The translations under genes were made by a program, and so were the position numbers. Below the pieces are notes generated by a model. It saw only the letters and a program-made list of their open reading frames with translations. It was not told where the DNA came from and searched no databases. Source: Jiella flava (GTDB lineage Bacteria > Pseudomonadota > Alphaproteobacteria > Rhizobiales > Rhizobiaceae). From it: a stretch of 64,000 bases of DNA. This document shows positions 1 through 64,000 of the stretch, in pieces (within the stretch, counting starts at the first letter, position 1; every line of letters begins with the position of its first letter). The stretch spans positions 186,001-250,000 of the forward strand of contig NZ_JAFMPP010000001.1 in the NCBI RefSeq assembly GCF_017349315.1, in the 5' to 3' direction.

Positions 1-585
1 GCCGGCGGCCTTGACCTTGTCGGCTGCGGCCATGAAATCAGCGAATGACTTGATCGGCAGTTTGACGCCCGCCTCTTCCAGCACCTTTTGATTGTAGTAG
101 ACGCCGACGATCTCGCCGAGCGAAGAGATGCCATAGGTCGGACCGACGCCAAATTCGCCCTTGTCCGACCAGCGGTCGCGCTCCAGCAGACCATCGGACT
201 GGCTCTCGGCCCAACCATATTGCTTGATGAAGGCATCAATCGGTTCGAGCAGATGTTGCTTGACCATCAGGCCCATGGCTCCGGCGCCCTGATTGACCTT
301 CGTTACGTCCGGGCCATCGCCCGACGAGACGGCGAGCTTCAAAGTCATGTTCAAATCCGTGAAATCCCGCACGGTCCGGTCGAGTTTGACGTCAGGATGC
401 GCCTTCGTGAAATTGCCGTTCAGCTCCGTCATCACGGCGGCACGTGATTGAGAATCGTGATCGTCCCAGACCGTCAGGGACGCAGCATGGACCCCGGTCG
501 AAAGGCCGAGCATGGCGATACAGGCAAGAATACCGCCCCTCCTCGACTTCGGCGACAGGCCAAGCGAAAGTATGCTGTCGAACAT
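1..585 (-). CDS. Extracellular solute-binding protein of a sugar ABC transporter (family 1), C-terminus cut off
   Basis: The first 195 codons of a periplasmic binding protein read leftwards out of the window. The start at 585 follows an AGGTGG ribosome site. The N-terminus has a twin-arginine-like basic patch (SRRGG), a hydrophobic stretch and a probable cleavage after VHAA. The mature protein opens ASLTVWDDHDSQ and continues with the GDGPDV and YYNQKVLEEAGV blocks typical of family 1 sugar-binding proteins. Family knowledge says it captures an oligosaccharide and hands it to two permeases, probably encoded beyond base 1. The MalK-type ATPase at 6117 is a plausible energiser (inference). The ligand cannot be read from the sequence, though nearby NagB and glycosidases suggest an amino-sugar-containing or acidic oligosaccharide. 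Confidence 0.85.
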   Translation of the reverse strand, partial: MFDSILSLGLSPKSRRGGILACIAMLGLSTGVHAASLTVWDDHDSQSRAAVMTELNGNFTKAHPDVKLDRTVRDFTDLNMTLKLAVSSGDGPDVTKVNQGAGAMGLMVKQHLLEPIDAFIKQYGWAESQSDGLLERDRWSDKGEFGVGPTYGISSLGEIVGVYYNQKVLEEAGVKLPIKSFADFMAAADKVKAAG

Positions 586-795
586 CGGTTCCACCTTTCT
601 GATTGGGTCTATCCATTTTCTTCGTTTCGGCCCGCCGGCACTTTCGCCGACGAACCGCCATGCTGCGCTGGGCCTTTACCGGTCCGGCGAATTGCTGCTA
701 AAGCTCGCGTGTCCGGTCGTCATGATCGCGCATTGTCTGAATTTCGGCCCGACGCGCCCGTCGGCAGCGTCAATCGACGCAAGGCCGGGCACGCC

Positions 796-1455
796 ATGGC
801 TGGCAAACAAGTCACCGTTGAAATGATGCCCCGTTCCAGCTGCTGTCGTATCCGCCCAGCCGTCGACGACGACGCGGACGCCCTCTTCGATATCTGCCTG
901 AAGACAGCCGACGCCGGCGCTGATGCGAGCGCCCTCTTTGGCGATCCGCGTCTGCCCGGCTACATCTGGTCGGTGCCCTATCTGAAACTTGCGCCCGAAT
1001 TCGCTTATGTGCTTGCCGACGGCCTGCGCACGATCGGCTACGTCCTCGCGGTAGCGGATACGGCCCGGTTCGAAGACGAGCTTGAAAAAACCTGGTGGCC
1101 TCAGGTGCGTCGCGCGGTGGCCGACCTGCCACCCCGACGGCCGAATGATGCGCAGGCGCTTGAGCGGATCGCCGCGCCGCGACGAAGCCCACAATGGCTG
1201 CTCACCGATTATCCGGCGCATCTTCACATCAACATTCTGCCGATCAGGCAGTCTTCTGGATGGGGGCGCAAGATGGTCAACAAGACGCTTGACGCCTTGT
1301 CGTCGGCCCACGTGCCGGGCGTCCACGTCGGCCTGCACCCCCTGAACGAACGAGCACGGAGCTTTTACAGCCATCTCGGTTTTGAGAATGTCAGCCGCGA
1401 TGGTCATATCCTTTATGCGCGCCGGCTCCCGGGGCACGAAGGCAAGGCGGGGTGA
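796..1455 (+). CDS. GNAT-family N-acetyltransferase
   Basis: A 219-residue protein with an N-terminal start of GNAT type (CRIRPAVDDDADALFDIC). The C-terminal acetyl-CoA fold includes HINILPIRQSSGWGRKMV, corresponding to the pantetheine-binding Q/RxxGxG/A loop, and the closing NERARSFYSHLGF motif. Reading frame extends upstream to 448, but that part is arginine- and proline-rich without family resemblance, so I start at 796; 823 or 826 are alternatives. It lies divergent from the solute-binding protein and convergent with the glycosidase, inside a carbohydrate locus, so an amino-sugar acceptor is possible. The substrate is not determinable from sequence. Confidence 0.75.
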   Translation: MAGKQVTVEMMPRSSCCRIRPAVDDDADALFDICLKTADAGADASALFGDPRLPGYIWSVPYLKLAPEFAYVLADGLRTIGYVLAVADTARFEDELEKTWWPQVRRAVADLPPRRPNDAQALERIAAPRRSPQWLLTDYPAHLHINILPIRQSSGWGRKMVNKTLDALSSAHVPGVHVGLHPLNERARSFYSHLGFENVSRDGHILYARRLPGHEGKAG

Positions 1456-1466
1456 CGGTCTGCCGT

Positions 1467-3224
1467 TCATGACTGACCCTCCGCATTCACAGCTTCGAGG
1501 CCGTATTTGAGAACGACGGCGGCGGGCATGGCGCTCCAGCCCTGAAGCAGGGATCCGCGCCCATAGGGGGGCGAGAAATATTCCACCGCCCCCGCCCAGC
1601 CGTTGGCAAGGCAGGTCTCCCACCAGCGCGTCAGGGCATAGCGTGCGCCGCCCAGGCCACGGCGCAGACGTTCTTCCGCATAAGCGCCGTCCCAATAGGG
1701 CCAGTCAGAACCGTTGTGATAGCGGAAATGGAAGGCCGTCTTGGAACGCGTATCCTTCGCCCGCTTGAAAGGCGGATAGGCGCAAAGCACCCCCCAGTCG
1801 CCGTAGGGCTGTTCGCTATTGTGGCGCGATTCGAGGACCTTGCCGAAGGCATTGAGCAGGCCGATGGCGCGCTCGGGCGAAATTGCGTCGTAACGGGCGA
1901 GCGTGACGCTGTCGAGGACGAGATGATCTTCGACGAAGCCGTCTGGGGCAATGTAGTCGGCATAGCTGCCGCGCTCGGAAACAAAGAGCCTATCCTCGAC
2001 TTCCGCACGCGCCTTCGCCGCCACCTCACGCGCCTTTCCGGCAAGCATCGGGTCGTGGTCGGCGCCAAGTTTTGCCACCGCGTCCAGGCTCCCGACGAAA
2101 AGGCCGAGGTCGTAGGAAACGAGGCCTTCGCGATAGACGTTGTCCGCCCAGTCTCGATCGTTCCGAGGCTTCAGCGGAAGCACGCTGTCCCGCCCCGCAA
2201 ATCCGAGATAGCGCTCGATAATCGTCGCAACGATCGGCCAATGCGCCTGCGCTTCGGCAATATCGCCGGTCGCCTCGACATAATCGCCGAGAAAAAGGAT
2301 GAAGAAGAGCGGGCTATCGAAATGGTCGCTCCACCAATCGCCCGGTCTGTTGTGATGGTCGGGAAAGGCCTTGACGCGCTTGCCCGGATTGGCCCTGCAA
2401 TCGGCGACGAAACGTTGCCAGGCTTGTGATTGCGCCGGTCCTGTGAGAATCACGCCGCTCGGCGCCTCACCGTCGGGCTGGATGCCTTTCGCCAGGAGCC
2501 GGATTTCCTCGCGCACGGCCTCTGGCGCGAGTCTCAGGAGCGCCTGCATCGTCCAGTAGCCGTCACGATAATATGTCCGTGCCGGCGCGCTATAGGCTTG
2601 GCCCGCCGCCAATCCGGCAAAGGCGCCATTCTCATCCTGCCGGATGCTCGACAAAGCCGCATGCACCCCCTGCACGACCATACTGCGGAGAAGCGGATCG
2701 GCCTCCGGAGCCGCGTCGCAGCGCATGGCATAATCCGCCGCCTCGGCGACGATCTGTTCATTCGAAAGAGCAAATGCGCCTTCAGCCTCTGCCAGCGACG
2801 CTCCGACGGCGATCCGCAGGTCGGCCCCGTCCGTCTCGACGATGACCACGCCCCAGCCGATCTCTGCGGTTCGGCGACCTTTCGTTCTTGTGACCTTGGC
2901 TTTGGCGGCCTCGCCGGTCGTCTCATGCCACCAGGCACAGCGGCGGGCCGGATGAAGTGATGTCAGCTGCGCCCCTGTGATCAGCAGGATCGGCTTCGAC
3001 TGGGCGACATAGATTGCACCATTCGCCGCAACGAGCCGGTTGGGGCCGTAGACATAGGGGGCGCAAAGCGACGAAAATCGCACCCGCCCAAGGCTGCCCG
3101 ACGCCCAGAGAGCCAGATCGACATAGCCTTCCGGGCTGACGTCCGCCTGCAGTCGCGGCGCCATGATCGGCAGGAGAACCGGATGCGAGGTGGTGACTTC
3201 GCCTTCGGGCGTCGGCTTCATCAT
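1467..3224 (-). CDS. Six-hairpin (alpha/alpha)6 glycosidase-like protein, glycogen-debranching/trehalase-like
   Basis: About 585 residues. The C-terminal two thirds resemble (alpha/alpha)6-barrel glycoside hydrolases: RTYYRDGYWTMQALLRL, PGDWWSDHFDSPLFFILF, KPRNDRDWADNVYREGL and FRYHNGSDWPYWDGAYAEE are the conserved Trp/Asp-rich blocks, with DRDWADN and the C-terminal acidic residues candidates for catalysis. No signal peptide is evident, so it probably acts on imported oligosaccharide in the cytoplasm. I place the start at the tandem ATG at 3224 because the reading frame further upstream (to 3476) is Arg/Cys-rich and looks non-coding; the ribosome site is weak and the start is uncertain. It is convergent with the acetyltransferase and divergent from the ROK regulator. 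Exact specificity is unknown. Confidence 0.7.
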   Translation of the reverse strand: MMKPTPEGEVTTSHPVLLPIMAPRLQADVSPEGYVDLALWASGSLGRVRFSSLCAPYVYGPNRLVAANGAIYVAQSKPILLITGAQLTSLHPARRCAWWHETTGEAAKAKVTRTKGRRTAEIGWGVVIVETDGADLRIAVGASLAEAEGAFALSNEQIVAEAADYAMRCDAAPEADPLLRSMVVQGVHAALSSIRQDENGAFAGLAAGQAYSAPARTYYRDGYWTMQALLRLAPEAVREEIRLLAKGIQPDGEAPSGVILTGPAQSQAWQRFVADCRANPGKRVKAFPDHHNRPGDWWSDHFDSPLFFILFLGDYVEATGDIAEAQAHWPIVATIIERYLGFAGRDSVLPLKPRNDRDWADNVYREGLVSYDLGLFVGSLDAVAKLGADHDPMLAGKAREVAAKARAEVEDRLFVSERGSYADYIAPDGFVEDHLVLDSVTLARYDAISPERAIGLLNAFGKVLESRHNSEQPYGDWGVLCAYPPFKRAKDTRSKTAFHFRYHNGSDWPYWDGAYAEERLRRGLGGARYALTRWWETCLANGWAGAVEYFSPPYGRGSLLQGWSAMPAAVVLKYGLEAVNAEGQS

Positions 3225-3474
3225 GGGCGTGTCAAAGGCCAGTCGGTCGATGCGGCGCCGCAAACGCCTGAGCAAACGGATGCGCAAATTGCGACAAATG
3301 CCCGCTGCACCGCTCCCGTCGACCGCGCGACGAGGCGACAACAGATCAGGCCTGCGGCAGTGTCTGGTCCGGCGCCAGAGGTGCGCAGAGCGCAATACTC
3401 CCGCTGCACACGTTCCGGCATCGCACGTCTCCGCAATTGCGCGTTTGTAAGGCAAGCCTAGAGAAACAGCACTC

Positions 3475-3497
3475 ATTTGTCAAGGTAATGGACAAAT
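3475..3497. promoter_or_regulatory. Perfect dyad ATTTGTC-N9-GACAAAT, candidate ROK operator
   Basis: Seven-base arms at 3475-3481 and 3491-3497 are exact reverse complements around a 9-base AT-rich spacer. The dyad sits in the divergent space between the glycosidase and the ROK repressor gene, where an autoregulating repressor would bind. Binding is inference. Confidence 0.5.
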
Positions 3498-3588
3498 CGT
3501 GTGAAAATGGCTAATCGACATGCCAGAACGCCGCTGTTTTGACGCTAAAACCGGCCTGTTTCGGCAAAGATGAGATTCCAAACGAACG

Positions 3589-3614
3589 AATTAGGCATAG
3601 GACCAGAACTAATT
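3589..3614. promoter_or_regulatory. Weaker dyad AATTAG-N14-CTAATT before the ROK gene
   Basis: Six-base inverted arms lie 21 bases before the ROK start codon. This could be a second operator half or chance; six-base arms in AT-rich intergenic DNA are weak evidence. Confidence 0.25.
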
Positions 3615-3634
3615 GAAGGCACAAATCCAAAGCG

Positions 3635-4816
3635 ATGGCCATGATCGTTTCCGGTGAGCAGACACCGATAGCGCGAAAAATATCCACCCATGCCGTGATC
3701 CGAACGGTCATGGCGAACGGGCCGATTTCGCGCGCCGACATCGCCAAACGCACCGGCTTATCCAAACAGACGATTTCCGAAGTGGTGCGCGATCTGGAAC
3801 AAGACGGGTGGCTGAAGCCGACGGGACGGACGGATGGACGGCCGGGCCGAACCGCCATCACTTACGAACTTGATGCCGCCGCCGGCCTCGCGGTTTCCAT
3901 CGATCTTGGCGGCACCAAGATTGCCGCCGCCATTTGCGATCTGCTTGGCAATATCGTTGCCGAACTCAAAGTGCCGACCGATCGGCGTGGCGGCATCCAC
4001 CTCGTCGAGCAATTCTGCCGCACGATCAGCGACCTAAACGCCCTCGCCGGAACATCGTCTGACAGCCTCCGCCTCATCGTCCTCGGCACGCCCGGCGTGC
4101 TCGATCCGGCGACCGGCCACATTCATGCAGCGCCCAACATTCCAGGAGTTGAGGCGATCAATCTGCGCCAGCTTCTCAGCGAAACGCTAGACATCCCCGT
4201 GATCATCGAAAATGACGTCAATCTTGCCGCCGAGGGTGAGCGGTGGAGGGGCCACGGCATTGACGTGGACAATTTCGCCTTCGTCGCGCTTGGGACCGGC
4301 ACCGGCATGGGAATCATTGCCAACGGCGCTCTGCTGCGCGGCGCGCGCGGCGCGGCCGGCGAGATCTCCTATCTTCCGATCGGCGGCGACCCGTTCGACC
4401 CCGGCGGTTTCAATCTCGGAACGTTCGAAACCGCCGTGGGAAGTATGGCCATGACGCGTCGCTATGTCGGCTTCGGCGGACGCCAGGGCGCCACCGTGGC
4501 CGACCTGTTCAACGCGTTTGAATGCGGCGAACTCAGCGCCGTTGCGGCTATTGAGGAGACGGCGCGGCTGACGGCGCTCGCGATCGCCGCCATCGGCGCG
4601 ACGCTCGACCCGGAACTGGTGATCATGGGGGGCAGCATCGGGGCGAGGCCCGAACTGGTGGAGGCCATCCGCCGCTACCTGCCACGCTGCACACCCGATC
4701 CTCCGCGAATTGAAATCAGCCATTTCGGCAATCGCGCCGCATTGATCGGCGGGATGGGAATCGCGGTCGATCACATGCACGATGATCTGTTCGGGGTCGA
4801 TCTGGGAGAGCCATGA
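3635..4816 (+). CDS. ROK-family transcriptional repressor (NagC/XylR-like)
   Basis: 393 residues. Residues about 15-65 form a winged helix-turn-helix (ISRADIAKRTGLSKQTISEVVRDLEQDGWL). The rest is a ROK sugar-kinase fold with IDLGGTK near residue 90, the ENDVNLAAEGE block and the ALGTGTGMGIIANG phosphate loop. The usual ROK zinc motif (CxCGxxGC after a conserved GH) is absent; the segment reads GEISYLPIGGDPFDPGG, so this is a zinc-free variant. ROK repressors release DNA when they bind a sugar or sugar phosphate. It is the first gene of a same-strand run through the oxidoreductase, ATPase, NagB and GH28-like gene and probably controls that locus; the ligand may be an amino-sugar phosphate (inference). 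An ATG at 3641 is an alternative start. Confidence 0.88.
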   Translation: MAMIVSGEQTPIARKISTHAVIRTVMANGPISRADIAKRTGLSKQTISEVVRDLEQDGWLKPTGRTDGRPGRTAITYELDAAAGLAVSIDLGGTKIAAAICDLLGNIVAELKVPTDRRGGIHLVEQFCRTISDLNALAGTSSDSLRLIVLGTPGVLDPATGHIHAAPNIPGVEAINLRQLLSETLDIPVIIENDVNLAAEGERWRGHGIDVDNFAFVALGTGTGMGIIANGALLRGARGAAGEISYLPIGGDPFDPGGFNLGTFETAVGSMAMTRRYVGFGGRQGATVADLFNAFECGELSAVAAIEETARLTALAIAAIGATLDPELVIMGGSIGARPELVEAIRRYLPRCTPDPPRIEISHFGNRAALIGGMGIAVDHMHDDLFGVDLGEP

Positions 4817-4865
4817 ACGGGTGGCTGCAAAGGATCGGGAATTCTGGAAAATCGGAGACTGAGGG

Positions 4866-6059
4866 ATGAAAGTCGGAATCGTCGGCCTTGGATCACGCAT
4901 GGCGCACATGGCCCACTGCTTCAAGGCACAAAAGCCGGACTTCGAATTCATCGCCTTTGCGGATCCGGCGCCGGCGGGGCGCCGCCATCTGGAAGACATC
5001 CTCGGCCTGACACTCGCCGGCTACGCGGCACTGGAAGACATGCTCCGCAACGAGCGCCTCGACATGCTAATGATCGGCTCGCCCAATCACCTGCATATCG
5101 CCCATCTCCGCACCGCTCTTCAGACGGATATCCCGCATCTCTTCGTTGAGAAACCGGTCGTGATCAGCGAGGACGAAACCTTCGAGCTTCTCAAACTGAT
5201 GCGCGATCACGACGGTCAGCGCCGACTGATGATCGGCCTCGTGCTGCGCTACTCCCCCCTCTACATCATGCTCAAAAACGCCCAGGCCAAAGGACAGCTG
5301 GGTGACATCGTCTCGATCGAGGCAGCCGAACATATCAACGGCTATCATGGCAGCTTCTTCATGCGGGATTGGCGCCGATATGCAAAATTTTCCGGCGGTT
5401 TCATGCTGGAAAAATGCTGCCACGACCTCGACCTTTATCAAGGCGTTGTTGGCCGGCGGGCCAAGTATGTCGCCAGTTTCGGCGGACGGAAAAGCTTCGT
5501 TCCGCAAAACCGCCCGGAGGTCCGGCCCAACTACGAAGCCATCGCGTTAGAGAAGGATCCAAGCGTCGCCCGGCGCATCGATCCGTTCAACCCGCGCTGG
5601 GGCGGAGGGGCCGACGATTTTGGCAGCGATGGCGACATCATCGACTACCAGACCGCACTCATCGAATACGAGGGAGGCGCGTCCTTGGCATTTCATACGA
5701 ATATGAATGTTCCCGACGAATATCGTCGTTTCGCCGTCATGGGTACCAAAGGCATGGCCGAAGGCGATTTCATCCGCAACACCTTCAAGTTGACCGACGC
5801 CTTCACCTCCAGGACGATTTCAGACAACGCCCAGGTCGGTCAGGGACGAGCCAACCATTCGGGAGCAGATGACAAGATCGCGGCGGACATCGCCGCCTAT
5901 CTCGATCATGGTTTTCCGCTGAAGGTCTCTGTGCTCGACGGGCTCGAGGCGGGCCTGACGGCGCTAAAGATCGACGAGGCACGACTTTCGCGCGCCGTGG
6001 TCGACATGACCGCCGTGTGGCAACAGTTCGACAGCTACTCTTTGACAACCCAAGCGTGA
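4866..6059 (+). CDS. Gfo/Idh/MocA-family NAD(P)-dependent oxidoreductase
   Basis: 397 residues. An N-terminal Rossmann fold opens MKVGIVGLGSRMAHMAH, an atypical GxGxxx glycine loop, and the family EKPV motif appears as FVEKPVVIS near residue 97, with its lysine expected to act in catalysis. SGGFMLEKCCHDLDLYQ is the second conserved block, containing the usual catalytic Asp and His. Members oxidise or reduce sugars, inositols or acetylated sugar nucleotides; the substrate here is unknown. A GGAG ribosome site precedes the ATG, 49 bases after the ROK gene, consistent with one operon with the downstream sugar ATPase. Confidence 0.87.
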   Translation: MKVGIVGLGSRMAHMAHCFKAQKPDFEFIAFADPAPAGRRHLEDILGLTLAGYAALEDMLRNERLDMLMIGSPNHLHIAHLRTALQTDIPHLFVEKPVVISEDETFELLKLMRDHDGQRRLMIGLVLRYSPLYIMLKNAQAKGQLGDIVSIEAAEHINGYHGSFFMRDWRRYAKFSGGFMLEKCCHDLDLYQGVVGRRAKYVASFGGRKSFVPQNRPEVRPNYEAIALEKDPSVARRIDPFNPRWGGGADDFGSDGDIIDYQTALIEYEGGASLAFHTNMNVPDEYRRFAVMGTKGMAEGDFIRNTFKLTDAFTSRTISDNAQVGQGRANHSGADDKIAADIAAYLDHGFPLKVSVLDGLEAGLTALKIDEARLSRAVVDMTAVWQQFDSYSLTTQA

Positions 6060-6062
6060 TGC

Positions 6063-6092
6063 CCGTTGCGTCCGACCGGACGCAACACGGGA
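6063..6092. repeat. Isolated palindrome related to the dispersed intergenic repeat
   Basis: CCCGTTGCGTCC and GGACGCAACACGGG pair around a GACC loop, with a two-base bulge. The core GCGTCCGACCGGACGC is the same palindrome that ends the larger dispersed repeats elsewhere in the window. It lies between the oxidoreductase and ATPase genes, where it could also affect mRNA stability. Confidence 0.6.
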
Positions 6093-6116
6093 CATGCAAA
6101 TGACGGAGATTGAGTC

Positions 6117-7262
6117 GTGGGGCAGCTTGAAATGCTCGATGTGCGCAAGGCGTTCGGCACGTTGGAAGTCATCAAGAACGTATCGTTGAAGATCCAGGAC
6201 GGCGAATTCGTCGTCTTTGTCGGCCCGTCCGGCTGCGGCAAGTCCACGCTTTTGCGCGTGATCGCGGGACTGGAAGAGATGAGCAGCGGAGACATTTGGA
6301 TCGACGGCGCTCTCGTCAACGATCTGGAACCGGCCAAGCGCGGGATCGCCATGGTGTTCCAATCCTACGCTCTTTATCCGCATATGTCGGTCTATGAGAA
6401 CATCGCCTTTCCGCTGCGCGTCGATCGGCTGCCCAAAGATGAACGCGATCGCAAAGTCCGCCGAGCTTCGGCTATCCTGAAACTCGACGAACGCCTCCAT
6501 CACAAGCCCGGACAACTCTCCGGCGGCCAGCGTCAGCGCGTCGCGATCGGCCGGGCGATCGTGCGCGAACCGTCAGTGTTTCTTTTTGACGAGCCGCTGT
6601 CCAATCTCGACGCGGCGCTTCGAGCCGATATGCGGATCGAACTGGGCAAGCTCCACAAGGAGCTTGGCGCGACGATGATCTACGTCACTCATGATCAGGT
6701 CGAGGCTATGACCATGGGCGACAGGATCGTGGTGCTCGATCAAGGTGCCATCAGTCAGGTCGGTACGCCGCTGGAACTCTATCACAAGCCGGTCAATCTC
6801 TTCGTGGCCCAGTTTATCGGCAATCCGAAAATGAACCTCCTGCCCGTCACCTGCATCGCGGCGGACGCGCGTGGCGCCACCGTTGCGCTTGCGAATGGCG
6901 CCGTTCTGACGGTGCCCGTGAAACTCGCCGCCGGCCTCAAGGGAGCCACGCTGACCCTCGGCATTCGTCCGGAGCATGTCCGTCTTGGCACGGAGGAGGA
7001 GGCGTCGCTCGAGGTGACGCCCACGGTGATCGAGCGTCTTGGCATCCACACGCTCGTCTATTCCGATTTGGAGACGAGCCAGGACGCCTTTACCGCTCTT
7101 TTCCCCGGCATGGTGGCCGCACAAACCGGCGTCCGTCAAATCGTCGGCATCAGGGCCAGCGACTGCCACCTCTTCGGTCCCGACGGGATGGCTTTGGAGC
7201 GCACTGTGGCGGCACATGAGATCGACCCGTCGGCCCTGCCGATGGAAACCGCCGCGGTTTGA
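6117..7262 (+). CDS. Sugar ABC transporter ATP-binding protein, UgpC/MalK type
   Basis: 381 residues from a GTG start. Walker A is GPSGCGKST at about residues 36-44, the Q loop follows in MVFQSYALYPHMSV, the signature is LSGGQRQRVAIGRAI, Walker B is VFLFDEPLSNLDA, and the H loop is YVTHDQVEAMTMGDR. The C-terminal 130 residues form the OB/TOBE regulatory domain of the MalK group, including LGIRPEHVRL. It energises import of carbohydrate, probably with the solute-binding protein at the start of the window and permeases outside it. The GTG is chosen because the conserved N-terminus (LDVRKAFG) begins just after it. Confidence 0.92.
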   Translation: MGQLEMLDVRKAFGTLEVIKNVSLKIQDGEFVVFVGPSGCGKSTLLRVIAGLEEMSSGDIWIDGALVNDLEPAKRGIAMVFQSYALYPHMSVYENIAFPLRVDRLPKDERDRKVRRASAILKLDERLHHKPGQLSGGQRQRVAIGRAIVREPSVFLFDEPLSNLDAALRADMRIELGKLHKELGATMIYVTHDQVEAMTMGDRIVVLDQGAISQVGTPLELYHKPVNLFVAQFIGNPKMNLLPVTCIAADARGATVALANGAVLTVPVKLAAGLKGATLTLGIRPEHVRLGTEEEASLEVTPTVIERLGIHTLVYSDLETSQDAFTALFPGMVAAQTGVRQIVGIRASDCHLFGPDGMALERTVAAHEIDPSALPMETAAV

Positions 7263-7328
7263 GCGATCGAAACATCCCGATTCACGAGACGCGCCGCCAT
7301 TCGACGCTGGCTCCGAGAAAGATCCCCA

Positions 7329-8150
7329 ATGAAAGTCCTCATCTTTCCAACAGCGTCCGAGGCCATCGCGTCCGTCGCGGACCGTGTTCTTGACGAAGTC
7401 AAGCGCAAGGCAAGCGCTGTCCTTGGCCTTGCCACGGGAGGCACGATGGAGGCTGTCTATGACCGTTTGGTTCTTCGCGCCCAGGTCGATGACGTCTCCT
7501 TCGCAAACGTCAAAAGCTTCAATCTCGACGAATATTGGGGCCTGCCACCCGACCACCCGGCGAGCTATCATACCTACATGCGCGAGCGCCTGTTCGAGCG
7601 GATCGACATCAAACTCGCGAACACGCGGCTGCCGCGGGGCGACCGGACGGACGCTGCCGCCGAATGCCGGGCCTATGAAGCCGCCATTGCAAACGCCGGC
7701 GGCATCGATTTGCAATTGCTCGGGATTGGCCGCAACGGGCACATCGGATTCAATGAGCCGACCTCCAGTCTCGCCTCGCGCACCCGCGTGAAGACACTGA
7801 CCGAGGCGACCCGCCAAGCGAACGCCGCCTTTTTCGATCGGCCCGAACATGTCCCCCCTTGCGCGCTGACCATGGGGATCGGGACAATCTTGGACGCCCG
7901 AGCCTGTGTTCTTCTCGCAATTGGCTCGGCCAAGAGTGCTGCGGTGGCCAAAGCGATTGAAGGACCGGTTGCCGCCACTTGCCCCGCTTCGGCCCTGCAG
8001 CTGCACGGCGACATGACCATGGTCCTCGATCGAGAGGCCGCCGTCGGACTGACGCTGATCGACTACTATCAAAGCGTGCATCCGGACGGCGCGCAGATCG
8101 GCGCCGGCGATCCGTGCGCGCCGCCGGCCGCGTCACCGGCCACGGACTGA
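7329..8150 (+). CDS. nagB: Glucosamine-6-phosphate deaminase
   Basis: 273 residues. It converts glucosamine 6-phosphate to fructose 6-phosphate and ammonia in the cytoplasm, the last step of amino-sugar catabolism. Seen are the phosphate loop LATGGTMEAVYDRL, the FNLDEYWGL block with the catalytic Asp at about residue 67, and GIGRNGHIGFNEP, which carries the active-site His and Glu. ALTMGIGTI and an ATCPASALQLH tail complete the family pattern. It follows the ATPase gene by 66 bases and links the locus to amino sugars. No nagA was seen in the window. Confidence 0.93.
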   Translation: MKVLIFPTASEAIASVADRVLDEVKRKASAVLGLATGGTMEAVYDRLVLRAQVDDVSFANVKSFNLDEYWGLPPDHPASYHTYMRERLFERIDIKLANTRLPRGDRTDAAAECRAYEAAIANAGGIDLQLLGIGRNGHIGFNEPTSSLASRTRVKTLTEATRQANAAFFDRPEHVPPCALTMGIGTILDARACVLLAIGSAKSAAVAKAIEGPVAATCPASALQLHGDMTMVLDREAAVGLTLIDYYQSVHPDGAQIGAGDPCAPPAASPATD

Positions 8151-8192
8151 AACCGCTGCACAAACGTCCGCTCATTTGACGAACCGATCCGC

Positions 8193-9590
8193 ATGTGCCC
8201 TGACCCAGATCTTCCCCGTCCCGACGACATCATCCTGCAAGAGACCGCGGGCGATGCGACCGATCGCATTCAGGCCGCCCTCGACCGAGCGCGCCAAGTC
8301 GGATGCCGGCTGATCCTCGGACCGGGCCGTTATCCAACGCGCGGCCTCGTTTTTAGAGCCGGAGCGCATCTTCATCTCAGCGAAAGCGCGATCTTGGAAC
8401 CGGTCGGCGACTATGAGGCCTATGCCGAAACGAGCGTCGATGTCATCGCCGAGGACTCAGATCGTGCGATCCTCGTTGCCAAGGGTGCGAAGGACATCCG
8501 CATTTCCGGCCGGGGCGTGATCGCGGCGCCGTCCAGCGACTTCGTCGTCGGCGCGCTCGCCGATATGGGCACGCACCTGCCGGCACGCCTGCGTCCCCGT
8601 GTCCTCGTCTTCGACGGCTGCCGGAATGTCCGCATCGAAGAAATCTCCATCCGGCAGTCTCCGATGTGGACGTTGCATCTCGTGGCTTGCACGGATGTGG
8701 TGGTGCGCAACGTCGCCATTGAGAACGACCCCCGAATGCCGAACACAGATGGCATCGTGATCGATTCCTGCGTCAACGTCGCCATCGAACATGTCGATGT
8801 CGCCACGGCCGACGACGGCGTCGTGGTGAAGACGAGCCGGCGAACAGACGGCTCTCCGGTCGGGCCCTGTCGGAATATTCGGGTGCATGCAAGCCGGATC
8901 GAGAGCCGCAGCTGCGCCCTGAAGATCGGAACCGAGACCCATTCCGAGTGTGCTGAAATCACGTTCAGCGATTGCAGCGTTGTTGCCTCCAACCGCGCGC
9001 TTGGCATCTTCTCCCGCGATGGTGGCGAAATCCACAACGTCGCTTTCAGGCGCATTGCGGTCGACTGCAGCGAAACGCCGGACGGCTTCTGGGGCTCCGG
9101 CGAGGCGATCACCGTCAACGTTGTCGATCGTCGTCCGGAACGACCGGCCGGTGCCGTTCGCGACGTTGTTTTTGAGGATATTTCCGGTGTGATGGAGGGG
9201 GCCATCAACCTTGTGGCCCTCGGTGAAGCTGACATGTCTGGCATTGCACTGCGGCGCATCAACCTCCAGCAACGTCTCGGCAAGCTTGGAACCGGTTCAT
9301 GCTGCGATCTGCGTCCCACCCGAGCCGACCTTGCGCCCGCGAAGGATGCAACCGGCCGCGCCAATGCCTATGTCAAGAATGCCCTTGGCGCCGTGGTCGG
9401 TCTTGTCGCCTATCCAGACGGGATGCCCGGCCTTTTTGCATTTCATGTGCATGACCTCGTTTGCGACGACGTTCATATCCACCGACCCGATCCGTTGCCG
9501 ACGGGCTGGAGTCGGAAACGACAGATCATGACGTCGAAGGCATTCGTCTCGGACATCGGCAGCATCGTGTGGCCTGAAAATGGGAATTGA
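8193..9590 (+). CDS. GH28-like (polygalacturonase-fold) glycoside hydrolase
   Basis: 465 residues. A right-handed parallel beta-helix is suggested by many short repeating strands. GH28 hallmarks are NTDGIVID and TADDGVVVK, giving the expected three catalytic Asp residues. The classic GHG and RIK motifs are replaced (ALKIGTETHSE), so the substrate may differ from polygalacturonan. The N-terminal ILQETAGDATDRIQAALD resembles the family's usual ND-TAAIQ lead-in. No signal peptide is visible, so it may process imported oligosaccharide inside the cell. The last codons and TGA lie within a copy of the dispersed repeat (from about 9577), so the native C-terminus may have been altered. Confidence 0.83.
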   Translation: MCPDPDLPRPDDIILQETAGDATDRIQAALDRARQVGCRLILGPGRYPTRGLVFRAGAHLHLSESAILEPVGDYEAYAETSVDVIAEDSDRAILVAKGAKDIRISGRGVIAAPSSDFVVGALADMGTHLPARLRPRVLVFDGCRNVRIEEISIRQSPMWTLHLVACTDVVVRNVAIENDPRMPNTDGIVIDSCVNVAIEHVDVATADDGVVVKTSRRTDGSPVGPCRNIRVHASRIESRSCALKIGTETHSECAEITFSDCSVVASNRALGIFSRDGGEIHNVAFRRIAVDCSETPDGFWGSGEAITVNVVDRRPERPAGAVRDVVFEDISGVMEGAINLVALGEADMSGIALRRINLQQRLGKLGTGSCCDLRPTRADLAPAKDATGRANAYVKNALGAVVGLVAYPDGMPGLFAFHVHDLVCDDVHIHRPDPLPTGWSRKRQIMTSKAFVSDIGSIVWPENGN

Positions 9591-9674
9591 TTTTCGGGAC
9601 GCGCAATGCGCCGGTTCAACAAGATCGCGCGTCCTTTGTGCGTCCGACCGGATGCAGGGCGCTCTAAGCGGGAT
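9577..9674 (+). repeat. Dispersed intergenic repeat, copy A
   Basis: GGGAATTGATTTTCGG, AATGCGCCGGTTCAA and GTGCGTCCGACCGGATGCAG follow the order and spacing of the better-conserved copies at 17370 and 38791. This copy is more diverged. It begins inside the preceding coding sequence. Confidence 0.7.
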
Positions 9675-10012
9675 ATCGCAACAGTCCATCCTGATTGAAG
9701 CCGGCCCGGCAGAGAGGCAATTGTTGGTGCCATCCCGCGGAGTGATGCCAACCATCAAACCCACTCGTTGGGCGCCCGCATCCTTGAGCGATGCATCCAA
9801 TTTTTCGCGTGATCCTCGAATTGGGAGCCTTCGCGGAGACTTTGAACGGAGCGATGCGGGTTTGAAGGCAGAATGCGATCCAAGGAGCCCACGGAGGGTC
9901 CCAAACTCTGAAGGACGTTTGGCTTGGCCGCCCCTGCGCCCTTGCATCCCCCGTTTCCCTCGCCTAGACAGCGGCCCGGTTTCTTCGCAGACGATGGCAA
10001 CAAGGGCGGGCG
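9675..10012. other. Intergenic stretch with no gene seen
   Basis: The 338 bases between repeat copy A and the decarboxylase gene contain open frames but none with family resemblance or a convincing start. It presumably holds the promoter of the polyamine genes. Confidence 0.5.
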
Positions 10013-11116
10013 ATGGCCGAACTTCAGACACCCTATTATCTGATCGATGAGACGCGGCTTGCGGCGAACATGCGCGTCATGGATGAGGTGCGCCAGGAGT
10101 CCGGCGCCAAGGTGCTGCTGGCGCTGAAATGTTTTGCCTCATGGGCGGTGTTTCCGCTGATGGCGCAGCATATGGATGGGACGACCTCGTCCTCGCTGTT
10201 CGAAGTCAAGCTCGGGCGTCGGCGCTTTGGCGGCGAGACCCATGCCTATTCCGTCGCCTATGCCGATCACGAGATCGACGAGGTGATCGCGAATGCCGAC
10301 AAGATCATCTTTAACTCGATCTCACAGTTGCAGCGCTTCGAAGCGCAAAGCGCCGGGATCATCCGGGGCCTGCGCCTCAATCCGGGCATCAGCACCTCGG
10401 GCTTTGATCTTGCCGATCCCGCCCGCCCGTTCTCGCGGCTCGGCGAATGGGATGCGAATAAGGTCGAGGCCGTGATCGATCAGATCTCCGGCTTCATGGT
10501 CCACAACAATTGCGAGAACGCCGATTTCGACCGCTTCGACGCCTTGTTGAACACCGTCGAAGAGCGCTTCGGCCATCTCTTCGCCAAGGTCGACTGGGTG
10601 AGCCTTGGCGGCGGCATCCATTTCACCGGCGCCGATTATCCGGTCGCGACCTTCTGCCAGCGGCTGAAAGCCTTTGCCGACAAATATGACGTTCAGGTCT
10701 ATCTGGAGCCCGGCGAAGCGGCGATCACCAAGACGACGACGCTCGAGGTCACGGTGCTCGACCGGCTGTTCAACGGTAAGGAACTCGCCATCGTCGATTC
10801 CTCGGTCGAAGCCCATATGCTCGATCTCTTGATCTATCGCGAGAGCGCCAAGCTGCAGCCGAACACCGGCCCGTTCGAGGCGATGGTCTGCGGCAAGTCG
10901 TGCCTCGCCGGCGACATCTTCGGCACCTTTCGCTTCGATACGCCCTTGGAAATCGGCGACCGCATCTCCATTCAGGATGCTGCCGGTTACACCATGGTCA
11001 AGAAGAACTGGTTCAATGGCGTGAAGATGCCGGCGATCGCGGTGAAGGGCCGCGACGGCCAGACGCGTTTGGTGCGCGACTTCACCTATGACGATTTCGA
11101 GCAGAGCCTCTCGTAA
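10013..11116 (+). CDS. nspC: Carboxynorspermidine/carboxyspermidine decarboxylase
   Basis: 367 residues, a fold III PLP decarboxylase of the alanine-racemase type. LLALKCFASW contains the PLP-binding lysine (about K39), and VSLGGGIHFTG is the glycine-rich phosphate loop. VYLEPGEAAI and VCGKSCLAGD supply further PLP and substrate contacts, the latter with the catalytic cysteine. It decarboxylates carboxynorspermidine to norspermidine or carboxyspermidine to spermidine in the cytoplasm. The next gene, 38 bases on, makes its substrate, and the pair is a known alphaproteobacterial alternative to the SpeE route. An AAGGGCGGG ribosome site precedes the ATG. Confidence 0.93.
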   Translation: MAELQTPYYLIDETRLAANMRVMDEVRQESGAKVLLALKCFASWAVFPLMAQHMDGTTSSSLFEVKLGRRRFGGETHAYSVAYADHEIDEVIANADKIIFNSISQLQRFEAQSAGIIRGLRLNPGISTSGFDLADPARPFSRLGEWDANKVEAVIDQISGFMVHNNCENADFDRFDALLNTVEERFGHLFAKVDWVSLGGGIHFTGADYPVATFCQRLKAFADKYDVQVYLEPGEAAITKTTTLEVTVLDRLFNGKELAIVDSSVEAHMLDLLIYRESAKLQPNTGPFEAMVCGKSCLAGDIFGTFRFDTPLEIGDRISIQDAAGYTMVKKNWFNGVKMPAIAVKGRDGQTRLVRDFTYDDFEQSLS

Positions 11117-11154
11117 GGCGGAGCGAAACACCTCCTGAAGGGGAAAGATCCTTG

Positions 11155-12402
11155 ATGAAAAAGAATGTCCTGATCATCGGCGCTGGCGGCGTGGCACAGG
11201 TGGTCGCGCATAAATGCGCCCAGCACAACGACCGGTTCGGCGCCATCCATATCGCTTCGCGCACCGCCTCGAAATGCGAAGCGATCGTCGCATCGGTGCG
11301 CGAGAAGGACGCGATGAAGGTCAAGGACGGGGTGATCGCCGCCCACGGGCTCGACGCGCTGGACATCTCTGCCACCGTCGCACTGATCCGCAAGCTCGAC
11401 GCCGCGATCGTTATCAATGTCGGCTCGGCCTTCGTCAACATGTCGGTGCTGTCGGCCTGCATCGAAACGGGGGCCGCCTATATCGACACGGCGATCCACG
11501 AAGACCCGCTGAAGATCTGCGAAACGCCGCCCTGGTACGGCAATTACGAGTGGAAGCGCCGCGAGGCGGTGGCAAAGGCCGGCATCACCGCGATCCTCGG
11601 CGCCGGCTTCGATCCCGGCGTCGTCAACGCCTATGCCCGCCTCGTCGAGGACGAATATCTCGACGAGATTTCCTCGATCGACATCGTCGACGTCAACGCC
11701 GGCAGCCACGGCAAGTGGTTTGCGACGAATTTCGATCCGGAAATCAATTTCCGTGAATTCACCGGCGTCGTCTATTCCTGGCAGAACGGCGCCTGGCAGA
11801 CCAATAAGATGTTCGAGATCCCGCGCGAATGGGATCTGCCGGTGGTCGGCAAGCGGCCGACCTATATGACCGGCCATGACGAGATCCATTCGCTCTCGGC
11901 GCGGTATTCCACGGCCGATGTTCGCTTCTGGATGGGGTTTGGCGAGCGCTATGTGCAGGTCTTCACGGTGTTGAAGAATCTCGGCCTTTTGTCCGAGCAG
12001 CCGGTGACGACGGCCGAGGGTCAGCAGGTCGTGCCGCTGAAGGTGGTCAAGGCCTGTCTGCCGAACCCGGCCGAGCTCGCCCCCGAATATGAGGGCAAGA
12101 CGTGCATCGGCGATCTGGTCAAGGGCAAGAAGGATGGCAAGGACCGCGAGGTCTTCGTCTACAACGTCGCCGACCACAAGGACGCCTATAATGAAGTCGG
12201 CAGCCAGGGCATCTCCTACACCGCCGGCGTGCCGCCGGTCGCCGCCGCGCTGCTCATCGCCGACGGCACCTGGGACGTGAAGACGATGGTCAATGTCGAG
12301 GAGCTGACACCGAAGCCCTTCCTCAACCTTCTCGGCCAGATGGGCCTGCCGACGCAGGTGCAGGTCAACGGCGAGGAGGTCGCGGTCGATTTCGCCGGCT
12401 GA
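11155..12402 (+). CDS. Carboxynorspermidine/carboxyspermidine dehydrogenase (saccharopine dehydrogenase family)
   Basis: 415 residues. It begins with a Rossmann nucleotide loop (VLIIGAGGVAQVVAHKCAQ), followed by the saccharopine-dehydrogenase-type pattern ETGAAYIDTAIHEDP and ILGAGFDPGVVNAYA. It condenses aspartate beta-semialdehyde with a diamine (diaminopropane or putrescine) using NADPH, giving the substrate of the preceding decarboxylase. A GAAGGGGAAAG ribosome site lies before ATG 11155; a TTG three bases earlier is less likely. The two genes form one transcription unit ended by the hairpin at 12426. Confidence 0.92.
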   Translation: MKKNVLIIGAGGVAQVVAHKCAQHNDRFGAIHIASRTASKCEAIVASVREKDAMKVKDGVIAAHGLDALDISATVALIRKLDAAIVINVGSAFVNMSVLSACIETGAAYIDTAIHEDPLKICETPPWYGNYEWKRREAVAKAGITAILGAGFDPGVVNAYARLVEDEYLDEISSIDIVDVNAGSHGKWFATNFDPEINFREFTGVVYSWQNGAWQTNKMFEIPREWDLPVVGKRPTYMTGHDEIHSLSARYSTADVRFWMGFGERYVQVFTVLKNLGLLSEQPVTTAEGQQVVPLKVVKACLPNPAELAPEYEGKTCIGDLVKGKKDGKDREVFVYNVADHKDAYNEVGSQGISYTAGVPPVAAALLIADGTWDVKTMVNVEELTPKPFLNLLGQMGLPTQVQVNGEEVAVDFAG

Positions 12403-12425
12403 GCGAGCCGCCATCGAATGACACG

Positions 12426-12457
12426 AAAAAGGGCGGGTCCGCGGGATCCGCCCTTTT
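12426..12457. terminator. Bidirectional rho-independent terminator
   Basis: AAAAAGGGCGG pairs with CCGCCCTTTTT around an 11-base loop. T tracts on both strands suit the convergent genes on either side. Confidence 0.85.
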
Positions 12458-12479
12458 TCTTTGTCCCGATGATATCCCC

Positions 12480-12866
12480 TTAAAAGGGCTTCGCCATCAT
12501 CACCCAATAGGTGACGAGCAGAAGAAGCAGCATGGCGACCGAGAGGCCGATCGCCGCGCCCTTTTGCCCTGCCGCATGTGCGCGCCGGCTGCGTGCGCCG
12601 AGGATCGGATAGAACACGAGGGTGGCAAGGCCGATCCAGGTAAAAGCCGAGCCGGCCCAATCTGGCCTCAGCCCCACCAGGACGAGGCCCAGAAGGCCGA
12701 CGAGGCTCGTCACCGCAACGGCACCGATATAGACAACCTTGCGGATGCCGGTGACCATGCCGGCCGCGCCCGAGGGGCCGGCGAGCGCCACGCCGGTCCA
12801 GCCGAGCGACAACAGCACCGCCAGCATGGCGAGGCCGCCATGGGCCTTGATCAAGGTCTCGTACAT
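12480..12866 (-). CDS. Small four-helix membrane protein of unknown function
   Basis: 128 residues, mostly hydrophobic. Four membrane segments are visible: about residues 10-30, 42-64, 70-88 and 105-123. The first contains ETLIKAHGGLAMLAVLLSLGW and resembles the start of SirB-type inner-membrane proteins, but the match is too loose to name it. ATG 12866 is chosen over 12914 because residues before it are not conserved-looking; a GAGGCGG ribosome site lies upstream. It ends close to the shared terminator, convergent with the polyamine operon. Confidence 0.65.
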   Translation of the reverse strand: MYETLIKAHGGLAMLAVLLSLGWTGVALAGPSGAAGMVTGIRKVVYIGAVAVTSLVGLLGLVLVGLRPDWAGSAFTWIGLATLVFYPILGARSRRAHAAGQKGAAIGLSVAMLLLLLVTYWVMMAKPF

Positions 12867-13273
12867 GCTCGCCGCCTCGCTTGGAAAGATTTTAAACTGG
12901 CAAATGCATCCCACGCCGTAGCTGCCGCTGGCAAGTCTTTCGCCGCATAAGCCATCAAGGCGGGCTCATGCCACGCCAACGGTTGCGGCTCGCGGCGACG
13001 CCCAACCGTCAAAGAATCGGCACTCTGCGGGACCCGCATCACGGCGGCGGCCAGATCTTTTGACGCCGGCTTCACCCCTTCGGGATCACCGGCTTCAGCG
13101 CTTCGGGATCAAAGGCGGGGAGTCGTCCCGGCAGCAGGACGCCCGCGGCACCAGGGCGCCCCACTGCAGGGCGGGCGGTGGAAAACCTTTTCCTGCCGGA
13201 TGGACTCTTCTCTTACCCTTCGTCAATTCTACTGCCGGGAGAACCGGCCCGCGGGCCGCCAACGGAGACGGGC
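12867..13273. other. Intergenic stretch with a 23-base tandem duplication
   Basis: No gene was recognised. Bases 13066-13088 and 13089-13111 are adjacent copies of a 23-base unit (CCGGCTTCA...TTCGGGATCA) with a few differences. The region must contain promoters for the divergent flanking genes. Confidence 0.55.
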
Positions 13274-14719
13274 ATGGCGTATTTCGACCCAATCATCAAT
13301 TTCGTGAACGACATCTTCTGGGGTTATATCCTCATCTACGGGCTTCTCGGCGTCGGTCTCTATTTCACCGTCCGTCTCCGCTTCATCCAGATCCGCCATT
13401 TCGCCGAGTATTTCCGCGTCGTGCGCGGCAGCCGGAGCGGCGACAAGGCCGGCATTTCACCATTGCAGGCGCTGACCGTGTCGCTGGCGAGCCGCGTCGG
13501 CACCGGCAATCTCGCCGGCGTGGCAGTGGCCCTGACCCTTGGCGGCCCGGGCGCGATCTTCTGGATGTGGATGGTGGCGATCGTCGGTATGGCCACAGCC
13601 TATGCCGAATCCACCCTCGCCCAGCTCTATAAGATCCGCAACGAGGAGGGGCAGTATCGCGGCGGCCCGGCCTTCTACATTTCGCGCGGCTTGGGCCTGC
13701 CCTGGCTCGGCGCGCTGTTCTCGATCAGCCTGATCCTCGCTTTCGGCCTGATCTTCAACGCCGTCCAGGCCAATTCCATCGCCGACGCGGTGGAAGCCGC
13801 GTTCGGCTTCGACAAACTCTCGATCGGCATCGGGCTCGCCATCCTCTCGGCGATCGTCATCTTCGGCGGCATCCGCTCGATCGCCAATGTCGCCGAGGTG
13901 GTCGTACCGTTCATGGCGATCGCCTATCTCGGCGTCGCGCTCTACGTTTTGATCGTTCACATCACCGAAGTGCCGGCGGTGCTGCTGCTGATCGTCAAAA
14001 GCGCCTTCGGCCTCGACCAAGCGGCGGGGGGCGTTGCCGGCGGCATCGCGGCAGCGATGCTCAACGGCGTCAAGCGTGGCCTGTTCTCCAACGAGGCCGG
14101 CATGGGTTCGGCGCCGAACATCGCTGCCGTGGCGACGCCGGATCCGCATCACCCGTCGTCGCAGGGCCTCGTCCAGGGTCTCGGCGTCTTCATCGACACG
14201 CTGCTGATCTGCACCGCGACGGCGCTGATGATCCTGTTGTCGGGCGTCTACACGCCAGGCCAGGAAGTCACCGGGACTGAGCTGACCCAAAACGCGCTGT
14301 CGGCCCATATCGGCGGCTGGGGGCATTATTTCGTGGCGGTGGCGATCTTCTTCTTCGCCTTCACCTCGATCATCGGCAACTATTCCTATGCCGAAAACGC
14401 CCTGACCTTCCTCGGTGCCGGCAATCGCATCGGCCTGTCGATCATGAAGATCGGCCTGCTCGGCATGGTCGTCTGGGGTGCGGTGCAGAAGGTGACGACG
14501 GTGTTCAACACCGCCGACGCTTCGATGGGCTTGATGGCGACGATCAATCTCATCGCCATCCTCGCGCTGTCGGGCACCGTAGTGAAGCTCACCCAGGACT
14601 ATTTCCGGCAAAAGGCCTCCGGCCTCGAACCGCGCTTTGACAATGACGACTATCCGGAACTTCAGGGCAAGATCGACGGCACGATCTGGACCCACACCGG
14701 CGAAGCCGAGACGGTATGA
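13274..14719 (+). CDS. Alanine/glycine:cation symporter (AGCS family)
   Basis: 481 residues with about eleven membrane segments. Family signatures are clear: SLASRVGTGNLAGVAVAL in the N-terminal third, the GGPAFYISRGLG segment, and GLFSNEAGMGSAPNIAA in the middle, which contributes to the sodium and substrate site. It imports alanine or glycine with sodium or proton across the inner membrane. ATG 13274 follows GGAGACGGGC and gives the usual family N-terminus (FVNDIFWGYILIYGLLGVGLYF). The soluble tail of about 40 residues is ordinary for the family. It appears monocistronic. Confidence 0.92.
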   Translation: MAYFDPIINFVNDIFWGYILIYGLLGVGLYFTVRLRFIQIRHFAEYFRVVRGSRSGDKAGISPLQALTVSLASRVGTGNLAGVAVALTLGGPGAIFWMWMVAIVGMATAYAESTLAQLYKIRNEEGQYRGGPAFYISRGLGLPWLGALFSISLILAFGLIFNAVQANSIADAVEAAFGFDKLSIGIGLAILSAIVIFGGIRSIANVAEVVVPFMAIAYLGVALYVLIVHITEVPAVLLLIVKSAFGLDQAAGGVAGGIAAAMLNGVKRGLFSNEAGMGSAPNIAAVATPDPHHPSSQGLVQGLGVFIDTLLICTATALMILLSGVYTPGQEVTGTELTQNALSAHIGGWGHYFVAVAIFFFAFTSIIGNYSYAENALTFLGAGNRIGLSIMKIGLLGMVVWGAVQKVTTVFNTADASMGLMATINLIAILALSGTVVKLTQDYFRQKASGLEPRFDNDDYPELQGKIDGTIWTHTGEAETV

Positions 14720-14829
14720 CACCAAGACCGCGGTCGGGCGGCCGCAAACGGCGCCGCCCTTCCCATCGCCGGCTCCCGCTTCTATGAGGTTCGCCTTGAA
14801 TTGAACCGACCAGATTGCGGGAGAGGGCC

Positions 14830-15750
14830 ATGGCAGAGGCAAAGCGGATCGACGGCAAGGCGGCCGCCGCGCGCATCATCGACATCGTCACGCGGGAGAC
14901 GGCCACGCTGACCACCGCAACCGGCGTCGTCCCCGGCCTCGCGGTGGTCATCGTCGGCGAAGATCCGGCAAGCCAGGTCTATGTCGGCTCCAAGGCGAAA
15001 ACCGCCAAGGCCTGCGGCTTCAAATCGATCAAGCACGAATTGCCGGCCGAGACCGGCGAAGCGGCGCTGCTGAAGCGCATTGCCGACCTCAACGCCGATC
15101 CCGAGGTCCACGGCATCCTCGTTCAGTTGCCGCTGCCCAAGCATATCGACGAGACCAAGGTGGTTCAGGCGATCGATCCCGATAAGGATGTCGACGGGTT
15201 CCATCTGATCAATGTCGGCCGGCTGTCGACCGGTGCGAGCGCCAAGGCCTTCGTGCCCTGCACGCCCGCCGGCTCGATGATCCTGATCCGCGAGGTGCTT
15301 GGCGACGATCTGTCCGGCAAGAGCGCCGTCATCGTCGGCCGCTCCAACATCGTCGGCAAGCCGATGGCGCAGCTGCTTCTGGCCGCCGACGCGACGGTGA
15401 CCATCGCCCATTCGCGCACCCGCGATCTTGCAAGCGTCTGCCGCGGCGCCGATATTCTGGTGGCAGCGGTCGGGCGACCGGAAATGCTGAACGGCGCTTA
15501 TGTGAAGGACGGCGCGGTCGTCATCGACGTCGGCATCAACCGCGTCGACGCCCCGGAAAAAGGCCATGACGAGGACGGTATGCCGAAGACCCGGCTGGTC
15601 GGCGACGTCAATTATGCCGACGCGTCCGAGAAGGCCGCGGCGATCACGCCGGTGCCGGGCGGCGTTGGACCAATGACCATCGCCATGCTGATGGCGAACA
15701 CGCTGCGCTCGGCCTGTCGCGCCGCCGATGTCGCGCCACCGAAATTTTGA
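14830..15750 (+). CDS. folD: Bifunctional methylenetetrahydrofolate dehydrogenase/cyclohydrolase
   Basis: 306 residues. It interconverts 5,10-methylene- and 10-formyl-tetrahydrofolate with NADP in the cytosol. Seen are [19 protein letters not shown] with the catalytic Lys, [32 protein letters not shown] and the nucleotide loop [12 protein letters not shown]. The C-terminus has VGDVNYADA and [28 protein letters not shown] ribosome site directly precedes ATG 14830. It has no operon partner here. Confidence 0.96.
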
Positions 15751-16052
15751 CGGGACGGGCATTTAAGATGAATGTTCTGGAGCAACGCCCCAAAACTTTC
15801 ACATTCTCGGATTCAAACAAAGCGCCCAGGATGACGGTTCGCCCTTCGAAGGGCGAACCGTCCGAGTCGCCTCCCCGGCAACTCCCGCCGCGGCAACGCA
15901 TAAATCGCTGCTCTCCGTGGGCTTCCACCCTCATGTGCATACAGAAACCGTTGATCACCGGGTAGTGACGCAAAGCCGCTGTCCAAAGCTTTTGGCAACT
16001 CTCGTTAAGAGATCCCTAATTCATCCACAGGAAATCGCGCGCCGCAATCATC
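15751..16052. other. Intergenic stretch after folD, with a large palindrome
   Basis: No gene seen. The notable content is the 30-base perfect palindrome at 15833-15862. The rest separates folD from the convergently oriented transglycosylase gene. Confidence 0.5.
15833..15862. repeat. Perfect 30-base palindrome (GACGGTTCGCCC-TTCGAA-GGGCGAACCGTC)
   Basis: The 12-base arms are exact reverse complements around TTCGAA. As RNA it would fold into a very stable hairpin. No T tract follows on either strand, so it is not a standard terminator; it may be a dispersed palindrome or a processing/transcript-end element between convergent genes. Confidence 0.75.
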
Positions 16053-17291
16053 TCACAGCCGTTCGGCCAAAGCGTTGGATGGCCAACAGGTCTCCGGCAG
16101 CCCGAGCTTTTTCTCCGCCACGCCGATCGAGCGCCGGGTCTTGAAGCCGGCCAGACCATCCACCGCACCGACATCATAGCCCATGGCGACGAGCTTCTTC
16201 TGCAGCCGATAGACGTCGCCGCGCGTCATGCGGTCCGTCTTTTGCCAGCGGCCGACCAGCGGCCCCGCGCCCTGGACCCGATCGGCGACCTGACCGACGA
16301 ACACGGCATAGAGATCGGAGTTGTTATAGGCCTTGATGACATAGAAATTGGGCGTCGCGACAAAGGTCGGGCCCAGCCGTCCAGCCGGGAACAGCAGATG
16401 GCCAAGCTTGCTCTCCTCGCTCGCCGGAAACCGCCGACCCGCAACACTTCTCACCCCGGCCTTCACGAGATCGGCGATGCGAAAATCGTGATCCGGCCCC
16501 TCGTCACGGCATGAGACCGACCTGGGGATCACCGCTTCAAAGCCCCAATCGCGGCCACGCTGCCAGCCCTCGGCCTTCAGATAGTTGGCGATCGAGGCCA
16601 AGGTGTCGGGGACCGAAGTCCAAATGTCGCGCCGGCCGTCACCATCGAAGTCGACCGCATATTTGAGGAACTTCGTCGGCATGAATTGCGGCTGGCCGAG
16701 CGCACCGGCCCAGGACGACTTCATCTCGGAGACCTTCAGATGACCCTCGGCGACGATCTTCAGCGCCGCCAGAAGCTCGGCCCGAAACATCGCCTTGCGG
16801 CGGGACAGGAACGCCTTCGTGCCCAAAACCTCGAACGCGTTCATCGGGATCTTTGCCCGGCCAAAGGCCGATTCCCGCCCCCAGATGGCGAGGATGATCG
16901 GCGCCGGCACGCCATAGCGCGCCTCGATCCTTGAAAGAACGCCGCGATAGCGTGCCAGCATCTGACGGCCGGTCGCAGCATTCGCTGCAACGGCGCGTTC
17001 GGAGAGATAGGCCGCGCCGCTCTTGAACTCAGCCTGGAAATTGATCTCGGCAACGGTGGTCTTGCCGCCGGGCAAGATCAGATCAGGGAGCTCGGTGTTC
17101 GGCTCCACCCCGCGAAATGCTTTATCGAAGATCGCGCGCGGAACGCCCTCCGACTTGGCCTCGGGCCAGATCTCGGCATTGAGGAAGGCGCGAAAATCCT
17201 GGTCGAGCGAGGCAGCCCGCGCAGATCCCGCGGCCAGCATCAGCGCGGCAATAATCAGGCGGCACAGACGGCGAAGCAGATGATCGATCAT
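16053..17291 (-). CDS. Lytic murein transglycosylase (MltB-like) with peptidoglycan-binding domain
   Basis: 412 residues. A signal peptide spans residues 1 to about 26 (LCRLIIAALMLAAGSARA) and places it in the periplasm. The catalytic domain has AIWGRESAFGRAKIPMNAF with the general-acid Glu, and SWAGALGQPQFMPTKFLKYAVD, typical of the MltB/SltB family. The final 60 residues form a PG_binding_1 domain (LQKKLVAMGYDVGAVDG, then KTRRSIGVAE). It cleaves the MurNAc-GlcNAc bond of peptidoglycan to give 1,6-anhydro products. No lipobox is seen, so it is probably soluble. ATG 17291 has a GAGAGG site upstream. Confidence 0.92.
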   Translation of the reverse strand: MIDHLLRRLCRLIIAALMLAAGSARAASLDQDFRAFLNAEIWPEAKSEGVPRAIFDKAFRGVEPNTELPDLILPGGKTTVAEINFQAEFKSGAAYLSERAVAANAATGRQMLARYRGVLSRIEARYGVPAPIILAIWGRESAFGRAKIPMNAFEVLGTKAFLSRRKAMFRAELLAALKIVAEGHLKVSEMKSSWAGALGQPQFMPTKFLKYAVDFDGDGRRDIWTSVPDTLASIANYLKAEGWQRGRDWGFEAVIPRSVSCRDEGPDHDFRIADLVKAGVRSVAGRRFPASEESKLGHLLFPAGRLGPTFVATPNFYVIKAYNNSDLYAVFVGQVADRVQGAGPLVGRWQKTDRMTRGDVYRLQKKLVAMGYDVGAVDGLAGFKTRRSIGVAEKKLGLPETCWPSNALAERL

Positions 17292-17369
17292 GGCCCTTGA
17301 TAGCCTCTCGACTGCTCGCCCGAAAGCACCTGTTGGCAAGACGCGGCTGACGGCTCAAGCCACGTTTAG

Positions 17370-17452
17370 AGCATCGGCCCGACAATCGGAATCGATTTTC
17401 GGCAAAGCACGATGCGTCGATTCAAAGGGTTACAAGCGCCCCGCGTCCGATC
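17370..17452 (+). repeat. Dispersed intergenic repeat, copy B
   Basis: From GCATCGGCCCGACAATCGG to GCGTCCGATCC. About 42 bases (starting GACAATCGGAATCGATTTTC) are identical to the copy at 38791. Only the left half of the terminal GCGTCCG palindrome is kept. Confidence 0.85.
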
Positions 17453-17543
17453 CCCGCCTTGCTCACCGAAAAAAGGCCGCTGGATCGGGCAGATCCGGCG
17501 GCCAAGGTCAGGCAAATTTTCAGATCGCGACGAGCGGCTGGCT

Positions 17544-18191
17544 TCAGGTGTTCATCTTCCGCAGATCGTTGATGTAGTCTTTCGGCAAATGCAACGGGCT
17601 CGGGGTCTCGAAGCCCATATGGCGGGCAATCGTGCCGACGAAGGCGCTGCAGTTATAGGTCACCGCGTTCCAGACCGGGCTGCGGGCCTGGAGCTTGTGA
17701 ATGTAAGGCACCAGCTCGTTGTACTGGGCGGCGGTCAGCGGGATCGTCCATTCGGCCAACAGATAGGCTTTCTCCGTGTCGCCGTCGCTGGCGCCAGTCT
17801 CGGAGGGGACCGGGATGACGTGGCCAAGCATATAGGGAATGACGCTGGTCGAGGCCGGGTGCAGGCCAGCGACTTCGGTCATGCTAGGGATCAGCACGCC
17901 TTTGGCGTCATAGGGCACACGGCCGTTCTGATCGAGCCGGCCGAAGACCACGAAGGTGTGGCCGTAGCTCTCAGCATTCCGGGCGCGGAAGGAGATGAAG
18001 TAAGGTTTGGCGAGATGCGACTGATCGGCCGCCTCCCCGGTCGGCGCAAAGGCCGTCTGCATCGCACCGCCGGTCTCGGTGACCGGAGCGCCGGCCATGA
18101 CATGGGTGTTGGTGGAGGCCGTGGAGGTACATCCGGCAACGGCGAGGGTCAAAAAGCCTGCAGCCGCGAGCCGAAGGAAAGAGGGAAGCAT
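17544..18191 (-). CDS. Lipoprotein with probable permuted papain/NlpC-like fold
   Basis: 215 residues. The signal peptide ends in a lipobox LAVAGC (Cys21), so the protein is membrane-anchored on the periplasmic face. A His block, ESYGHTFVVFGRLD (His78), and a later Cys block, TYNCSAFVGTIARHMG (Cys181), occur in the order expected of circularly permuted papain-like proteins. There the His precedes the nucleophilic Cys. If so it could be a cell-wall or lipid amidase/peptidase; this is inference from two motifs only. The gene stands alone between the transglycosylase and small lipoprotein genes on the same strand. Confidence 0.75.
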   Translation of the reverse strand: MLPSFLRLAAAGFLTLAVAGCTSTASTNTHVMAGAPVTETGGAMQTAFAPTGEAADQSHLAKPYFISFRARNAESYGHTFVVFGRLDQNGRVPYDAKGVLIPSMTEVAGLHPASTSVIPYMLGHVIPVPSETGASDGDTEKAYLLAEWTIPLTAAQYNELVPYIHKLQARSPVWNAVTYNCSAFVGTIARHMGFETPSPLHLPKDYINDLRKMNT

Positions 18192-18456
18192 TGAGCCGCC
18201 TTTCTCGAAAACGAAACAAAAGCCCGGTCAGCGTTCATCTTTCGGGCAACAGCCAAGGCGCATCCCGTTCCAAGATGCGTCGCGTGTCCGTCACGTCACG
18301 CCGTGAATGCCCCGGCGGGGGAGCACGTAGCGACATTCTCTTTGCCGTAGCCTGAAATCCGACCGAGACGTCGGGATACGAGAAATGCGCTGCAAACGTG
18401 TCGGTTCCGGGACCGACAAGATCAAGCGGCAAATTGCCGCCATTCCAAATGCGATT
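18192..18456. other. Intergenic stretch with no gene seen
   Basis: 265 bases between the permuted-papain lipoprotein and the terminator of the small lipoprotein gene. Short open frames here have no recognisable content. Confidence 0.45.
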
Positions 18457-18482
18457 GGGGAAGGTCGCGAACGACCTTCCCC
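18457..18482 (-). terminator. Strong hairpin downstream of the small lipoprotein gene
   Basis: GGGGAAGGTCG and CGACCTTCCCC are perfect 11-base arms around CGAA. It lies 15 bases past the stop codon of the 48-residue lipoprotein. The following T tract is poor. Confidence 0.65.
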
Positions 18483-18497
18483 GGCAACCACGGGGGA

Positions 18498-18644
18498 TTA
18501 GCCCTTGGTGACGTAGGCCGGCTCAGAGTAGGCCGGCTGAGCGACAGGAGCCTTGCCCTTGCCCTTGCCGATGCCCTTGCCCATGCAGCCAGCGAAGGTT
18601 GCGAGAGCGAAGCACGCGACCGATGCGATGATGACTTTCTTCAT
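18498..18644 (-). CDS. Very small lipoprotein (48 residues)
   Basis: The frame encodes a Lys-started signal peptide (MKKVIIASVACFALATFAGC) ending in a lipobox FAGC with Cys20. A 28-residue mature part follows: a Gly/Lys repeat (MGKGIGKGKGKAP) then a Pro/Tyr-rich tail with YSEPAYVTKG. It is flanked by an AT-rich upstream region and a strong hairpin downstream, so it is a self-standing unit. Function is unknown; the size and basic linker resemble small outer-membrane or entericidin-like lipoproteins, but there is no specific match. Confidence 0.75.
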   Translation of the reverse strand: MKKVIIASVACFALATFAGCMGKGIGKGKGKAPVAQPAYSEPAYVTKG

Positions 18645-19133
18645 AGTAACTACCTATCAGTGCCTGACGGTTAATGCCGCAGTTTAAATTCCCGACGCGT
18701 TTGCGGCCGGTGCGTTCGGAACCTGTTGCTAAAACATGCTACCGGCAAGTGCGCAAATGCCACAGTACGGCTGGAACGTCTTAAAGCTACCCAGATGCCG
18801 TTAACATTTTGTTTCGGGATTGTTTTCCAAAGTCATGGAACCTTCGCGATATAGGCATTTGCGGCTTGCGCCTCGCGCTGCGGCACAATCACCACAGCGT
18901 TGTATTCGCGCCGCAATTTTTGCGGAAATCCGGCGATGAAACGTCAGCGAAAGATCGTCGCGCCGCCTATCGGCAATCGCACCACCCGCCAGCACTGCGC
19001 TCACCCGTAATAACAGCCTAAAAGCTCATCGAGCGAATCGCCGGGCCGCACCCCCGGGCCTTGCCGCGAGGCCGCAACGCGGCGTCAAGGAGACTCCGTG
19101 CCTCTCCGGCACAGCTGCTGCTGACGTTGCCCG
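18645..19133. other. Intergenic stretch, AT-rich then GC-rich
   Basis: 489 bases. The first 190 are AT-richer than the surroundings and must hold the promoter of the small lipoprotein. The remainder has frames of up to 70 codons without family resemblance. No RNA gene was recognised. Confidence 0.45.
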
Positions 19134-19739
19134 TCAGCGTGTGATCGCGGATGGCGGAATTGGCTGCGCGATCGCGCCCGCGCCCCGTTCAGCGACCGCC
19201 GCCTCAGTGGTCACGGCCGATCCCGGCGGTCCGTCGATCACCGCCCGCGCCTCGCGCACCGCAGCCCGGTTCTGCTCGAGGATCATATCGCGCTCCAGCT
19301 CGATCAGCGTCTCGCCGGGCTTGCCGGTCGCGGCGGCGAACTTCTCGGCCAGCTCATTGCGGGTCGTATCGCAGCGCTGATAGGCGTTCTGCGCGACAAC
19401 GTCGTCGGCAAGTCCGTCCCGCACCTGCTTGACGCTTTCATCGTAATTGCAGAAGGCGTCCGCCCGCAGCGCTCCGTCGAAGCTTTGCGTCACCGGCCCG
19501 AAACGTTCAGCGATCGCAGCTTTGCGCGCGGCATAGTCGTTGAGATAGGTCTTGCGCAGGGCGAGCCGGCACTGGGCGTAGACGAGTTCGCCGGGCCTGA
19601 TCAAAAGGCTCTGGCAGTGGGCATCGTCCGATACGGCATTCGGGTCCATGACGTCGTCCATGCCGCCGCCGGTGACACAGGCCGAAAGGCTCCCCGCCAA
19701 AATGAATACCATGGCGACAAGAGCCATCACACGCGTCAT
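19134..19739 (-). CDS. Lipoprotein of unknown function
   Basis: 201 residues. The signal peptide MTRVMALVAMVFILAGSLSAC ends with a lipobox LSAC. The mature part is hydrophilic, charged and probably helical, with four later Cys residues (AHCQS, AQCRL, FCNYD, RCDTT) that may form disulfides in the periplasm. Start 19739 gives a compact signal peptide; 19751 adds four residues. I do not recognise a family. The gene is alone, upstream of and on the same strand as the small lipoprotein. Confidence 0.7.
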   Translation of the reverse strand: MTRVMALVAMVFILAGSLSACVTGGGMDDVMDPNAVSDDAHCQSLLIRPGELVYAQCRLALRKTYLNDYAARKAAIAERFGPVTQSFDGALRADAFCNYDESVKQVRDGLADDVVAQNAYQRCDTTRNELAEKFAAATGKPGETLIELERDMILEQNRAAVREARAVIDGPPGSAVTTEAAVAERGAGAIAQPIPPSAITR

Positions 19740-19971
19740 GATCACGTCCATCAGTCAGCGCCCGTCGCCAAGCAATCCATCACGCCCCGATTCTAGGAGG
19801 CAAGACCGATCGCGGTTCGGGCCATTTGCGTTGTCAGGGGCCGAATTTCGATCGGTCCAGCGGCGACCATCGCGGCGGCACACCGTCCCGGCCGTCCGAG
19901 CCGACAGCGGAACCTCGCCGCGCAGAATACGGCGAAGGTGTGACGAGCGACATCAGCGTAACCTTGAGACG

Positions 19972-20439
19972 TCATTCAAGACTCTCTTTCTTGGCGATTG
20001 CCTTGCGCACCTCGTCTTCCAGCGCCGGCGTCGCCTTCTTGGCGGCGCAGGTCCGGGTCGGGCTGACGATCACCTGCTGTTCGAGATCGCCGGAATCTTG
20101 CGGGCAGACCTCACTGGCGATTTTCGGCGGCACCTTCACGGTCAACGGAATCTGCGAGACCTTGCGTGACAGCTTGGCGGCGATCGCGGTCTTCACCGTC
20201 CAATCCCCGAGCGATACCTCCACCGGCGCGGTCTTAGGATCGGAGGCAATCGGATCGTCGGACAGAGCGTCGAGGACCGCAGCGTCGCGCTCACCGGCGG
20301 CAGCCTGCGCCGCGCCGCCGGCGCTTGTCGCCGGCGCATTTGCCGCGTCCTGCGCGAAGCCCGCACCGCCAAGCATCAACAGCGCGAGCGCCACACAACT
20401 CAAACGCTGCATTTGCCGAAATGCTGCACGTCCCCTCAT
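19972..20439 (-). CDS. Secreted protein of unknown function
   Basis: 155 residues. A signal peptide (LSCVALALLMLGGAGFAQ) is followed by an Ala-rich linker and a C-terminal region with two Cys residues (SEVCPQDSG, TRTCAAKK) likely to be disulfide-bonded, ending in a charged helix. ATG 20439 is chosen because AGAGGAAA sits a suitable distance upstream; 20412 would give a shorter signal peptide. No family recognised. Confidence 0.65.
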   Translation of the reverse strand: MRGRAAFRQMQRLSCVALALLMLGGAGFAQDAANAPATSAGGAAQAAAGERDAAVLDALSDDPIASDPKTAPVEVSLGDWTVKTAIAAKLSRKVSQIPLTVKVPPKIASEVCPQDSGDLEQQVIVSPTRTCAAKKATPALEDEVRKAIAKKESLE

Positions 20440-20816
20440 GGGAGATGGTTTCCTCTTTCTGCACCGTTCGCCCTGACCAAGACCGTCCGGCTTCATTCGC
20501 TCCATGGCGAAACGGGCGCAAGACCAACGATCAGGCGAACCGATTGATCCACCGTCAGGCACAAGGCTGGTGCTGCGAGCGCGAATGTCAATTTCCCGCC
20601 AGGCCCACGGCCGCGTGACATCGCCTGCAAGCCCCCAAGAAATCTTTATGGGGGCCGTCAATTTTTGTAACGGAAGTATCCGCGATAGACTTCGCCAATC
20701 ATGCAATAGAACAGCGCCGTTCTTGCAAAATATCATGCCAGCCATGCCATTGTGCGACGCAGCATAGCATTATAAATGATGTTTATCGCAATTCATCACA
20801 GCAACGAGGGTCAACC
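20440..20816. other. Divergent intergenic region
   Basis: 377 bases between two oppositely directed genes for secreted proteins. The right half is AT-rich (for example ATTATAAATGATG near 20770) and likely carries the promoter of the gene at 20817. No coding content was recognised. Confidence 0.45.
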
Positions 20817-21161
20817 ATGCAGAAGACGATCATCGCAGCCGCCGTTTTCGGCCTGTTCGCAACCGCCGCCCAGGCCGAGGACTTCACCCCCGGTGCCGGC
20901 CATAGCATCAATCTCGGCGCCGTCTCCGGCGCCGCCTATTATACCGTCGAGTCCCAAGGCCTGCGGTTGGTGGCAACGCTCGCCGCCACCAACAACGGCG
21001 AGCCGGTGCGCTTCATCTCGACGCTGGCCGACGGCCAGTCGGTGACTCTTTCCGTTCCAGCGGTGAACAGCCATGACGCAAAGGAAATGACGTTTCGGCG
21101 CGCCGGCGATCGGGTCATCCTTGAGAAAGCGCCGGATCTGCGGGCCGCGCTGGCCAACTGA
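20817..21161 (+). CDS. Small secreted protein of unknown function
   Basis: 114 residues. A clear signal peptide (TIIAAAVFGLFATAAQA) leads to a mature part of about 94 residues rich in beta-type sequence (YYTVESQGLRLVATLAA, VRFISTLADGQSVTLSVP). This suggests a small periplasmic beta-sandwich. A GAGGG ribosome site precedes the ATG. No family name can be supported. It is followed closely by pncA, though transcription together is uncertain. Confidence 0.75.
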   Translation: MQKTIIAAAVFGLFATAAQAEDFTPGAGHSINLGAVSGAAYYTVESQGLRLVATLAATNNGEPVRFISTLADGQSVTLSVPAVNSHDAKEMTFRRAGDRVILEKAPDLRAALAN

Positions 21162-21280
21162 TCTTTTTTCGCGCGGTCGACGGGTTACCCCGGATGAGGG
21201 TGCCAGCCGGGTTTGCGCCGCCGCCTTTACATCGGCACAATCGCTTTTCTGCAGCGCGCCTTTATGGCAGTCTGCAGATC

Positions 21281-21919
21281 ATGATTGAGCCCGTGAGCGG
21301 CGCCGGCGACGCCCTGGTCATCGTCGATGTGCAGACCGACTTCTGTCAGGGCGGCCCCTTGGCGGTTCCAGACGGCGACGCCGTGGTGCCGCTGATCAAC
21401 CGGCTGGCGCCGGCCTTTCCGGTGCTTGCCGTCACCCAGGACTGGCATACGCCCGCTCACGTCTCCTTCGCCTCAAGCCATGGCAAGCAGCCCTTCGAAA
21501 CGGTCGAGCTGGCCTATGGCACCCAGATCTTGTGGCCGGACCACTGCATCATGGGAACGCCGGGCGCCGCGCTGCATCCGGATCTTTACATACCGAACGC
21601 CCAGATGATCGTGCGCAAAGGCTTCCATCCCGAGGTCGACAGCTATTCGGCCTTTCTCGAAGCCGACACGACCACCCATACGGGCCTTGCCGGATATCTG
21701 AAAGAGCGCGGCGTCACCCGCCTCTTCGTCTGCGGCCTGGCCACCGACTATTGCGTCGGCTGGACAGCGATGGATGGACGCAAGGCCGGCTTCGAGGTCG
21801 TGGTGATCGAGGACGCCTGCCGGGCGATCGATCTCAACGGCTCGCTCGATGCCGCTTGGCAGGCGATGGCGGATGCGGGGGTCACCCGGACGACGACCGA
21901 CGCCCTTCTGAGCGCATGA
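21281..21919 (+). CDS. pncA: Nicotinamidase
   Basis: 212 residues. It hydrolyses nicotinamide to nicotinate for NAD salvage. The isochorismatase fold shows ALVIVDVQTDFCQGG with the catalytic Asp, TQDWHTPAHVSFASSH with metal-binding residues, and VCGLATDYCVGWTAMD with the nucleophilic Cys. The start at 21281 gives the canonical N-terminus; an upstream in-frame ATG at 21194 would add 29 unlikely residues. Its stop overlaps the ATG of a sirtuin remnant by the ATGA arrangement of coupled genes. Sirtuins release nicotinamide, the substrate of this enzyme. Confidence 0.94.
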   Translation: MIEPVSGAGDALVIVDVQTDFCQGGPLAVPDGDAVVPLINRLAPAFPVLAVTQDWHTPAHVSFASSHGKQPFETVELAYGTQILWPDHCIMGTPGAALHPDLYIPNAQMIVRKGFHPEVDSYSAFLEADTTTHTGLAGYLKERGVTRLFVCGLATDYCVGWTAMDGRKAGFEVVVIEDACRAIDLNGSLDAAWQAMADAGVTRTTTDALLSA

Positions 21920-22370
21920 GCCCCACCCTCCCGGCGATCTTCGCCCTGACCGGCGCCGGCGTCTCGACCAAATCCGGTGTCGAGACGGTTCGCGACAAGG
22001 GCTGGATATCGTCGACAGCGCAGCGGGCAGATCCCCCGACGCCGGAAGACAATGGCCTATGACATAGCGTGTGTTGTACACGGTCCGACAGACGCCGACC
22101 TCTTCGTTTCGTTCGCCACCTCCGGCGCGACCTATCCGACCGCCGGCTTCGTCGCCGAGGCCCGATCCGCCGGCCTTTGCATCCTCGAACTCAATCGGCC
22201 GCCGGTCGATGAACGCCGCTTTCGACAAAATGCGCCATGGCCCGGCCACGCGGCTGGCTCCCGCCTTCGTCGAAGACGTCTTTCCTGAGAAATCGCAGGA
22301 TAGCCTCACACCAGCCACCGGTGCGACGCTAGGGAAATCAGACGAGAGGAACCGTTCCAAAGACAGTTGA
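21916..22370 (+). pseudogene. Decayed Sir2-family NAD-dependent deacylase
   Basis: Frame 1 from ATG 21916 encodes a sirtuin N-terminus, IFALTGAGVSTKSGVETVRDKG, matching the GAGxSxxSG and TxRD NAD-binding motifs, then stops at 22062. A second frame encodes a sirtuin C-terminal block, ADLFVSFATSGATYPTAGFV (normally GTSxxVxPA). A third frame continues with AAFDKMRHGPATRLAPAFVEDVF, the usual sirtuin tail, to a stop at 22370. The centre (catalytic HG and zinc cysteines, about 120 residues) is missing and at least one frameshift remains near 22210. It is certainly non-functional as a deacylase. Confidence 0.85.
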
Positions 22371-22924
22371 AGTCACAATCTCGGGACGACGGTCCGGCGC
22401 GAAATGCCGCGCAGCCAAAAGGGGGTGTCGCACTGCGAGCCCTGCTTCTGACAAGACTGTGAAGCGGATACGCCGCACCCTTGCCGCCTTGCGTTTCGAA
22501 GCTCATGTGAGACCATCGACGCAGTTCAAAGGTGGCCGCGACGGGCCGGCACCGAGGCGATGATGATGCTGGCGGGAAGAGGCCGCGGCCCGCGCGTTAC
22601 CCGAATCGGTTGGCGCCACCGACGCGGCGCGATCACAGCGCAAGTCTTTGAGGCACGGGATGTGACAGCAACCGCTCTTGATTCGCGCAGGTTTGACGGT
22701 GAAACTGTTTTGCAATGCGATATCGACGCATTCTGCCACAGGCGGGAATCGGCTGAGGCGAATAGTCTAGCAATCGCAACCGATGCGCAAGAGGGAAAAG
22801 CCCTGATCAAATAAATTTAATAACTGTTTTCAGATACTTGGCATGTAGCATAGGATGTCGACGGGACTGATCGGCACAACCTTTGGGCAAAGCCCGACGG
22901 GTGCCATGGCGAATGGAGGTGGGG
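22371..22924. other. Intergenic stretch before prkA with no gene seen
   Basis: 554 bases. Short frames on both strands (longest about 90 codons) show no family resemblance. The last 120 bases turn AT-rich (AATAAATTTAATAAC near 22811) and are the likely prkA promoter region. Confidence 0.5.
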
Positions 22925-24862
22925 ATGACCGCATTGTTCGACCAGTACGCCAGGACCTACGAGCAGCGACGGGAAACCGTGATGTCGCTGTCGCAGTTTC
23001 TTGAAGGCTGCCGAAAGGATCCGATCCTTTATGCCGGGCCGCACGAACGGCTGCTCGCGGCAATCGGTGAGCCGGAGATGGTGGATACCTCGCAGGATTC
23101 GCGGCTCGGCCGGATCTTCCAGAACCGCACGATCCGCACCTATCGCCCGTTTGCCGATTTCTACGGCATGGAAGAGACCGTCGAGCGGATCGTCGCTTTC
23201 TTGCGCCAAGCCGCACAGGGCTTGGAAGAACGCAAACAAATCATTTACTTACTCGGCCCGGTCGGCGGCGGCAAATCCTCGCTCGCCGAGCGCATCAAAT
23301 CCCTGATCGAGGATCAGCCGATCTACGTGCTGAAAGCCGGCGACGAGCTAAGCCCGGTGTTCGAAAGCCCGCTGGTGCTGTTCGATCCCGAAATCATGGG
23401 CGAGACGCTGGAGACCGAATACAAGATCCCGCGCCGGCGGCTGTCCGGCCTGATGAGCCCCTGGTGCGTCAAACGCCTCGACGAATTCGGCGGCGACATC
23501 TCGAAATTCAAGGTGGCGCGGCTGATGCCTTCGCGGCTGAAGCAGATCGGCGTCTCCAAGACCGAGCCCGGCGACGAGAACAACCAGGACATCTCCTCCC
23601 TCGTCGGCAAGGTCGATATCCGCCGGCTGGAGATGTACGCCCAGAACGACCCCGACGCTTACTCCTATTCCGGCGGCCTCAACCGCGCCAATCAGGGCGT
23701 GCTTGAATTCGTCGAGATGTTCAAGGCACCGATCAAGATGCTGCATCCGCTGCTGACGGCGACCCAGGAGGGCTCCTATGTCGGGTCGGAGAACATCGGT
23801 GCGATCCCGTTTACCGGGATGATCATGGCCCACTCCAACGAATCGGAGTGGAAGACCTTTAAGAACAACAAGAACAACGAGGCCTTCATCGACCGCATCT
23901 ACGTGATCAAGGTGCCCTACTGCCTGCGGGTCGACGAGGAAACCAAGATCTACGAGAAGCTCGTCCAGGGCTCTGAACTCGCCGAGGCGCCCTGCGCCCC
24001 CGACACGCTGGAGATGCTGGCGCGCTTTGCCGTCCTGTCGCGGCTGAAGGCGCACGAGAACTCCTCGCTCTATGCCAAGATGCGCGTCTACAATGGCGAG
24101 AGCCTGCGCGAGGTCGACCCGAAGGCCCGCACGATGCAGGAATATCGCGACGCCGCCGGCGTCGACGAAGGCATGAACGGCATCTCGACGCGCTTTGCCT
24201 TCAAGGCGCTGTCAGCGACCTTCAACCACGACACCCAGGAGGTCGCCGCCGACCCGGTGCATCTGATGTATGTGCTTGAACAGGCGGTGCGGCGCGAGCA
24301 GTTTCCCGACGACGTCGAGAGCGACTATCTGGAATTCATCAAGGCGGAGCTGGCTCCGCGTTATGCCGAGTTCATCGGCAACGAGATCCAGAAGGCCTAT
24401 CTGGAATCTTATCACGACTACGGCCAGAACCTGTTCGATCGCTATGTCGCCTATGCCGACGCCTGGATCGAGGATCAGGACTACAAGGACCCCGACACCG
24501 GGCAATTGCTCGATCGCGACCTGTTAAATCAGGAGCTGACCAAGATCGAGAAGCCTGCGGGTATCGCCAATCCCAAGGACTTCCGCAACGAGGTGGTCAA
24601 GTTCTCGCTGCGCTCACGCGCCGCCAATGCCGGGCAGAACCCGTCCTGGACGAGCTACGAGAAGATCCGCGACGTCGTCGAGAAGCGGATGTTCAGCCAA
24701 GTCGAGGATCTCCTCCCTGTCATCTCGTTTGGATCGAAGAAGGATTCGGAGACGGAGAAGAAGCACAACGAGTTCGTCGACCGCATGGTCGAGCGTGGTT
24801 TTACGCCGCGGCAGGTGCGACGGCTCGTGGAATGGTATATGCGTGTCAGGCAGGCAAGCTGA
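22925..24862 (+). CDS. prkA: PrkA-type serine protein kinase / AAA+ protein
   Basis: 645 residues. An AAA+ PrkA domain spans most of the protein, with Walker A GPVGGGKSS near residue 115 and the conserved ILYAGPHERLLAAIGEP and LGRIFQNRTIRTYRPFADFYGM lead-in. GVLEFVEMFKAPIKMLHPLL and the GIAMAHSNE-like IMAHSNESEW are further family blocks. The C-terminal third is the PrkA kinase-like domain. E. coli YeaG and Bacillus PrkA are relatives linked to starvation, stress and sporulation. A GGAGGT ribosome site sits just before ATG 22925. It heads the three-gene module with DUF444 and SpoVR. Confidence 0.95.
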   Translation: MTALFDQYARTYEQRRETVMSLSQFLEGCRKDPILYAGPHERLLAAIGEPEMVDTSQDSRLGRIFQNRTIRTYRPFADFYGMEETVERIVAFLRQAAQGLEERKQIIYLLGPVGGGKSSLAERIKSLIEDQPIYVLKAGDELSPVFESPLVLFDPEIMGETLETEYKIPRRRLSGLMSPWCVKRLDEFGGDISKFKVARLMPSRLKQIGVSKTEPGDENNQDISSLVGKVDIRRLEMYAQNDPDAYSYSGGLNRANQGVLEFVEMFKAPIKMLHPLLTATQEGSYVGSENIGAIPFTGMIMAHSNESEWKTFKNNKNNEAFIDRIYVIKVPYCLRVDEETKIYEKLVQGSELAEAPCAPDTLEMLARFAVLSRLKAHENSSLYAKMRVYNGESLREVDPKARTMQEYRDAAGVDEGMNGISTRFAFKALSATFNHDTQEVAADPVHLMYVLEQAVRREQFPDDVESDYLEFIKAELAPRYAEFIGNEIQKAYLESYHDYGQNLFDRYVAYADAWIEDQDYKDPDTGQLLDRDLLNQELTKIEKPAGIANPKDFRNEVVKFSLRSRAANAGQNPSWTSYEKIRDVVEKRMFSQVEDLLPVISFGSKKDSETEKKHNEFVDRMVERGFTPRQVRRLVEWYMRVRQAS

Positions 24863-24890
24863 GCGCACTCTGGTTTCCACTGGATCGGCT

Positions 24891-26195
24891 ATGCACATCA
24901 TCGACCGTCGCCCAGACCCCGGAGGCAAAAGCCTCGCGAACCGCCAGCGCTTCATGAGACGGGCGCGGGCCTTGGTCAAAAAGGCCGTCCAGGAGGCCTC
25001 CGGTGCCCGCAAAATCCGCGAGGTGGACGACGGCGGGGCGGTCACGATCCCAGCCGACGGTGTCCACGAGCCGAGCTTTCATTCCGGCCAGGGCGGCGGC
25101 GTGCGCGACTACGTCCTGCCTGGCAACAAGAAATTCGTCTCCGGTGATCGCATTGAGCGGCCGAAGCAGGGCGGCGGCTCCGGGTCGGAAGGCAGTGCCG
25201 ATGGCGAGGGCGAGGACGGTTTCCGTTTCGTCCTGTCACGCGACGAATTCCTCGAGCTCTTCCTGGAAGATCTTGAACTGCCCAATCTGGCGAAACGTCA
25301 GGTGCTCGGCGATGCGGTGGAAAAGCGTCATCCGGCGGGTTTCCAGACCTCCGGCCCGCCGTCCTCGCTGTCGGTCGGGCGCACCATGCGCCGCAGCCTG
25401 TCGCGCCGCATCGCCCTGCGCCGTCCCAATCCGCGTGAACTCGAGGCCCTGCGCAACCAACTCGCCGAGCTGGAAGGAGAGATGGGCGAGACCGACCGCA
25501 TCCTCGCCCTCAAGGTGGAAATCGAGCGCCAGGAACGGCGTGCCCGGGTGATCCCCTTCATCGACCCGGTCGATCTGCGCTATCGCCGCATCGAGGTGAC
25601 CCCGGAGCCGATCGCCCGGGCCGCGATGTTCTGCCTGATGGACGTCTCCGCCTCCATGGACGAGCATATGAAGGACCTCGCCAAGCGCTTCTTCTCGCTG
25701 CTTTATCTCTTCCTCACCCGGCGCTACCGGCAGGTCGAGATCATCTTCATCCGCCATACCCACGAGGCGAAAGAGGTTGACGAGGAGACTTTCTTTTATT
25801 CGCGTGAATCCGGCGGCACGGTGATCTCTTCGGCACTGACCGAGATGGCGCGGATCGCCAAAGAGCGGTTCCCGGCCGACCAATGGAATATTTACGCCGC
25901 CCAAGCTTCGGACGGTGACAATCTGTCGTCCGACAATGCCCGCTCGGTGGCGATGCTGCGCGAGTTGATTCTGCCGATGACGCAGCACTATGCCTATCTG
26001 CAAGTCGGCCGCGCCGACTTCGAGCGCGACGACGGCGTCTTTGCCCGTCAGGAGACGACGCTGTGGCGGGCCTATCAAGAACTGCTGAGGCCCAATCTTC
26101 CGATGGCCATGCGCAAGGTCAACGACCGGCGCGACATCTATCCGGTGTTCCGCGAACTCTTCGAACGCCGCGACGAGCCCGCGGAGATGCGCTGA
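24891..26195 (+). CDS. YeaH/YhbH family protein (DUF444), von Willebrand A-like
   Basis: 434 residues. The N-terminus IIDRRPDPGGKSLANRQRFMRR matches the YeaH start. A low-complexity Gly/Ser/Asp segment lies near residues 95-110. The second half has a VWA-like fold with MDVSASMDEHMKDLAKRFF as the metal-site motif and ESGGTVISSAL later. The frame runs upstream to 24627 inside prkA but that part is not conserved-looking. It acts with PrkA and SpoVR; its molecular job is not settled. Its TGA overlaps the next ATG by one base. Confidence 0.93.
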   Translation: MHIIDRRPDPGGKSLANRQRFMRRARALVKKAVQEASGARKIREVDDGGAVTIPADGVHEPSFHSGQGGGVRDYVLPGNKKFVSGDRIERPKQGGGSGSEGSADGEGEDGFRFVLSRDEFLELFLEDLELPNLAKRQVLGDAVEKRHPAGFQTSGPPSSLSVGRTMRRSLSRRIALRRPNPRELEALRNQLAELEGEMGETDRILALKVEIERQERRARVIPFIDPVDLRYRRIEVTPEPIARAAMFCLMDVSASMDEHMKDLAKRFFSLLYLFLTRRYRQVEIIFIRHTHEAKEVDEETFFYSRESGGTVISSALTEMARIAKERFPADQWNIYAAQASDGDNLSSDNARSVAMLRELILPMTQHYAYLQVGRADFERDDGVFARQETTLWRAYQELLRPNLPMAMRKVNDRRDIYPVFRELFERRDEPAEMR

Positions 26196-27751
26196 TGCAA
26201 CAGGTTGCGACAACGCTCGAAAGCAAAACCGGCACCCCGCTCTTCACCGAGCGGGATTGGGATTTCAACCTGTTATCTCGGGTCTATGGGGCGATCGAAC
26301 AGATTGCCGACGGCGAACTCGGCCTCGACATCTATCCCAACCAGATCGAGGTGATCACCTCCGAGCAAATGCTCGACGCCTATGCCTCGACCGGCATGCC
26401 GCTGTTTTACAAGCACTGGTCCTTCGGCAAGCATTTCGTGCGGAACGAGACGCTCTACCGCAAAGGCTGGCAGGGGCTCGCCTACGAAATCGTCATCAAC
26501 TCCTCGCCGTGCATCGTCTACATTATGGAGGAGAACTCGGCGACGATGCAGACGCTGGTGCTGGCGCACGCCGCCTTCGGCCACAACCATTTTTTCAAGA
26601 ACAACTATTGCTTCCAGCAATGGACCGACGCCAGCAGCATTCTCGACTATCTGGCCTTCGCCAAGACCTATGTCGCAGCCTGCGAGGACCGCTATGGTCA
26701 GGACAATGTCGAAAAGGTTCTGGATGCGGCCCACGCGCTGATGAGCCACGGCATCCACCGCTATCCCGGCAAGCACCCGCTCGATCTCAAATCCGAACAG
26801 CGGCGCCAGGACGAGCGGCGCGCCTTTGCCGAGCAGCATTTCTCCGACCTCTGGCGGACCCTGCCGAAAACCGCCGACGGGCCGAAACGCGACCTCGATG
26901 CCGAGCGTCGCCGCCAGTTGCTCGGGCTACCCGAGGAAAACCTCCTCTATTTCCTGGAAAAGAACGCCCCACGCCTTGCTCCCTGGCAGCGCGAACTGAT
27001 TCGCATCGTGCGCCAGATCGCCCAGTATTTCTATCCGCAACGCCAGACCAAGGTGATGAACGAGGGCTGTGCCACCTTCAGCCATTACCGGATCATGACC
27101 CGGTTGCACGAAAGCGGCCAGATCACCGACGGCTCCTATCTGGAATTCCTCCACTCCCACACCAGCGTGGTCTTCCAGCCGGAATACGATGATCCGCGCT
27201 ATTCCGGTATCAATCCCTACGCCCTCGGCTTTGCGATGATGGAGGATATCGAGCGCATCGCAACGACGCCGACCGCCGAGGATCGGGCCTTCTTTCCCGA
27301 CATCGCCGGCTGCGGCGATGCCTATGGTGTGCTGCGCGACGCCTGGGCGAACTATCGCGACGAGAGCTTCATCCTGCAATTCCTCAGCCCGGCCGTGATT
27401 CGCAAGCAGCGGCTGTTCCGGCTGGTCGACGATGCCGATGACGACGATATCGTCGTCGCCTCGATCCACGATGAAAACGGCTATCGGGCCGTGCGCCAGT
27501 CGCTGTCGCGCCAGTTCGACGTCGGTCGGCAGGACCCCGACATCCAGGTCGCCGATGTCGATCTGGCCGGTGACCGCAAGCTGATCCTGCATCACAACGT
27601 TGTCGACGGCATCAAGCTGGACGGCAAGGACACTGCCAAGGTGCTGCAGCATCTCGCCAATCTCTGGGGATACGACGTCAAGCTGCTGGAAATCGACGGC
27701 GGCGACACCATCGCCACCCATGATGGCAGCCCGACCCAGGCATTCCGCTAA
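26195..27751 (+). CDS. SpoVR family protein
   Basis: 518 residues. Characteristic blocks are ERDWDFNLLSRVYGAIEQIA at the N-terminus, YPNQIEVITSEQMLDAYAS, FGHNHFFKNNY, and KVMNEGCATFSHYRIM in the C-terminal half. The name comes from the Bacillus spore-cortex gene, and the E. coli relative is YcgB. In non-sporing proteobacteria it is almost always linked to prkA and DUF444, as here. The start overlaps the DUF444 stop (TGATG), indicating translational coupling. Confidence 0.94.
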   Translation: MQQVATTLESKTGTPLFTERDWDFNLLSRVYGAIEQIADGELGLDIYPNQIEVITSEQMLDAYASTGMPLFYKHWSFGKHFVRNETLYRKGWQGLAYEIVINSSPCIVYIMEENSATMQTLVLAHAAFGHNHFFKNNYCFQQWTDASSILDYLAFAKTYVAACEDRYGQDNVEKVLDAAHALMSHGIHRYPGKHPLDLKSEQRRQDERRAFAEQHFSDLWRTLPKTADGPKRDLDAERRRQLLGLPEENLLYFLEKNAPRLAPWQRELIRIVRQIAQYFYPQRQTKVMNEGCATFSHYRIMTRLHESGQITDGSYLEFLHSHTSVVFQPEYDDPRYSGINPYALGFAMMEDIERIATTPTAEDRAFFPDIAGCGDAYGVLRDAWANYRDESFILQFLSPAVIRKQRLFRLVDDADDDDIVVASIHDENGYRAVRQSLSRQFDVGRQDPDIQVADVDLAGDRKLILHHNVVDGIKLDGKDTAKVLQHLANLWGYDVKLLEIDGGDTIATHDGSPTQAFR

Positions 27752-27872
27752 CACGCCGGCCCAAAAATTGGTTTTGATTTTCAGATCAATGGCTTAGGCG
27801 GCTCAGCGCATCGCATGGCGGTCGGTGGAATTTGGGAGGTCGCGTGAATGAACAACCGCCCGGACCGTCTTA

Positions 27873-27970
27873 GATCGCCCGCGTCCGATCGGACGCAGAA
27901 AAGATGCGCTCACTCTTTGAATTGACGCATAGTGCTGTGCCGAAAATCGACGCCGATTTTCGGGCCGATA
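27873..27970 (-). repeat. Dispersed intergenic repeat, copy C (reverse orientation)
   Basis: The reverse complement reads ATCGGCCCGAAAATCGGCGT, then CGATTTTCGGCACAGCACTA, then TGCGTCCGATCGGACGC. It keeps the full terminal palindrome and matches copy D along its length with scattered differences. Confidence 0.85.
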
Positions 27971-28132
27971 CTGTAAGTTTGCCCATAAGATCGCCGCATT
28001 GCCCCCTTCGGATCGATGACTTTGCTGCGCGGATTTCCCCGAAACGGTCGCGTCACCAACAAAATCGCCACGGGCTGGTCTTCGCCGTGCGGCATGAGGA
28101 CACGAAGATTAACTTTCGTCCATAGTCCGCCA

Positions 28133-28150
28133 TTGTCATAAGACTTTTAC
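28133..28150 (+). promoter_or_regulatory. Candidate Pho box upstream of pstS
   Basis: TTGTCAT-AAGA-CTTTTAC: two seven-base direct half-sites four bases apart, against a consensus of two CTGTCAT-like units. The first half-site matches 6 of 7 and the second about 4-5 of 7. PhoB control of pst is established in related bacteria; the site is 410 bases from the start codon, so a long leader is implied. Confidence 0.45.
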
Positions 28151-28560
28151 AAAAAACCCTCACAGGAACCGCACCATGCGGTCAAATGACGCGTCGGGCG
28201 CAAGTCCGACCGGCCAGGTGACCGTTTCCCTTGGTGTCAGCGGCTGCGAGGCTCTCTCCGGTGAGGTCTACCTTCCGACCCTTCTTTCAGAAATTCGGGC
28301 CGGCTTTTCGGATGGACTCCCCCCTCGCTTTCTGCATCCCGCGTCATTGCGATCGCGATGCGGCCGGAAGCAGCAGTCGCGCATCCCACCCTCAATTCTC
28401 AGACATTCCGGTCCGCCGGCGCTCGACGACTGTTGCGCCGGCCTACGGATACCCCTGTGCCCGGCCCGCTCCGATCCTGATTGAGCGTCGCTGTCTGCAC
28501 TTACAAAGCCCCGCGCCGCAAGGGCTGGGGTTCAACCTCCCTTGGTTAAGGAGACCATGC

Positions 28561-29616
28561 ATGTCCTACCACTTCAGGAAGACGGCCCTCGGCGCCGTTC
28601 TCGCCGCCGTGCTCGGCTTCGCCTCTGCGGCGCAGGCCGCCGACCTGTCCGGCGCTGGCGCCACCTTCCCCTACCCGGTCTATTCGCAGTGGGCGAAGGC
28701 CTACAAGGAAAAGACCGGCACGGGCCTGAACTACCAGGCGATCGGTTCCGGCGGCGGTATCAAGCAGATCGAAGCTCGCACCGTGACCTTCGGCGCTTCG
28801 GACAAGCCGCTCGGTGGTGACGAGTTGACGAAGAACACGCTGGTCCAGTTCCCGACCGTCATGGGCGGCATCGTCCCGGTCGTGAACATCAAGGGCATCA
28901 AGCCGGGCGAACTGGTCATCGACGGCACGACACTCGCCGAAATCTACATGGGTAAGATCACCAAGTGGAACGACGCGGCGATCAAGAAGCTCAACCCGAA
29001 GGTCAAGCTGCCGGATGCCGCCATCGCCGTCGTCCACCGTTCGGACGGCTCGGGCACGACCTTTAACTTCACCTATTATCTCGCCGCCGTTGACGCGGAC
29101 TGGAAGAGCAACATCGGCGTCAACACCTCGGTACAGTGGCCGGTCGGCGTCGGCGCCAAGGGCAACCAGGGCGTTGCGGCGAATGTCGGCCAGACCCAGA
29201 ACTCGATCGGTTACGTCGAATACGCCTACGCGCTGCAGAACAAGATGACCTACACCGACATGGTCAACAAGGCCGGCAAGCGCGTTGCTCCGAAGGCTGC
29301 CGCCTTCGCTGCCGCCGCCAAGAACGCCGACTGGAAGAGCCAGCCGGGCTTCGGCGTCATCCTGGCCGACCAGCCGGGCGACAAGAGCTGGCCGATGACC
29401 GCTGCGACCTTCATCCTGATGCACTCCGACGCCAAGGACGGCAAGGCCTCCGCTCAGGTCCTGAAGTTCTTCAACTGGGCCTATGCCCATGGCGACAAGA
29501 TGGCCGCCAAGCTCGACTACATCCCGATGCCGAGCTCCGTCGTCAAGGACGTCAAGAAGGAGTGGTCGGAGATCAAGGGCGAGGATGGCAAGTCCGTCTG
29601 GAAAGCCAGCATGTAA
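28561..29616 (+). CDS. pstS: Phosphate ABC transporter, periplasmic phosphate-binding protein
   Basis: 351 residues. The signal peptide (TALGAVLAAVLGFASAAQAA) is followed by ADLSGAGATFPYPVYSQWAKAY, the PstS opening. YQAIGSGGGIKQI, FGASDKPL and HRSDGSGTTFNFTYYL are the phosphate-binding loops. It captures inorganic phosphate in the periplasm for PstCAB. ATG 28561 has an AAGGAG site seven bases upstream; the frame before it is not conserved-looking. Codon use is strongly biased to C-ending codons, in line with high expression. Confidence 0.97.
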   Translation: MSYHFRKTALGAVLAAVLGFASAAQAADLSGAGATFPYPVYSQWAKAYKEKTGTGLNYQAIGSGGGIKQIEARTVTFGASDKPLGGDELTKNTLVQFPTVMGGIVPVVNIKGIKPGELVIDGTTLAEIYMGKITKWNDAAIKKLNPKVKLPDAAIAVVHRSDGSGTTFNFTYYLAAVDADWKSNIGVNTSVQWPVGVGAKGNQGVAANVGQTQNSIGYVEYAYALQNKMTYTDMVNKAGKRVAPKAAAFAAAAKNADWKSQPGFGVILADQPGDKSWPMTAATFILMHSDAKDGKASAQVLKFFNWAYAHGDKMAAKLDYIPMPSSVVKDVKKEWSEIKGEDGKSVWKASM

Positions 29617-29637
29617 TCTTACGCGCTATCGCGTTTT

Positions 29638-29663
29638 GGTGAGGGCCTGTTCAGGCCCTCACC
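29638..29663 (+). terminator. Hairpin between pstS and pstC
   Basis: GGTGAGGGCCT and AGGCCCTCACC pair around GTTC, followed by TCTTATT. It lies 21 bases after the pstS stop and may act as a partial terminator or an RNA 3' end protector, giving more PstS than permease. Confidence 0.65.
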
Positions 29664-29697
29664 TCTTATTGGCTTTCGCGCTCGTTTTGGAGCCTTG

Positions 29698-30666
29698 ATG
29701 AGTATTGCCGTCCATCAGACATTTCCAAACCCGGCTGGTCGCAAGCCGGCCAGCGGCGAAACCATTTTCCGCGGCTTGACCTTGGCCGCAGCGCTGATCG
29801 TCCTTGCCACCTTGCTCGGCGTCTTCGTCTCACTCTTCCTTGGTGCCTGGCCGGCCTTGCACCGCTATGGTCTCGGCTTCTTCGTCATCCAAGCCTGGAA
29901 CCCGGTCACCGAAAAATTCGGCGCCCTGGCGCCCCTCTACGGCACGATCGTCACCTCGATCATCGCCATGATCATCGCCGTGCCGGTCGGGCTTGGCATC
30001 GCGATCTTCCTGACCGAAACCTGCCCGCGACCGCTGCGCCGACCGATCGGCATCGCCATCGAACTCCTCGCCGGCGTTCCCTCGATCATCTATGGCATCT
30101 GGGGGCTGTTCGTGTTCGCCCCGTTCATGCAGACGACGGTACAGCCCTTCCTCATCGACACCCTCGGCACCGTGCCGGGCATCGGCGACTTCTTCGCAGG
30201 CCCGCCCTACGGCATCGGCATGCTGACCGCCGGGCTGATCCTCGCCATCATGGTCCTGCCCTTCATCGCCTCGATCGCCCGCGAGGTCTTTCTCACCGTC
30301 CCCGACATGCTGCGCGAAGCCGCCTATGGCATGGGCATGACACGCTGGGAGGTGAACCGCTCGATCGTCATCCCGCATGTGCGCTCGGCGCTCGTCGGCG
30401 GCACCATGCTGGCGCTTGGCCGGGCGCTCGGCGAAACCATGGCCGTCACCTTCGTGATCGGCAACGCCCCGCGCATCGCAACCTCGATCCTGCAGCCGGG
30501 AACCACCATTTCGGCGGCCATAGCCAACGAGTTCACCGAGGCGACCACCAATCTCTACACCTCGTCGCTGATCGCCCTCGGCCTCGTTCTCTTCGTCATC
30601 ACCTTCCTGGTCCTTGCCGCGGCGCAGCTCATGCTGCAGCGGATCAAACGCCGCGCGGGAGAATGA
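29698..30666 (+). CDS. pstC: Phosphate ABC transporter permease PstC
   Basis: 322 residues with six membrane helices. The permease EAA-type loop reads [22 protein letters not shown], followed by [18 protein letters not shown], typical of PstC. The segment after helix 1 ([25 protein letters not shown]) is the PstC periplasmic region. It forms the inner-membrane channel with PstA. A TTG at 29695 precedes the chosen ATG. Confidence 0.95.
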
Positions 30667-30670
30667 CGCG

Positions 30671-31513
30671 ATGAGCACCAAACTCGCCCGGCGCAAGCTC
30701 ACAAACACGATCATGATGGGGCTGGCCACAGCCTCCGCGGCTCTCGGCATGGCGATGCTCGCGGTGATCCTGCTGCATCTCGTGACCAAAGGCGCGTCGT
30801 CGCTCGATCTCGCCGTCTTCCTGCAGGATACGCCGGGGCCAAACGATCTCGGCGGACTGCGCAACGCCATTGTCGGCTCGCTGATCATGACCGTGATCGC
30901 GATGCTGATCGGCATTCCGATCGGCGTTCTTGCCGGCACCTATCTCGCCGAATATGGCCGGTTCTCGAAGCTGTCGACGATCATCCGCTTCGTCAACGAC
31001 ATCCTCCTGTCGGCGCCCTCGATCATCGTCGGCCTGTTCGTCTACCAGCTGATGGTGGTCACCCAAGGCCACTTCTCGGCGCTCGCCGGAACCGTCGCCC
31101 TTGCGATCCTGGTCGTGCCGATCGTCGTGCGCACCACCGAGGACGTGTTGCGGTTGGTGCCGGACACGCTGCGCGAGGCCGGGCTTGCGGTCGGCGTGAC
31201 GCGCTGGATGGTGATCCGCAAGGTGATCTATACTTCCGCCCGCGCCGGCATCATCACCGGCATTCTGCTCGCCCTTGCGCGGATCTCCGGCGAGACCGCG
31301 CCGCTGCTCTTCACCGCGCTGTCGAACAACTTCTTCAGCCTCGATCTCAACGCGCCAATGGCCTCGCTGCCGATCACCATCTTCCAATTCGCCCTGTCGC
31401 CCTACGACAACTGGCAGGCGCTCGCCTGGTCCGGCGCGCTTCTCATCACCGTCGCCGTGCTCGCCCTGTCCATCGCCGCGCGCCTCCTGACCACCAAGCG
31501 AGTGAAGTCATGA
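30671..31513 (+). CDS. pstA: Phosphate ABC transporter permease PstA
   Basis: 280 residues with six membrane helices. Typical blocks are [42 protein letters not shown] (the ATPase-contact loop) and [22 protein letters not shown]. It begins five bases after pstC with GGAGA upstream. Its stop overlaps pstB by ATGA, showing translational coupling. Confidence 0.95.
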
Positions 31514-32364
31514 CCGACCTTCTTACCACCGACGCCACCCGGGCGAAGATCGAAGCCTTGAGCGCCCGCGCCGCAGCCGATTTCGCCGACGAGCCGATCA
31601 TGGAGACGGCGACGCCCCGCATCGAAATTCGCGGCCTGAATTTTCACTATGGCAAGCACCAGGCGCTGAAGAACGTCTCGCTGGACTTTCCGGAAAAGCA
31701 GGTGACGGCGATCATCGGCCCGTCGGGCTGCGGCAAGTCCACCTTGCTGCGCGTCCTCAACCGCATCTACGATCTTTATCCGGGCCATGCGGCGACAGGA
31801 TCGGTGACGATCGACGGCACCAACATTCTCGACCCGAAGACCGACCTCAATCGTCTGCGCACCAAGGTCGGCATGGTGTTCCAGAAGCCGACGCCGTTTC
31901 CCATGTCGATCTACGACAACGTCGCCTTCGCGCTGCGGCTCAACACCAATATGAGCAAGGCGGATATCGACAACCGGGTGACCGCCTCGCTGCAGAAGGC
32001 CGCGCTGTGGGACGAAGTGAAGGACAAGCTGACGGCGTCCGGCCTGTCGCTCTCGGGCGGCCAGCAGCAACGCCTGTGCATCGCCCGCACCATCGCCACC
32101 GAGCCCGATGTGATCCTGTTCGACGAGCCAGCCTCGGCGCTCGATCCAATTTCGACCAAGCGGGTCGAGGAGACGATCATGGAGCTGCGCAAGGATTTCA
32201 CCATCGTCATCGTCACCCACAACATGCAACAGGCCCAGCGCATCAGCGCCCGCACCGCTTTCATGTATCTCGGCGAGTTGGTCGAATACGGCGACACCAA
32301 GCAAATTTTCGAACGTCCGCACAAAGAGCGCACGCGCGATTACGTCTGCGGCCGATTCGGCTGA
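31510..32364 (+). CDS. pstB: Phosphate ABC transporter ATP-binding protein
   Basis: 284 residues, slightly longer than usual because of a 35-residue N-terminal extension. Walker A is GPSGCGKST, the Q loop [15 protein letters not shown] is diagnostic of PstB, the signature is [14 protein letters not shown], and Walker B is [13 protein letters not shown]. It drives phosphate import with PstCA. In many relatives phoU and phoB follow; here a terminator does. Confidence 0.96.
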
Positions 32365-32388
32365 CCGACTTTTTTTCAAAAAAGTCGG
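32365..32388 (+). terminator. Terminator-like hairpin after pstB
   Basis: CCGACTTTTTT and AAAAAAGTCGG are perfect arms around two bases, immediately after the pstB stop codon. The T tract is inside the stem, so strength is uncertain. Confidence 0.6.
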
Positions 32389-32458
32389 AACCGCTTTCCA
32401 TCGCCTGCATTACTTGAATACCCCCAAGCGATCATCCCCCCTCGATCGCAAAAGCAGA

Positions 32459-32495
32459 CGAAAAAGGGCAGCTTCCCCCTCGCTGCCCTTTTTCG
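32459..32495. terminator. Strong rho-independent terminator
   Basis: CGAAAAAGGGCAGC pairs with GCTGCCCTTTTTCG around a 9-base loop, with T tracts on both strands. It is the main end of the pst operon. Confidence 0.85.
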
Positions 32496-32641
32496 TGTTT
32501 GGCGCATTCGATGCCGAGACTGCGGGTAAGGTTACAAGGCTGCGTCATTTTCTCTCACCTGTGCTCGGCAATCGCTTGCCACCAAAGGCCCTGCGGCCTT
32601 ATCCGCCTTTGCCAGGCCATCTCCGATTCGAAAGTGCTTTT

Positions 32642-33526
32642 ATGCAAGCCGGCATTCTGCTCGCCTTCGCGTCCTATCTTGCGTTCTCCTGCGGCGACGC
32701 GACGTTGAAAGCCATTGGCGACCGTCTGCCGATCTTCGAAGTAGGCTTCTTCATCTCGCTGTTCGCTCTGCTGCCGGCGCTCTTCACCAAACGCCCGGAA
32801 GACACCTGGTCGAACGTCTTAGTGCCGAAGCGGCCGGGTCTCCTCCTGATCGGCATGGCAAGCGGCACCATCGGCGGCATTCTCGGCGTCATCGCCTTCA
32901 CCTCGCTGCCGCTCGCCGAAGCCTATGCGCTGATCTTTCTGCTGCCGATTTTCGTGACGGTGTTCTCCTGGCTGGTTCTGAAGGAGGAGATCGGCTGGCG
33001 GCGCTGGCTGGCGGTGTTCGGCGGTCTCGCCGGTGTGCTTCTCGTCGTCCGGCCCGGCTTTCGCGAAGTTCTGCCCGGCCATTTCGCGGCGATCGGCGTC
33101 GCGATCTGCGGCGCGATCACCGTCATCGTCCTGCGCGTTCTCGGCCCGTCGGAGCGCCGCGTGACGCTGATCGGCGCGGTGCTCGTCGCCGCCGTCGTCG
33201 TCAACGGCGCCTTGATGATCCCGCAATTCAAGACCCCATCCCACGAATTGTGGCCGCTGATCCTGTTCGGTGGCCTCGTCGTCGGCGTCGCCCATTTCCT
33301 CATCGTCATGGCGACCCGCCTTGCGCCTGCCGCCCGCGTTGCGCCGACGCAATACAGCCAGATCGTCTGGGCGACGATCATCGGGGCCACCTTCTTCGGG
33401 GAATTTCCCGATACAATCGCCATGATCGGCATGGTGCTGGTCGGTGTGTCGGGCCTCTTTACCTTTGTCCGTGAGAAGGAAAAGACCACCTGGCCTGAGA
33501 AGACGCCACTGCTGCGCAACCGCTGA
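32642..33526 (+). CDS. DMT-superfamily (EamA) transporter
   Basis: 294 residues with about ten membrane helices in two EamA repeats. Family features are ILLAFASYLAFSCGDATLKA at the start, ILGVIAFTSLPLAEAYALIFLLPIF and VFSWLVLKEEIGWRRWLAVFGGLAGVLLVV closing the first repeat. VAPTQYSQIVWATIIGATFFGEFPD lies in the second. It probably exports a small metabolite across the inner membrane; the substrate is unknown. The frame extends to 32414 across the terminator, so ATG 32642 is chosen, though its ribosome site is weak. Confidence 0.9.
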   Translation: MQAGILLAFASYLAFSCGDATLKAIGDRLPIFEVGFFISLFALLPALFTKRPEDTWSNVLVPKRPGLLLIGMASGTIGGILGVIAFTSLPLAEAYALIFLLPIFVTVFSWLVLKEEIGWRRWLAVFGGLAGVLLVVRPGFREVLPGHFAAIGVAICGAITVIVLRVLGPSERRVTLIGAVLVAAVVVNGALMIPQFKTPSHELWPLILFGGLVVGVAHFLIVMATRLAPAARVAPTQYSQIVWATIIGATFFGEFPDTIAMIGMVLVGVSGLFTFVREKEKTTWPEKTPLLRNR

Positions 33527-33968
33527 CGGGTGCCGCTCGACGGGACGACGTCACCGCGCCCTGCAGCAAAAAGCCGCCCACTCTGCGTGACATCTCGCCT
33601 GACACCGTCGCACAAGACCGGAAAATGGCGGCAATCGAGTTCGATGCAAGCTGCCGCACCGATCCCGATCTGATCCTTCCGCGCCGATCCGCCACTGACG
33701 GCGCGCCACGAGACGTGACAAAGCGCGAGATGCCAGAGTATGCACCGGCGACGCGCTCGATCTCACGTGGTGATAAAGCGGTCACGTTTCGCACTTGCGA
33801 AATTCATCGTTGCGCCACAGACTTACGGCCTGGCAGAGCCGACCGGAGACGTCGGCGGCCGGGCATCATGGGGGAGAGTCGGACTGGTTCCCGCCCGCAT
33901 CATGCTTTGCAACGAAAACATCGAGGCGGGAGGCCATTTCCGCTTCGAAAGACGCTTGGGAGTATTCC
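33527..33968. other. Intergenic stretch before pyruvate carboxylase
   Basis: 442 bases. Open frames exist on both strands but none shows family resemblance. The in-frame extension of the carboxylase (from 33795) lacks similarity to the known N-terminus. The region is expected to hold the pyc promoter. Confidence 0.5.
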
Positions 33969-36900
33969 GTGGCCATCCGCAAAATTCTTGTCGCCAACCG
34001 TTCCGAAATCGCGATCCGCGTGTTTCGCGCCGCCAACGAACTCGGCCTCAAAACGGTGGCGATCTGGGCCGAGGAGGACAAGCTCGCCCTGCACCGCTTC
34101 AAGGCGGACGAAAGCTATCAGGTCGGCCGCGGCGCCCATCTCGACAAGGATCTTGGCCCGATTGAGAGCTACCTGTCGATCGACGAGGTGCTGCGCGTCG
34201 CCAAGCTCTCCGGCGCCGATGCGATCCATCCCGGCTACGGCCTGTTGTCGGAAAGCCCGGAATTCGTCGACGCCTGCCACGCGGCCGGCATCACCTTCAT
34301 CGGCCCGTCGGGCGACACCATGCGCCGCCTCGGCAACAAGGTCGCCGCGCGCAATCTCGCCGTCGAGGTCGGCGTTCCGGTGGTCCCGGCCACCGAGCCG
34401 CTGCCCGACGACATGGCCAAGGTCCGCGAGATGGCGGCCGAGGTCGGCTATCCGGTCATGCTGAAGGCATCTTGGGGCGGCGGCGGCCGCGGCATGCGGG
34501 TGATCCGCGCCGAGGCCGATCTCGAGCGCGAGGTGACCGAGGCCAAGCGCGAGGCCAAAGCCGCCTTCGGCAAGGACGAGGTCTATCTGGAAAAGCTGGT
34601 CGAGCGCGCCCGCCATGTCGAGGTGCAGATCCTCGGCGACACCCACGGCACCGTCGTCGACCTGTTCGAGCGCGACTGCTCGATCCAGCGCCGCAATCAG
34701 AAGGTCGTCGAGCGGGCGCCGGCCCCCTATCTCGATCACGAGCGGCGGCGCGAACTCGCCGGCTACGCCCGCAAGATCGCCGAGGCGACGAACTATGTCG
34801 GCGCCGGCACGGTGGAATTTTTGATGGATGCCGACACCGGCGCCTTCTATTTCATCGAGGTCAATCCGCGCATCCAGGTCGAGCACACCGTCACCGAGGA
34901 GGTGACCGGCATCGACATCGTCAAGGCGCAGATCCACATCCTCGACGGCTACGCCATCGGCACCCCGGAATCGGGCGTGCCGCGCCAGGAGGACATCCGC
35001 CTCAACGGTCATGCCCTGCAGTGCCGCATCACCACGGAAGACCCCGAGCACAACTTCATCCCCGATTACGGCCGCATCACCGCCTATCGCGGCGCCACCG
35101 GCTTCGGCATCCGGCTCGATGGCGGCACCGCCTATTCCGGCGCGGTGATCACCCGCTACTACGATCCGCTGCTCGAAAAGGTCACTGCCTGGGCGCCGAC
35201 CGCCGAAGAGGCGATCGCCCGCATGGACCGGGCGCTGCGCGAATTCCGCATCCGCGGTGTCGCCACCAACCTGACCTTTCTCGAGGCGATCATCAGCCAC
35301 GAGAAATTCCGCACCAATCGCTACACGACCAAATTCATCGACGAGACCAAGGAGCTGTTCCAGCAGGTCAAGCGCCGCGACCGCGCAACCAAGCTGTTGA
35401 CCTACCTCGCCGACGTCTCGGTCAACGGCCATCCGGAGACCAAGAACCGGCCGCTGCCCTCCGAAGATCACGCGCCACCGTCGCCACCGCTGTTCGACAA
35501 GCCGATTGCCGACGGCTCGCGCCAGAAGCTCGATGAACTCGGCCCGCAAGGCTTCGCCGAGTGGCTGCGCGACAAGCCCGAGGTGATGATCACCGACACG
35601 ACGATGCGCGACGGCCACCAGTCGCTCTTGGCGACCAGAGCCCGCACCCACGACATCGTCGCCATTGCCGAGGCTTATGCCCGCGGCCTGCCGCAACTCC
35701 TCTCGCTCGAATGCTGGGGCGGCGCGACCTTCGACGTCGCCATGCGCTTCTTGACCGAGGATCCGTGGGAGCGGCTGGCGCTGATCCGCGAGAAGGCGCC
35801 GAACATCCTTCTGCAAATGCTGCTGCGCGGCTCCAACGGCGTCGGCTACACCAATTATCCCGACAATATCGTCAAGCATTTCGTCGCCGAGGCGGCGAAG
35901 GGCGGTGTCGATCTCTTCCGCGTCTTCGACTGCCTGAACTGGGTCGAGAACATGCGCGTCTCAATGGACGCGGTGCAGGAGGCCGGCAAGCTCTGCGAGG
36001 GCGCGATCTGCTACACCGGTGATCTGTTCGATCCCGAACGCTCGAAATACGACCTCAAATACTATGTGAGCCTCGCCAAGGAGATGGAGGCCGCCGGCGC
36101 CCACATCCTCGGCGTCAAGGACATGGCCGGGCTGCTCAAGCCGGCGGCCGCGCGGGTGCTGTTCAAGGCGCTGAAGGAAGAGGTCGGCCTGCCGATCCAC
36201 TTCCACACCCACGACACCTCCGGCATTTCCGCGTCGACGGTGCTCGCCGCCGTCGAGGCCGGCGTCGATGCGGTGGATGCGGCGATGGACGCCTTTTCCG
36301 GCAACACCTCACAGCCCTGCCTCGGCTCGATCGTCGAAGCGCTGAAAGGCTCCGAGCGCGATCCGGGCTTGTCCTCCGAGGCGATCCGGCGGATTTCCTT
36401 CTACTGGGAAGCGGTGCGCAACCAGTACGCCGCCTTCGAAAGCGACCTGAAGGGGCCGGCCTCGGAGGTCTATCTGCACGAAATGCCCGGCGGCCAGTTC
36501 ACCAATCTGAAGGAACAAGCCCGCTCGCTCGGCCTGGAAACCCGCTGGCATCAGGTCGCCCAGACCTATGCCGACGTCAACAAGATGTTCGGCGACATCG
36601 TCAAGGTGACGCCCTCCTCCAAGGTCGTCGGCGACATGGCGCTGATGATGGTGTCGCAGGATCTTTCGGTGACCGACGTGATGGATTCGAACAAGGATCT
36701 CGCCTTCCCCGATTCCGTCGTCGCCATGATGCATGGCGATCTCGGCCAGCCGCCGGCCGGCTGGCCGAAGGACATCCAGAAGAAGGTCTTGAAGGACAAG
36801 CAGCCGATCACCGTCAGGCCCGGTTCGCTAATTCCCGACGCCGATCTTGCCAAGGAACGCGAGACCATCGAGGCCAAGATCGAGCGCAAGGTCAGCGACG

Positions 36901-37430
36901 CCGAATTCGCCTCTTATCTGATGTATCCGAAGGTCTTCACCGACTACGCCCTGGCCACGGAGAAATACGGCCCGGTCTCGATGCTGCCGACGCCGAATTA
37001 TTTCTACGGCATCGCCCAGGACGACGAAGTGCTGGTCGAGATCGAGCGCGGCAAGACGCTGGTCATCCGCTGTCTGGGCTTCGGCGAGACCGACGAGAAG
37101 GGTATGCGCACGGTGTTTTTCGAGCTGAACGGTCAGCCGCGCCGGGTAAAGGTGCCGGACCGGGCCCATGGTGCGGCAGATGGAGGCGTGAAGCCGAAGG
37201 CCGATCCGGCCAATGCCAACCATGTCGGCGCACCGATGCCCGGCGTGGTGTCGACGCTGGCGGTGGCGGCCGGCCAGTCGGTGCAGGCCGGCGATGTGCT
37301 CCTGTCGATCGAAGCGATGAAGATGGAAACCGCGATCCATGCCGAGCGCGACGGCGTGATCGAGGCCGTCCATGTCACCGCCGGCGCCCAGATCGATGCC
37401 AAGGATCTGCTGCTCACCTACGCCGGCTGA
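33969..37430 (+). CDS. pyc: Pyruvate carboxylase
   Basis: 1153 residues, full length for the single-chain enzyme. It carboxylates pyruvate to oxaloacetate using ATP and bicarbonate in the cytosol. Domains in order: biotin carboxylase (KILVANRSEIAIRVFRAA; ATP-grasp loop KASWGGGGRGMRV; FIEVNPRIQVEHTVTEE), carboxyltransferase (ITDTTMRDGHQSLLATR; LECWGGATFDVAMRFL; HFHTHDTSG with metal-binding His), and biotinyl carrier (IEAMKMET with the biotinylated Lys). The GTG start at 33969 has GGGAG seven bases upstream and gives the family N-terminus. Codon use is strongly biased, consistent with high expression. Confidence 0.97.
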   Translation: MAIRKILVANRSEIAIRVFRAANELGLKTVAIWAEEDKLALHRFKADESYQVGRGAHLDKDLGPIESYLSIDEVLRVAKLSGADAIHPGYGLLSESPEFVDACHAAGITFIGPSGDTMRRLGNKVAARNLAVEVGVPVVPATEPLPDDMAKVREMAAEVGYPVMLKASWGGGGRGMRVIRAEADLEREVTEAKREAKAAFGKDEVYLEKLVERARHVEVQILGDTHGTVVDLFERDCSIQRRNQKVVERAPAPYLDHERRRELAGYARKIAEATNYVGAGTVEFLMDADTGAFYFIEVNPRIQVEHTVTEEVTGIDIVKAQIHILDGYAIGTPESGVPRQEDIRLNGHALQCRITTEDPEHNFIPDYGRITAYRGATGFGIRLDGGTAYSGAVITRYYDPLLEKVTAWAPTAEEAIARMDRALREFRIRGVATNLTFLEAIISHEKFRTNRYTTKFIDETKELFQQVKRRDRATKLLTYLADVSVNGHPETKNRPLPSEDHAPPSPPLFDKPIADGSRQKLDELGPQGFAEWLRDKPEVMITDTTMRDGHQSLLATRARTHDIVAIAEAYARGLPQLLSLECWGGATFDVAMRFLTEDPWERLALIREKAPNILLQMLLRGSNGVGYTNYPDNIVKHFVAEAAKGGVDLFRVFDCLNWVENMRVSMDAVQEAGKLCEGAICYTGDLFDPERSKYDLKYYVSLAKEMEAAGAHILGVKDMAGLLKPAAARVLFKALKEEVGLPIHFHTHDTSGISASTVLAAVEAGVDAVDAAMDAFSGNTSQPCLGSIVEALKGSERDPGLSSEAIRRISFYWEAVRNQYAAFESDLKGPASEVYLHEMPGGQFTNLKEQARSLGLETRWHQVAQTYADVNKMFGDIVKVTPSSKVVGDMALMMVSQDLSVTDVMDSNKDLAFPDSVVAMMHGDLGQPPAGWPKDIQKKVLKDKQPITVRPGSLIPDADLAKERETIEAKIERKVSDAEFASYLMYPKVFTDYALATEKYGPVSMLPTPNYFYGIAQDDEVLVEIERGKTLVIRCLGFGETDEKGMRTVFFELNGQPRRVKVPDRAHGAADGGVKPKADPANANHVGAPMPGVVSTLAVAAGQSVQAGDVLLSIEAMKMETAIHAERDGVIEAVHVTAGAQIDAKDLLLTYAG

Positions 37431-37468
37431 CGGCGGGCAGCGGCGCATCCATGAGCCGGACGGACAGC

Positions 37469-38011
37469 TTACAGCAGTCCGTCCCCCGCCAAAGCCGCGA
37501 TGAGGTGGTCGGCACGCGCGCCGACCGAAATTTTCGGCAGTGTATCGAGCTCATAGCCAAGCTCGCTATAAGCGTCGACGAGCCGTTCATATTCGGCGCG
37601 CGCGGTGACAAGATCGTGCCGGCGCTCATCGTCCCCGACGAAGATCTCCGGCCAGGGCGGCGCCATAAAGACCCGGCGATGAACGCGCTGGAGCCCGATA
37701 GCGTGGCGCAGACACGCCTCGCCGGTCGCAAATTCGAGAGCGGCTGCGGCGTCGATGAGCCCGCGGTCGAAAAAGACGATCCCCTCCTGACCGCTGGCCT
37801 TGTCGCAATCCTTTCGCCCCATCGCCACGGCGCGCCGGGCAAAGGCCGCCGGATCGATCCAGGGCAAGGCCGAGCCACCGAAACGCTGCTCGCTGGCCAC
37901 GATCCGTCGGCCAGGCTCCTCCACGACAGCGAAGCCGCGGCGGCACAATTCGGTCAGAAGCGTCGACTTTCCACCGCCAGAGCAACCGGAAATGATGACG
38001 AATGCTGGCAT
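37469..38011 (-). CDS. P-loop ATPase / kinase-like protein
   Basis: 180 residues. An N-terminal P-loop (VIISGCSGGGKSTLLTEL), a VVEEPGRRIV segment, and FFDRGLIDAAAALEFATGE resemble small AAA_28/NadR-like predicted kinases. GDDERRHDLVTARAEYERLVDAYSELGYEL is a conserved helical lid. The substrate is unknown; homologues are often annotated simply as AAA family ATPase. ATG 38011 has an AAAGGGGA ribosome site. It is convergent with pyc. Confidence 0.8.
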   Translation of the reverse strand: MPAFVIISGCSGGGKSTLLTELCRRGFAVVEEPGRRIVASEQRFGGSALPWIDPAAFARRAVAMGRKDCDKASGQEGIVFFDRGLIDAAAALEFATGEACLRHAIGLQRVHRRVFMAPPWPEIFVGDDERRHDLVTARAEYERLVDAYSELGYELDTLPKISVGARADHLIAALAGDGLL

Positions 38012-38063
38012 CGAACATCCCCTTTGAAGATGACGGCTCTCGATTTGCGACGCACCGCCGGCC

Positions 38064-38545
38064 TCAGGCACCGACCGCCGTGCCGAAGACCATCAGCGCC
38101 CGGACCAGCGACTTGATCGCGCCAAGATGCGCCGTGCCGTAACGCTCCGGCCAAACTGCCCCGAAAAGCGGCGCGTAGAGGCCGAAGCTGACACCCATCA
38201 GGGCCATGAAGATCAAGATCGAGGCCGGCGCCGACCAAAGGCCGATCGCCAGATTGGCGCCGGCCGTGGCCGAAAGCATGACCGCAACAGCCGCACCGAG
38301 CCGTAGCGATCGATCAGCGGGCCGGCCACCACGGTCGTCAGGATCACCGTCACCGACAAAAGCAGCTTCGCGGCCATATAGAGCCCCCCGAACTCGCCAT
38401 TCGTCAGATGGAATTCGGCGCGGATATCACCGCCCGAGACGGCGATGAAAAAGGTCTGGCCATAGCTCGAAAATAAAGTGAGCAAAAAACCACCGGCCAG
38501 CCAGCGGGCATTGTCGTGAACGAACCCGCCGGACCCTCGGAGCAC
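38064..38545 (-). pseudogene. Truncated, frameshifted MFS transporter
   Basis: One frame (38545 down to about 38290) encodes the N-terminal helices of an MFS protein: DNARWLAGGFLLTLFSSYGQ, FGGLYMAAKLLLSVTVI and GPLIDRYGSVRL, the last being the loop 2-3 motif. The protein then shifts frame near 38290 to MLSATAGANLAIGLWSAP and ends with LFGAVWPERYGTAHLGAIKS, which is C-terminal-half MFS sequence. Only about 160 of the usual 400 residues remain, so a large internal deletion plus a frameshift has occurred. Confidence 0.8.
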
Positions 38546-38925
38546 CCTCAGGCCGCGTCTCGAAATACCATCCTCCCCGGCCGCCAACGCGGCGCCGTTC
38601 GCCAGCGGCGAGCGCCCCATCGTTGCGACCCGGCCCCAAAAATCGATCGGCCATATCGTGGAACGGTTTGTCTTCCTTGCCAAGTCGGCGGGCCCACGGA
38701 CATCGGACCAAGCGTTGCCTATTCGGGCGAGCTGCCGTGGTCGCTGTCACCGGCATCGCTCTCGAGGAGCGGTGTCTCGATCCTGCCTCCAGCATCGGCG
38801 AGACAATCGGAATCGATTTTCGGCAAAGCACGATGCGTCGATTCCAAGGGTGAGAGCGACCTTTCTGCGTCCGATCGGACGCAGGGCGCTCCAGACAACG
38901 ATTTTCAAATGCTGGCCGACGGGCG
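38546..38925. other. Intergenic stretch with repeat copy D
   Basis: 380 bases upstream of the MFS remnant. Apart from the dispersed repeat at 38791-38892 nothing was recognised; frames on both strands are short and unlike known proteins. Confidence 0.5.
38791..38892 (+). repeat. Dispersed intergenic repeat, copy D (fullest copy)
   Basis: Runs from AGCATCGGCGAGACAATCGG through AATCGATTTTCGGCAAAGCA and CGATGCGTCGATTCCAAGGG to the complete palindrome CTGCGTCCGATCGGACGCAG and GGCGCTCC. I use it as the reference for the family. Confidence 0.9.
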
Positions 38926-39390
38926 TCAAAGGACCCGCTTGAAGCCGAGATGGCTCTGGGCAAAGCCGAGACGGGTGTAGAAGCGGTGCGCGTCGAGCCG
39001 ACCGGCATCGGAGGTCAGTTGGACCAGTTTGCAGCCGCGTTCGCGACAGGCCTCGATCGCCCAGGCGATCATCTGACTGCCGAACCCGCCGCCGCGCAGC
39101 CTCGAGGCGACGCGCACGGCCTCGATCTGGCCGCGCCAAGCGCCGCGATGGCCAAGCCCCGGCAGAAACGAGAGTTGAAGCGTACCGACCGTCTCCCCGT
39201 CCTTCAGGGCGACGATGAGACGCTGATTCGGATCGGCATCGATTGCGGCGAAGGCGTCCCCATAAACCGGATCCAGCGGCAGCGAGGCGTCGTCTCGCCC
39301 GCGCCCGCGAATGTCGTCGACGAGCAAGGCGACGATCGCCGGAAGATCGGCTTCTGTGGCATCGCGAAATTGCAGGTTCGTCACAGACAT
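38926..39390 (-). CDS. GNAT-family N-acetyltransferase
   Basis: 154 residues. The fold shows FRDATEADLPAIVALLVDD, then VGTLQLSFLPGLGHRGAWRGQIEAVRVASRLRGGGFGSQMI with the acetyl-CoA loop (R-x-x-G-x-G, here RLRGGGFGSQ), and the closing DAHRFYTRLGFAQSHLGFKR. The acceptor is unknown. Start 39390 matches the conserved beginning; upstream residues in the same frame are Cys/Arg-rich and unlikely. Same strand as, and downstream of, the SDR gene. Confidence 0.85.
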   Translation of the reverse strand: MSVTNLQFRDATEADLPAIVALLVDDIRGRGRDDASLPLDPVYGDAFAAIDADPNQRLIVALKDGETVGTLQLSFLPGLGHRGAWRGQIEAVRVASRLRGGGFGSQMIAWAIEACRERGCKLVQLTSDAGRLDAHRFYTRLGFAQSHLGFKRVL

Positions 39391-39507
39391 GGAGGGCCAT
39401 TCGGTATGAAGCGGCGCGCATCGCGCACCCTGCCCCGGTAGCCGAGCCGCAGCCACCGTGCAAGCGCGGCAAGCAGCCAAGCTGCCCCGCCACACCGGAT
39501 GTCGTGC

Positions 39508-40305
39508 TTAGTTCTGCACCGCCTGGACCGAGCCGCCATCGACTCTGAGGTTCGAGCCGTTGATGAAGGAACCCCGCTCCGAGACGACGAGAGCGATCGC
39601 CGCCGCGACCTCCTCGACCTTGCCCCGCCGCTTCTGGACGATGCCGGGGCGTTCCTCGTCGAGAAAGCTCTTCACCGCCTCGTCGAAGGAGACGCCGAGC
39701 TCCTTGGAGCGCTTTTCCATCATGCCGTCGGTCATCGCGGTCTCGATGAAGGCCGGCGAGACGGTGTTGCACAAAATGCCGTGGGCGGCCTCCTGATAGG
39801 ACAGATTCTTGACGAAGGCGGCCAGCGCCGCCTTGGCGGTATTGTAAGTGGCTTCGTCCCAGTAGGGCTGAACGGCGTTTTCGGAAGTGATGCAGACGAA
39901 ACGGCCCCACCCCTTCTCGCGCATCGCCGGAAAGGTCGCCCGGGCCATGCGCACGGCGGAGAAAAAGTCGATGTCCCAGGCCTCGCGATAATCCTCATCG
40001 GTCATCTCGAGGGGATGGCCCTTGGCGCCGGTGATGCCGGAGGTGTGGACGACGATGTCGATCGCGCCGAATTTTTCCCGGCTGGCCCGGGCAAGCGCAT
40101 CGACATCGGCCTGTTTGGTGACATCGGCGGCAACGCAAATCACCTCCGTCGGCAGCGACTCGGCATCGTTTTGCAGATCGTCGGTCTTCAAGTCCGACAA
40201 GACCAGCCGGCAGCCTTCTTCAGCGAGAATCTTTGCCGTCGCAAAGCCCATGCCGCCGGTCGCACCGGTGATCAGCGCCACCTTGTCTCTGATCTGCAAA
40301 TCCAT
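39508..40305 (-). CDS. Short-chain dehydrogenase/reductase (SDR)
   Basis: 265 residues. The cofactor motif TGATGGMG (TGxxxGxG) lies near residue 14, followed by LVLSDLKTDD, whose Asp suggests NAD preference. The catalytic region ITSENAVQPYWDEATYNTAKAAL gives the Ser/Tyr/Lys set (YNTAK). NTVSPAFIETAM and INGSNLRVDGGSVQ end the family pattern. The substrate is unknown. It is divergent from rsmE with 92 bases between them. Confidence 0.9.
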   Translation of the reverse strand: MDLQIRDKVALITGATGGMGFATAKILAEEGCRLVLSDLKTDDLQNDAESLPTEVICVAADVTKQADVDALARASREKFGAIDIVVHTSGITGAKGHPLEMTDEDYREAWDIDFFSAVRMARATFPAMREKGWGRFVCITSENAVQPYWDEATYNTAKAALAAFVKNLSYQEAAHGILCNTVSPAFIETAMTDGMMEKRSKELGVSFDEAVKSFLDEERPGIVQKRRGKVEEVAAAIALVVSERGSFINGSNLRVDGGSVQAVQN

Positions 40306-40397
40306 GAAATGTCCCTTTCGAAAACGACAATGATTTGCGCTGACAACGGCAGGCTCGGCCTTAAGTTGCGGAGCGAGCAAGAACGAGACGCGGATAA

Positions 40398-41135
40398 ATG
40401 CCTGCCTACGACTTCAAGAGCCCCCGCCTGTTCGTCGCGGCCGATCTCGCCGAGGGCAGCCCCGTCGCACTCGATCCGGCCCAGGCGAACTATCTGATGA
40501 ATGTCATGCGGCTCGAGACCGGCGCGAGCGTTCTCGCCTTCAACGGCCGCGACGGCGAGTGGCGCTGCCAGCTGGAGCGGGCCGGCAAGAAGAAGGCCGA
40601 TCTTCTGCCCGAGGCTCTGCTGCGCGCCCAGACGCCCCCGTCCCAACTCGCCTATCTGTTCGCGCCGCTGAAGCACGCCCGGCTCGACTACATGGTGCAG
40701 AAGGCGGTCGAGATGGGCGCCGGCATCCTGCAGCCGGTGATGACCCAGCACGTTCAATCGAGCCGGGTGAATGTCGAGCGAATGCAGGCCAATGCCATCG
40801 AGGCGGCCGAGCAATGCGGGATTCTGACCATCGCCGAATGCCGCGAACCGATGAAGTTCGACGCGGCGCTCGCCGCCTATCTCCCGCACGGCCCGATGAT
40901 CTTCTGCGACGAGCGCGAGGATGCGCAAAGCCCGGCGGCAACGCTCGCCGCGCTCCCGCGCGGGCCGCTATCGCTGCTGATCGGGCCGGAGGGCGGCTTT
41001 TCGGCGGAGGAGCGGGATCGATTGCGGGCCGAGGGGGGCGTCACCGCCATCGCGCTCGGGCCTCGCATCCTGCGCGCCGACACCGCGGCAGTGGCCGCCC
41101 TCGCCATCGTCCAGGCGGTGATCGGCGATTGGTGA
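40398..41135 (+). CDS. rsmE: 16S rRNA (uracil(1498)-N3)-methyltransferase
   Basis: 245 residues. A SPOUT methyltransferase with a small N-terminal PUA-like RNA-binding part (RLFVAADLAEGSPVALDPAQANYLMNVMRL). It has KHARLDYMVQKAVEMGAGILQPVMTQH and the knotted SAM site LLIGPEGGFSAEE and ALGPRILRADTAAVAALAI. It methylates the ribosomal decoding region using S-adenosylmethionine. It reads in the same direction as gshA, 159 bases away, a pairing that recurs in related genomes. Confidence 0.95.
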   Translation: MPAYDFKSPRLFVAADLAEGSPVALDPAQANYLMNVMRLETGASVLAFNGRDGEWRCQLERAGKKKADLLPEALLRAQTPPSQLAYLFAPLKHARLDYMVQKAVEMGAGILQPVMTQHVQSSRVNVERMQANAIEAAEQCGILTIAECREPMKFDAALAAYLPHGPMIFCDEREDAQSPAATLAALPRGPLSLLIGPEGGFSAEERDRLRAEGGVTAIALGPRILRADTAAVAALAIVQAVIGDW

Positions 41136-41294
41136 GCGCCGTCGCTTCTGAGCATCAGCCGCGCAGTCTGGCCGCACCGTCAACCGATCGCCGCTTGCGC
41201 GCGCGGCAAAATCGAGGCACCACCGCGTGAGATAAAATGGCGGGTTGCGTGCGCCAAAGGCTCGGCGCGTCTCGTAACGAATGGAAGTGAACGA

Positions 41295-42668
41295 ATGGCG
41301 CGTGACACGACCGATCTGACGCCCGTCTCGTCGATGGACGACCTCGTAGGCCATCTCAAGGACGGCGAAAAGCCGCCCGAGAACTTTCGGATCGGCACCG
41401 AGCACGAGAAGTTCGGCTATTATCTGGAGGATCTGTCGCCGGTGCCCTATGGCGGCGAGCGTGGCATCCGCAAGATCCTGGAAGGCATGCAGTCGCTCTC
41501 CGGCTGGGAGCCGATCATCGACGACGGCAATTTGATCGGCCTCTACAGCGCCGACGGCGGCGGCGCGATCTCGCTCGAACCCGGCGGCCAGTTCGAACTC
41601 TCCGGCGCGCCGCTCGAAACCATCCACGCCACCTGTCGCGAATCGAACGATCATCTGGCCAAGGTCCGCGCCGTCGCCAAGGATCTCGGCATCGGCTTTC
41701 TCGGCATCGGCTCCTCGCCGAGCTGGACCCTCGCCGAAACCCCGATCATGCCGAAATCGCGCTACGAGATCATGCGCCGCTACATGCCGAAGGTCGGCAC
41801 CCGCGGCCTCGACATGATGCTGCGCACGACGACGATCCAGGTCAATCTCGACTTCGCCGACGAGGCCGACATGCGGCGCAAGATGCGCGTCGGCATGAAG
41901 CTGCAGCCGGTGGCCTCGGCGCTGTTTGCCCATTCGCCCTTCACCGAAGGCCGGCCGAACGGCCTCGTCTCCTGGCGCTCGCAGGTGTGGACGGATGTCG
42001 ATAACCAGCGCTCGGGGTTGCTGCCCTTTGTCTTCGACGAGCGCTTCTCCTATCGCGACTATGCCGAATGGGCGCTCGACGTGCCGATGTATTTCGTTAC
42101 CCGCGACGGCATCTATCATGACGCGACCCATGTCACCTTCCGCCAGTTCATGGACGGGGCGCTGAAGGGCGCCATCCCCGATCCCCAGCCGCAGCTTGGC
42201 GATTGGGCCAACCATCTCTCGACGCTCTTCCCGGACGTGCGGCTGAAGCGCTTCATCGAGATGCGCGGCGCCGACGGCGGCCCGTGGCGGCGGATCTGCG
42301 CCCTGCCGGCCTATTGGGTCGGGCTGCTCTACGACGAGGCGACACTGCAGGCGGTCGACGCGCTAACCGCCGACTGGCGCTTCGAGGAAGTCGACGCGAT
42401 GCGCTCGGCGGTCCCGCACGACGGCTTCCGCACGCCCTTCCGCGACGGGACGGTGCTGGATCTCGCTCGCGAGACGCTCAAGTTGGCTCGGCAGGGTCTC
42501 AAGGCGCGTGGCCGGCTCAACGACGAGGGCTATGACGAGAGCTTCTTCCTCGCGCCTTTGGAAGAGGTGGTGGCCCGTGGCACGACATCGGCCGAAGAGC
42601 TCATCCGGCTCTATGAAGAGCAGTGGGACCGCTCGATGCCCCGGGTCTTCAAACATCTGAGTTACTGA
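41295..42668 (+). CDS. gshA: Glutamate-cysteine ligase
   Basis: 457 residues, the class II (GCS2, plant/alphaproteobacterial) type. It joins glutamate and cysteine with ATP, the first step of glutathione synthesis. Typical blocks are FRIGTEHEKFGY, ISLEPGGQFELSGAPLETIH, LGIGSSPSWTL, MPKSRYEIMRRYMPKVGTRGLDMM and TTTIQVNLDFADEADM. The C-terminus has EMRGADGGPWRRICALPAYWVGLLYD. It has its own promoter space of about 160 bases. Confidence 0.95.
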   Translation: MARDTTDLTPVSSMDDLVGHLKDGEKPPENFRIGTEHEKFGYYLEDLSPVPYGGERGIRKILEGMQSLSGWEPIIDDGNLIGLYSADGGGAISLEPGGQFELSGAPLETIHATCRESNDHLAKVRAVAKDLGIGFLGIGSSPSWTLAETPIMPKSRYEIMRRYMPKVGTRGLDMMLRTTTIQVNLDFADEADMRRKMRVGMKLQPVASALFAHSPFTEGRPNGLVSWRSQVWTDVDNQRSGLLPFVFDERFSYRDYAEWALDVPMYFVTRDGIYHDATHVTFRQFMDGALKGAIPDPQPQLGDWANHLSTLFPDVRLKRFIEMRGADGGPWRRICALPAYWVGLLYDEATLQAVDALTADWRFEEVDAMRSAVPHDGFRTPFRDGTVLDLARETLKLARQGLKARGRLNDEGYDESFFLAPLEEVVARGTTSAEELIRLYEEQWDRSMPRVFKHLSY

Positions 42669-42866
42669 CGCGAGAGCCGGCCTGCCGGCCGATCCGCTGT
42701 TGCTGGCCGCACCGCGCGGATTTCGCGATGGCGGTTCGCGAAAAATTCTCCGTTAACGGTCTGATAAGACTTGGCGCGGGCTGCCTCAGCACCATTTTCT
42801 CTTATTGAGCGCTCGCCGATCGACGCATCGTCGGGCGGAACGGGCACCCAGCCGACAGGGCCGAAG

Positions 42867-43814
42867 ATGACGGACTTTTTCGACTGGCTTACGGCAAGCG
42901 ACTCCGGCATCGGCGCCGATCGCCTCGCCGACGCATTCAACCTCAGCCAGCAGGAGATGCGCAAGACAACGAGCGCGTTGGCGCCGGCTTTTGCGCTCGC
43001 CTTGCAGCGCGCGATGATCGTCCCCGGCGCATGGGCCACGATCTGCCGCGGCTACAAGCCCTTCATGGACGACGAGACCTCAAACTTCGCCCATGGCACG
43101 ACGCACAGCCCGGTCGCCCGCGACCTTGCCAATGCGCTATTCGGCTCGCAGGATATCGTCTCCGCGATTGCCCGGCACGTCTCGGTCGCCAGCAGCGTTG
43201 CGCCGGACACGGTCGAGGAGATGATCCGCAACATCTCGGTGATGACGATTGGCACCATGCTGCGGATGATGATGACCAATCTCACCCGCAGCCAGCCCAA
43301 ACAGCTGACCGGGGGCGACTATCCCGGCGCCGTCGCCGAGATGCTGCGGCGAAGCGCCAATGCCATCGAGGCCCTCGGCCGGCCTTCCGATGCCGGCCCG
43401 CAGAGCCGCGCCGAGATCAGCCAGATCCCCGGCTCAGACTATCTCAATCGACTGTTCAAGAACGCCTTGACCGGCAGCGTGCCATGGCTGCCACCCGAAG
43501 CCGGCAAGACGCCCGACGAGCGCGCCGCCATGCCGTTTCCACCTTACGCGGCCTTGATGGAGGAGTTCGTCCGCGGCTTTCAGCAAGGCAGCGATGACGA
43601 CGCGACAGCGGCAGAGGCGACCGCGGCAAAGCGTGATGCGACCGCGGGTAGGCAGCGCGGCAGCGAAACGGCAAGCGCCGCGACCACGCCGACCGATCTC
43701 GGCGATGCCGCGCTGACCTTCCAAAAGGACTATGCACGGCGGATGCTGGAGATCCTCGCGCCTTACGCGACGAATTGGGACGGCAAGACGGACGACGACA
43801 GGCAGAGCGATTGA
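42867..43814 (+). CDS. Conserved-looking protein of unknown function
   Basis: 315 residues, soluble. The first 60 residues (FFDWLTASDSGIGADRLADAFNLSQQEMRKTTSALAPAF) look like a helical domain. ISVMTIGTMLRMMMTNL is a hydrophobic helix. The segment from about residue 235 to 275 is low-complexity (Asp/Ala/Thr-rich), then a last helical block contains ALTFQKDYARRMLEILAPYATNW. No catalytic motif is evident. ATG 42867 is preferred over 42771. I do not assign a function. Confidence 0.65.
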   Translation: MTDFFDWLTASDSGIGADRLADAFNLSQQEMRKTTSALAPAFALALQRAMIVPGAWATICRGYKPFMDDETSNFAHGTTHSPVARDLANALFGSQDIVSAIARHVSVASSVAPDTVEEMIRNISVMTIGTMLRMMMTNLTRSQPKQLTGGDYPGAVAEMLRRSANAIEALGRPSDAGPQSRAEISQIPGSDYLNRLFKNALTGSVPWLPPEAGKTPDERAAMPFPPYAALMEEFVRGFQQGSDDDATAAEATAAKRDATAGRQRGSETASAATTPTDLGDAALTFQKDYARRMLEILAPYATNWDGKTDDDRQSD

Positions 43815-43953
43815 CCGCACCGCGCCTGGATGGCGCCGGTTCGCCCTTGCTCACAGAGCGCCTATATCCAGCTCCCATCGTCTGACGCCGCCTCTCGTCC
43901 CGCGCGCCGGACCGGATACCCGCCACAATCGAGACCCAAGACCGGAACCCCAC

Positions 43954-45279
43954 TTGCTCCTCGTCAACGCCGCCATCGTCTTCGCGCTCATCGTCCTCAA
44001 CGGCTTCTTCGCCATGTCGGAGTTGGCCGTCGTGTCGGCCCGCAAGAGCCGGCTGGAGCAACTGATCAAGGAGCGCCGGCGCGGCGCCCGGATTGCGCTG
44101 AAGCTTGCCGAAAGCCCGACCACCTTTCTCTCCTCGGTGCAAATCGGGATCACCCTCGTCGGCATCTTCGCCGGCGCCTTCGGTGGTTCGGTGTTCGCCG
44201 CGCCGCTCGCCGCGGCGATGCGCGATTGGCCGGTCGTCGGTCCTATTGCCGAGGACGCGGCCTTCTTCCTCGTCGTCCTCGTCATCACCTATTTCTCGCT
44301 GGTCATCGGCGAACTCGTGCCGAAACGTCTGGCTTTGGCGAAACCTGAGGCGGTTGCCTGCTTCGTCGCCCCGATCATGCGCATCGTCGCGATGATCGGC
44401 CGGCCGTTGGTCTTCATATTGGAAGTCTCGACCCGGACGCTCGCCGCCGTCTTCGGCCTTTCCGACGACAAGGATGACGCGGTCACTGAAGAGGATGTCA
44501 GGGCGATGATCGCAGAAGGCACCCAGACCGGCGTCTTCAAGGAAAAGGAGCGGGAAATGCTGGAGGGGGTGATCTCGATCGCCGACCGCAACGTCCGCTC
44601 GATCATGGTCCCGCGCCCGGACGTCGACTGGCTGGCCCTGCGCGATGGTCCCCAGGACGCGATCGCCGAGATCGCCAAGGCCGGGCATTCGCGGTTTCCG
44701 ATCGTCGACACCGAGGAAGACGCCGTCGTCGGCATCGTCCAGACCAAGGACATTCTCGAACGCCAGCACCAGACCGGCGACTTCGCCATCGCCGATATCC
44801 TGCGCGAGCCGCTCTATGTCAACGAGGCGATGCCGATCCTGAAGCTGTTGGAGCGGTTCCGCGGCCACAGCATTCACATGGCGATCGTGCTCGACGAATA
44901 CGGCTCCTTCGAGGGCATCGCGACGCCGCAGGACATTCTCTCGGCGATCGCCGGCTCGCTGCCGGAGGGCGACGAGGACGAGCCGAAAGCGTTTCGGCGA
45001 CGGGACGGCTCCTGGCTGATCGACGGCTCGATGGCGGTCGAGCAACTCGCCCGTCAGATCGAGGATTTCGACGTGCCGCAGGAGCGGGAATACGAGACGC
45101 TGGCGGGCCTCGCCCTCGAACAGTTCGGCCATATCCCCGACACCGGCGAACGCATTCAATGGAGTGGCTTCGAGATCGAGGTGGTCGATCTCGACGGCCG
45201 GCGCATCGACAAGCTGCTGTTGCGGCGTCTTGTCCCCGATGAGCTGGACAAGGACGACGCGAACCTCCCAGCCCTGTAA
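43954..45279 (+). CDS. CNNM/CBS-domain membrane protein (hemolysin C/CorC family)
   Basis: About 441 residues. Three to four membrane helices form a CNNM domain: IVFALIVLNGFFAMSELAVVSARKSRLE, then LSSVQIGITLVGIFAGAFGG and LVIGELVPKRLALAKPE. Next come a CBS pair (RSIMVPRPDVDWLAL, GHSRFPIVD, VVGIVQTKDIL; MAIVLDEYGSFEGIATPQDIL) and a C-terminal CorC_HlyC domain. Relatives transport or regulate magnesium or other divalent cations. The start is uncertain: the conserved N-terminus begins at a TTG (43954) with a poor ribosome site, as no ATG is suitably placed. Confidence 0.9.
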   Translation: MLLVNAAIVFALIVLNGFFAMSELAVVSARKSRLEQLIKERRRGARIALKLAESPTTFLSSVQIGITLVGIFAGAFGGSVFAAPLAAAMRDWPVVGPIAEDAAFFLVVLVITYFSLVIGELVPKRLALAKPEAVACFVAPIMRIVAMIGRPLVFILEVSTRTLAAVFGLSDDKDDAVTEEDVRAMIAEGTQTGVFKEKEREMLEGVISIADRNVRSIMVPRPDVDWLALRDGPQDAIAEIAKAGHSRFPIVDTEEDAVVGIVQTKDILERQHQTGDFAIADILREPLYVNEAMPILKLLERFRGHSIHMAIVLDEYGSFEGIATPQDILSAIAGSLPEGDEDEPKAFRRRDGSWLIDGSMAVEQLARQIEDFDVPQEREYETLAGLALEQFGHIPDTGERIQWSGFEIEVVDLDGRRIDKLLLRRLVPDELDKDDANLPAL

Positions 45280-45286
45280 AACGCGA

Positions 45287-45318
45287 CACGGCCGGCCACC
45301 TGATGGTGGCCGGCCGTG
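45287..45318. terminator. Very stable hairpin between convergent genes
   Basis: CACGGCCGGCCACC pairs perfectly with GGTGGCCGGCCGTG around TGAT, 7 bases after the CNNM stop. No T tract follows, but the stem strength and location suggest a transcript end for both flanking genes. Confidence 0.7.
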
Positions 45319-45372
45319 CACAGGCGAACGACGGCAATGGCCGGCTCATGGCGGGGACGCCGGCCGCCGCGT

Positions 45373-45651
45373 TCAGCGTTCGAAACCATTGCGCCGCCGC
45401 CGCGCGGCGAGGAGCGCGAGCTTATAGCTTGGATCTTCGCGCCAGTCGGAGACGAGCGACGTCGCGATGTCGTCGCGGCGCAGGCCAATATCTTTCAGCA
45501 CATAATCCGGCATGTCGGCGAGCGATTTGACGCGATGGCGGTTGATCATGGTCTTGACGATCGCTCGCACTGCCGTCGCGAAAACGGTCAGTCCGGCCGC
45601 AAAGCGGTTGGACGCGGGCTGGGTGGGGGTGGATCTCACGATGATCGTCAT
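45373..45651 (-). CDS. DUF1127 domain small protein
   Basis: 92 residues. The C-terminal half has the DUF1127 pattern: RHRVKSLADMPDYVLKDIGLRRDDI followed by an Arg-rich end. Such small basic proteins are common in Hyphomicrobiales; some members are linked to RNA turnover and to phosphate or carbon metabolism. The exact role of this one is unknown. AAGGAG precedes the ATG at a good distance. It is divergent from the LysR gene. Confidence 0.85.
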   Translation of the reverse strand: MTIIVRSTPTQPASNRFAAGLTVFATAVRAIVKTMINRHRVKSLADMPDYVLKDIGLRRDDIATSLVSDWREDPSYKLALLAARRRRNGFER

Positions 45652-45833
45652 GGCCGTTTCTCCTTTCACAAGCCATCGGATCAGAAAAAAGCGGGAGCGC
45701 TCTCCCATCGCCGAAGCGAGGGCAGCAGCAGCTCCCGAATTGTTCCTGACATGATCACTCTATGTCAGCAGGATTGATCACACCAACGAATGTTAGTAAT
45801 CTCTGGCATCACTTTCGATGATGGATCATTATC

Positions 45834-46790
45834 ATGGCCACGCCGCTCGACCTCGACCAGTTGCAGACCTTCGTCGCCATCGTCGACAGTGGGAGTTTTA
45901 CCCGGGCCGCCGAGGACGTCTTCAAGACCCAATCGGCGGTCTCGATGCAGATCCGCCGGCTGGAGGAGCGCCTCGGCGTCTCGCTGTTCGAGCGCACCGG
46001 CCGCACGATCCAGGTCACCGAAGCCGGCTCGCGCCTTCTGATCTATGCCCGCCGAATTATCAGCCTCAGCCGCGAGACCCTTTCGGCCTTCGACAGCGAA
46101 GCGATCCAGGGGCAGCTTAGGATCGGCCTGCCGGATGATTATGCCGAGCGCTTCCTGCCGGAGATCCTCGCCCGCTTCAGCCGTTCGAACCCACTGGTCG
46201 AATTGCAGATCGCCTGCGAGCCCTCGGCCAACCTCGCCGATCACATTGACAAGGGCCGTCTGGACGTCGCCCTCGTCGCCGACTGCACCGTCGGCCAGAT
46301 CCAGCCCGAGATCGTGCGGCGCGAACCGCTGCATTTCATGACCTCTGCCGCCCATGACGTGCATCAGGAGGCCGTGCTGCCGCTGGCGCTTGGCCGGTCG
46401 AATTGCGCCTGGCGATCCGAGGGGATGAAGGCGCTCGATGCGGCGGGCCTGCGCTACAAGGTGCTGTTCTCCTCCTGGTCGGCGCAGATCATCGCCTCGG
46501 CCATTTTAGCCGGCCTTGCCGTCGGCGTCCTGCCGGAATGCGCGCTACGGCCCGGGATGCGGGTGCTCGGCGAGCATGATGGCTTTCCCCAACTCAAGGA
46601 CAACGAGATCGGCGTCCTGCGCGCCCGCAATTCCGATGGCCCGGTGGTCAGCGCCCTCGTCGACCACATCCGCGACAGTCTTGCCAATCTCCAGCCCGCC
46701 GAGGGACCCGCCCGGCCGCAGGTCAAAACCGAATTGCGCGGTGCGCGATTGTCCCGCCCGAAGCCCGGCGCCGCCGTCGCCACCGCGTGA
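45834..46790 (+). CDS. LysR-family transcriptional regulator
   Basis: 318 residues. The N-terminal winged helix (DQLQTFVAIVDSGSFTRAAEDVF, AVSMQIRRLEERLGVSLFERTGR) is followed by a substrate-binding-like effector domain starting near LRIGLPDDYAERFLPEIL. LysR members typically control a divergent neighbour, here the DUF1127 gene 182 bases away. The effector is unknown. It is convergent with the pentapeptide gene, separated by 19 bases. Confidence 0.93.
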   Translation: MATPLDLDQLQTFVAIVDSGSFTRAAEDVFKTQSAVSMQIRRLEERLGVSLFERTGRTIQVTEAGSRLLIYARRIISLSRETLSAFDSEAIQGQLRIGLPDDYAERFLPEILARFSRSNPLVELQIACEPSANLADHIDKGRLDVALVADCTVGQIQPEIVRREPLHFMTSAAHDVHQEAVLPLALGRSNCAWRSEGMKALDAAGLRYKVLFSSWSAQIIASAILAGLAVGVLPECALRPGMRVLGEHDGFPQLKDNEIGVLRARNSDGPVVSALVDHIRDSLANLQPAEGPARPQVKTELRGARLSRPKPGAAVATA

Positions 46791-46809
46791 AAGCCGAGGC
46801 GGCCGATCT

Positions 46810-47610
46810 TTACTGGGATGCCTTCGCCTTGCCGCTGGCGTCGAGATTCTTCGCCGAGCCGATGACGCCGCCCCACTGCACCGAGCGCAGATCGGCCTTG
46901 GCGAAATCGGCCCCGCTGATGGTGGCGCCGGCGAAATTTGCCCCGGCGATCTCGGCGCGCTGCAGATCGGCCCCCGTCAGATTCGCGCCCGAGAAATTCG
47001 CAAACTCCGCCGCCGCGCGAGACAAATTGGCGCCGGCGAGATTGGCGCCCGTCAGATTCGCCGAATTCAACACGCCGCGCATCATACCCATCGATTGATT
47101 GCGCATGTCGGCTGAAAGATCAGCCCCTTTGAGATTGGCGTCGACCAGATTGGCGCCGGTGAGATCAGCGGCAAGCCGGGTCTTGGACAAATCGGCGCCG
47201 GCAAAGATCGCGCCCTTCAATTGCGCCTGAAAGAGGCTCGCCGCCGCCAGGTCCGCGTCGGAAAAATCCGCTTTCAGCCCCCATAGCTGATCGAGCTTGG
47301 CGCCTTTGAAATTGGCGCCGGCAAAGCTCGTGCCGTTGACCGCGGCACCGGTGAAATTGGCGCCGGCAAAATCCAGCCCAGCCAGATCGAGGCCGTTCAG
47401 CGACTTGTGTGAAAGATCGACCGGCTTTGCCTTGGTGGCCTTGGCGATGAGCGCGCTGACCTCGGCTCGTGTCATTTCCGCCTTGGTCATACGCGGCGAC
47501 GACATATCGAGACCGCTCATCAAACCTTGCGCCAGAGCCGGCAGCGGCCCGGCGACGCCCGCCGCAAGCGCTGCGATGGCTGCCACGATGACAATCGTTT
47601 TGGTCGTCAT
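46810..47610 (-). CDS. Secreted pentapeptide-repeat protein
   Basis: 266 residues. The signal peptide (TIVIVAAIAALAAGVAGPLPALA) precedes about 20 pentapeptide units of the A(N/D)LxG type, such as LAGLDFAGANFTGAAVNG, DLTGANLVDANLKGADLS and NLTGANLAGANLSRA. They predict a right-handed quadrilateral beta-helix in the periplasm or outside the cell. The first 40 mature residues (MSSPRMTKAEMTRAEVSAL) are helical. Function is unknown. GGGAGGA lies upstream of ATG 47610. Confidence 0.9.
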   Translation of the reverse strand: MTTKTIVIVAAIAALAAGVAGPLPALAQGLMSGLDMSSPRMTKAEMTRAEVSALIAKATKAKPVDLSHKSLNGLDLAGLDFAGANFTGAAVNGTSFAGANFKGAKLDQLWGLKADFSDADLAAASLFQAQLKGAIFAGADLSKTRLAADLTGANLVDANLKGADLSADMRNQSMGMMRGVLNSANLTGANLAGANLSRAAAEFANFSGANLTGADLQRAEIAGANFAGATISGADFAKADLRSVQWGGVIGSAKNLDASGKAKASQ

Positions 47611-47869
47611 GCTGATCCTCCCTGACACCGACGCCGGCACAGATCCGGAAGCGCGCCGGCTGCCAGCTGCTAACGATGCGCCCCACGCATCGATTTAGGC
47701 CGTGGGATCGAGCCAATTCGAACGGCCCGCCAGCCGTCATAACCGTGCGCATGGGCGCCCTCGCCCGTGTCGAACGATACGCCCATCGTGCCTGACGCGA
47801 ATGGACGCACCCTGCCCCATACCCGGCAAAGGCTTGCCGCTGGCAGCGGCGATCGCCACAGTACCGGGT

Positions 47870-49483
47870 ATGAGCCGTTCCGCCGAATCGATCCCCGCCA
47901 GCAATGTCGCCGAATATTCCGTTTCGGAGATTTCCGGGGCGCTGAAACGGACGGTGGAAGACACCTTTGGCCATGTGCGGGTGCGCGGCGAAGTGTCCGG
48001 CTATCGCGGGCCGCATTCCTCGGGCCACGCCTATTTCGCCCTGAAGGACGAGCGCGCGCGGATCGATGCCGTGATCTGGCGCGGCGCCTTTTCCAAGCTC
48101 GCCTTCAAGCCGGAGGAGGGGCTGGAGGTGATCGCCACCGGGCGGCTGACCACCTATCCGAACTCGTCGAAATACCAGATCGTCATCGAAACGATCGAGC
48201 CCGCCGGCGCCGGCGCGCTGATGGCGCTGCTCAACGAGCGGCGGCAGAAGCTCGAGGCCGAAGGCCTCTTCGCCGACGAGCGCAAGCGCCCCCTGCCCTT
48301 TCTGCCGCGGATCATCGGCGTCGTCACCTCGCCGACCGGCGCCGTCATCCGCGATATCGTCCACCGCATCTCCGACCGGTTTCCGGTGCATGTGCTGGTC
48401 TGGCCGGTGCGCGTGCAAGGCGAGACCTGCGGAGCGGAAGTCAGCGCCGCGATCGAAGGGTTCAACGCCATCGAAGCCGGCGGCCCGGTGCCGCGGCCGG
48501 ATCTTCTCATCGTTGCGCGCGGCGGCGGCAGCCTCGAAGATCTCTGGGGCTTCAACGACGAGGCCGTGGTGCGCGCCGCCGCCGCCTCGCAGATCCCGCT
48601 GATTGCGGCGGTCGGCCATGAGACCGACTGGACCCTGATCGACCACGCCGCCGACCGCCGCGCGCCGACCCCGACGGGCGCCGCCGAAATGGCCGTGCCG
48701 GTGCGCGCCGATCTTCAGGCGGCGCTTGCCAGCCACAATGCCCGTCTGTCCGGCGCGGTCTCACGCCGTCTAGACCAAGAGCGCAAGGGGCTGGCGGCGT
48801 TGCTGCGGGCGATGCCCGGCATCGAGGCCCTGCTCGAGCCGCCGCGCCGGCGCCTCGACGAGGCGACGACGGCGCTCGGCAGCAATCTGCGCCATGCCGT
48901 CGGCGACAAGCGTCGAGCCTTTACCGCCGCCGCTGCCCGGCTTGCCCCGGCGACCCTCGAAGCCGGCCTGCGCGACAAGCGGGCGGCGCTGCGCCATCAC
49001 GCCGCCCGGATCGACCATGGCGCGCGGCTGCGGCTCGACGATGCCCGGCGCCGCCTCGATCGGCTGGCCGCCGGGCTGAAGCCCCATATGCTGAAGGCCA
49101 AAAGCGAAGCCGCGCGGGTGGCATTGGGACAGCTCGGCGAGCGGTTGGAACGGGCTGAAACACAGACGAGCCACCAACGCCGCCAGCGGCTGGAGGGCGC
49201 GTGGCGCCTCGCCGCGAGTCTGAGCCCGCTGAATGTGCTCGAACGCGGCTATGTCATCGTGCGGGACGGCGACGGTGCCCCGGTCACACGAGCGGGCGAT
49301 CTTTACGCGGGCATGCCGATTGCGCTGGAATTTGCCGGCCGTCAAAGCCGCGCCGCCATCGTCACCGAGGGCAGCGTGCCCGCCCCGCAGTCAGAAGGCG
49401 CCGCAAAGCCGGCGGATGCGCCGAAGCGGCGCAAACCCGCGCGGACAAAATCGCAATCCAGCGATCAAGGCTCGCTGTTTTGA
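47870..49483 (+). CDS. xseA: Exodeoxyribonuclease VII large subunit
   Basis: 537 residues. An N-terminal OB fold (VRVRGEVSGYRGPHSSGHAYFALKDERARIDAVIW) leads to the catalytic core with IGVVTSPTGAVIRDIVHR, LIVARGGGSLEDLWGFNDEAVVRA and AVGHETDWTLIDHAADRRAPTPTGAAE. A long coiled-coil region about residues 280-420 precedes the tail with LSPLNVLERGY. With XseB it degrades single-stranded DNA. The C-terminus is Lys/Arg/Ser-rich. ATG 47870 is the best fit; the ribosome site is weak. No xseB is in the window. Confidence 0.95.
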   Translation: MSRSAESIPASNVAEYSVSEISGALKRTVEDTFGHVRVRGEVSGYRGPHSSGHAYFALKDERARIDAVIWRGAFSKLAFKPEEGLEVIATGRLTTYPNSSKYQIVIETIEPAGAGALMALLNERRQKLEAEGLFADERKRPLPFLPRIIGVVTSPTGAVIRDIVHRISDRFPVHVLVWPVRVQGETCGAEVSAAIEGFNAIEAGGPVPRPDLLIVARGGGSLEDLWGFNDEAVVRAAAASQIPLIAAVGHETDWTLIDHAADRRAPTPTGAAEMAVPVRADLQAALASHNARLSGAVSRRLDQERKGLAALLRAMPGIEALLEPPRRRLDEATTALGSNLRHAVGDKRRAFTAAAARLAPATLEAGLRDKRAALRHHAARIDHGARLRLDDARRRLDRLAAGLKPHMLKAKSEAARVALGQLGERLERAETQTSHQRRQRLEGAWRLAASLSPLNVLERGYVIVRDGDGAPVTRAGDLYAGMPIALEFAGRQSRAAIVTEGSVPAPQSEGAAKPADAPKRRKPARTKSQSSDQGSLF

Positions 49484-49533
49484 ACCGGGCTTGAAGCGGC
49501 AGTGAGCGATCGGCGCGGTGCGCTGCGCCCCGG

Positions 49534-49866
49534 TCAGTCCTGATCGGCCGCACCGGCCAGAGCATCCAGTCGCGCTCCAAGCAAGCCCGCCCCGCCTAAA
49601 ATCCGCAACGTCTTTTGCCGCTGGGTCGTGCCGGAGGCAACCGTGATCGTCGATTTGGGAATGCCCCAGCTCTTGGCGAGGAGGGCGATCAACGCCTTAT
49701 TGGCCTTGCCGTCCTCCGGCACCGCCCGCAGCCGGACGGCAAGCCGCTTGTCGCCAGCCGCATCCACCTGAACTGCCTCGACCGCGTCCTTGGCGGCGCG
49801 GGGCGTCACCCGGACGAAGAGGACGACGTCTTCCCCCTCGATCTGAAAGAACGGCTTATCAGCCAT
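49534..49866 (-). CDS. DUF167/YggU family protein
   Basis: 110 residues. The family core is visible as VRVTPRAAKDAVEAV, LAVRLRAVPEDGKANKALIALLAKSWGIPKSTITVASGTTQRQKTLRI. The biochemical role is unknown. It lies 23 bases downstream of yggT on the same strand, the usual bacterial arrangement, so the two are likely cotranscribed. Confidence 0.93.
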   Translation of the reverse strand: MADKPFFQIEGEDVVLFVRVTPRAAKDAVEAVQVDAAGDKRLAVRLRAVPEDGKANKALIALLAKSWGIPKSTITVASGTTQRQKTLRILGGAGLLGARLDALAGAADQD

Positions 49867-49889
49867 CGCCCCGCAACCGGCAGAGCCGA

Positions 49890-50192
49890 TCAGATGCCGG
49901 CGCGCATGATCGCCGGGTCGACATAGACCACGATGAAATACTGCAGGAACATGATGATGAAGAGCACGACCAGCGGCGACAGGTCGATCCCGCCGAGATC
50001 GGGCAGGAAGCGCCGGATCTTGCGATAGACCGGCTCGGTCATCTGCCAGAGGAAGCGGCCGATCGCATCCACGAACGGATTGCCGGGATTGACGATGTTG
50101 AACGCGTAGAGCCAGGAGAGCACGGCCGAAGCGATCACGATCCACCAATAGAGATTGAGCGCCTGATAGATTACGAAGGTGACTGCCAGCAT
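49890..50192 (-). CDS. YggT family membrane protein
   Basis: 100 residues with two membrane helices, ALNLYWWIVIASAVLSWLYAF and LSPLVVLFIIMFLQYFIV. The central NPFVDAIGRFLWQMTEPVYRKIRRFLPD is diagnostic of the family. Relatives are implicated in membrane organisation or osmotic tolerance. It heads the pair with DUF167. Confidence 0.93.
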   Translation of the reverse strand: MLAVTFVIYQALNLYWWIVIASAVLSWLYAFNIVNPGNPFVDAIGRFLWQMTEPVYRKIRRFLPDLGGIDLSPLVVLFIIMFLQYFIVVYVDPAIMRAGI

Positions 50193-50388
50193 CGATCCCG
50201 TGCCTTGTTTTCGGTCCTAGCCGATGTAGACACTGCCTTGCTCGGGCGCAAGAAAGACAGGACTTGAGCGTTAACGCCTAACTGCTCCTGCAGCCGCTTT
50301 CGTCCGGCGCGAATCTCCGCCCCGGCCCCACCGAAGCCGTTGACAGACGGCGCCTCCAAGCTCTAAAAGCCGCCTCACATCGGTGGAC

Positions 50389-50464
<76 letters not shown>

Positions 50465-50651
50465 ATGTTTTTCTCGGGAAAATTTATATCAAGTCTGGGG
50501 TCCGCGCGACTTTGCACCGTTTTCTTCGGCGCCTTGTTCCCCGCGTTGCTCGCTGATTCTCCAGCCCTTGCCAACACAAACGCCGCGGACCGACGAGGGT
50601 CTATCGGACCATCACGTCGATCCGAGGCGCTCAAAGGTCATCGCTCCGGCA

Positions 50652-50688
50652 GCGCCGCGCGGAAGCGTGAGCCTCCACGCGGCGGCGC
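50652..50688 (-). terminator. GC-rich hairpin at the end of the pip/peptide-transporter operon
   Basis: GCGCCGC and GCGGCGC arms enclose a further CGTG/CACG inner stem, just downstream of the binding-protein stop codon. No T tract, so it may be a rho-dependent end or RNA stabiliser. Confidence 0.4.
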
Positions 50689-50691
50689 GCC

Positions 50692-52206
50692 CTACTCCTT
50701 GTCGGTGTCTTCGAGGAAGAAGCGACCCAGCGGATTCTGAAAGAAGTCCTTCACGTTCTTGCGGGCGACATTGATGTAGGGGCTGTAGTACAGGTCGACC
50801 CAGTTGACGTCGGCCTTCGCCTGCTTCTGCAGTTCGACATACATCGTTTCGCGCTTCTTCGGGTCCATCTCGACCCGCGCCTTGGCGACGAGCTTGGTGA
50901 CCGCCGGGTTGTTGTAGCGGGTCATGTAGTTCATGTTGGAATCATTGCCGAGCACAAAGGTCGTCTTCTGGTCCGGATCGAGAATATCGTTGGTCCAGTA
51001 GGCCTTGGCGACGTCGTAATCGCCATCGACCAGCATACCCCACTGCTGGGACGGATCGACCTTGCGGATGTTCAGCGTGATGCCCGCCTTGGCGAATTGC
51101 TGCTGCAACAGAACGCCGACCTGCTCGTCGACCTCGTCGCCGGCCTGGGCGAGATAGGTCAGCGTCAAATTGGAAACGCCGGCTTCCTTGAGCAGCGTTT
51201 TGGCCTTTTCCGGATCGTAGGGGCGAACCGCGTTGTCGGCATTGTAGTAGAGCGCGCCCTTCGGGATGTAGGAATTGGCGACGGTGCCGATGCCGAAGGT
51301 CACAGCGTCGACGATCGCCTTCTTGTCGGTGGCGTCGTCGATCGCCTCGCGCACCTTCTGCTTGCCGAGATCCCCATGGGAATGGTTGATCAAAAGCGAG
51401 TCTTCGCGGGTTGAAGGCTCCAAGAGGACGTTGAGATTGGGATCGGCCTCGAGCTGCTGAACGCGGGAGAACGGCACGAAGATCGCGGCATCGATCTGGC
51501 CGGCCTGGACGTCGAGCATGCGGGTGTTGTCGTCGGGGATCGAAATCCACTCCACGCCGTCGAGCTTGACCCGGTCAGCCTGCCAGAAATTCGGGTTTTT
51601 CTCCAGGATGACGCGGTCGCCGCGGATCCAGTCCTTGACCATGAAGGCGCCGGACGCGATCGGCTTCTGGGCGTAGGCCTCTTCGCCCATTGTCTCCATC
51701 CCCTTCTTGGAGATGATCGAGGCGCCGGGCATGGCGAGGGTCGAAAGAAAGGGCGCGGAGGGCGACTTCAGCTTGACGACGAGCGTCTGCGCGTCCGGCG
51801 TCGCCATGTCGGCGACGATCTTGTAGGAATCCGACCACAGCGACAGCTTGTCGTCGCGAATGCGGGTCAGCGAATATTTCGCGTCTTCCGAGGTGATCGG
51901 CGAGCCGTCGGAGAACTTCGCGTCGCGCATCTTGAACGTATAGGTCAGATTGTCCGGCGAGACCGTCCAGCTCTCGGCAAGGCCCGGCTCCAGCTTGGTC
52001 CCGGTCTTGTCCACCCGCACGAGCACGTCATAGACATTGGCAAAGACCCAGAAGTCGATGTTCTGGGCGGTGGCGATCGGATCGAAGGTCGAGGAATCTT
52101 CACGGCGACCGATGGTCAGCACGCCCGCAGCCTCGGCCACGCTGGTGCCGAAGGTCAGTGCCGCGAGGGCGGTCGTCGCGGCCAGAAAAAAGATCTTGCG
52201 ATTCAT
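50692..52206 (-). CDS. Peptide/nickel-type ABC transporter substrate-binding protein (family 5)
   Basis: 504 residues. A signal peptide (IFFLAATTALAALTFGTSVAEAA) leads to a family 5 binding protein: LEPGLAESWTVSPDNLTYTFKMRDAKFSDGSPITSEDAKYSLTRI, then GAFMVKDWIRGDRVILEKNPNFW, the conserved ligand-lobe motif. YDPEKAKTLLKEAG follows. Binds peptides, opines, amides or similar small molecules. It is the last gene of the pip operon and overlaps the upstream ATPase gene by ATGA; the AGGAGAG ribosome site is strong, so it may be made in excess. The ligand is unknown; context suggests a signal molecule or peptide-like plant compound. Confidence 0.93.
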   Translation of the reverse strand: MNRKIFFLAATTALAALTFGTSVAEAAGVLTIGRREDSSTFDPIATAQNIDFWVFANVYDVLVRVDKTGTKLEPGLAESWTVSPDNLTYTFKMRDAKFSDGSPITSEDAKYSLTRIRDDKLSLWSDSYKIVADMATPDAQTLVVKLKSPSAPFLSTLAMPGASIISKKGMETMGEEAYAQKPIASGAFMVKDWIRGDRVILEKNPNFWQADRVKLDGVEWISIPDDNTRMLDVQAGQIDAAIFVPFSRVQQLEADPNLNVLLEPSTREDSLLINHSHGDLGKQKVREAIDDATDKKAIVDAVTFGIGTVANSYIPKGALYYNADNAVRPYDPEKAKTLLKEAGVSNLTLTYLAQAGDEVDEQVGVLLQQQFAKAGITLNIRKVDPSQQWGMLVDGDYDVAKAYWTNDILDPDQKTTFVLGNDSNMNYMTRYNNPAVTKLVAKARVEMDPKKRETMYVELQKQAKADVNWVDLYYSPYINVARKNVKDFFQNPLGRFFLEDTDKE

Positions 52207-53240
52207 GGATGCTCTCCTGTCGTCGTCAGGCGGGTTGCAGTTGCGGGGGAAGGAAGCTGACCGGGGTCGAAAATACAGGCCCAGCCATGGCCGTCGCGGC
52301 GCCGTAGCGTCGGCGCGGGATCGGCCTTGCATCGGGCTTTGGCAAAGGCGCAGCGCGGGTGGAAACTGCAGCCGGACGGCAGGTTGAGCGGGCTCGGCGG
52401 CTCGCCCTGCATCGGCGCTTCGGGCAGAACGATGTCGGGATCGATTTCCGGGATCGATTGGATCAGCGCGGCCGTATAAGGATGACGCGGCGCGGCAAAG
52501 ACCTGTTCGGTCGGGCCCTCTTCGACGATCCGCCCGAGATACATCACCGCCACCCGGTCGCAGAGCCGGCGGACGATCGACAGATCATGGGCGATGAAGA
52601 TCAAGGTGAGGTTCATCCGCTCTTTCAGATCGAGGAAGAGGTTGATGATCTGCCCCTGGATCGAGACGTCGAGCGCGGCGACGCATTCGTCGGCGACGAT
52701 CAGCTTCGGCTCCACCGCCAGCGCCCGAGCGATGCCGACGCGCTGGCACTGGCCGCCGCTGAGCGCCTTCGGCCGCCGGGCAGCAAGCGCCGGATCAAGA
52801 CCAACCAGCGACAACAGCTCGGCCACGCGCTTGCCGACCTCAGGGCCCGGGACCTTATTGTGGACGCGCAGCACCTCGGCGATCGCCTCGCCGACCGTCA
52901 GCCGGGGATTAAGCGCGTTCATCGGATCCTGAAACACCGTCGCCGTTTCCCGGCGCAGCGTCTTCAGGCCACGCGGGTTCTTCGCCGAAACTGCGACGCC
53001 GTCGAAGGCGACATGGCCGCTGGTGACGCTTTCGAGGCCGAGCAGCGCCCGGCCGAGGGTCGACTTGCCGGAGCCGGATTCGCCGACAAGGCCGATGGTT
53101 TCGCCGGGCTTGACGCTCAGCGACACGCCGTTCAGCGCCTTCACCGAGCGCCTCGTCAGCCCGAGCGGACCGCCGCCAGGGGCCGGAAAATGCAGGACGA
53201 CGTCGTCCGCTTCGATCAGCGGCGTGCGGTCGATCGTCAT
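52203..53240 (-). CDS. Peptide ABC transporter ATP-binding protein (OppF/DppF type)
   Basis: 345 residues. Walker A is GESGSGKST, the Q loop AVFQDPMNALNPRLTV, the signature LSGGQCQRVGIARAL (Cys in place of the common Arg/Gln) and Walker B LIVADECVAALDVS, with C in place of the usual P after DE. The C-terminal CSFHPRCAFAKARC is the Opp/Dpp iron-sulfur-type Cys motif. Pairs with the next ATPase to power import. ATGA overlaps at both ends show translational coupling. Confidence 0.94.
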   Translation of the reverse strand: MTIDRTPLIEADDVVLHFPAPGGGPLGLTRRSVKALNGVSLSVKPGETIGLVGESGSGKSTLGRALLGLESVTSGHVAFDGVAVSAKNPRGLKTLRRETATVFQDPMNALNPRLTVGEAIAEVLRVHNKVPGPEVGKRVAELLSLVGLDPALAARRPKALSGGQCQRVGIARALAVEPKLIVADECVAALDVSIQGQIINLFLDLKERMNLTLIFIAHDLSIVRRLCDRVAVMYLGRIVEEGPTEQVFAAPRHPYTAALIQSIPEIDPDIVLPEAPMQGEPPSPLNLPSGCSFHPRCAFAKARCKADPAPTLRRRDGHGWACIFDPGQLPSPATATRLTTTGEHP

Positions 53241-54244
53241 GCGAAGCCCCGCGCCGGAACGCTTGTCAGCTCCGAGACGACCGGATTGTGGCAGGCAAGC
53301 CGCCGATCTTGGCCAACGTCCTCGAATGGTGGCTGCAGCCGCGCGCAGGCGTCGACGGCGTTTGAGCAGCGCGGATGGAATCGGCAGCCGCTCGGCATGG
53401 CATCGATCGTCGGCGGATAGCCGGGAATCGTCTTCAGCCGGCTGCCGGTCGCGCCGGCGCCCGGCTGACAGCCGGTCAGACCCGCCGTGTAGGGATGACG
53501 CGGATCGGCGAGCAGCGTGCGCTTGTCGCCGATTTCGCAGACCCGGCCGCCATAGAGCACGCAGATCCGGTCGCAGAGCTGGGCGACGACGCCGAGATCA
53601 TGGGTGATGAAGATGATCGACAGACCCCGCGCGTCGCGCAGCTCTTTGAGCAGCCGCAGGATCTGCGCCTGAACCGTCACGTCGAGGGCGGTGGTCGGCT
53701 CGTCGGCGATCAGGATGTCGGGATCGGAGGCGAGCGCCAGGGCGATCATCGCCCGCTGCCGCATGCCGCCGGAGAACTCATGCGGAAAACCCCGCGACCG
53801 CTCCTTCGGATCGGGAATGCCGACCTGGGTCAACAGTTCGACGGCGCGTGCTTCGGCCGCCCGGCGCGAGCTGCCATGATGGAAGCGCACGCTCTCGGCG
53901 ATCTGCTCGCCGATGCGCATCACCGGATCAAGATGGCTGGCCGGATTTTGGAAGATCATGCCGATGCGCTTGCCGCGAACGGTGCGGAACCCCGCATCCG
54001 GCAGCGCCATCACGTCCTCGCCGTCGATCCGCACCCGGCCGCCGGGGATCGACAGGCGTTTCGACGGCAAAAGCTTGAGCAGGGCGCGGCACGCCATGGT
54101 CTTACCCGAGCCGCTCTCACCGACGAGCCCAAGGATCTCCCCCTTGCCGAGCGTGAAGGAAACCCGATCGACGATGACGTGACGGCCGGTGTCGGTGGCG
54201 ACGTCGACGGTGAGGTCCTCGACCTCGAAGAACGCCCCGCTCAT
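53237..54244 (-). CDS. Peptide ABC transporter ATP-binding protein (OppD/DppD type)
   Basis: 335 residues. Walker [11 protein letters not shown] loop [16 protein letters not shown], signature [15 protein letters not shown], Walker [16 protein letters not shown] loop [11 protein letters not shown]. The C-terminal end carries [17 protein letters not shown], the Dpp Cys motif. It forms the ATPase pair with the preceding-listed subunit. It starts at 54244, overlapping the stop of the permease gene. Confidence 0.94.
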
Positions 54245-55101
54245 GGCCGCACTCCCAGTTTTTCGCCGAGGCCATCGGCGAGCAGGCTGAAGCCGAAGGC
54301 AAGCACCACGATGGCAAGGCCCGGGAAGGTCGAAATCCACCAGGCGATGGAGATGAAGGCCTGGCCGTCGGCGACCATGATGCCCCACTCGGCCGTCGGC
54401 GGCTGCACGCCGAGCCCGAGATAACTGATCGCCGCGCCGTTCAGGAGCACCAGCACCGCGTCGGACATGGAAAACACGATCGAGCCGACCATGGCGTTCG
54501 GCAGGAGATGACGGAACATGATGCGCCAATGGGAAAAGCCGAGGCTTTTCGCCGCCATGGCGAAGTCGCTCTGGCGCAGCACCAGGATCTGCGCCCGGAT
54601 CAGCCGGGCATAGGAGACCCAACCAACCAGCCCCATGGCGATGTAGAAGCTGGCAAGGCCAGGGCCTAAAATGGCGATGATCGCCAGCATCAAGACCAGG
54701 AAGGGAAAGGCGAGGACGACGTCGACCACCCGCATGAACAGGGTGTCGGTCAGCCCGCCGAAATAGCCGGCGATGGTGCCTGTGGCGGTGCCGATGATGA
54801 ACGGGAAGATCACACCCAGCACCGCGATCTGCAGATCGACCCGAGCGCTCCAGATTACCCGCGCGAGGATGTCACGGCCGAAATTGTCGGTGCCGAAGGG
54901 ATGGGCGAGGCTCGGCGGGGCGAGCCTGGCGGCGATATCCTGATAGACTGGATCGTAAGGCGAAATCAGCGGCGCGCCGATGGCAAGCACCAGGAAGACG
55001 GTCAGGATCGCGCCGCCGATCAACATCGGCTGCGGCACACCAGCGGTCAGGCGGCCCAGAAACCGGCGCGGCATCGGCCGATCGAGGGTCGCCTCGCTCA
55101 T
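54241..55101 (-). CDS. Peptide ABC transporter permease (OppC/DppC type)
   Basis: 286 residues with six membrane helices. HPFGTDNFGRDILARVIWSARVDL is the classic DppC N-terminal motif, and AMAAKSLGFSHWRIMFRHLLPN is the ATPase-contact EAA loop. It forms the channel with the DppB-type permease. Starts at 55101 with ATGA overlap on the DppB gene and ends overlapping the ATPase gene. Confidence 0.95.
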   Translation of the reverse strand: MSEATLDRPMPRRFLGRLTAGVPQPMLIGGAILTVFLVLAIGAPLISPYDPVYQDIAARLAPPSLAHPFGTDNFGRDILARVIWSARVDLQIAVLGVIFPFIIGTATGTIAGYFGGLTDTLFMRVVDVVLAFPFLVLMLAIIAILGPGLASFYIAMGLVGWVSYARLIRAQILVLRQSDFAMAAKSLGFSHWRIMFRHLLPNAMVGSIVFSMSDAVLVLLNGAAISYLGLGVQPPTAEWGIMVADGQAFISIAWWISTFPGLAIVVLAFGFSLLADGLGEKLGVRP

Positions 55102-56036
55102 AGCGTCACCCTCGGATCGAGCACCACGGTCAAGATGTCGGCGAGGAAGTTGGTCAGCACCGAGGCCAGCGCGAACAGCATCGCGACGCCCTGCACCACC
55201 ATGTAGTCGCGGGTGAAGATCGCCCGGATCAACAGCTGACCCATGCCGGGAATGGCAAAGACGCTTTCGACGACGACGGTGCCGCTGATCAGCCAGCCGA
55301 TATTGACCGCGAGAAGATTCAGCGTCGGGATCAGCGAATTGGGCAGGACGTGCCGGCGAAAGACGATATGCTCCGGCAGGCCGCGCGCCCGCGCCGCCAT
55401 CGCCGCGTCGGATTCCATCTCGGCGAGGAGGCTTGCCCGCAGGCTGCGGGTCAAGACCGCCGACAGCGACAAGGCGATGGTTAGGCACGGCAGCACCATG
55501 TGATGCAGTTTGTCGGCCACGGACTGACCATAGCCCGAGACCGGAAACAGGCCGAGCTTCACGCTGAACAGGATGATCAGCATGATGCCGAGCCAGAAGG
55601 CCGGCATGCCGAGGCCGCCGGTCGAGATCATCCGCACGGCATGGTCGATCGCGCCGCCGCGGTGGCCGGCCGCCAGGGTGGCCAGCGGGATGGTGATGAT
55701 GAGGGAGAGAATGACGCTGCCGAACACCAAGACCAGCGTCGGCTCCAACCGGCCGAGGATCAGACCGATGACGTCGACCTTATAGAGGATCGAGCGGCCC
55801 ATCTCGCCGTGGAAGAGGTTTTTGACAAAGTCGAAATACTGCACCCAGATCGGTTCATCGAGACCGAACTGGGCACGGATATTGGCAAGCGCCTCGGGCG
55901 TCGCGCGGGTGCCGAGCAGGATGCGCGCCGGATCGCCGGGGATCGAATGGACCAGCACGAAGGTGATGATGCTGATGCCGACGAGGACAGGCAGCAATTG
56001 CAGCGGACGATAAAAGACGAAGCGATAGCGATGCAT
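55098..56036 (-). CDS. Peptide ABC transporter permease (OppB/DppB type)
   Basis: 312 residues with six helices. The N-terminus has LLPVLVGISIITFVLVHSIPGDPARILLG, typical of OppB/DppB. AMAARARGLPEHIVFRRHVLPNSLIP is the EAA loop and the end is TNFLADILTVVLDPRVTL. It begins one base after the upstream iminopeptidase gene, with a GAGGCGG site in that gene's tail, so it is clearly part of the same transcript. Confidence 0.95.
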   Translation of the reverse strand: MHRYRFVFYRPLQLLPVLVGISIITFVLVHSIPGDPARILLGTRATPEALANIRAQFGLDEPIWVQYFDFVKNLFHGEMGRSILYKVDVIGLILGRLEPTLVLVFGSVILSLIITIPLATLAAGHRGGAIDHAVRMISTGGLGMPAFWLGIMLIILFSVKLGLFPVSGYGQSVADKLHHMVLPCLTIALSLSAVLTRSLRASLLAEMESDAAMAARARGLPEHIVFRRHVLPNSLIPTLNLLAVNIGWLISGTVVVESVFAIPGMGQLLIRAIFTRDYMVVQGVAMLFALASVLTNFLADILTVVLDPRVTL

Positions 56037-56037
56037 A

Positions 56038-57036
56038 TCAATCCGCCTCTACCTGTTCGGCGGGCTGCGGCTCTTCCGCTCGACACAAGCGGAGCGGATG
56101 GCGCCTGAAGAAGTCGACGAGCATCGCCCGATAGGCTTCGGGCTCTTCGTAAAAGGGAGCGTGGGAGCTGTTGGGGAAGATTCCGATCTGCGATCTTGCG
56201 ATGGCATGGTGCATGCGGGCCGCGCAGGCCGGCGTCAAGACGTCGTTCTTGCCACCGACGATCAGCACCGGCCAGTCGAACCGAGCGAGATCGGCAAGCC
56301 GGTTCCAGTCGCGGATCGAGCCGGTATAGCAGTATTCGTTTGGCCCCTGGATCGCCATGAAGATCGGCGCATTGAAGCCGTCCTTGGAGCGCTGGACCGA
56401 ATCGGGCCGCGCCGCCGTGCGCCGCAAGTGGCGATGATCGAGGAGGTCGACGGCGGCCCGGTAGGCGGGATGATCGTAGCGCTCCTCGGCCTCGAAGCGC
56501 TGCATCATCGCCTCGGTTTCAGGGCCGAGCGCCGAGCGCAGCCGGGTGATCTCGCCGAGGAGATGAGGGATATCGGCGGCGGTGTTGGCGAGCACCATCG
56601 AGCCGATCCGCTCGGGATGCGTCAGCGCATATTCGATGCCGCACCAGCCGCCCCAGCTGTGGCCGAGAAAGTGCACCCGCTCGAGCCCGAAAGAGTCGAG
56701 AACGGCCTCGACCTCGTCGACGGAGCGGGCCATCGTCCATAGCCCCGCATCGTCCGGACGGTCGGAGGCGCCGGTGCCGAGTTGATCATGCACGACGACG
56801 CGAAAGCCGAGATCGGTGAGCGGGAGATGCGGATCGCGCAGATAGTCGCAGGGCAGACCCGGCCCTCCGTTCAGGAGAAAGACGACCTCGTCGCCCGCCC
56901 CGTAGCTGTAGCCGACGACCTTGTGCCCGCTGTCGAGCGTGATCACCCGGCGCTCGTCCGGCGCCCGATGCTCCCAGACGCGAAAACCGTGAACGGTCTC
57001 CGCGAACGCCTCGATCTGTGCGGGGGACGCCGTCAC
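56038..57036 (-). CDS. Proline iminopeptidase-like alpha/beta hydrolase, paralogue 1
   Basis: 332 residues, S33 family. The oxyanion loop NGGPGLPCDYLRD and nucleophile elbow GHSWGGW are present; the acid Asp lies in VGGKNDVLTPACA and the catalytic His in NSSHAPFYEEPEAY. It would remove N-terminal proline or cleave a related amide. No signal peptide, so cytoplasmic. It follows a second copy by 8 bases and precedes dppB by one base. The N-terminus is about 34 residues longer than paralogue 2 and the tail ends EEPQPAEQVEAD. Whether it acts on peptide or on a small plant amide is unknown. Confidence 0.92.
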   Translation of the reverse strand: MTASPAQIEAFAETVHGFRVWEHRAPDERRVITLDSGHKVVGYSYGAGDEVVFLLNGGPGLPCDYLRDPHLPLTDLGFRVVVHDQLGTGASDRPDDAGLWTMARSVDEVEAVLDSFGLERVHFLGHSWGGWCGIEYALTHPERIGSMVLANTAADIPHLLGEITRLRSALGPETEAMMQRFEAEERYDHPAYRAAVDLLDHRHLRRTAARPDSVQRSKDGFNAPIFMAIQGPNEYCYTGSIRDWNRLADLARFDWPVLIVGGKNDVLTPACAARMHHAIARSQIGIFPNSSHAPFYEEPEAYRAMLVDFFRRHPLRLCRAEEPQPAEQVEAD

Positions 57037-57044
57037 CGCGCGCC

Positions 57045-57935
57045 TTACCCGTTACCGCGACGCTTGAGGAAGTCGACGAGCACCGGATAGAATGCCTCCG
57101 GCTCCTCGTAAAACGGCATGTGGCTAGAGTTTGGGAACACCTTCAGTTCGGCATCCGGCAGCGCATGCTTCATCTTCGCCGCACAAGCCGGCGTCAACTC
57201 GTCATGCTGGCCGACGGTGATCAGGGTCGGCACGGTGATCCGATGCATGTCCGGAATGCGGTTCCAGGCGGACATATTGCCGACATATAGGAACTCGTTC
57301 GGGCCCTGCATGGTCTCGTACGGTCCCATGTTCCAGTCGTCGAGCGAGCGCCGCACCGGCGCCGGCCACACGTCGAGACGGCAGACATGGCGGTAGTTCA
57401 AAATCGTGATCGCCGCCTGATATTCGGGATGGTCGAGCGTGCCCTCGGCCTCGTGGCGCTGCATCATCGCCACCGTCTCGGAGCCGAGGCTGGCACGTAG
57501 CCGCTCGAGTTCGCCGATCAGATGCGGAATGTCGGCCGCGGTGTTTTCTAAGATCAGCGTGCGCAGCGCCTCGGGATGGGTCAGTGCGTATTCGATCGAC
57601 AGCCAGCCGCCCCAGGACTGACCGACCAGATGCACCTTGCCGAGACCCAGCGCCTGGCGCACCGCCTCGACTTCTTTCACATAGCGCTCGACGGTCCATA
57701 GCGAGCGGTCGGTCGGTCGATCGGACGAGCCGGTGCCGAGCTGGTCGAAGGCGACGACGCGATAGCCGTGGTCGATCAGGCAGGAATGGGAATCGCGCAG
57801 ATAGTCGCAAGGCAGCCCGGGGCCGCCGTTCAGACAGAAGACCACATCGTCACCCGAGCCGAAGCTGTAGGTCACGATCTTGTAGCCATCCACTTCAACG
57901 TCACGCCGCTCGTCCGGTTCGATTTCCCGCCACAT
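57045..57935 (-). CDS. pip: Proline iminopeptidase-like alpha/beta hydrolase, paralogue 2
   Basis: 296 residues. The same catalytic set is seen: NGGPGLPCDYLRD, GQSWGGW with Ser107, GQHDELTPACA and NSSHMPFYEEPEAF. It resembles its neighbour across the whole length, so it is a tandem duplicate, somewhat diverged. The gene is first in the operon and divergent from the LuxR-type regulator, which is the arrangement of pip genes controlled by XccR, OryR and PipR. The ribosome site is weak. A 9-base dyad lies 21-61 bases before its start. Confidence 0.92.
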   Translation of the reverse strand: MWREIEPDERRDVEVDGYKIVTYSFGSGDDVVFCLNGGPGLPCDYLRDSHSCLIDHGYRVVAFDQLGTGSSDRPTDRSLWTVERYVKEVEAVRQALGLGKVHLVGQSWGGWLSIEYALTHPEALRTLILENTAADIPHLIGELERLRASLGSETVAMMQRHEAEGTLDHPEYQAAITILNYRHVCRLDVWPAPVRRSLDDWNMGPYETMQGPNEFLYVGNMSAWNRIPDMHRITVPTLITVGQHDELTPACAAKMKHALPDAELKVFPNSSHMPFYEEPEAFYPVLVDFLKRRGNG

Positions 57936-57955
57936 GTTGCCAACCCGCTTCGTCT

Positions 57956-57996
57956 TAGGCTTTTGGGATGCTCTTTCGAGCGTTTCAAAAAGCCTA
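57956..57996. promoter_or_regulatory. Dyad TAGGCTTTT-N23-AAAAGCCTA between luxR-type gene and pip
   Basis: Nine-base exact inverted arms at 57956-57964 and 57988-57996. The centre also has a small GCTC/GAGC dyad. It is 21 bases upstream of the pip start and about 116 bases upstream of the regulator. It may be the operator of the regulator or part of the pip leader; it does not look like a canonical 20-base lux box. Confidence 0.4.
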
Positions 57997-58111
57997 GCGC
58001 TTCGCGCCCGAAGCCCGCCAGCTATTAAAAATGATAGGTCCGACGGCGGCGAGGCTTGCTTGGGTTCGCTCAGGATGTAAACATGTCGAAAAAATAGTCA
58101 GCAAGAGCACG

Positions 58112-58900
58112 ATGTCCCTGATCGCAACGGACAGTTCTGAAATCGACGCCTATTTCGAGGCGGGCCAGACCGCGGAGGAGCGCATCGCGCTCGCCGAAAA
58201 GGCCATCGCCGCCTACGGGCTGACATCGCTGATCTACGACTTCACGACAATCAAATATTCCCATGACGGAGAGCTGGTGACGCCGTCCTTTCTGGCTATG
58301 CGCAACTTGCCGAAGGACATGGTCAAGATCTGGTGCGAGGAAGGGTTTTATCAGATCGACCCGGTGCAGCAGTTGGCCTTCCGCTCCCACCTGCCCTTCG
58401 TCTGGTCCTATCGGCGGGACGGCAAGACGCCCCTCAACCGCATTCTCGGTGAAACCCACGAGCCGGTGGTCGATTATCTGCATGATTCCGGCATCACCTG
58501 CGGCCTGACGGTGCCCGTCCATCTGCCGAATGGCGAATGCGCCACGGTGACCGGCATCCGCCACGGCGCGGGATCTGACTTCGAGCGTGAAATCACCCCG
58601 CATGTCGCCAATTTCACGCTGTTTGCCCATATCCTCCACGAGAAGGTCTATGCCATTCTCGGCGAGGATGCCCGCAACGCCCGGCCGGTGCACCTGACAC
58701 CGCGAGAGAGGGAATGCGTCGCCTATGCCGCCGAAGGCCTGTCGGCGAAGGAGATCTCGTTGAAGATCGACCGCTCGGTGCCGACGGTGGTGATGCATCT
58801 CAACGCCGCCACGCGAAAACTCGCGGCCACCAACCGGGCGCAGATGATCGCCCGGGCCGCACATTACCGGCTGATCGAGACCGGCTTCAGCGTAATCTGA
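58112..58900 (+). CDS. LuxR-solo regulator of the OryR/PipR (plant-signal) type
   Basis: 262 residues. The N-terminal autoinducer-binding domain contains NLPKDMVKIWCEEGFYQIDPVQ. Aligned on TraR, Trp57 is Met70 and Tyr61 is Trp74, while Asp70-Pro71 (Asp83-Pro84) and Trp85 (Trp98) are kept. M/W at those two sites is the known mark of plant-associated LuxR solos that do not bind acyl-homoserine lactones. The LuxR helix-turn-helix is at the C-terminus (LTPREREC, then AEGLSAKEISLKI) with Glu199 and Gly209 conserved. No luxI is nearby. A start at 58031 would add 27 residues. It is divergent from two pip genes and a peptide transporter, which it probably activates. Confidence 0.9.
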   Translation: MSLIATDSSEIDAYFEAGQTAEERIALAEKAIAAYGLTSLIYDFTTIKYSHDGELVTPSFLAMRNLPKDMVKIWCEEGFYQIDPVQQLAFRSHLPFVWSYRRDGKTPLNRILGETHEPVVDYLHDSGITCGLTVPVHLPNGECATVTGIRHGAGSDFEREITPHVANFTLFAHILHEKVYAILGEDARNARPVHLTPRERECVAYAAEGLSAKEISLKIDRSVPTVVMHLNAATRKLAATNRAQMIARAAHYRLIETGFSVI

Positions 58901-59061
58901 CGCCGCGATGGCCGCCGCGCCCAAAACTGGCACGAACGGTGGCATCCGTGCCAAACGATGAGGCATCATTGCCATCGCCATTTGCCTCGCCTCGTCTCGT
59001 CTCGACCAGGTGCCACCCATTGCAATTGCGACACGCATGATTTGCCAGCCAACGGAACGCC

Positions 59062-59553
59062 ATGCCCCAGCCTCCAGCCGTCCTTTTCGTCTGTCTCGGC
59101 AATATCTGCCGCTCGCCGCTGGCCGAAGCCGCCTTTCGCGCGGCGGCCGAGCGCGAAGGCCTGACGGTCGAGGTCGATTCGGCCGGGCTTGGCCGCTGGC
59201 ATCTTGGTTGTCCGCCAGATTCCCGCTCCCAGGCCGTCGCCCGCCGCCACGGCATCGAGATCGGCGAGCGCCGGGCACGGCTGGTGAGGCGGGAGGACTT
59301 TTATCGCTTCGACCATATCGTCGGCCTCGACCAGGACAATCTCATAGGCCTGCGCCAGCTCGCCCCGGCTGATGCGACGGCCACAATCAGCCTGCTTCTC
59401 GATCACGTCCCGGGCCGCAAAGGCCAGTCGGTGCGCGATCCTTATTATGAAGACGAATCAGCCTTCGCCGATGCCTGGCGCGACGCCTGCGAGGGCGCCG
59501 ATGCATTGATCACGGCACTCAAGGCGGAGATGGGCCGAAAATACGAGCCATGA
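59062..59553 (+). CDS. Low-molecular-weight phosphotyrosine phosphatase family protein
   Basis: 163 residues. The CX5R loop is VCLGNICRSPLAEA near residue 10, and the general-acid DPYYEDE near residue 125 completes the fold. Family members dephosphorylate tyrosine, but relatives adjacent to fructosamine-kinase genes (LMW-PTP-A) have been shown to act on ribulosamine 5-phosphates. The next gene overlaps by ATGA and is a fructosamine-kinase homologue, so that role is favoured here (inference). Confidence 0.92.
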   Translation: MPQPPAVLFVCLGNICRSPLAEAAFRAAAEREGLTVEVDSAGLGRWHLGCPPDSRSQAVARRHGIEIGERRARLVRREDFYRFDHIVGLDQDNLIGLRQLAPADATATISLLLDHVPGRKGQSVRDPYYEDESAFADAWRDACEGADALITALKAEMGRKYEP

Positions 59554-60356
59554 GCCCGCTGGCCAACCGCGCCGCAGCGCTGCTCGGCGGCGCTGTCGCC
59601 AGCACCCGTCACTTCGCCGGCGGCTCGCTCTCGAGCGTGGAATGGGTGCGGCTCGCCGATGGCCGCGAGATGCTGGTCAAATCCGGTCCCGCGCCCGAGG
59701 TCGAAGCCCGGATGCTCCGCACTCTTGGAGAGGCCGGCGTGCCGGTCCCGCAGGTGCTGGCCGCCGACGATCAGGTTCTCGCCATCACCCGGCTTGCCGA
59801 CGACTGCAGCCTTTCCGCTGCCTGGGGCGATCTCGGCGCCGCCCTGCGCCGCCTGCATGCAAAGACCGCCGTTCGCTACGGCTTTGCAGACGACTACGCC
59901 TTCGCTCGGCTCAAGATCGTCAATCGCTGCGACGACGACTGGCCGCGCTTTTACGCCGAGAACCGGCTGCTCGCCGCCGCCCGTGGCACCGGCGCTCCGA
60001 TCGAGCGCCGGGTCGAGGCTTTGTGCGCCCGCCTCCACGACCGTTTGCCGAAGCAGCCCCGAGCCTCGCTCCTCCACGGTGATCTATGGAGCGGCAACGT
60101 GCTGACCTTCGCCGGCAGGGTTTCCGGGCTGATCGACCCCGCTGCCTATTACGGCGACGGCGAGATCGACATCGCCATGCTCGGCCTCTTCGCTCGCCCG
60201 AGCGCGGAATTTTTTGAGGCCTACGGTCCCCTGCCTGCCGGCCACCACGAGCGGGCGCCAATCTATGCACTGTGGCCCGCCCTCGTGCATCTCAATCTCT
60301 TCGGCAGCGGCTATCGCGGCATGGTCGAGGCCTATCTCGCTCAAGCCGGGTTCTGA
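59550..60356 (+). CDS. Fructosamine kinase family protein (probable ribulosamine/erythrulosamine 3-kinase)
   Basis: 268 residues with an APH-like kinase fold. Seen are GGSLSSVEWVRLADGREMLVKSG (ATP-binding beta strands with the Lys), the HGDLWSGN catalytic loop and GLIDPAAYYGDGEIDIAML with the metal-binding Asp. HGDLWSGN and the Asp-Pro-Ala-x-Tyr pattern are typical of fructosamine kinases. Phosphorylating ketoamines makes them fall off proteins, repairing glycation. It overlaps the phosphatase gene by ATGA. Confidence 0.93.
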   Translation: MSPLANRAAALLGGAVASTRHFAGGSLSSVEWVRLADGREMLVKSGPAPEVEARMLRTLGEAGVPVPQVLAADDQVLAITRLADDCSLSAAWGDLGAALRRLHAKTAVRYGFADDYAFARLKIVNRCDDDWPRFYAENRLLAAARGTGAPIERRVEALCARLHDRLPKQPRASLLHGDLWSGNVLTFAGRVSGLIDPAAYYGDGEIDIAMLGLFARPSAEFFEAYGPLPAGHHERAPIYALWPALVHLNLFGSGYRGMVEAYLAQAGF

Positions 60357-60419
60357 AGCCTGCGGCCAAAAGCCTCCGGCGCCTTTCCGTTTTGGAATGC
60401 GTCGCCAGATAAATCCAAT

Positions 60420-60584
60420 ATGACATCGCCCGCGATCATGACCGTCGCCATCACCGGCTCGCTGCCGACCGCGCCTTTCGAGGCCGCTGCGGTCACGATC
60501 GCGGCTGACCTCGACACAAGATGTGGCCGCCATCCGGCAACGCCTAGAGACGCGCGGCGAATCCTCGGCGTTCCGGCGGCCTGA
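60420..60584 (+). pseudogene. Possible fragment of a BKACE (beta-keto acid cleavage, DUF849) gene
   Basis: A 54-codon frame begins MTSPAIMTVAITGSLPT, resembling the conserved start of BKACE proteins (V-I-x-T-x-A-x-T-G-S). After about 17 residues the resemblance ends. No downstream part of the family follows. It is either a decayed remnant or a chance match. Confidence 0.3.
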
Positions 60585-60633
60585 CACGCGCCTTCATCCT
60601 TCAGCGATCCTCAAACCCGCGGCCCCTTTTTTG

Positions 60634-61428
60634 ATGCTTCCCGCTCACCACGCTACCCGTCGCCTCGGCCGCTATTCGAAGACCCTCTGGCAGAGGGTGG
60701 AGATCTGGACCCTGATCGGTGCACTGGTTGCGGCAGCCGCGATCTGGGCGTTCGTCTCGATCGCCGGCGAGGTTGTCGAGGGGGACACCAAGGGCCTCGA
60801 TCGCGAGATCCTGCTGTCGCTGCGCTCGGCAAGCGATCCGAGCGACCCGATCGGACCGCGATGGCTGGAGGAGCTGGGCCGCGACGTCACCGCGCTCGGC
60901 GGCACCGGCATCTTGATCATGATCACCACCTTCGTCGCGCTCTATCTGTGGATCGCCGGCAAGCGCCGCTCGATGGTAATGGTGGTCGCGGCGATCGCCA
61001 GCGGCTTTCTCGCCAGCCAAATCCTCAAACGCAGCTTCGCGCGGCCGCGGCCGGACCTCGTGCCCCATGGCGACTATGTCTATACGGCGAGCTTTCCGAG
61101 CGGCCATGCGATGATGTCGGCGATCACCTATCTGACGCTGGCGATCCTGCTCGCCCGGGTCGAGCCGCGGCGCCGGATGCGCGCCTTCCTGATCGGCCTT
61201 GCGGTCTTCCTGACGGTGATCATCGGTGTCAGCCGGGTCTATCTCGGCGTCCATTGGCCCTCCGACGTGCTTGCCGGCTGGACGGCGGGCGCCGCCTGGG
61301 CACTGATGTGGTGGCTGCTCGCCACTTGGCTCGAGAGCCGTGGCGCGGTCGAACCCAGCCCGCAGAATGTCGCGACACCGGAGGGAATCGGTCACGCCGA
61401 GCCGGACGAGCGCGGCGCCCGGGACTGA
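60634..61428 (+). CDS. PAP2-family phosphatase (integral membrane)
   Basis: 264 residues with six probable membrane helices. The three PAP2 motifs are clear: KRSFARPRPD, FPSGHAM and SRVYLGVHWPSD. It dephosphorylates a lipid phosphate at the membrane, for example undecaprenyl pyrophosphate or phosphatidic acid. The start is uncertain: the frame extends to 60523, but ATG 60634 gives the usual short N-terminus. The last 25 residues are hydrophilic. Confidence 0.9.
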   Translation: MLPAHHATRRLGRYSKTLWQRVEIWTLIGALVAAAAIWAFVSIAGEVVEGDTKGLDREILLSLRSASDPSDPIGPRWLEELGRDVTALGGTGILIMITTFVALYLWIAGKRRSMVMVVAAIASGFLASQILKRSFARPRPDLVPHGDYVYTASFPSGHAMMSAITYLTLAILLARVEPRRRMRAFLIGLAVFLTVIIGVSRVYLGVHWPSDVLAGWTAGAAWALMWWLLATWLESRGAVEPSPQNVATPEGIGHAEPDERGARD

Positions 61429-61442
61429 ATACCACGACGACA

Positions 61443-61469
61443 CCCTTGGGCCGGTGGCAGGCCCAAGGG
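61443..61469 (+). terminator. Hairpin after the PAP2 gene
   Basis: CCCTTGGGCC pairs with GGCCCAAGGG around a 7-base loop, 15 bases past the stop. There is no T tract. Confidence 0.55.
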
Positions 61470-61501
61470 CGCGAAAAGCCATGAGCACGCCGTGCCTGCG
61501 A

Positions 61502-61586
61502 CAGGACGTCCAAAGGACGCGCGATCTGATTGAGTCGACGCGTCGTGCGTTGCCGAAAACCGATCCCGATTTTCGGGCGGATGCTG
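61502..61586 (-). repeat. Dispersed intergenic repeat, copy E (reverse orientation)
   Basis: The reverse complement reads CATCCGCCCGAAAATCGGGA, then TCGGTTTTCGGCAACGCACGA, CGCGTCGACTCAATCAGATC and GCGCGTCCTTTGGACGTCC. It is the most diverged copy and its terminal palindrome is altered. Confidence 0.7.
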
Positions 61587-61988
61587 GAGACGGCGATCGA
61601 CTTTGGTCGAAGACGCAAGCTGCAACATCGCCGTCTTCAGCTCCGTTGGTCGGAAATGAGAGCGATACGGCCGGGCCAGCCCGCCCCCATCTACGGTCGA
61701 TCCTCATCGTTTAGGTGACACATCAGATCTCCAACAACCATTTGATTTTGAATGTATTTTCGAGGATTCCCCTGCCATCGCAACGGCGGCAGAGCGGCCT
61801 GACTGCGTCGAAGCCACCAGACGTTCCGACTGCAAAGCTCCATCGTGCGGTCCGCGATTTTTTCGTGGCGAAGACTTGCCACGTCGGTCCCTGCTATGGA
61901 ATTCATCATGCACACGGACGCGGCGTTCCTGACAACCAAGCCGTGCTGTGACGACGTCCTGGGCAAGAAGAACCACTAAAGGCGCTGG

Positions 61989-62906
<918 letters not shown>

Positions 62907-62910
62907 TCCG

Positions 62911-64000
62911 ATGGCCGAGACGAATTTCCCCACCGCCACCGCGTACCCGGAGGGCGCCGAGCGGCTTTCGGAGGAACAGCGCGAGGCGATGCGCGGCGAG
63001 CCGCCCTTCGCCGAGGCGCCGCCCACCGACAGCCGCCTCGTGCGCGCGCTGAAGGAGGCCGGCATCACCGCCGGGCTGATCGCCGTCCTCACGGTGTTCT
63101 TCTTCGCCTTCAAGACCGATATCGCCGCCGGCGGCCTGGCGCTGACCGCCGATCCGATACAGTGGATCGTCTGGATCGCCATCGCCTTCGTCGGCCGATT
63201 CGTCCTGTCCTATCTCGTCTTCGCCAATGACAAGCCCACCGTCGGCGGCTGGAAGAAGATCACCGCCGCGACCGCAGGATGGCCCGTCGGCAAGGTGATC
63301 GGCGCGATCCTCCTGCTCGTCGCCCTGACCCTGCCGTTCCTGCTGTCGACCTTCCTGCCGAGCCAGAACCGCTATCTGCTCGATCTGTCGATCCTGATCC
63401 TCACCTATGTGATGCTCGGCTGGGGCCTCAACATCGTCGTCGGCCTCGCCGGCCTGCTCGATCTCGGCTATGTCGCCTTCTATGCCGTCGGCGCCTATTC
63501 CTTCGCGCTGTTGGCGACGAATTTCGATCTCGGCTTCTGGGTCTGTCTGCCGATGGCCGGCTTGTTCGCCGCGCTCTGGGGTGTGATGCTGGGCTTTCCG
63601 GTGCTGCGGCTGCGCGGCGACTATCTCGCCATCGTGACCCTCGCCTTCGGCGAAATCATCCGCGTCGTGCTGTTGAACTGGGCGAATTTCACCGGCGGAC
63701 CGAACGGCATCCTCGGCATTCCGAAGCCGACGCTCTTCGGCCTCGAATTCAATCGCGGCGCGGGATCCTTTTCCGATTTCTTCGGCATTCCCTATTCGCC
63801 GATCCAGCGCTTCATCTTCCTCTACTACATCATCCTGGCGCTGGCGCTTTTGACCAACTTCGTCACCATGCGGATGCGCAAGCTTCCGGTCGGCCGGGCC
63901 TGGGAAGCCTTGCGCGAGGACGAGATCGCCTGCCGCTCGCTCGGCATCAACACCGTCAATGTCAAGCTCACAGCCTTTGCGACGGGCGCGATGTTCGGCG
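62911..64000 (+). CDS. livM: Branched-chain amino acid ABC transporter permease LivM, C-terminus cut off
   Basis: 363 codons are present, running out of the window. The first 130 residues are an extension with a soluble acidic part ([20 protein letters not shown]) and two extra membrane segments, as in other alphaproteobacterial LivM proteins. The core follows: [60 protein letters not shown] and [20 protein letters not shown], the ATPase-contact loop. LivG and LivF are expected beyond the end. Confidence 0.94.

Follow-up and report, generated by a model that had tools for sequence, protein, structure and literature searches.

A PAB-type LuxR solo and its trimmed aap locus in Jiella flava, with a single predicted operator and a diverged extra AapA-type hydrolase

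The closest described relative of the locus reported here is the PipR system of Pseudomonas GM79, in which a LuxR solo lies divergent to the genes aapA-B-C-D-E-F and is followed downstream by pipA. In that system import is needed for the response, PipR activates, and the peptidases dampen (PMC4981722). The action of PipR is strong on pipA and weak on aapA (PMC4981722). Structures are available for the binding protein AapF from Pseudomonas sp. PDC86 (PDB 7kz8/7kz9), and one close binding-protein homologue has been reported that does not bind HEHEAA. Loci of the NesR type, such as that on plasmid pRL9 of Rhizobium johnstonii 3841, share the divergent gene order. The general layout, the regulator family and the import-sense-hydrolyse model are thus already known (GM79, PMC4981722); what is added here, from sequence comparison, is a predicted operator, a trimmed layout that lacks pipA, and an altered extra copy of AapA.

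The window (the whole 64,000-nucleotide stretch of Jiella flava DNA that was analysed) contains a luxR-type gene and, divergent from it, genes for two proline-iminopeptidase-family hydrolases, two permeases, two oligopeptide-type ATPases and one family-5 substrate-binding protein (SBP), arranged as follows.

58112..58900, + strand: LuxR solo of pipR type, 262 aa (Pfam, residues, tree)
58020..58039, - strand: predicted operator (conserved in the intergenic alignment)
57045..57935, - strand: aapA orthologue ('pip2'), 296 aa (TIGR01250, identity, residues)
56038..57036, - strand: 'pip1', diverged AapA-type paralogue, 332 aa, GTG start (identity, tree, residues)
55098..56036, - strand: aapB-type permease (dppB) (BPD_transp_1; 66-86% to aap-linked relatives)
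54241..55101, - strand: aapC-type permease (dppC) (BPD_transp_1, OppC_N; synteny)
53237..54244, - strand: ATPase (dppD) (ABC_tran, oligo_HPY; ATGA overlap)
52203..53240, - strand: ATPase (dppF) (ABC_tran, oligo_HPY; ATGA overlap)
50692..52206, - strand: AapF-type periplasmic binding protein (SBP_bac_5; match to AapF, PDB 7kz8/7kz9)

The initial annotation had described a seven-gene divergent run with intergenic gaps of 8 and 1 bases followed by four 4-base ATGA overlaps, and re-checking showed this to be correct. Both hydrolases score above the TIGR01250 cut-off of 168 bits (272 and 232 bits), and aapA and aapB-F diverge from luxR as they do in circuits of the GM79 and NesR type. The SBP matches AapF with 703 bits and 64% identity; it keeps 187 of 188 family-invariant columns and all 55 family-specific ones, its best paralogue in its own genome reaching 34%. 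Judged by these comparisons, it is the orthologue of AapF, which binds HEHEAA in the PipR system of Pseudomonas, and the transporter in the window is that system's aapB-F transporter.

The regulator contains the domains Autoind_bind (PF03472, 94 bits) and GerE (PF00196, 42 bits), both above their Pfam cut-offs. Counted from a start at 58112, the residues M70, W74, D83, P84 and W98 are present as first described, and alignment assigns them to columns which we take to be W57, Y61, D70, P71 and W85 of TraR, a numbering that agrees with published descriptions; G131, in the TraR G113 column, is also kept. A longer alternative start at 58031 appears in the list of open reading frames; it falls within the predicted operator, and the alignment of relatives begins at about 58112. 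In the V73, F101 and A105 columns the regulator has Q86, V119 and L123, and Gln, Val and Leu at these positions are described as PAB specificity residues, with Gln as the PAB mark, in PMC3909224. Among 96 PAB-type rows and 22 controls, Trp at the Tyr61 column and Gln at the V73 column are each found in 96/96 and 0/22 respectively, and Leu at the A105 column in 78/96 versus 1/22, while Val at the F101 column, present in seven of the controls, does not discriminate. The W57 column holds Met in 92 PAB-type rows, Trp in two, Phe in one and Leu in one, so that the W57M substitution is not universal. The pair M/W at the W57 and Y61 columns had been put forward as a mark that includes PipR, and this was mistaken: GM79 PipR is W/W (PMC4981722; PMC7301841), and differs in this from the regulator in the window. 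PsrR, another M/W regulator, gave no HEHEAA response in its host according to PMC7301841. OryR and XccR of Xanthomonas, compared from literature descriptions, likewise are M/W PAB LuxR solos with an adjacent pip gene, but they lack the linked ABC transporter (PMC4981722) that is present here.

In a tree of the 96 PAB-type rows and 22 controls, the regulator and 95 PipR-like proteins form one branch separate from all 22 other LuxR proteins (support 100/98), and the split was recovered in 100% of 200 bootstrap trees. The tree was anchored by strain 3841 and by L149/L150 (AapF 94-95%), which stand in for OryR, XccR, NesR, PsoR and GM79 PipR. On the strength of this tree, in which four of the controls have AHL-type context, assignment of the regulator to the AHL type was rejected. 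An AHL-responsive regulator served by the product of a luxI outside the locus would have one point in its favour, namely that a single luxI-type gene is indeed present; this gene, however, lies about 0.8 kb from a different LuxR on another contig (C46), and because it is paired in this way, the objection that a cognate luxI might exist elsewhere does not apply, on position. Given also the Trp at the Tyr61 column, we regard an AHL response as extremely unlikely. With a pip-family gene (57045-57935) adjoining it, the regulator is, by phylogeny, residues and gene context, a PAB LuxR solo of the OryR/PipR/NesR family, and its placement in the tree together with the match of the SBP to AapF puts the locus in this known plant-associated family. 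One family member (L151) has no pip or aap genes close by and another locus (L046) has pipA and no aap genes; parts of the circuit can therefore work apart.

Between luxR and pip2 lies a conserved 20-bp element at 58020-58039 (AGCTATTAAAAATGATAGGT on the + strand), which reads A-CCTAT-N8-ATAGCT toward pip2 and is thus oriented toward the aap operon. Its centre precedes the start of pip2 by 94 bp, and the corresponding distance to aapA in GM79 is 91.5 bp (PMC4981722). In 84 of 95 loci all 11 positions of the pattern match (11/11), and none of 780 control windows scores above 9/11. In its favour, it occurs only once in the Jiella flava genome; on the other hand, counts are so low that a reversed control pattern yields two matches. 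No sigma-70-like promoters were found in 57900-58200. The element is probably the operator of the regulator, and the motif is newly described here; its consensus offers a means of predicting regulons of this family across Alphaproteobacteria.

The canonical layout of aapF-B, aapA, luxR and pipA is seen in 67 of 80 genome loci, and the other 13, all from Aurantimonadaceae, resemble the window. The locus of strain 3841 (L025) has the same divergent order, an M/W regulator (47% identity), aapA (74%) and SBP (76%), but rhizobial NesR-type loci carry pipA with its own operator downstream of luxR, and in L025 and L026 the two ATPases, separate genes here, are annotated as one fused protein. A second operator is perfect in 72 of the 79 loci that have a downstream pip; in the window the best score downstream of luxR is 7/11. 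No PipA orthologue was found in any of the ten regulator-bearing Aurantimonadaceae genomes searched, nor at the window locus or elsewhere in its genome, where the top match to PipA is pip2 (36%). The description of the circuit as complete must therefore be given up, since GM79 has a downstream pipA and a second operator and the window has neither. In Aurantimonadaceae, on this evidence, pipA and its operator have been lost. Given the weak action of GM79 PipR on aapA, the promoter that remains might be weakly regulated. The trimmed, single-operator layout is shared with loci of Aurantimonas, Aureimonas and Mangrovicella (L050, L052-L061), which do not, however, have Pip1.

Pip2 is the aapA orthologue (74-76% identity to rhizobial AapA, 84-89% to that of other Aurantimonadaceae), a cytoplasmic S33-type aminopeptidase in which residue alignment shows catalytic S107/D245/H272 and both Glu214 and Glu246 to be retained. 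We liken the pocket glutamates of AapA-type enzymes to those of factor F1, and presume a similar role. Pip1, the extra hydrolase that GM79 lacks between aapA and aapB, also retains its triad (S127/D265/H292) but has Val266 in place of a Glu conserved in 89/89 AapA and 80/80 PipA sequences. It is 57% identical to pip2 and 80% to a copy in Jiella sp. LLJ827, the only other carrier of this type; apart from the window's own copy, no relative above 59% was found among 397 genomes of the order, and none of at least 60% among 698 plasmid records. The idea that pip1 is a relocated pipA was rejected: it is 31-32% identical to PipA versus 55-58% to AapA, and falls on the AapA side of the pip tree (support 100/100). 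The two hydrolases had been taken as counterparts of the published pair; they differ from it because both are of AapA type and a pocket residue that is otherwise conserved has been lost from one of them. Pip1 may have arisen by duplication within the family and fast change, or have arrived from an unsampled source. A tandem AapA-type pair in another genome (G039, L215) stands apart from this, both copies retaining the Glu.

Pip1 is probably a diverged second AapA with altered substrate preference. Its long branch (1.28), the 33 changes across 136 columns near-invariant in AapA and its restriction to two carriers would also fit a redundant AapA undergoing decay, yet the triad is intact, the frame is open in both carriers, and dN/dS between the two copies is about 0.13 (dN 0.146, dS 1.17, the latter near saturation), close to the 0.08 or so of the AapA pair; decay is accordingly improbable.

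Our preferred reading of these elements is that the PAB-type solo controls the adjoining divergent aap operon from one operator in response to a plant-derived inducer, and we consider this likely. The AapF-type SBP and ABC importer would take up a small compound that is either peptide-like or an ethanolamine amide and is most likely plant-made; this compound or its product would bind the regulator, a dimer of which would then act on the 20-bp operator to activate import and hydrolysis, until the cytoplasmic AapA-type hydrolases destroyed the inducer and switched the system off. With the strong pipA branch gone, the operator would now serve the importer itself, so that positive feedback by uptake and negative feedback by hydrolysis would run from one promoter. 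Points against this reading are the possibly weak regulation of the remaining promoter, the failure of PsrR to respond to HEHEAA, the homologue reported not to bind HEHEAA, the low counts behind the operator pattern, and the loci L151 and L046, where parts of the set occur apart. The loop of import, hydrolysis and sensing proposed in the initial annotation agrees with the published GM79 model (PMC4981722); the ligand and regulation that it assumed for Jiella flava, like the activity of Pip1, we infer by analogy.

The same genes might instead form a substrate-induced nutrient operon, with the regulator as a one-component sensor for a peptide-like or ethanolamine-derived nitrogen source of any origin. 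The workings would be identical, the meaning of the compound alone being different. That the sole conserved operator found in Aurantimonadaceae faces the importer-hydrolase operon, with no second match in the genome, is consistent with such a role, as are the response of GM79 PipR to peptone and a tripeptide (PMC4981722) and the occurrence of relatives whose names point to soil or to no obvious plant link (such as Pleomorphomonas and Aureimonas glaciei). Against it, other family members control traits outside their own locus (PMC4981722), a review places subgroup 0 solos in plant or terrestrial isolates, and many carriers are plant-linked by name (Rhizobium, Phyllobacterium endophyticum, Aurantimonas endophytica, Aureimonas phyllosphaerae and Leaf isolates). 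A nutrient operon is therefore quite possible, if on the doubtful side. Returning to the plant-signal circuit, it is tempting, as a rather unlikely extension, to suggest that in Aurantimonadaceae it was rewired from strong-pipA signalling to a single-operator uptake switch, the regulator mainly amplifying import of its inducer, and that Pip1 of Jiella became an inducer-specific amidase for an N-substituted or N-blocked amide, acting with no need for a free N-terminus to be anchored in the usual way. Having a single operator, a single target operon and a pocket-changed enzyme, and lacking PipA, this reduced circuit provides a simple system for probing the circuit core and the substrates of its hydrolases and, the receptor family being widespread and plant-associated, bears on its ligands and on the role of pip enzymes.

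An Rfam search over 50000-59100 found nothing beyond one tRNA. This tRNA-Ala, at 50389, was considered as the point at which the operon integrated and was rejected, the best 16-base tRNA match to the right boundary being 11/16. The idea that sister genomes show a clean empty site was likewise discarded, the left flank of the window being absent from the stretches compared; the LMW-phosphatase/kinase pair that adjoins luxR is conserved in these genomes.

ORFs and family matches bear out the gene content claimed for the locus at 50692-58900 of the window (contig C12:186001-250000 of a 4.16-Mb genome in 49 contigs): a regulator, two hydrolases, two permeases, two ATPases and a binding protein. 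The spacing, too, was measured to be as described, with gaps of 8 and 1 bases and then four 4-base ATGA overlaps. The elements that concern us here are:

58112-58900, forward strand: regulator, a PipR-type LuxR solo
58020-58039: candidate operator, CCTAT-N8-ATAGCT
57045-57935, reverse strand: pip2, aapA orthologue
56038-57036, reverse strand: pip1, AapA-type paralogue
50692-52206, reverse strand: binding protein (SBP), AapF-type

Immediately past where the binding-protein gene ends, at 50389-50464, lies a tRNA-Ala (CGC); a repeat of it was not found at the other locus boundary.

The regulator carries M70, W74, D83, P84 and W98, as claimed. Of 398 genomes from the phylum, 12, the own genome among them, contain a match with an E-value no weaker than 1.2e-79, the best remaining match being at 1.1e-28; within the genus it is present in 3 of 10 genomes. 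The 60 spread rows from 614 plasmid records form two sets, one at 45-51% identity and another mostly below 30%, the latter including one short match at 34%. The phylogeny proposed as a check places 96 PipR-like rows (window included) apart from 22 other LuxR rows on a branch supported at 100/98, the rows not being independent and Rhizobium being over-represented. AHL-type context evidence is available for 4 of the 22 controls, the remainder being uncharacterised: two adjoin TraM/trb genes, one adjoins an AHL synthase, and a further LuxR, from the own genome, adjoins the luxI-type gene there. Trp at the Tyr61 column and Gln at the V73 column are each found in 96/96 PipR-like rows and 0/22 controls, and Met at the W57 column in 92/96 and 1/22. 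The M/W pair had been put forward as a mark of PipR itself, which does not hold, as PipR of Pseudomonas GM79 retains Trp57 and has Trp at 61 (PMC4981722, PMC7301841). The review PMC10134790 counts PipR among M/W proteins, and that listing may be the source of the statement. Two further loci, L149 and L150, encode W/W regulators, and their binding proteins are 94-95% identical to AapF. Elsewhere, three tandem LuxR-type matches to the PipR-type model (E about 1e-26 to 1e-27) stand on one contig at G109:C9:17387-19608.

Against PDB sequences the binding protein finds AapF (7kz8, 7kz9) first at 703 bits, the second best scoring 174; identity to AapF is 64% over 475 residues. It keeps 187 of the 188 columns invariant among 24 aap-linked relatives, and all 55 of the invariant columns that are absent from one SBP of unrelated type and from five paralogues in the own genome. 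These comparisons support its assignment as an AapF orthologue, orthology being no proof of ligand. The 7KZ9 structure is that of Aapf of Pseudomonas sp. PDC86 with HEHEAA bound (PMC11168924); a close homologue is reportedly unable to bind HEHEAA (PMC10134790), and HEHEAA elicited no response from PsrR, an M/W regulator (PMC7301841).

The family and mechanism type proposed in the initial annotation stand, and are already known rather than new, the observation itself being confirmed; the description of the circuit as 'complete' does not stand, since pipA is absent both from the locus and genome-wide by a search with R. johnstonii PipA. The canonical set, in which aapF to aapB and aapA diverge from luxR and pipA lies downstream, is present at 67 of 80 genome loci, these being the best 80 out of 224 relatives. 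The remaining 13 are all Aurantimonadaceae (Jiella, Aurantimonas, Aureimonas, Mangrovicella), and in these no pipA was seen near luxR, the stretch available downstream of luxR being only 363 bases in L056; L051 lacks its upstream side and L053 is a short contig. Genome-wide, the same query found a PipA orthologue in 0 of 10 regulator-bearing genomes (own, G004, G005, G436-G442), matching only AapA-type genes at 30-37% identity; a clear orthologue, at 62-63%, is encoded by two further genomes of this genus, both lacking the regulator. The regulator family in Aureimonas has been published, its flanking arrangements being called very conserved (PMC10134790), and in the available text of the searched literature on these systems no mention of a missing pipA in Aurantimonadaceae was found.

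In one genome without a PipR regulator (L177, G007:C1:34000-49000, about 4200-9900) the PipA orthologue adjoins a different peptide-type ABC transporter, and the arrangement in L178 (G009), likewise without the regulator, is similar. Upstream of the PipA orthologue in L177 stand genes of 196 and 429 aa, which we take to resemble an AmiR/AmiC-type pair; this suggests that the enzyme is regulated there in a different way.

Alignment of the 13 Aurantimonadaceae intergenic regions revealed one conserved block, AGCTATCA-N4-TGATAGGT. Toward the divergent gene the candidate operator reads CCTAT-N8-ATAGCT and is perfect (11/11) in 84 of 95 loci; of the others, two score 10/11, five 9, two 8, one 7 and one 6. 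The Pseudomonas-like loci L149/L150 are poor matches, at 9/11. Of 780 control windows taken from these loci, 16 reached 9/11 and none scored higher, and the opposite orientation never exceeded 9. A second copy faces the downstream pip where present, and is perfect in 72 of 79 loci; 15 of the 16 loci without downstream pip score at most 8/11 for it, the exception, L041, scoring 11 with a transporter on that side. The operator centre lies 94 bp upstream of pip2, the corresponding distance for GM79 aapA being 91.5 (PMC4981722). The own genome has a single match to the pattern, but the reversed control pattern gives two, so that little weight falls on this count by itself. The Aurantimonadaceae alignment also has a second conserved block between operator and luxR, CTTGC-N(about 13)-CGC...ATGTRAACATG at 58060-58092, perhaps the luxR promoter. 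In L041 (Aureimonas sp. AU20 pAU20c, 8862-16565) a PipR-like regulator (45%) lies between PipA and a different peptide transporter, which the operator faces.

In GM79 the transporter is required for the response, PipR is a strong activator of pipA and a weak one of aapA, and the response rises on loss of the peptidase (PMC4981722). Since the aap promoter alone is left in the window, we infer that import and hydrolysis would there be under joint control of the regulator, and the ligand, the activity of the promoter and the function of Pip1 are likewise deduced. That this is a nutrient circuit rather than a signal circuit has, in our judgement, somewhat less than an even chance, the sequence fitting either.

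The two hydrolases differ in standing. Pip2 is the AapA orthologue, with 74% identity to rhizobial AapA and 84-89% within Aurantimonadaceae. Pip1 shares 57% identity with Pip2 and 31-32% with PipA; in the hydrolase tree it groups with AapA (100/100), on a long branch of its own together with the copy of Jiella sp. LLJ827. It was seen in 2 of 13 Aurantimonadaceae loci with a readable upstream side; the carriers do not group as closest relatives in the regulator tree, so that loss in the others, or transfer, has to be allowed. In both copies the catalytic triad (Ser, Asp, His) is intact and Glu214 is kept, but Val stands at the Glu246 position, where Glu is found in 89/89 AapA and 80/80 PipA sequences. 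Across the order, 27 of 28 related proteins share this Glu, and the one that does not, L212, carries Phe/Tyr at 214/246. By alignment to the Thermoplasma proline iminopeptidase the Glu246 position follows the catalytic Asp; the deposited chains 1xrq/1xrr have Gln there, the residue having been mutated by the crystallographers. From the factor F1 work we take it to hold the N-terminus of the substrate. In the comparison with AapA and PipA sequences, Pip1 is also altered at His161, Cys185, Trp190 and Tyr206, all fixed in both families. Between the two copies dN/dS is about 0.13 (dS being near saturation), a ratio that speaks against a dead gene. It seems rather improbable that the circuit has been rewired into an uptake switch with a single operator and an amidase specific to the inducer.

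Lone AapA orthologues, 83-84% identical to Pip2 and with aap permeases and SBP not nearby, occur in L176 (G004:C38, 9882-10769) and L179 (G009:C4, 8033-8920). In another family L215 (G039:C21:1-14000), a stretch with only about 2 kb of contig upstream and in which a PipR-type regulator was not detected, has at 1962-8868 its own tandem AapA-type pair ahead of aapB-F.
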